Below, in pieces: positions 1 through 21,824 of a stretch of 21,824 nt of DNA; within the stretch, counting starts at the first letter, position 1; each line of letters opens with the position of its first letter. Source of the stretch: Basidiobolus meristosporus CBS 931.73 (taxonomy: Eukaryota > Basidiobolomycota > Basidiobolomycetes > Basidiobolales > Basidiobolaceae). A program made the position numbers and the translations under genes. The notes under the pieces are model-generated. The model searched no databases. It was not told the origin of the DNA and saw only the letters and a program-made list of their open reading frames with translations. The stretch spans positions 1 to 21,824 of the forward strand of contig MCFE01000984.1 in the NCBI GenBank assembly GCA_002104905.1. The letters run 5' to 3'.

Positions 1-58
1 ACGCTTATTACAGATTGCACACTCACAATATGTATTTATTACTCATGAATATTTTGTT

Positions 59-67
59 GAGTGGGAG
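59..67 (+). other. Polypurine tract before LTR copy 1
   Basis: GAGTGGGAG directly abuts the TGTTG start of the LTR and is the likely plus-strand primer. Identical tracts lie at 3023-3031 and 5987-5995. Its presence before the first LTR shows that another internal region continues to the left of the window. Confidence 0.75.
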
Positions 68-416
68 TGTTGTAATTATTGAATTGTCACCTAAATATTC
101 ATGCTAACTTAGTCACATAGATCTTATTCTGTGATTAGCATTCTGTCCTGACTAGATTTCTTGTCGGGATTTACTTAGAATATTTTCACCAAATTGTCAG
201 GTACCCAGATTATTATTTTTCTCAAAGTCGTCCAAAAGACCCCAAACTTTGCACACATATTCTTGGGACCTTCCTTAACAAACTCTACACGTTTGTTTCC
301 TCTACTTTATCAAAAGTATAAATACCATACTTTTGATCAATAAATCTACAAGTGAATAACATGTAAATCCTCTAGTTCTCCACATCACTTCCAATACTCC
401 TCAGAATATTGCAACA
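68..416 (+). repeat. LTR copy 1 of the copia-type element
   Basis: The LTR begins TGTTGTAATT and ends ATTGCAACA, giving 5-bp TGTTG/CAACA inverted ends typical of Ty1/copia LTRs. A TATA box (TATAAATA, 317-324) and a polyadenylation-like AATAAA (339-344) are present, so transcription probably starts near 345. An 11-bp perfect inverted repeat (309-319 and 327-337) brackets the TATA box. Confidence 0.85.
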
Positions 417-429
417 GGTTATGAGCCCC
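417..429 (+). other. Primer-binding site, initiator tRNA-Met half-molecule type
   Basis: Directly after LTR copy 1 comes GGTTATGAGCCCC. Its complement, GGGGCTCATAACC, matches the anticodon stem-loop of initiator tRNA-Met (CAU anticodon followed by AACC), not a tRNA 3' CCA end. Drosophila copia uses the same layout, priming with a 5' half of this tRNA cut in the anticodon arm. The same site recurs at 3381-3393. Confidence 0.8.
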
Positions 430-3031
430 GAGCTTGCTGTCCTCTTGGTGTCTACTATGCTTTGGATCCTTTTCTGCTAGTCTGGAGAAAGACTTTCCGC
501 ACTATTGCTCTGCTAAGGTTAAAGAAGACTACCGCTGCTAAAGGACTATGTTTATGAGGATATTGCTGTGGAGAAGAAGGCCTTGCCTTTAAAAGATGCC
601 TTCAGTAACTATCCAAGTTAGTTATGAAGAAGAGTCAATCAAACTGGCATGTAATTGTGTCAAGAAATATAGTATGTTGGTGCTCTACCACTACTGAAGA
701 AAATTGCATAATTCCAGCAATTGAGGGTCCAGATCTACAATGAAATATACTGCAATATGTATTCATATGACCCCAATTGACTGTTAGACGAGCTTTTGGA
801 TAGGATATTATCCTGAATTGCAAAAGAAAAAAATATAGATCATTATTAATGATTGCCGGAGGAGGATTTTACCAAAAATCTGTTGCCACTCAAAATACAG
901 CTGAGAATGCAAATACTGGAGCTGTTAGCCGCCATTCTGGACTATCTACTGATGGAAAAAGATCTCAGAAACAAGCTTCCTGAATTGTAAGGATCCCAAT
1001 GATATATGATACATATATATCCACCTGGAGTACAGATATGTACTACACAATCCATTAGAAGAATGCTATAATTGTATCAAGTGTTTTGATACTGAAACCA
1101 GTGTACCAGGAGCTAAATATGGAGCTGTTAGACGTGCTATCACTCTGTTTAAGTCTCAAAACAGTGGGAGAAAGTATTATACAAATTTAGCAAAATCAAC
1201 TCATGAAGATTCTACCGCCAGCCAAAGGAGTGAAGCATATAATTGCAAGCCTGATTGGAGTATACAACCAAGCAACAGTTGGTCAGTACACAGCTAAGAG
1301 CCACTCAGAAGATAACACAGTACTTTATACTTGTTATATATATATCACTTATTACAGTGGGAGAAAACACTTGGTGATATTTAACTTCTCTGTATCAGAT
1401 CAGAAGAATTTTGATTGATCAAGTCACCGCCAAGTTCTGCAACTCAAAATACTGATATATTGGAGTCTGATACCAAAGTATTGATGAAGCTAGCTATCAA
1501 ATGCAGTTTATTTGATCAAATTTGGTCAACTCTATCAAAAGTTATGAATGATCTAAGTGGATGCCGATTTTGATTATTTCACTCTCAAATAGTCAGATAT
1601 TCTGGAACAATGATGTCATGGAGACTCTTGTGCTCAAAAACACCGTGGTCCTACCTGCAAGGAAGTCCAGAACCACCCCACAAAAGGAATTATCCCTGGG
1701 TCATCAGCAGAAAAAGAAAAGAAGAAAAAATGGAAAATACTACTACCGCAAACTAGGGTACATCCCAAATGGTGCCAAAACTTATGTAGGCCATATTTGG
1801 ACTATCTGGCAATGCAGATATGTTCTATGGAGCCTCTTGTACGAAGTTCTCAAGCTAGAAACCCCAGAAGAGCCTTGAAACTTCAACAGGATCTGTTAGA
1901 TATTGTAGTATATATTGGAACAGATTATTTAGTGCAGAAGTCTTGATGTCTGCTGTCTATGGAGCTGAAAGAAAAAGGTGCAAGGATCAACCAGATGGTT
2001 TTTATGGATCCTGAAGACACTGAGAAGATCAGTTAGCCTTGGAAACCGAGCTCAAGGTTGAAAATAACTATCAGGAGAATAAGGATAATCAAAGCCCTTG
2101 TTAAGGAGAATCTCACTTCTGGAAAAGCGCCAATCTCTATTCTACAAGTATATTCTGATAAGACAAAAGCAGCTGTATCAATCCAAATCAGTAGAAGCAC
2201 TCTAAGAATAGCTACCAAACAACCCATGGTGTTGTCCAATACCAAACTGGGTAAATCAAGAAGCAAATGGACTTTGAATCTACCGCATATGAAGTAATCA
2301 GTCCAAAGAAAGTTATTGCTATTTAAAGAAGACAAAGATGACCATTCTAGATCATATTTGTGGATCTGAATCACTAAACAGACGTGGTTCAAGTGGGAGC
2401 AGGCCATCCCAGCTCAGAGTTGAGCAAAAACCTTCTTTTTTTGGCCATGTTATATGTGCCACAGTGCCAGGAAACAAGGATAATCCGGATCAGGCATAAA
2501 TGACAAAACCTTAACTTGACCCAAAGTAGGTCACTATTTTTTACCTCATATAGCATCTATATGATGGAAGTAACTGTCCCTGAGCCTAATATGGACACAC
2601 AGTGAAGTTGTCTAAATGGATTAGACTGTTGGCCAGAAATAAGGAAACTCCAGATCTGCCGTAAATGACAAAACCTTAACTTGACCAAAAGTGGGTCAAT
2701 TTTGCTCAAATAAGAAGCATTGGATAGCCCAGAGGCTATATACCATTATTACGATCTGTCAATTAGACTCAGCTTATTATTCAAGCCCGTACAACTGATC
2801 AAAGTTGATGATTAGTATTATGATCAGATCATTCAGATTTTTAGGCATATTACTAAGTAGATATGCATACTGAATTCCAAGTTACTTGTTCTATTAAGTT
2901 GAACACAAATGCATACACCTTTGGATAATATATTAGTCCAGTATGCAAAACAGTTAAATCTTATACGCTTATTACAGATTGCACACTCACAATATGTATT
3001 TATTACTCATGAATATTTTGTTGAGTGGGAG
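417..3031 (+). mobile_element. Internal region of copia-type unit 1, without a long ORF
   Basis: This 2615-bp region lies between two LTRs. All three plus-strand frames are cut by stops, and I find no protease, integrase, RT (YVDD) or RNase H motif. A plus-strand frame near 1058 contains Cys-Tyr-Asn-Cys (1064-1075), like the start of a gag zinc knuckle, but the rest of the knuckle is missing, so this is only a hint of a gag relic. Short ORFs of 62-124 codons on both strands resemble nothing I recognise. A motif around TAAATGACAAAACCTTAACT occurs twice, at about 2497 and 2662. The element is best described as non-autonomous or degenerate. Confidence 0.7.
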
Positions 3032-3380
3032 TGTTGTAATTATTGAATTGTCACCTAAATATTCATGCTAACTTAGTCACATAGATCTTATTCTGTGATT
3101 AGCATTCTGTCCTGACTAGATTTCTTGTCGGGATTTACTTAGAATATTTTCACCAAATTGTCAGGTACCCAGATTATTATTTTTCTCAAAGTCGTCCAAA
3201 AGACCCCAAACTTTGCACACATATTCTTGGGACCTTCCTTAACAAACTCTACACGTTTGTTTCCTCTACTTTATCAAAAGTATAAATACCATACTTTTGA
3301 TCAATAAATCTACAAGTGAATAACATGTAAATCCTCTAGTTCTCCACATCACTTCCAATACTCCTCAGAATATTGCAACA
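3032..3380 (+). repeat. LTR copy 2 of the copia-type element
   Basis: This is the same 349-bp sequence as 68-416, shifted by 2964 bp. It is the 3' LTR of the first unit and the 5' LTR of the second, so the two units share it. It is preceded by the purine-rich tract and followed by the primer-binding site. I saw no difference from copy 1. Confidence 0.85.
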
Positions 3381-3393
3381 GGTTATGAGCCCC
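3381..3393 (+). other. Primer-binding site of copia-type unit 2
   Basis: Second copy of the initiator tRNA-Met anticodon-arm primer site, directly after LTR copy 2. Confidence 0.8.
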
Positions 3394-5995
3394 GAGCTTG
3401 CTGTCCTCTTGGTGTCTACTATGCTTTGGATCCTTTTCTGCTAGTCTGGAGAAAGACTTTCCGCACTATTGCTCTGCTAAGGTTAAAGAAGACTACCGCT
3501 GCTAAAGGACTATGTTTATGAGGATATTGCTGTGGAGAAGAAGGCCTTGCCTTTAAAAGATGCCTTCAGTAACTATCCAAGTTAGTTATGAAGAAGAGTC
3601 AATCAAACTGGCATGTAATTGTGTCAAGAAATATAGTATGTTGGTGCTCTACCACTACTGAAGAAAATTGCATAATTCCAGCAATTGAGGGTCCAGATCT
3701 ACAATGAAATATACTGCAATATGTATTCATATGACCCCAATTGACTGTTAGACGAGCTTTTGGATAGGATATTATCCTGAATTGCAAAAGAAAAAAATAT
3801 AGATCATTATTAATGATTGCCGGAGGAGGATTTTACCAAAAATCTGTTGCCACTCAAAATACAGCTGAGAATGCAAATACTGGAGCTGTTAGCCGCCATT
3901 CTGGACTATCTACTGATGGAAAAAGATCTCAGAAACAAGCTTCCTGAATTGTAAGGATCCCAATGATATATGATACATATATATCCACCTGGAGTACAGA
4001 TATGTACTACACAATCCATTAGAAGAATGCTATAATTGTATCAAGTGTTTTGATACTGAAACCAGTGTACCAGGAGCTAAATATGGAGCTGTTAGACGTG
4101 CTATCACTCTGTTTAAGTCTCAAAACAGTGGGAGAAAGTATTATACAAATTTAGCAAAATCAACTCATGAAGATTCTACCGCCAGCCAAAGGAGTGAAGC
4201 ATATAATTGCAAGCCTGATTGGAGTATACAACCAAGCAACAGTTGGTCAGTACACAGCTAAGAGCCACTCAGAAGATAACACAGTACTTTATACTTGTTA
4301 TATATATATCACTTATTACAGTGGGAGAAAACACTTGGTGATATTTAACTTCTCTGTATCAGATCAGAAGAATTTTGATTGATCAAGTCACCGCCAAGTT
4401 CTGCAACTCAAAATACTGATATATTGGAGTCTGATACCAAAGTATTGATGAAGCTAGCTATCAAATGCAGTTTATTTGATCAAATTTGGTCAACTCTATC
4501 AAAAGTTATGAATGATCTAAGTGGATGCCGATTTTGATTATTTCACTCTCAAATAGTCAGATATTCTGGAACAATGATGTCATGGAGACTCTTGTGCTCA
4601 AAAACACCGTGGTCCTACCTGCAAGGAAGTCCAGAACCACCCCACAAAAGGAATTATCCCTGGGTCATCAGCAGAAAAAGAAAAGAAGAAAAAATGGAAA
4701 ATACTACTACCGCAAACTAGGGTACATCCCAAATGGTGCCAAAACTTATGTAGGCCATATTTGGACTATCTGGCAATGCAGATATGTTCTATGGAGCCTC
4801 TTGTACGAAGTTCTCAAGCTAGAAACCCCAGAAGAGCCTTGAAACTTCAACAGGATCTGTTAGATATTGTAGTATATATTGGAACAGATTATTTAGTGCA
4901 GAAGTCTTGATGTCTGCTGTCTATGGAGCTGAAAGAAAAAGGTGCAAGGATCAACCAGATGGTTTTTATGGATCCTGAAGACACTGAGAAGATCAGTTAG
5001 CCTTGGAAACCGAGCTCAAGGTTGAAAATAACTATCAGGAGAATAAGGATAATCAAAGCCCTTGTTAAGGAGAATCTCACTTCTGGAAAAGCGCCAATCT
5101 CTATTCTACAAGTATATTCTGATAAGACAAAAGCAGCTGTATCAATCCAAATCAGTAGAAGCACTCTAAGAATAGCTACCAAACAACCCATGGTGTTGTC
5201 CAATACCAAACTGGGTAAATCAAGAAGCAAATGGACTTTGAATCTACCGCATATGAAGTAATCAGTCCAAAGAAAGTTATTGCTATTTAAAGAAGACAAA
5301 GATGACCATTCTAGATCATATTTGTGGATCTGAATCACTAAACAGACGTGGTTCAAGTGGGAGCAGGCCATCCCAGCTCAGAGTTGAGCAAAAACCTTCT
5401 TTTTTTGGCCATGTTATATGTGCCACAGTGCCAGGAAACAAGGATAATCCGGATCAGGCATAAATGACAAAACCTTAACTTGACCCAAAGTAGGTCACTA
5501 TTTTTTACCTCATATAGCATCTATATGATGGAAGTAACTGTCCCTGAGCCTAATATGGACACACAGTGAAGTTGTCTAAATGGATTAGACTGTTGGCCAG
5601 AAATAAGGAAACTCCAGATCTGCCGTAAATGACAAAACCTTAACTTGACCAAAAGTGGGTCAATTTTGCTCAAATAAGAAGCATTGGATAGCCCAGAGGC
5701 TATATACCATTATTACGATCTGTCAATTAGACTCAGCTTATTATTCAAGCCCGTACAACTGATCAAAGTTGATGATTAGTATTATGATCAGATCATTCAG
5801 ATTTTTAGGCATATTACTAAGTAGATATGCATACTGAATTCCAAGTTACTTGTTCTATTAAGTTGAACACAAATGCATACACCTTTGGATAATATATTAG
5901 TCCAGTATGCAAAACAGTTAAATCTTATACGCTTATTACAGATTGCACACTCACAATATGTATTTATTACTCATGAATATTTTGTTGAGTGGGAG
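3381..5995 (+). mobile_element. Internal region of copia-type unit 2
   Basis: Same 2615-bp sequence as the first internal region, with the same short ORFs shifted by 2964 bp. Because the stops and frameshifts are shared, the decay happened before the duplication. The duplication is therefore recent relative to the loss of coding capacity, or it is an assembly artefact. Confidence 0.7.
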
Positions 5996-6344
5996 TGTTG
6001 TAATTATTGAATTGTCACCTAAATATTCATGCTAACTTAGTCACATAGATCTTATTCTGTGATTAGCATTCTGTCCTGACTAGATTTCTTGTCGGGATTT
6101 ACTTAGAATATTTTCACCAAATTGTCAGGTACCCAGATTATTATTTTTCTCAAAGTCGTCCAAAAGACCCCAAACTTTGCACACATATTCTTGGGACCTT
6201 CCTTAACAAACTCTACACGTTTGTTTCCTCTACTTTATCAAAAGTATAAATACCATACTTTTGATCAATAAATCTACAAGTGAATAACATGTAAATCCTC
6301 TAGTTCTCCACATCACTTCCAATACTCCTCAGAATATTGCAACA
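5996..6344 (+). repeat. LTR copy 3 (terminal) of the copia-type element
   Basis: Third copy of the 349-bp LTR. It ends exactly at CAACA (6344), and the following sequence no longer matches the element, so 6344/6345 is the right-hand integration junction. The matching left junction lies outside the window, so a target-site duplication cannot be tested. Confidence 0.85.
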
Positions 6345-6959
6345 GTGTGCTCTATCTCAAGATACAAAGTCATGCATATACCTACTGGAATGAGGGATAA
6401 GGACTCCTGCACAAGCAAAGTGCAGTGAAACTTCATTTGAATGAGTTTTACAACAGCTTTGACAGTGTTGAAGTCTGATATAGAGTGTAGTTCTGAGATA
6501 CAGATCATGATAGAGTAGGAAGAGTCAGCACAGTGCATGTCTGTAGGTCAGAGATCTGATAGCATTGAGCAACTTTCTGAGTAGTCTGATATGTAGAACT
6601 TTATGGACATACAGTTAAGAGTCTGACTGAAGTGTGTGTAGTATACTGCTGCTGACAGTCTGTGCAGATAGCTAGCTCATACTCAGTAACACAAGTGACT
6701 GTATAGAGCATCTGTCAGCTTGTGACTGACTGATGAGCTGATGATCTGTAGCATACATTATATGCATTAGTGCTATGCTTGCTACTTGGCAGAGAAGCAG
6801 ACACATATTCTAGGAGAAGGATAGGCCAATTAGTACTCATACCAAATTTGGTAATCAGTTATCTGCTAATTCCACAAGGTATTACACCAAGAAATTTGAC
6901 AGCAGAATACCAGCTGAATAGCAACAACATAACACTATAATGCCAGCAAAATACTGGCA
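6345..6959. other. Unassigned AT-rich stretch right of the LTR array
   Basis: No convincing gene. The sequence is rich in short reiterations of AGTCTGA/TCTGAT-like words between about 6470 and 6740, giving a low-complexity feel, and its ORFs are below 70 codons. It may be old, scrambled repeat DNA. Confidence 0.4.
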
Positions 6960-7240
6960 TATTACCAGTTGAATGCCAAGTATGGGACTTTTTGTATGAG
7001 TCACGGAAAACAGGGCAAGTTAAGCAGAAAAAGGGATATTCTTAGTGGTAGGTTGCATAGACTCATACAATCTTGAGATTGATTCAGTGCTAACATCCAT
7101 GTCCATCAAGGTCAAGGTATCCATGATACGCTCCCAACTTCCAGTGTGCTTAGATACTCCTAAGGAGGAAGAGTATCAGATAGCATTTTCCCAGAGAGTC
7201 TTTATCTTTGGGTTAGGAAAGTGAAGGTATCTATAATTAG
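6960..7240 (-). pseudogene. Relic of LINE ORF2 (region upstream of RT)
   Basis: Read on the minus strand this matches, with stops, the segment just upstream of the RT core in the LINEs further right. YLHFPNPK here corresponds to YLSFPNPK in element A, and SISRLYESMQP corresponds to SITRTVSRLYRAMRP in A and SISRVYTAMRP in element B1. At DNA level, AAGGTATCCATGATACG (from about 7112) closely matches B1 near 13165. The fragment is truncated at both ends and has at least two in-frame stops. It has no telomeric seam and no 3' tail, so it is an internal fragment, not a terminal addition. The left limit is soft. It shows that this LINE lineage was present centromere-proximal of HSP70 long enough ago to decay. 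Confidence 0.7.
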
Positions 7241-7245
7241 GGACT

Positions 7246-7557
7246 TCAATAATAGGTTTCCACTTGTGCATCTCTAAAGGCTGTGGCAGGCGATAATGTG
7301 CCGAAAATCAGGTATTCAGTGCCAGCTTGAACCGCTGCGCCAGCAACTCGCTTTCCTTGAGCAAATTCGCGTTCGCAGAGTTTATCATCATAGATACTCA
7401 CAGTGACGGAAATGACAGCCTGAGTACCTTGGAAAGCACTTTGGATAGCTGTGGTATCATCCGCGTCTGCTTCTTCCCTTAGAAGCGAGGACTTATGCGG
7501 CTGGCTTGGAGGAATTACGAGTGATGGCTGTGGTTTACGGAGTGGTGGGAAGTAGAA
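7246..7557 (-). pseudogene. NmrA-like (NAD(P)-binding) gene fragment
   Basis: A minus-strand frame without a start codon is open for 103 codons between TAA at 7558 and TGA at 7246. Its middle reads LLREEADADDTTAIQSAFQG, then TQAVISV, then FAQGKRVAGAAVQAGTEYLI. This is the pattern of NmrA-type atypical short-chain dehydrogenases: the D-D-x(n)-AFxG-x-x-AV strand-turn, then the EFxQGKxxAxAAxxAGxxxLI helix and strand. The N-terminal glycine-rich nucleotide-binding loop is absent, and the C-terminal half is lost where the LINE relic begins. The stretch is GC-richer than its surroundings. It is most likely a gene broken by rearrangement or insertion; an intron-containing upstream exon cannot be excluded. 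NmrA proteins are redox-sensing regulators or reductases; no function is implied for this fragment. Confidence 0.55.
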
Positions 7558-8130
7558 TTAACATATAGCAGCGGAAGTGCGGTTGAAGGCAATCTAAAGT
7601 TACTGTGTAAAACAAGCGAACACAGTGAGCTTTAGTACCATCGATATGGGAGAATAAAGCCCAGGACGCTTGGTTTCGCCATTGATTTGTTGACTCATAA
7701 CCTGTGTTATTAGGCCAATCAATGGATCTGGCCAACGATGATACTAGCTGTGACTACTATCCACGGCCTAATTTCCTCCAAGTCCGAAGTTGGCGCTTTT
7801 CACACTGATTACTTCAGATGCTTCCATCTAGACGGCTTTTCTACCAGAAGTGACATGGAAGATTACAGGAATTTGCTTATAGCCTATCGATGAAGCGTAC
7901 AAAATAGTAAGGGTAGGCTTAGCCATAGAGATAATAAAGGTTGGAGTTAAGTGAAAACAAGCAGGGTTAGGCTAAGCGAGGATGATTATCTATACCATTG
8001 ATGCGGGTTATCCAGCAGCTTGAACTGCCACTGACGGTTTACTCTAGCTAGACACACACTATCGCTCCAACTGCATGTAAATCACAAATGTTATTGATTA
8101 TCCGATACTTGATGATGATTGGTGGGATGA
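7558..8130. other. Intergenic DNA upstream of HSP70
   Basis: No supported gene. A minus-strand ATG at 7690-7692 begins MSQQINGETK but closes quickly without a recognisable domain. It could be a leader exon of the broken NmrA-like gene, but this is speculative. Confidence 0.3.
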
Positions 8131-8135
8131 TCGAG

Positions 8136-8171
8136 GAACAAGCTAGAATTTATGAGAAAAATGCGAATTTC
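8136..8171 (+). promoter_or_regulatory. Candidate heat-shock element upstream of HSP70
   Basis: GAA trinucleotides start at 8136, 8146, 8156 and 8165, spaced 10, 10 and 9 bp, and the last runs into TTTC. Direct GAA units about one helical turn apart match the step-type arrangement bound by trimeric fungal Hsf1. The cluster ends 7 bp before the TATA box, the expected place for a heat-inducible HSP70 promoter. It was identified by eye only. Confidence 0.5.
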
Positions 8172-8178
8172 AGTTTAA

Positions 8179-8186
8179 TATAAAAG
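8179..8186 (+). promoter_or_regulatory. TATA box of HSP70
   Basis: TATAAAAG lies 86 bp before the HSP70 ATG and directly after the GAA cluster. The leader between it and the ATG is AT-rich with a CATAAATCACC ATG start context. Confidence 0.65.
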
Positions 8187-8271
8187 CGTCGCTAGCTCCG
8201 ATACTGGTTCGACATTCAACACATTCTAATACCATATACTATTACATCTATTCTTAATTACATAAATCACC

Positions 8272-10212
8272 ATGTCTAAAGCTGTCGGAATTGATTTGGG
8301 AACCACCTACTCCTGCGTTGGTGTCTGGCAAAACGATCGTGTAGAGATTATTGCCAACGACCAGGGTAACAGAACCACTCCCTCCTATGTTGCTTTCACA
8401 GACTCTGAGCGCCTCATCGGTGATGCCGCCAAGAACCAAGTTGCCATGAACCCCACCAACAGTGTGTTCGATGCCAAGCGCCTCATTGGTCGTCGTTTCA
8501 ACGACTCCGAGGTCCAATCTGATATGAAGCACTGGCCTTTCAAGATTGTCGAGAAGGACTCCAAGCCCTTGATCCAAGTTGAGTACAAGGGTGAGAGCAA
8601 GACCTTCACTCCTGAGGAAATCTCCTCGATGATCTTGTTAAAGATGAGAGAGACCGCTGAGGCCTACCTCGGTGGTGAGGTGAAGAGCGCCGTGATCACC
8701 GTTCCTGCCTACTTCAACGACTCTCAGCGCCAAGCTACCAAGGATGCCGGAGCTATTGCTGGTATGAATGTCCTTCGTATCATCAACGAGCCTACCGCCG
8801 CTGCCATTGCCTACGGTCTTGACCAAAAGACCAGTGGTGAGAAGAATGTCCTCATTTTCGATCTCGGAGGAGGTACCTTCGATGTCTCCCTCTTGACCAT
8901 TGAGGATGGTATCTTCGAAGTCAAGGCCACTGCTGGTGATACTCACTTGGGTGGTGAAGATTTCGATAACCGCCTTGTCAGCCACTTCGTCCAAGAGTTC
9001 AAGCGTAAGAACAAGAAGGACTTGTCCAGCAATGCTCGCGCCCTTCGTCGTCTCAGAACTGCATGTGAGCGTGCTAAGAGAACCCTTTCATCTGCTGCTC
9101 AAACCTCCATTGAGATTGACTCTTTGTTCGAGGGGATTGACTTCTACACCTCCTTGACTCGTGCCAGATTCGAGGAACTCTGCCAAGACTTGTTCCGTTC
9201 CACCATGGACCCTGTCGAGAAGGTTCTTCGTGACTCCAAAATTGACAAATCCAATGTCCACGAAATTGTGCTTGTTGGAGGATCCACCCGTATCCCCAAG
9301 ATCCAGAAACTCGTTTCTGATTACTTCAACGGCAAGGAGCCCAACAAATCCATCAACCCTGATGAGGCTGTTGCCTACGGTGCCGCTGTCCAAGCGGCTA
9401 TCTTATCTGGTGATACCTCTGAGAAGACCCAAGACTTGCTTTTGCTCGATGTTGCTCCTCTCTCCTTGGGTATTGAGACAGCGGGAGGAGTGATGACTCC
9501 CTTGATCAAGAGAAACACTACCGTCCCTACTAAGAAGTCCGAGACCTTCTCTACCTATGCCGATAACCAGCCCGGAGTGTTGATTCAGGTCTTTGAAGGT
9601 GAGCGTGCCCGTACCAAGGACAACAATATCCTTGGCAAATTCGAGCTTACCGGTATCCCACCTGCTCCTCGTGGAGTTCCTCAAATCGAGGTTACCTTTG
9701 ATGTTGATGCCAACGGTATCTTAAACGTGTCTGCTTTGGACAAGACTACTGGTCGCTCAAACAAGATCACCATTACCAATGATAAGGGGCGTCTCTCCAA
9801 GGAGGATATCGAGCGCATGGTGTCTGAGGCCGAGAAGTACAAGGCTGAGGATGAAGCCGCTGCCTCTCGTATTTCTGCCAAGAACGGACTTGAGTCCTAT
9901 GCCTATTCTCTCCGCAACACCATTCAAGACGAGAAGGTTGCAGGACAATTGGAGGTTGATGACAAGAAGAAGCTTGAGGAAGCCATCAACAGCACCATCA
10001 GCTGGTTGGATAACAGCCAAGAAGCTTCCAAGGAGGAATACGAAGACAAGCAAAAGGAGTTGGAAGGTGTTGCCAACCCCATCATGACCAAGATGTACCA
10101 AGCTGCTGGCGGTGCTCCAGGTGCTGCTCCAGGAGGGTTCCCTGGAGGTGCCGCCCCTGGTGGATTCCCTGGTGCCGATAGCGGTGAACCAACTGTTGAA
10201 GAGTTGGATTAA
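8272..10212 (+). CDS. HSP70: Cytosolic heat shock protein 70 (Ssa-type)
   Basis: This is a 646-residue ATP-dependent chaperone that binds exposed hydrophobic segments of client proteins, working with J-proteins and nucleotide exchange factors in cytosol and nucleus. The three Hsp70 signatures are present: IDLGTTYS (7-14), [11 protein letters not shown] (195-205) and [10 protein letters not shown] (334-343). The interdomain linker DLLLLD is at 388-393, followed by the substrate-binding domain, the helical lid and a Gly/Pro/Ala-rich tail from about 613. No signal peptide or HDEL is present, which argues against the ER paralogue. Length matches fungal Ssa proteins and the frame is uninterrupted with no intron. 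Codons end mostly in C or G within AT-rich surroundings, as in highly expressed fungal genes. The terminus is EELD, not the usual EEVD that docks TPR co-chaperones. The ATG is preceded by a TATA box and GAA modules. Antisense ORFs across it are shadows. Confidence 0.98.
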
Positions 10213-10306
10213 ATAGCGAATTGAGAGCACTATATTCATGTATTTAACAATGTACACTAATTATAAATCTGTGATTATTTCATGTAGTCTTAGCCTTGCA
10301 TCTTAG

Positions 10307-10312
10307 AATAAA
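10307..10312 (+). terminator. Polyadenylation signal of HSP70
   Basis: AATAAA lies about 95 bp after the HSP70 stop codon in an AT-rich 3' region. It is the best candidate 3'-end signal. Confidence 0.5.
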
Positions 10313-10319
10313 TGATTAT

Positions 10320-10724
10320 TTTAAGAAAACGTTGAGATATTTTCGATGTATTATCAATGAATAGATCCGAGGAGTTCTATTTTAATACATATTAGTAGGT
10401 ATGGGAAACGAATATTGCAACAAGACTTTCAAACTAGTAATGTGTTATCAAGCAAGAATCAAAGGCTAACCATAATTTTGGGCGGGAAATATTTGGAGGC
10501 TGAGGTGCTCATGGGCTTGCAAAACTGCAAGTTTAACACCGCACCACTGATAGCCCTACTGAATTATTAGTGAAGTTCTACCAACCATGTTGATAATAGA
10601 GCTGAATGCCACTTAATATTAGAATGAAACTGGCCAAAGTAAGTCATGCCATACTAACAATAATCATTTAACATCTATAATGTGACATATCAAGTACTGA
10701 TTGTGATGTGCATTCTTATGCCCA
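10320..10724. other. Unassigned DNA downstream of HSP70
   Basis: No ORF of note. On the minus strand, 10504-10560 has a tRNA-like look: an A-box-like GGCTATCAGTGGT and a hairpin with CTTGC and GCAAG arms. It lacks a convincing B box. It may be a decayed SINE head or chance. Confidence 0.3.
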
Positions 10725-10975
10725 AGTCCTTATTCCAAGTAAAACAAAGAAGTCAGTGTTAGCTCTGTAACCTACCTATAAGAGTGTGAAGCTGGGGGGA
10801 GTTGGTATGTATATTAGAAACAGGTAGGATAAGTCACCAGGGTTGAAATATAGCTTAAGGAGAAAAGTGCAAATACAGGTAGCTAAAATGCTATCAGCAG
10901 CATTAATGAGACAAATACTCTACTGACTAATGCCTATTACCAAGGATGAGTGTGCATAAGATATTGCTGCCAAAG
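10725..10975 (-). mobile_element. Degraded 3' end of an A-type LINE
   Basis: On the plus strand this aligns with the 3' end of element A at about 15158-15410. Shared landmarks in the same order are ACAAAGAAG(T/C)CAG, AAGAGTGTG(A/T)AGCTG, CATTAATGAG and GATATTGCTGCCAAAGG. The terminal stem is no longer recognisable and no telomeric seam remains. It is the most decayed member of the stack and lies closest to HSP70. The rest of its ORF2 is missing or unrecognisable. Confidence 0.6.
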
Positions 10976-11283
10976 GGTGAGGGTCAGGGTTCTGGTACTT
11001 TACTGGGAAACTTGCACATAAAGTGCAATCTTGAGATATGACAAAGTCATATGAATACAGCAACTAACACAACAAGATAATCACTACTACTCTGCTTATA
11101 GCAGAGGTAAAAGAAATGGTAAAAGCTGTAATGGTAAAGTGGTGGACGCAAGAATTTCACAAAAACTTTCAATGCTCCTATACAAGAAGTAGGCTAATAG
11201 TACTTAAGGGAAACTAAAAAGACTGAACTAAAGAGTCCTGTTCTTCATGATAAAGGAAGCAATGAAGGCTGCAGAAGCCCAAG
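10976..11283. other. Unassigned spacer before the element stack
   Basis: No gene, repeat or structure that I can support. It may be eroded sequence of the preceding LINE relic, but I could not align it to element A. Confidence 0.3.
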
Positions 11284-11289
11284 TTAGGG

Positions 11290-13288
11290 AAGGAAAGTCA
11301 CCAAGTTGGTGAAATCTTTATTTGAGTCAAGAAGTAATCTAAGCACAAAAAAAGAAGCCAATTAAGAAGACTAGGACCTCTCTAATATGTAATCTAAATT
11401 TTGTTTTGTTTCATCTCTAATGTTTGTTTCTATAAAGTAAAGCTCATCAGGGGTATATACAAAATGCAGGGGTTTTGGGGGAAGTAGAAATTGGAGATGT
11501 TTCTGATCAATATAATCTAAGAGAGGAACCCAGCCTGGGATTAGGTGTAATAGGAAAGGTGTGTGGACTTGTAAGTAGCTCTGCCACATAGATCTTAGAT
11601 GGTCTTGTGCCAGTAGTCTTGGTTTCTCAGCTTTTTGAAGTTTTGAAGCAAACTCTGTTACTACAGCAGAGCCAACCAGGGTGTGTCAGCAGGAAAATTT
11701 CAGAGAGGAGTAAGATTTAAGCCATTGTTTGATGGAGGGGTTATGTGATCTCTGAAGTTTCACTAGGAAGGAAGCATGGAGATAGACCATTCAGATTTGG
11801 TATGGGTAGAGCCCAAAGGCTCCATTAGTTGCATGGATATAGGGAGATATTGGAAGATAAGTTACTAAGGATCTGATACACTGATGGAGAAATTTATCCA
11901 GGCAGGGAAGTTCTCTGGAGGTTAGAGGTATAATGTGGAGACCAAAGTACCAGCAGTACATACTGCTTTAGAAGTATAGGGATCTTTTGAATTGGAGTTT
12001 CTGGAGTGACTACTACCAGAAGCTTTTACAGAGCCTGTTGGGCAAGATGGATCCTACTATTCAGGTGGAGCTTTGAGTCAATCCCATGTTGACAAAATGG
12101 CAGACCTAGATATATTGCTGTTGGCTGTGGCACAATGCTAGTGTTCTGTATAGTTGTAGTGCACCCAATTGGGACTGCCTTGGAAATTGAGAGTGAGAGG
12201 TTGTTGGCAGCCAAGTACTTCTCAATGATGGCAGTGTCTGTTATGGGATTAGGAGTAGCAATCTTGATATCATCTGCATAGAGAGTTAGTAGTGGATAGG
12301 GAGAGTCTGGTGAGGGGCCTTCTGGAAATAAAGGAAAGCCATGCAGAAATATCACAAATTGTAAGGGACCCAGTACATATCCTTGGACTACTCCATTTGG
12401 AACCTCACAAGTCTCTGATGTGCAACTTGGATGCAAAATTTTGGCAGAGTTCTCACAAAATAGAGAACATACAAGTAGGGTCATTGGTAGTGTGGTAACT
12501 CCTAATAGCTTGCTCCAAAGCAGAGTTCTGTCAACAGAGTCAAAGGCTCAAGTAATGTCAAACAGAATGGTTGGCAATGAGATTGGAAGTGAATGATCAT
12601 GGCTTAGCACTACATCCATATCCAAGGAGAGTTTGGGCAAGAAGCCAAACTGAGAAGAATGGAATGGATATAGTTGAGATTGCAAGGATCCTGCTATAAT
12701 AAGCTCAGGATATTCCGGCAGGTTGGTAGGAGTGAAACTGGCCAGTAAGAGCCTGGGAGTGAGTGTTTCCCTTTCCCTTGGTATAAGGGGATTACATTGG
12801 CCTGTGACCAGGCCTTTGGGGTAGTCAAGTGTTGGGCACAGATAGAGTAGAATGGGAGAAGTAAGTGACTCATTTTGGAGTAGCACACCCTGAGTAGATC
12901 ATAGGTAATCAAGTCATGTCCAGGTGCAGTATTTGCAGGAAGCTTCTTTAAAATTTTCTCCAGAAGCTTGGCTGGAATCAGAATTGGAGATGTTGGACTG
13001 TTGGATATGTTACCAGTATGGTAGAAAGGAGGAGTGGGATGCATGGATGAATCAATGAATATAGGGGCCAGTTTGTCTGGTAATGGTATACTCTTTGCTT
13101 GGGGCCTCATGGCAGTGTATACTCTTGATATGGACCTTGTGGTGGCATTCATATTTACTAAGGGCAAGGTATCCATGATATGAGCCCATAATCTAGTATG
13201 CTCAGTGATCTGTAGTGACTTGGAGTAGGAGATTGCGCTTTCAAGGAGGTTATGTGTTTATAGGTTAGGGAAACATAGGTAGCTGGAT
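11290..13288 (-). mobile_element. LINE element B1, 5'-truncated
   Basis: A non-LTR retrotransposon on the minus strand whose 3' end faces the centromere and abuts TTAGGG (11284-11289). The 3' tail contains the stem TCACCA/TGGTGA (11298-11312), the AAATAAAGATTTC box and the TGGCTTCTTT box shared by every element in the stack. It carries a decayed ORF2 from just upstream of RT to the C-terminus. Its 5' end is cut at about 13288, directly at the seam with the next element, and ORF1 and the endonuclease are absent. It is closely similar to B2 (18936-19645) over their shared 0.7 kb but has many more disabling mutations. Confidence 0.85.
11371..13288 (-). pseudogene. LINE ORF2 (reverse transcriptase) of B1, disrupted
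   Basis: Pieces in several frames rebuild the order of a LINE RT. First come the pre-RT segment (ISRVYTAMRP, about 13100) and the APGHDLITYDLL block (about 12920). Next are IPLYQGKGKHSLPGSYWPVS, where YRPIS is expected, and FDIT/AFDSVDR (motif A), broken by TGA at 12548-12550. Then come PNGVVQGYVLGP (motif B) and YADD (motif C, 12269-12280). The C-terminal domain ends at 11371. There is a frameshift near 12700, a TAA after the AQQAL block at 12026 and further breaks between 11600 and 12000. The catalytic YADD is kept but the gene cannot make a full protein. No RNase H domain is visible. Confidence 0.8.
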
Positions 13289-13294
13289 TTAGGG

Positions 13295-13621
13295 GAGGGA
13301 AAGTCACCAAGGTAGGTGAGATCTTTATTGGATTTCAGACAAGTCTTACTTAAAATAAAGAAGCCAGCTGGGAATAGAAGATTCCCAAAGTAAACACTAA
13401 GATGAACATGAATAAATCTAAGCTAAAGTTAAGGCAGTATCCCAGAGTACACTGGAGTTCAGGTTCATGGGCAAGTGAAGTAGATAAGCTTGAGAGATAT
13501 AATAATCTTTTAAGAAATGGGTAACAGCAGGTGAAGGGGAGTTTTTGATAAGTGAAGTGAATCTTGAGAGCAGAGATTCCACTAATGAGAAGGTCTTGTA
13601 AACTAGAAAATCAGGAAACTC
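13295..13621 (-). mobile_element. ORF1-only element C1, 5'-truncated
   Basis: It starts at TTAGGGG (13289-13295) with the shared tail; the stem is TCACC/GGTGA with a 6-nt loop (13304-13319). About 100 bp inside the tail is the C-terminus of an ORF1-like protein, not ORF2. It matches C2 (20158-20668) closely until 13621, where similarity stops abruptly and a CACTA-like transposon fragment begins. Confidence 0.8.
13418..13621 (-). pseudogene. ORF1 C-terminal fragment of element C1
   Basis: The final 67 codons of an ORF1-like protein end LWDTALTLA and match C2 with a few substitutions (for example LLHLPMNLN against LLHSPMNLN). The LWD block lines up with ELWDSAG near the end of element A's ORF1, which suggests homology. 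The visible open frame continues upstream into unrelated transposon DNA, so residues before about WEFPD are chimeric. ORF1 proteins of LINEs bind RNA and act as nucleic-acid chaperones; that role is inferred from position only. Confidence 0.65.
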
Positions 13622-14099
13622 CCATATGAAAAATAATTTGGTCCTGTGGGTGGATCCAATCCGGATCATCCGTCAAGATCCCGTTCAGAGACCATCATAA
13701 TAACAGCAGCTTGGAATTAGTGACCCTCCTGATGATCTTACAACAAGATCATGATGGTGTTTTGCAAATTTTATAGCCAAATAAAGGGATAAAACTTGAC
13801 AATTTTTGATTGGTGCTGTGACAATATTTGCATGTTATTGTTGCGGTCTTTCAGCACTCTATTACTATTTTGAGTGGATCCAGTTGGCCAGGACTTCCAA
13901 TTGCCTTATATGGCAAGAAACTTGACGGTATTTTGATGGCCTCACAGCAAGACTCTGATGGCTTTTTTTTGGCAGTATGACGGCCTGCTGCTGGTTATGT
14001 ATAATGCTACCATACCAATTTACCAAATGGTATTTCCCTTTTCTACCTCCCCTTGTGCAATTCAAATATTCTACTGTAGAATCACCTTTCTTTATTTGC

Positions 14100-14492
14100 T
14101 TACCCACTACTACCTTGGGTATTCCACATATAGTTCAAATAAAAAAAATCTATGGCCTTCTGCTTACTAAACTCTACAAACATGCACACCTGCCACAATT
14201 GACATACTTCTATCACCTCAACTTTTTGGCTTTTTAGTGTGATACTTGCAAAGTTGCCATATACCTTGTACTGCTGGTAGCATATACATCTTGCAAACAT
14301 ATGCTTGGTTGTTGCCACTTCTGCCATGAATACTTCCTGAATATTGGCAAAGAACTTCTTGGTATTTAGCCAATATATTCCTTCTCCCTGCTGGATTCTA
14401 GTCCCCCTTATAGGTGCGCTCTGGCTTTTGTTTATGTAAATTCCGTATTGAATGGTGTAGAAGTTGGCTTGTGACCACAAGAAGTCCGGCAT
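14100..14492 (-). pseudogene. Possible downstream part of the same transposase
   Basis: A 130-codon minus-strand ORF just downstream of the Tnp2-like fragment. It has no motif I can name. Its position and strand fit the variable C-terminal region of the same transposase after a stop or frameshift, with a block near its middle (YWLNTKKFFANIQEVF) that could be the strand-rich end of such proteins. Another ORF at 13865-14107 has no recognisable features. Confidence 0.35.
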
Positions 14493-14556
14493 ATCTTGGT
14501 GGAGTTTTCCTGATAAAAATTAGTTGCTTGTTGCACCCAACCCAACTTTGCATTAC

Positions 14557-15111
14557 TTAACTGATTACCCACGCATTGGGGCTGCTTAGCTTCTTAATGC
14601 CATAGGCATAGGTGTCTCCATGTGCACATTTGTCCTCAGTATTTTCCAACTCTTTCTGGCTGTCCTCCATGTGCCAACTCATCACATCCATGACGGACTT
14701 GAAGGTAATATTCTTGATGAGATTGGGATATGGTAGTACCTGCAACTTGACTTGTCTTCCTATCTCCCCACACATCTGCTCCATAGGAAACTCCCAAAAG
14801 GTGAAGCAAGGCCCAATATTCTCCACACACCATGTAAGATGGAGTAGAGAATGGATACAGTAGCGGCAGAGATCTACACGTTCAGCTTTATGTTTGTAGT
14901 ATAGCCGCTCAAATCCCGTCACATACTCCTCACACAACAGCTGTAGATGCGTCAAGTTGGCATTGGTGGTCCACTTCTGGATAAATATTCCTACAATGCC
15001 CACATATGACTCCCAATGCTTCCAATGTACTCTTGGTAGGAATGGCTTCAGAACACCACTTGAATAAATACATATCCAGTTCATCCAGTCTTTGCATTTG
15101 TATTGTTGCAT
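14557..15111 (-). pseudogene. Tnp2-type (CACTA/Plavaka) transposase, C-terminal fragment
   Basis: The open frame of 184 codons from the ATG at 15111 shows the conserved post-catalytic region of these transposases. It has an HWKHWESYVGIVG helix, then CEEYVTGFERLYY, then a CRYCIHSLLHL block and IGPCFTFWEFPMEQMCGEIG. The last corresponds to the RxxGPxxxxWxFxMERxCG signature that I associate with fungal Tnp2/KDZ-like families. The catalytic DDE region, which lies N-terminal to this, is missing, so the fragment cannot act alone. The frame continues artificially through the telomeric seam into element A's tail. It ends at TGA 14557-14559 after NAWVIS. Family assignment is by motif memory without a search. 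Confidence 0.6.
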
Positions 15112-15116
15112 ATGCG

Positions 15117-15133
15117 TAGGGTTAGTTAGGGGG
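15117..15133 (+). repeat. Interstitial telomere-like seam of element A
   Basis: TAGGGTTAGTTAGGGGG joins the transposon fragment to element A's 3' tail. It reads as two degenerate TTAGGG units plus the run of G that begins the tail. Confidence 0.75.
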
Positions 15134-15187
15134 AGACAGTCACCAACAGGTGAAATCTTTATTTCAGCTGAAACAAAGAAGCCAGCG

Positions 15188-17955
15188 CTACTGTTGTAGC
15201 TTTGATACAAGAGTGTGTAGCTGAGGGGAACTAGTAGGTAAGCTAATAAGAAGTGATGATAGTTCTTCAGTGCTCAAGACACTGTTCAGTGGGAAGGGGG
15301 GTAGCAAGAGAGGTAAGAATGACTTGTGAACAACATTAATGAGGGGAATGTGATAAGGATTGATATTCATCATAAAGGGAGTGTGCTGCTGCAGATATTG
15401 CTGCCAAAGGTCTGTCAAGTACTTCAGTTAGGCCAGCTTGGGTTTTTCTGACTGCAGAATAAATTCAGCAAACTTCTTGACTTCAGGATCTCCAAGTATA
15501 GTTCTCCAGCAGGAGTCAGGTGTAGTGTGGTGTGTTCTCTTCCAGGCCTTAATCAGTGGGTTGTTGCAGTTGTGAAGTCTGAGGTATAATCTGGTTCTAA
15601 GGTAGAGAAGTCTGATCTTATAGGGCATAAACCCAAAAGCACCAAGAATAGCATGTCTGTAGGGGCATTCAGGTAAATGAGGCACCAAGGAGGTAATGCA
15701 CCATACTGCAAACTTGTCAAGCTTAGTGCAGTCTCTAGAAGTAAGAGAGAGAAGTGGTAAGCCAAATTCCAGGACAGGGAAGACAAACTGCTTGAGTAGA
15801 AGGAGGCAGCTGGGAGCTGAAGTTGTAGGAGGAGTAACAGCCAGTAGCTTGTGGAGTGCCTGTCTTGCCAGGATAATTCTCTTCTTCAGGTGTGCTCCAG
15901 AGTCTAGTCCAGTAGGAAGGAAAGGAAAGCCAAGATATGTAGCAGAAACCTGAGCAGGTAGAGTGGAGTTCTCCAAGTTGATGGGAGAGCCCAAAGGTAC
16001 TGTCTTTGCAATGGAAAGCTGGAGATTATTCTTCTGCAGATACTGGTGGATGGTCTGGGAGTCTTGTTGCACATTGGAGGAGGAAATTCTGATGTCATCA
16101 GCAAAGAGAGTAACCAGGCAGTCAGCTGAGAGTCTTGGGAAATCATTCAGGAAGATGGCAAACAGTATAGGACCAAGCACAGAGCCTTGAACCACTCCAT
16201 TAGGAACTGAGAACACAGCTGATTGCTCACTTGGGTGCAGAATTCTTGCTTGTGGATCCAGAAACAGAGACCTGACAAGGAGGGTGAGAGAGGTACTGGA
16301 GAAGCATTGCAACTTGGACCAAAGCAGATTTCTGTCAACTGAATCAAAGGCCTTAGTAATATCAAACAGAACAGAGGGATACTTGCACTGGAGAGAGTGA
16401 TCTTGGCTAAGTATGACTGCATATTCCAAGGAGAGGCCAGGAACAAAGCCAAACTGTGCAGGATGAAACTGAGGGAGTCAGAGTAGAGCTCCTGAGCAAG
16501 CAGAAGCTCAAACACCTTTCTGCAGGTGGGCAGCAGAGATATTGGCCTGTAGGAGCTAGGATCCAGGTGCTTTCCTTTACCCTTGTACAGTGGCAGAACA
16601 TTTGCAAAGGACCATTCCTCAGGAGTAGAAAGCTGGGCTGAGCATTGCTGAAACAGTGGAAGCAGAAGTGCAGACATGGCCTTGGTACTAGTCTTCAGAA
16701 GCTCATAGGAGATTGTGTCCACACCTGGAGCAGTAGAGTTGGGAAGCCTCTTGAGCACATTATGGATTCTCCTTTGATCAAGTGCAAGTGGGATGGGCAG
16801 AGTCTTGAAGTCAGGATGAAAGCCAGGAGTTGAGTACTGCTTTGTAGAGAAGAAGATGTTAGCCAGTTGTTCTGTTGAAGGTAACTTCTTGGAAGAGGGC
16901 CTCATTGCCCTGTAGAGTCTTGATACTGTTCTTGTTATAGAGTTGGAAGATTGCAGAGGCAAAGAACTCATAATATGATCCCAGAGCTGAGTATGCAGAG
17001 TGTGGTGAATTGCCTTGGAGTGGTGTATTGCTGTCAGGAGGAGTTTCTCTGTTTTTGGGTTAGGGAAACTCAGGTAGCTTTGTTGCAGGGCTGAAACAAT
17101 GGATTCCCATTTTCTTGAGGTAACAGCAGTAGTCTTGCATGGCAGTGAGAGGGAGGCAGACACCAGAATCAGATGCTTCACAAAGAGCCAGGCATAGTTG
17201 AGATCATCTGGCAGAGAAAGTAGCAAACTGGCAAGCTTCAAGTAGTTCCCAAAGTCTTTCTTCTGATTCTTGGTAGCTTTGTGGGTAAGCACAGTAAGTT
17301 TTGGCAGCTTCCTTATCACAACTGGTTGCATAGAAAGGGACCAGGCTGGGTGGTCAGAGGCTCTCAAGGATCCTAGCTCAGCTCCAGAGAATTACTTAAC
17401 TTCATTCACAAAGTAGAGGGCAGCAGCAGAAGGGCAGATCCAGTCAACACATCTTTTCTCAGATTGAGCACCTAGTGCTAGCAGGTGGCTTTCTCTCAGG
17501 AAGTTCAGTAGGAATGTAGACCTTGGCTTCATTCTTGCAGTCAGAGTAGTCTTGTTCTCAGGATGGGGAATGTTGAGATCTCCAAGCAAGATAACAGGTG
17601 TTGATATAGATTGTTGGTATTGCTGAACCTTCTGGCATATAACTTGCACTTCCTGAAGGGCAAGACTTGGAGGCAGATAGCAGAGCACCAGACTGATAGT
17701 TGTCAACTGGAGAGCAGCACAGTAAGGGGAGTAAAGAGGAACACAGAGCTGAGGAGTATTGATGGTAGAAGAGATGAAGCAGATAGAGGAGGTATTCTTT
17801 GTTCTAGGAGTAGAAAAGCAATATAGATTAGTCAAAAGTATAGAGGGTAGCTGAACATCAATCAAACACAGGAGGGAAAATCTTGAAAGAAGTCTCTCTA
17901 GAGTTGTTCTTGATGGCTGTATGCTGTTGCAGTTAAGCAACAGAACTTCAGGTAG
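15188..17955 (-). pseudogene. LINE ORF2 of element A: endonuclease and reverse transcriptase
   Basis: ORF2 would nick DNA and reverse-transcribe the element's RNA. The endonuclease domain (17955 to about 17300) shows LLNCNSIQ, YLPP, GDLNIPH (near 17565), CVDWICPS and SDH (near 17355). The position of the catalytic Glu appears to be Asp (LCLIDVQLPS). RT follows with APGVDTISYELL, LPLYKGKGKHLDPSSYRPIS, FDITKAFDSVDR (motif A), PNGVVQGSVLGP (motif B) and FADD (16094-16105, motif C, Phe for the usual Tyr). A C-terminal domain ends LVSKLQQ at 15188. Breaks are an in-frame TAA at 17392-17394, a one-base frameshift between about 16450 and 16480, and an in-frame TAA at 15428-15430. No RNase H or zinc knuckle is seen. 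The frame continues directly from ORF1's TGA with no ATG at its start. LINE clade is undetermined. Confidence 0.85.
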
Positions 17956-17958
17956 TCA
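17953..17958 (-). promoter_or_regulatory. Possible leaky stop (TGA CTA) between ORF1 and ORF2
   Basis: ORF1 ends TGA CTA, and ORF2 continues in the same frame immediately afterwards, with no ATG near the endonuclease start. UGA followed by CUA is the best-known eukaryotic stop-readthrough context. ORF2 may therefore be made as an ORF1-ORF2 fusion. The alternatives are a stop mutation in a single ORF, or termination-reinitiation. Confidence 0.5.
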
Positions 17959-18930
17959 GGCAGAGTTTGTAGCTTCTTCAGAGGCAGCATTGATAATGTG
18001 ACCTGCAGAGTCCCAGAGCTCTTCAAATGGTGCATCACTTAAGTCAGCAAGGAGGGAAATGGCATGATTCTTGAGGAAGTATGCCACATCATAGGAGGGG
18101 GCTTGTCTCTTGATGGCAGCAAAGAAAGACAGAATGGCAACATGGGCTGGAGGCTTGTTGAACAGTAGAGAGTCAGAGGATTCAGATTCTTCAGGCACTA
18201 TCTTGAAGTCAGTTTTCAGCCAGTTAAGGTTCTTCTCCACAAAGGCAACAAATGGGTCAGCAATGTTTTGGTCTAGGATAACCTCCAGAATCTTCCCTTT
18301 TCTCCAGGCCAGGTTGACAATTCTTGAGAGCTGAATATTGCATGCCTTGAGTGCTTTCCTGATGTTGGAAATGGGAGTCCAGGGAACTTGCTTCAAGTAC
18401 ACCACAGTCCAGGTAGAAGCTGGTGGTAGGTTTGCTGGGGGCTTGTAAGTCCTTCTGTGTTGCAATGGAGCTGCAGTAGTCAGATTGGAGTCCACATTCT
18501 CAGTAGAAGGTTTTCTTGATGTGTCTTGCGGAATAGTACTGGAGCTGGATGTGCTGATAATTCTTGCTAGAACCTTGCCTGCATAAGTCTGAGGTATAGC
18601 TGAGGTGACTGTAGAGGTGGTGGCAGCTGGTGCAGGTGGAGAGGCAGAGACTGAAGCAGGAACTGAGGTCACTTGGGAGAAGGCAGTGGAAGCAGGTTTT
18701 CTAGGAGGAACAGAGTTCACTATCCAGTTGTTCTGTAAAACACTGGAGTAGCTTTTCTGTGGAACAGGATCTTGCTCTTGAACAGGAACAGAAGCAGGAG
18801 GCTGGGGCTGAGCAGTAGTGGTAAGGCAGTGGCACTCCAAGGAAGCTTTTTGCAAGGCATCTCTGGCAGTTTTCAGGGCAGTATTGGCTTCATTCTTGAG
18901 CTTCTTGCATTGGGCATCCAGTCTCTTGTT
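17956..18930 (-). CDS. LINE ORF1 of element A, N-terminally truncated
   Basis: This frame is open for about 325 codons from the element's truncated 5' edge to TGA at 17956-17958. The first ~40 residues are Lys/Ala/Glu-rich and could form a coiled coil. A Pro/Ser/Thr/Ala-rich linker follows, then a more structured region beginning STWTVVYLKQVPWTP and ending EELWDSAGHIINA. The last ~150 residues are homologous to the C-type ORF1 (VNLAWRKGKILEVILDQNIA against VNMRFINHHTLEVVLDKSIA). No CCHC knuckle is seen. By position this is the RNA-binding ORF1 protein of a LINE. Its true start is missing; a TTG at 18853-18855 is no better a start than other codons. Over the surviving part it has no disabling change, unlike ORF2. 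Confidence 0.75.
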   Translation of the reverse strand, partial: NKRLDAQCKKLKNEANTALKTARDALQKASLECHCLTTTAQPQPPASVPVQEQDPVPQKSYSSVLQNNWIVNSVPPRKPASTAFSQVTSVPASVSASPPAPAATTSTVTSAIPQTYAGKVLARIISTSSSSTIPQDTSRKPSTENVDSNLTTAAPLQHRRTYKPPANLPPASTWTVVYLKQVPWTPISNIRKALKACNIQLSRIVNLAWRKGKILEVILDQNIADPFVAFVEKNLNWLKTDFKIVPEESESSDSLLFNKPPAHVAILSFFAAIKRQAPSYDVAYFLKNHAISLLADLSDAPFEELWDSAGHIINAASEEATNSA

Positions 18931-18935
18931 TTAGG

Positions 18936-19645
18936 GGAGGGAAAGTCACCAAGTTGGTGAAATCTTTATTTGAGTTAAGAACTAATCTAGGTACAAATAA
19001 AGAAGCCAATTAAGAGGTCTAGAACCTCTCTAATAAGTAATCTAATTTATGTTTTGTTTCATCTCTAATGTTTGTTTCAATAAAGTAAAGCTCATCAGGG
19101 GTAAATATAAAATTCAGGGGTTTTGGGGGAAGTACAAATTGTAGATGTTTCTGATCAATATAATCCAAGACTGGAACCCAGCCTGGGATTAGGTGTAGTA
19201 GGAAAGGTGTGTGGACTTGTAAGTAGCTCTGCCACATAGATCTTAGATGGTCCTGAGCCAGTAGTCTTGGTTTTTCAGCTTTTTGAAGTTTTGAAGCAAG
19301 CTCTGTTACTACAGCAGAGCCAACCAGGGTGTGCCAGCAAGAAGATTTCAGGGAGGAGTTAGATTGAAGCCATTGTTTGATGGAGGGGTTATGTGATTTC
19401 TGAAGTTTGACTAGGAAGGAAGCACGGAGATAGACCATTCGGATTTGGTATGGGTAGAAGCCAAAGGCTCCATTAGTTGCATGGATATAGGGAGATACTG
19501 GAAGATAAGGTACCAAGGATCTGATACACTGATGGAGAAATTTATCCAGGCGGTGAAGTTCTCTGGAGGTTAGGGGTATAATGTGGAGACCAAATTCAAG
19601 TACCGGCAGTACATACTGCTTCAGAAGTATAGGGATCTTTTGAAT
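18936..19645 (-). mobile_element. LINE element B2, severely 5'-truncated
   Basis: A second B-family copy starting at TTAGGGG (18931-18937), with the stem TCACC-AAGTT-GGTGA (18946-18960) and the same boxes as B1. It keeps only the last ~0.7 kb and is cut at about 19645, directly at TTAGGGTTAGGG of the next element. It is highly similar to B1 but, over this stretch, without stops. Confidence 0.88.
19019..19644 (-). pseudogene. LINE ORF2 C-terminal fragment of B2
   Basis: The final ~208 codons of a LINE ORF2 are in one open frame. It starts in the post-RT segment (IPILLKQYVLPVLEFGL, near 19640), passes through FGFYPYQIRMVYLRA and ends LDYLLERF. Element A has the same order (LLLLKQFVFPVLEFGL, FGFMPYKIRLLYLRT). 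The homologous B1 region is broken. This is a 5' truncation typical of incomplete reverse transcription, so the fragment has no start and no RT active site. Confidence 0.8.
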
Positions 19646-19657
19646 TTAGGGTTAGGG
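19646..19657 (+). repeat. Interstitial telomere seam (2 x TTAGGG)
   Basis: TTAGGGTTAGGG lies between the truncated 5' end of B2 and the 3' tail of D1. It looks like telomerase product laid down between two insertion events. Confidence 0.85.
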
Positions 19658-20150
19658 GGGAGGAAAGTCACCAAGTGGTGAAATCTTTATTTACTTATGA
19701 CAAGTATCTAAAGAAGCCAAGTTAATCTGAAGTTATTCCTAGAAAGCTAAGTCTGAGAGATATCTTCCTGGTAAGCCAGGTCTGAGAGTTGAGAAGCTGA
19801 GTGGTACTATATTTCCTAGTTAGCTAGGTCTGAGAAGTCAGAATCTGAATATATCTGAGCTAAGTTATACTGGTTTGCGGTAGCTGAATTGTGGCCGGAA
19901 TGGCCAGTAGACTGGTGGAACTGAGATGAATTTCTGGGCGATCACTGGCCAAATTTACTAGGCAAATCTGGCCAATTGGCATTTCAAGGATATCAGCCAA
20001 TCAGATCCTTTACTTTGCCCGATGGTTGATCAAGCCATCTCCCAATGAGCACACACCAATTTATTGATCAAATTTTGCTGGATCCAGGATTTGAACCCAC
20101 TACCATGGGTATGGAAGGGTTAGGGATAACCACAAGGCTAAGTGTTCTTG
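19658..20150 (-). mobile_element. Telomere-associated tRNA-headed SINE, copy D1
   Basis: A non-coding ~0.5-kb element on the minus strand with the shared 3' tail (stem TCACCA/TGGTGA, 19668-19681; TGGCTTCTTT box). At the 5' end (right side) is a tRNA-like pol III promoter: A box TAGCCTTGTGGTTA (20127-20140) and B box GGTTCAAATCC (20088-20098). Its 5' limit is the same as in D2, so both are probably full length. The body has three short hairpins with CCTRG/CYAGG arms (19738-19751, first one with a mismatched arm; 19767-19780; 19815-19828). The fourth unit present in D2 and D3 is missing. There is no ORF. The element presumably uses a LINE's RT through the shared tail. Confidence 0.8.
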
Positions 20151-20157
20151 GTTAGGG

Positions 20158-20668
20158 GGAGGGAAAGTCACCAAGGTAGGTGAAATCTTTATTTGATTTC
20201 AGACAAGTCTAACTACAAATAAAGAAGCCAGCTGGGAATAGAAGATTCCCAAAGTAAACACTAAGTTGAATATGAATAAATCTAAGCTAAAGTTAAGGCA
20301 GTATCCCAGAGTACACTGGAGTTCAGGTTCATGGGGGAGTGAAGTAGATAAGCTTGAGAGATATAATAATCTTTGAGGAAGTGGGTAACAGCAGGTGAAG
20401 GGGAGTTTTTGATAAGTGAAGTGAATCTTGAGAGCAGAGATTCCTCTAATGAGAAGGTCTTGTAAACTGGAGAATCAGGAAACTCTTTAAAGGCATGGTC
20501 AGTAGGTTCCCAGTAAAGCTGGTCAGAGACATTTTGAGAGAACTCTTTAGCAATACTTTTGTCAAGTACTACCTCCAGAGTGTGATGGTTGATAAATCTC
20601 ATGTTGACAATCTTGGATAAGTTGTAACCTTGTTGCTTGAGATACATCCTATGCTCAGAAATAGGAAT
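20158..20668 (-). mobile_element. ORF1-only element C2, 5'-truncated
   Basis: It starts at TTAGGG (20152-20157) with the stem TCACC-AAGGTA-GGTGA (20168-20183) and the AAATAAAGATTTC and TGGCTTCTTT boxes. About 60 bp after the second box comes an ORF1 C-terminus, so the tail directly follows ORF1. C1 has the same arrangement, which argues against a one-off rearrangement. It is truncated at about 20668 by AAGGGTTAGGGG. Confidence 0.85.
20282..20668 (-). pseudogene. ORF1 C-terminal fragment of element C2
   Basis: An open frame of about 128 codons, truncated at its N-terminus, ends LWDTALTLA at 20282. It contains YNLSKIVNMRFINHHTLEVV and a FLKDYYISQAYLL block. Both correspond in order to element A's ORF1 (IQLSRIVNLAWRKGKILEVI; FLKNHAISLLADL). 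The first ~9 residues of the visible ORF are antisense of the neighbouring D2 tail and seam and are not part of the protein. After the stop there are a few codons and then the tail; no RT follows. Presumed RNA-binding ORF1 protein. Confidence 0.75.
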
Positions 20669-20681
20669 AAGGGTTAGGGGG

Positions 20682-21200
20682 AGGAAAGTCACCAAGTGGT
20701 GAAATCTTTATTTACTTATGACAAGTATCTAAAGAAGCCAAGTTAATCTGAAGTAATTCCTAGAAAGCTAGGTCTGAGAGATATCTTCCTGGTAAGCCAG
20801 GTCTGAGAGTTGAGAAGCTGAGTGGTACTATATTTCCTAGTTAGCTAGGTCTGAGAGAGGTTTCCTGGAAAGCCAGGCCTGAGAAGTAAGAATCTGAATA
20901 TATCTGAGCTAAGTTATACTGGTTTGCGGTAGCTGAATTGTGGCCGGAATGGCCAGTAGACTGGGGGAACTGAGATGAATTTCTGGGCGATCACTGGCCA
21001 AATTTACTAGGCAAATCTGACCAGTTAGCATTTCAAGGATTTCAGCCAATCAGAGCCTTTACTTTGCCCAATGGTTGATCAAGCCATCTCCCAATGAGCA
21101 CACATCAATTTATTAATCAAATTTTGCTGGATCCAGGATTTGAACCCACAACCATGGGTATGGAAGGGTTAGGGATAACCACAAGGCTAAGTGTTCTTGG
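20682..21200 (-). mobile_element. Telomere-associated tRNA-headed SINE, copy D2
   Basis: The best complete copy of the SINE. The tail stem is TCACCA/TGGTGA (20689-20702), preceded on the plus strand by GGGTTAGGGG (20671-20680). It has four hairpins of 14 nt, 5-bp arms and 4-nt loops: 20759-20772 (CCTAG/CTAGG), 20788-20801 (CCTGG/CCAGG), 20836-20849 (CCTAG/CTAGG) and 20864-20877 (CCTGG/CCAGG). Each is followed by YCTGAGA. The pol III B box is at 21136-21146 and the A box at 21176-21189. GGGTTAGGG (21166-21174) lies inside the tRNA-like head. The 5' end coincides with that of D1. Confidence 0.85.
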
Positions 21201-21202
21201 TT

Positions 21203-21230
21203 GGGTTAGGGGGATGATAAGGGTTAGGGG
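21203..21230 (+). repeat. Interstitial telomere seam between D2 and C3, interrupted
   Basis: GGGTTAGGGGG, then ATGATAA, then GGGTTAGGGG. The 7-bp interruption between two telomere-like blocks suggests two end-processing events or a nearly empty insertion. Confidence 0.7.
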
Positions 21231-21302
21231 GGAGGGAAAGTCACCAAGGTAGGTGAAATCTTTATTTGATTTCAGACAAGTCTAACTACAAATAAAGAAG
21301 CC
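21229..21302 (-). mobile_element. Tail-only insertion of a C-type element (C3)
   Basis: Only ~74 bp of the C-type 3' tail is present: G-rich start, stem TCACC-AAGGTA-GGTGA (21241-21256), the AAATAAAGATTTC box and the second box as far as AAAGAAGCC. TTAGGG then follows immediately. It matches C2 base for base over its length as far as I compared. It is an extreme 5' truncation and defines the shortest tail able to be added. Confidence 0.85.
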
Positions 21303-21314
21303 TTAGGGTTAGGG
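21303..21314 (+). repeat. Interstitial telomere seam (2 x TTAGGG) before D3
   Basis: TTAGGGTTAGGG separates C3 from the tail of D3. Confidence 0.85.
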
Positions 21315-21615
21315 GGGAGGAAAGTCACCAAGTGGTGAAATCTTTATTTACTTATGACAAGTATCTAAAGAAGCCAAGTTAATCTGAAGCTATTCCTAGA
21401 AAGCTAGGTCTGAGAGATATCTTCCTGGTAAGCCAGGTCTGAGAGTTGAGAAGCTGAGTTGTACTATATTTCCTAGTTAGCTAGGTCTGAGAGTGGTTTC
21501 CTGGAAAGCCAGGCCTGAGAAGTGAGAATCTGAATATATCTGAGCTAAGTTATACTGGTTTGCGGTAGCTGAATTGTGGCCGGAATGGCCAGTAGACTGG
21601 GGGAACTGAGAGGAA
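21315..21615 (-). mobile_element. SINE copy D3, 5'-truncated and capped by the telomere
   Basis: The most distal element. It has the tail stem at 21325-21338 and all four hairpins (21395-21408, 21424-21437, 21472-21485, 21500-21513). It breaks off after GAACTGAGAGGAA, well before the tRNA-like head, and telomeric repeats begin at once. It is a direct example of a truncated terminal insertion healed by telomerase. Confidence 0.85.
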
Positions 21616-21824
21616 TAGGGTTAGGGTTAGGGTTAGGGTTAGGGTTAGGGTTAGGGTTAGGGTTAGGGTTAGGGTTAGGGTTAGGGTTAGGGTTAGGGTT
21701 AGGGTTAGGGTTAGGGTTAGGGTTAGGGTTAGGGTTAGGGTTAGGGTTAGGGTTAGGGTTAGGGTTAGGGTTAGGGTTAGGGTTAGGGTTAGGGTTAGGG
21801 TTAGGGTTAGGGTTAGGGTTAGGG
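21616..21824 (+). repeat. Telomere, (TTAGGG)n
   Basis: A 209-bp array of TTAGGG (about 35 units) with no variants that I could see, running to the end of the window with the G-rich strand 5' to 3' outward. This is the canonical repeat of most filamentous fungi. The window therefore ends at or near a true chromosome terminus. Confidence 0.97.

Follow-up and report, generated by a model that had tools for sequence, protein, structure and literature searches.

The telomeres of Basidiobolus meristosporus CBS 931.73 are probably the joint product of two reverse transcriptases acting in turn, that of telomerase and that of resident LINEs, as judged by a contig end of 21,824 nt (the window, analyzed over its whole length) and by many other contig ends at which the same pattern recurs. 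In the window, mostly truncated retroelement copies are stacked one upon another, with short telomeric seams between them and their 3' tails facing inward (Table 1). The first-pass annotation had recorded nine minus-strand elements there, B1 to D3, with 3' tails on TTAGGG; we confirmed this observation, which turned out to be more general than had been stated. Its idea of a hybrid end made by retrotransposons plus telomerase also fits, since telomerase-domain matches occur in the genome.

Table 1. Layers of the window, listed from the innermost outward
Feature	Position	Strand	Seam or closest match
A-like tail-region remnant, old, innermost layer adjoining the stack	10724..10811	-	72% over 88 nt to element A
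Family F copy, 5'-truncated, old; 3' hairpin of its own type	10995..11278	-	74.7% over 288 nt to F copy in L015
B1: 5'-truncated family-B LINE, reverse-transcriptase remnant	11284..13288	-	seam TTAGGG 11284-11289; 93% to B copy in L023
C1: 3' portion of ORF1-only element	13289..13621	-	seam TTAGGG 13289-13294; 95% to C copies
Non-family DNA between C1 and A, ended by the next seam	13622..15116	.	without family match
A: LINE, partial ORF1 + endonuclease + reverse transcriptase	15117..18930	-	seam 15117-15131; 98.6% over 3661 nt to L029
B2: 5'-truncated B	18931..19645	-	seam 18931-18936; 98% to L023 B
D1: tRNA-like SINE extending to the full-length 5' end	19646..20151	-	two-unit seam; 92% to D2, lengths differ
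C2: 5'-truncated ORF1-only element	20152..20673	-	seam TTAGGG; 98% to C copy in L020
D2: full-length SINE	20674..21205	-	seam TTAGGG
E sliver: about 10 nt of family-E 3' tail, GGGGGATGAT	21206..21223	-	own TTAGGG at 21206
C3: about 75 nt of C	21224..21302	-	seam TTAGGG; 97-99% to C
D3: 5'-truncated SINE beneath the terminal array	21303..21615	-	two-unit seam; 98% to D2
Terminal telomere array (TTAGGG)n, perfect, 209 bp	21616..21824	+	contig end

Results

All nine tail cores lie on the minus strand (11297, 13303, 15139, 18945, 19667, 20167, 20688, 21240 and 21324), and the same tail expression had 0 matches on the plus strand of the window. TTAGGG is directly centromere-proximal to 9/9 tails, with seam motifs starting at 11284, 13289, 15126, 18931, 19646/19652, 20152, 20674, 21224 and 21303/21309; outside the terminal array the window holds 18 TTAGGG, comprising 12 at seams and 6 elsewhere (7237, 13265, 17060, 19570, 20120 and 21169). 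At 18 per 21.6 kb, we calculated the chance of finding one TTAGGG no more than about 12 nt from a particular tail at about 1%, so the placement of nine of nine tails on TTAGGG is not due to chance. Exact double units number 35 in the window: the terminal array contains 33 and seams the other 2.

The layering departs in three places from what had been annotated: 1) C1 is family DNA up to 13621, but the remainder of the extent assigned to it (13622-15116) matched no family in the element library, and two ORFs within it had no Pfam match at E<=1; by eye, it may be a piece of a DNA transposon; 2) D2 and C3 are both present but do not directly abut, being separated by the 10-nt E sliver, where GGGGGATGAT (21209-21218) begins like the tail of the long E copy in L015; 3) the stack does not start at 11284, as older F and A-like layers lie further in. 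The A copy of the window has an interrupted ORF2 (RVT_1, E 4e-21), and the RVT_1 match in B1 (12026-12547; E 4e-6) scores 27.0 bits, below the cut-off of 29.6.

One two-hairpin tail is common to LINEs A and B, ORF1-only elements C and E and SINE D, which thus shares its 3' end with partner LINEs. Stem II of this tail is invariant and stem I nearly so in its outer half, so that neither yields covariation; counting pairs by position from the ends, as the MAFFT tail alignment is not fitted to the stem, only at pairs 6 and 10 of stem I do the families differ with pairing retained (29/32 and 31/32), and pairing at 7 and 8 is seen in 26/32. Both gag-only elements, C and E, occur at chromosome ends, as read from one long copy each (L020 and L015, respectively). 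ARAGORN and Rfam found no match in the window; in family D, GGTTCAAATCC resembles by eye what we take to be a B-box.

An open ORF2 in L029 matches reverse transcriptase (PF00078, E 2.6e-25), LINE-1 ORF2p is the top structural match to the model of a relative, and the ORF2 frame reaches at least 922 aa in 39/116 scored copies. The model of relative P0013 matches APE1/ExoIII-type structures, pointing to an N-terminal APE-type endonuclease, with Pfam endonuclease matches below cut-off; the ORF2 scan shows only RVT_1 and two Exo_endo_phos families, and the C-terminal restriction-like endonuclease of the MoTeR/FoTeR, CRE-like kind is absent from it. Most endonuclease active-site residues are conserved in the A protein, and the notion of an endonuclease-dead element was dropped for this reason; we claim only a change of the metal-site Glu to Asp, present in both relatives covering the site vs. 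Glu in 33/33 others with a residue there. Telomerase has not been replaced as in HeT-A/TART, given the TTAGGG arrays and two adjacent pieces of a telomerase RNA-binding domain on contig C880, one of which is interrupted by a stop in the frame that was read.

The element tail occurs at 1510 places in the genome (1388 forward, 122 reverse), with TTAGGG beside it in 1205, while the tail pattern read backwards had 0 matches genome-wide. From 1176 reverse transcriptase candidates, we scored 116 copies, of which 89 reside on contigs of at least 50 kb and 27 on shorter contigs that were left out of the orientation count. The 3' end points inward in 87/89, the elements thus being found neither equally often inside contigs nor in both orientations: the 80 minus-strand copies lie at a median of 2.8 kb from the right end (78/80 within 15 kb), and 7/9 plus-strand copies at most 6 kb from the left end. 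The exceptions are two A copies (C558:96631 and C726:57941) that, being wrongly oriented and away from the expected end, count against end addition. Drosophila HeT-A/TART/TAHRE attach with the 3' end inward, and 3' ends inward at chromosome ends are also what we found here.

Other families follow suit, with forward/reverse counts genome-wide of 192/9 for the SINE head, 37/3 for E, 11/1 for F and 66/0 for A ORF1. On contigs of at least 50 kb, the places within 12 kb of the end that they face are 74/76 for the SINE (from the first 100 of 201 SINE places), 29/29 for E, 8/8 for F and 51/53 for A ORF1, with lengths of unfetched contigs interpolated from rank (leave-one-out error for ranks >=32: median 212, maximum 4026 nt) and distant places uncertain for the largest contigs (C979, C646, C424 and C757). 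Contigs are strongly biased in orientation (telomere words 7428 forward, 81 reverse); among contigs picked for tails, 13/20 ended in an array in the stretches read, and many of the counted ends lack one. Together with the loci read, the genome-wide counts bear out what the first-pass annotation had said of orientation, terminal placement and TTAGGG seams, of 5' truncation with telomeric re-capping and of LINE, ORF1-only and SINE classes mixed at ends.

Telomeric tracts in the 92 seams that we read have a median of 11 nt and a maximum of 38, ending in TTAGGG in 75/92 and in TAGGG in 80/92; of the 12 not ending in TAGGG by the parser, at least 5 have a TTAGGG a few bases to the left. Beneath 14 outermost elements the median tract is 12.5 nt, as short as the inner ones, and the proposal that interstitial arrays shrink with age was dropped on this account. 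Terminal arrays have a median of 207 bp (range 129-296, n=38). Tails on four or more perfect units number only 23 genome-wide, vs. 1510 tails by a stricter pattern; five or more units occur at seams on contigs C95 (at least 42 nt), C337, C595 and C683, which lie outside the 92 and are among the 100 listed of the 111 places of an array register.

Terminal arrays sit on family DNA in 29/40 sampled junctions and on non-family DNA in 11/40. These junctions (142 nt read for each; L065 and L074 assigned by eye) were hand-picked in one array register from 100 of 111 places, passing over places already fetched and several A-bearing contigs (C353, C360, C381, C395, C473, C476, C491, C593 and others), so 29/40 comes from a non-random sample and is probably an underestimate. 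Array length was counted from the listed start to the contig end in 38/40, omitting C210 and C512, where the listed place is inside the array.

As is usual for LINEs, 5' truncation is frequent: at 46 junctions, taken after removal of identical ones, A 5' ends spread from 49 to 4640 nt and fall on 46 different coordinates. D is full length in 19/30 junctions, with the 5' end seen in D1. Junctions at 5' ends share on average 1.81 bases with the repeat vs. 0.76 at random (0/5000 resamples as high), based on 43 scorable of 109 junctions outside the selected sample. Terminal junctions are seeded in 14/22 (of 55 in all; 19 of the 22 from a register that excludes G before TTAGGG), and C precedes TTAGGG in 6/8 unseeded ones, three of these six C being extra to the element. 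Such microhomology is not decisive, as joining of an element 5' end to an existing array would also yield it. Inner copies are older, as evidenced by the correlation of divergence with position (Spearman 0.43, p 5e-5; 84 of 90 copies) and by stacks in which the inner copy is more divergent in 14, the outer in 4 and neither in 1.

Discussion

The short tracts suggest that elements join ends carrying almost no telomere, and from them we infer addition directly to the chromosome end; they likewise favor the exposed TTAGGG 3' end as the putative primer, as the first-pass annotation had proposed. We surmise that an end would lose all but a few TTAGGG bases before an element is added, whereupon the element RNA, whose 3' end consists of two hairpins and then a C-rich single strand, may pair through its C-run with the G-rich 3' terminus, and the LINE A or LINE B protein may extend the chromosome end by copying this RNA from its 3' end. 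Copying would halt anywhere or at the RNA 5' end, and telomerase presumably adds a new array of about 200 bp, for which the 1-5 matching bases seen at junctions would often serve as a seed, until the end is shortened by erosion or breakage and another round could begin. The stack would thereby grow outward with the youngest copy outermost, consistent with the age gradient, and C, E and SINE D, which have the same tail, are probably carried by the A/B machinery. Each end would log its own losses and repairs in order, a record that makes this genome usable to test whether short telomeres are rescued by retroelements despite telomerase. More tentatively, and here we lean against rather than for it, ends may be kept by telomerase alternating with a six-family community (two LINEs, two gag-only elements, one SINE and a sixth family) that acts only on nearly telomere-less ends, as end-repair agents that no longer nick in the ordinary way (in view of the clade-specific endonuclease change from Glu to Asp), with the SINE restricted to telomeres.

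A reading compatible with alternation, to which we give only slightly less than an even chance, is that 5' truncations reflect later terminal erosion and telomere healing rather than an early stop of the reverse transcriptase. The arrays seated on non-family DNA (11/40) and the non-family segment of the window ended at a seam are in keeping with erosion, as is the seed-or-C pattern of junctions, which resembles that reported for MoTeR truncations (in-frame seeds in 17/23, C at the terminal position in 5/6 exceptions; PMC7367193); however, erosion leaves the landing of tails on seams unexplained, and mostly full-length SINEs beside spread A ends are what length-dependent stopping gives, albeit erosion could give them too.

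Less probable, and in our opinion unlikely, is a TRAS/SART-like route in which the endonuclease nicks TTAGGG for target-primed reverse transcription, leaving the old array outside the element. The retained APE-type fold counts against pure end-priming, since an end-primer would not need one, and TTAGGG on both sides of elements, fixed orientation and the few seams with five or more units are also congruous with nicking. Uniform insertion into arrays of about 207 bp, however, predicts tracts of about 100 bp, whereas all 92 tracts read are at most 38 nt, those under the outermost elements are equally short and tails on four or more perfect units are few genome-wide; nicking would therefore require cutting limited to the innermost few repeats. 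In addition, TRAS/SART are described as full length at telomeres, whereas A copies here are mostly truncated.

We consider it improbable that recombination or break-induced replication has spread the stacks from end to end or amplified them in place, with little new retrotransposition, a process documented for MoTeR arrays (PMC7367193). Near-identical A copies do occur across ends, and three A copies on contig C476 at an exact spacing of 1430 bp suggest local tandem amplification rather than repeated addition. Nevertheless, 92/96 raw seams are distinct, three of the four repeats arise from double reading of a contig, and a junction of full-length SINE and A is the sole seam common to different contigs (C29 and C83, and also L037 over 45 nt); with 46 coordinates for 46 A 5' ends as well, spread mainly by recombination was dropped on seam uniqueness, the C476 spacing excepted. 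An assembly artefact, which the strong orientation bias of contigs might suggest, is very hard to credit and was dropped, because seams differ between many contigs under the same grammar and arrays start within 296 nt of the contig end in the 40 sampled places.

Retroelement-plus-telomerase ends have precedents in silkworm TRAS/SART, Magnaporthe MoTeR and Fusarium FoTeR, to which our data add a fungal system from an early-diverging lineage with an endonuclease unlike that of MoTeR/FoTeR; comparisons here draw on the available portions of the cited papers. No word starting with "telomer" occurs in the available portion of PMC10386755, which among the papers listed names Basidiobolus most often. 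MoTeR1/MoTeR2 of Magnaporthe (Pyricularia) oryzae form head-to-tail arrays with 5' ends outward at TTAGGG telomeres and share with Basidiobolus the TTAGGG tracts between copies and a non-autonomous partner with a common 3' end, but their endonuclease is restriction-like rather than APE-type, their tracts exceed 20 repeats vs. at most 38 nt in our 92 seams (rarely longer genome-wide), and SINE and ORF1-only families are not described for them in the portion available (PMC7367193). FoTeR of Fusarium oxysporum is likewise a non-LTR element associated with fungal telomeres; it bears telomeric motifs at either end and has tandem repeats upstream, but it differs in its REL endonuclease, in 3.0-7.0 telomere units at 3' ends and in the single family described (PMC12857005).

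The telomeric LINEs TRAS and SART of Bombyx mori also combine two ORFs, endonuclease and reverse transcriptase with telomerase-type repeats, and their 3' UTR has been proposed to anneal to the target; they cut specifically within the repeats, only full-length copies are reported there and the two lie in opposite orientations (PMC4700185, PMC10088271). Basidiobolus elements, in contrast, have one orientation, mostly truncated LINE copies and short inner tracts, and do not show the full-length insertion within a telomere array of this R1 clade. With the Drosophila elements they share gag-only partners beside those bearing reverse transcriptase (HeT-A there, C and E here), and may share the addition at the chromosome-end 3' OH that is assumed for the former (PMC4700185). 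HeT-A style dependence becomes testable outside flies, since autonomous LINEs coexist here with gag-only elements and a telomere-bound SINE. Drosophila, however, is without telomerase and TTAGGG (PMC4700185), whereas Basidiobolus has TTAGGG arrays, telomerase-domain matches and a SINE.

The stack at the contig end

The window spans contig C1295 in full, within an 89.0-Mb assembly of 1311 contigs. Its RT query matches two annotated proteins of Basidiobolus meristosporus CBS 931.73, at 97 and 99% identity with 46 and 60% of the query covered. Inward of its terminal TTAGGG array lie nine minus-strand elements, and in 9/9 the 3' tail rests on TTAGGG, as the first-pass annotation had claimed. Some of its details needed correction: C1 (a copy of family C) is rightly so labelled for 13289-13621, but the next 1.5 kb, ending at the next seam (the telomere-like tract on the centromere side of a tail), has no family match; and the stack begins further inward than proposed, with two older layers (Table). 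Identity to other copies rises outward, from 72-75% in the two innermost layers through 93% in B1 (family B) and 95% in C1 to 97-99% thereafter; the SINE copies D1 and D2 are 92% identical and differ in length.

Table. Layers of the terminal stack and LTR-like repeats at the left of the window
Feature	Position	Length	Remark
TTAGGG array	right end of window	209 bp	
Family E sliver	in D2/C3 seam	10 nt	
Family F layer	10995-11278		older, inward of the start first proposed
A-like remnant	10724-10811		older, inward of the start first proposed
LTR-like repeat copies	68-416, 3032-3380, 5996-6344	349 bp	termini TGTTG...CAACA

Element families and their shared tail

Family A is a LINE whose ORF1 (~502 aa) gives a weak coiled-coil signal and has, by eye, an N-terminal Cys-rich motif, and whose ORF2, a frame measuring 922 aa between stops, comprises an endonuclease and a reverse transcriptase (RT). 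Of the 116 scored copies (98-100% identity to the RT stretch in the window), 39 have a frame of at least 922 aa. Family B is a second LINE, its DNA ~67% identical to A over aligned parts. ORF1 is the sole coding content of C (L020) and E (L015), one long copy of each having been read; ORF1 identity is 42% for C vs. E and 35% for C vs. A over 163 aa. Family D, ~525 nt long, is a SINE whose head looks tRNA-like by eye.

A to E share one two-hairpin 3' tail, in which a first stem that can reach 10 pairs and a second of 5 pairs precede a C-rich single strand. In the few copies read of the sixth family, F, the terminal hairpin is of another type; the F tail has 12 exact matches in the genome. Among 32 distinct tails, 98.8% of cells in the outer 5 pairs of stem I and 100% of those in stem II are paired, whereas pairs 7 and 8 of stem I are paired in only 26/32. 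Of the same 32 tails, 8 have C-G at pair 10, 15 have G-C, 7 have A-U and 1 has U-G, so both partners have changed between families with pairing maintained.

Relatives of the ORF2 protein number five (48-80% identity, from environmental contigs), and ORF1 has a relative in Basidiobolus ranarum (55% over 71%). For one ORF2 relative, P0013, the predicted structure (mean pLDDT 84) most closely matches LINE-1 ORF2p, with an endonuclease that resembles APE1/ExoIII. The endonuclease Asn, Tyr, GDxN, Asp and His positions are conserved; the Glu position, which we take to be the metal-binding residue of known endonucleases, is Asp in 7/7 readable A copies (window, L010, L029, L049, L050, L052 and L055) and in 2/2 relatives covering that site vs. 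Glu in 33/33 other LINEs having a residue there.

At 8/8 loci (L049-L056) the 5' UTR of A harbors two TTAGGG units, followed by 0 to 3 tandem monomers of ~100 nt that are reminiscent of the promoter monomers of mouse L1. Runs of the GGGGTGGGTGGGTGGG type occur on the G-rich strand in the 5' parts of C, E and F (L020, L015); G-quadruplex motifs have been reported in other telomeric retrotransposons (PMC10088271).

Genome-wide place and orientation

Matches to the tail pattern number 1388 forward and 122 in reverse, against 0 for a backwards-read control, and TTAGGG lies within 12 nt on the inner side in 1205 of the 1510 tails (1118 + 87); telomeric words show a similar contig orientation bias (7428 forward, 81 reverse). 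Scoring the A RT on contigs of at least 50 kb (89 of the 116 scored copies), we found 80/89 minus and 9/89 plus, rather than both orientations equally; the 80 minus copies are not spread internally, lying at a median of 2.8 kb from the right end with 78 within 15 kb, and 7/9 plus copies are within 6 kb of the left end. The two contrary copies, C558:96631 (218-kb contig) and C726:57941 (70-kb contig), both carry ordinary TTAGGG seams, a pattern compatible with fusion or misjoining of an end. Also on contigs of at least 50 kb, 74/76 SINE heads (from the first 100 of 201 places), 29/29 E tails, 8/8 F tails and 51/53 A ORF1 copies lie no further than 12 kb from the end that each faces, "end" denoting the contig end; a telomere array was terminal in 13/20 tail-picked contigs, within the stretches read.

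Seams, junctions and a candidate mechanism

Including the G-run, the telomere-like tract has a median of 11 nt and a maximum of 38 in 92 distinct seams, vs. a median of 207 (range 129-296, n=38) for terminal arrays; longer tracts occur (at least 42 nt on contig C95), and tails sit directly on at least 4 perfect units in 23 cases genome-wide, ~1.5% of the 1510. We surmise that the C-rich RNA end anneals to the G-rich overhang, that the protein of A or B copies the annealed RNA, that C, D and E are mobilised in trans, and that telomerase would then re-cap the end. The data themselves show the location close to contig ends, the orientation, the common tail, the shortness of inner tracts and the truncation of outer ends. 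The main rival is nicking inside the array, as for TRAS/SART, but it must restrict cuts to the innermost few repeats. Shrinkage of tracts with age is unsupported, the median being 12.5 under 14 outermost elements below an array vs. 11 in 82 other seams. Random insertion within the ~207-bp arrays is excluded because inner tracts are so short.

Returning to annealing at the overhang, the variable G-run before the tail (1 to 9 by parser) would fit slipping of the C-run on the G-run. The 5' ends of A are scattered over 49 to 4640 nt (46 junctions), and D junctions are full length in 19/30. Bases common to the 5' junction and the telomere repeat averaged 1.81 vs. 0.76 at random breakpoints, with sharing as high in 0/5000 resamples (43 of 109 unselected junctions scorable). 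Among 22 well-resolved terminal junctions, 19 from a register excluding G before TTAGGG, a seed is present in 14, and C precedes TTAGGG in 6/8 unseeded; for MoTeR, seeds are reported at 17/23 junctions, with C in five of the six that lack one (PMC7367193). Besides these seeded arrays, the age order and telomerase-domain matches are shown, the latter as two neighboring pieces, of which one contains a stop in its frame as read without intron modeling.

Copies lying deeper are the more divergent ones (84 of 90 copies in stacks read; Spearman 0.43, p 5e-5): inner copies diverge more than outer ones in 14 stacks, less in 4 and equally in 1 (sign test p 0.03). The only seam common to different contigs is that of a full-length SINE with A, which suggests that most layers are separate events. 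Three A copies on contig C476 (107364-111264) have an exact 1430-bp spacing, which counts against separate events for all layers; this trio is probably a local tandem amplification, resembling that described for MoTeR.

What underlies the arrays was read at 40 of 100 listed starts in one register (111 in the genome), 142 nt each, with the array starting 129-296 nt from the contig end. By BLAST, a family element is directly underneath in 27/40 (expected orientation 27, opposite 0); two further arrays, L065 and L074, lie on family DNA by eye. The remaining 11/40 lie on non-family DNA, showing that other DNA, presumably broken, can seed an array too. Among these, at L067 the array starts at the 5' edge of a predicted tRNA-Lys gene, and at L058 a copia-like stretch is seen by eye. 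Telomeric 24-mers (~7500, at ~31 per array) give some 240 arrays in the assembly, a rough arithmetic that suggests a genome with many small chromosomes.

Relation to known systems

Telomere-associated retrotransposons as a kind are already known, from insects, Giardia, Chlorella, an anole, rotifers and Pyricularia (PMC10088271) and from Fusarium (PMC12857005). In an open-access library, and judged mostly by title, no paper on Basidiobolus telomeres or retrotransposons or on telomeric SINEs dealt with this system, and we found no description of an APE-type LINE pair combined with two ORF1-only elements and a SINE on TTAGGG ends whose seams are short.

Other features of the window

An intact Hsp70 gene (8272-10212; PF00012, E 4e-263) lies only ~11.4 kb from the telomere array. 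Upstream of it, 7111-7232 matches part of a B/A coding region (13163-13284) at 64% identity and is either a still older layer or a remnant severed from the stack. At the left, 1-6344 comprises two identical 2964-bp tandem units and the three LTR-like repeats, with a longest frame of ~126 aa, and resembles a non-autonomous LTR element in which the middle LTR is shared. At L024, a locus elsewhere in the genome, a solo LTR (5431-5779) with 76% identity to this LTR sits within a C element, with TTGTA at each side.
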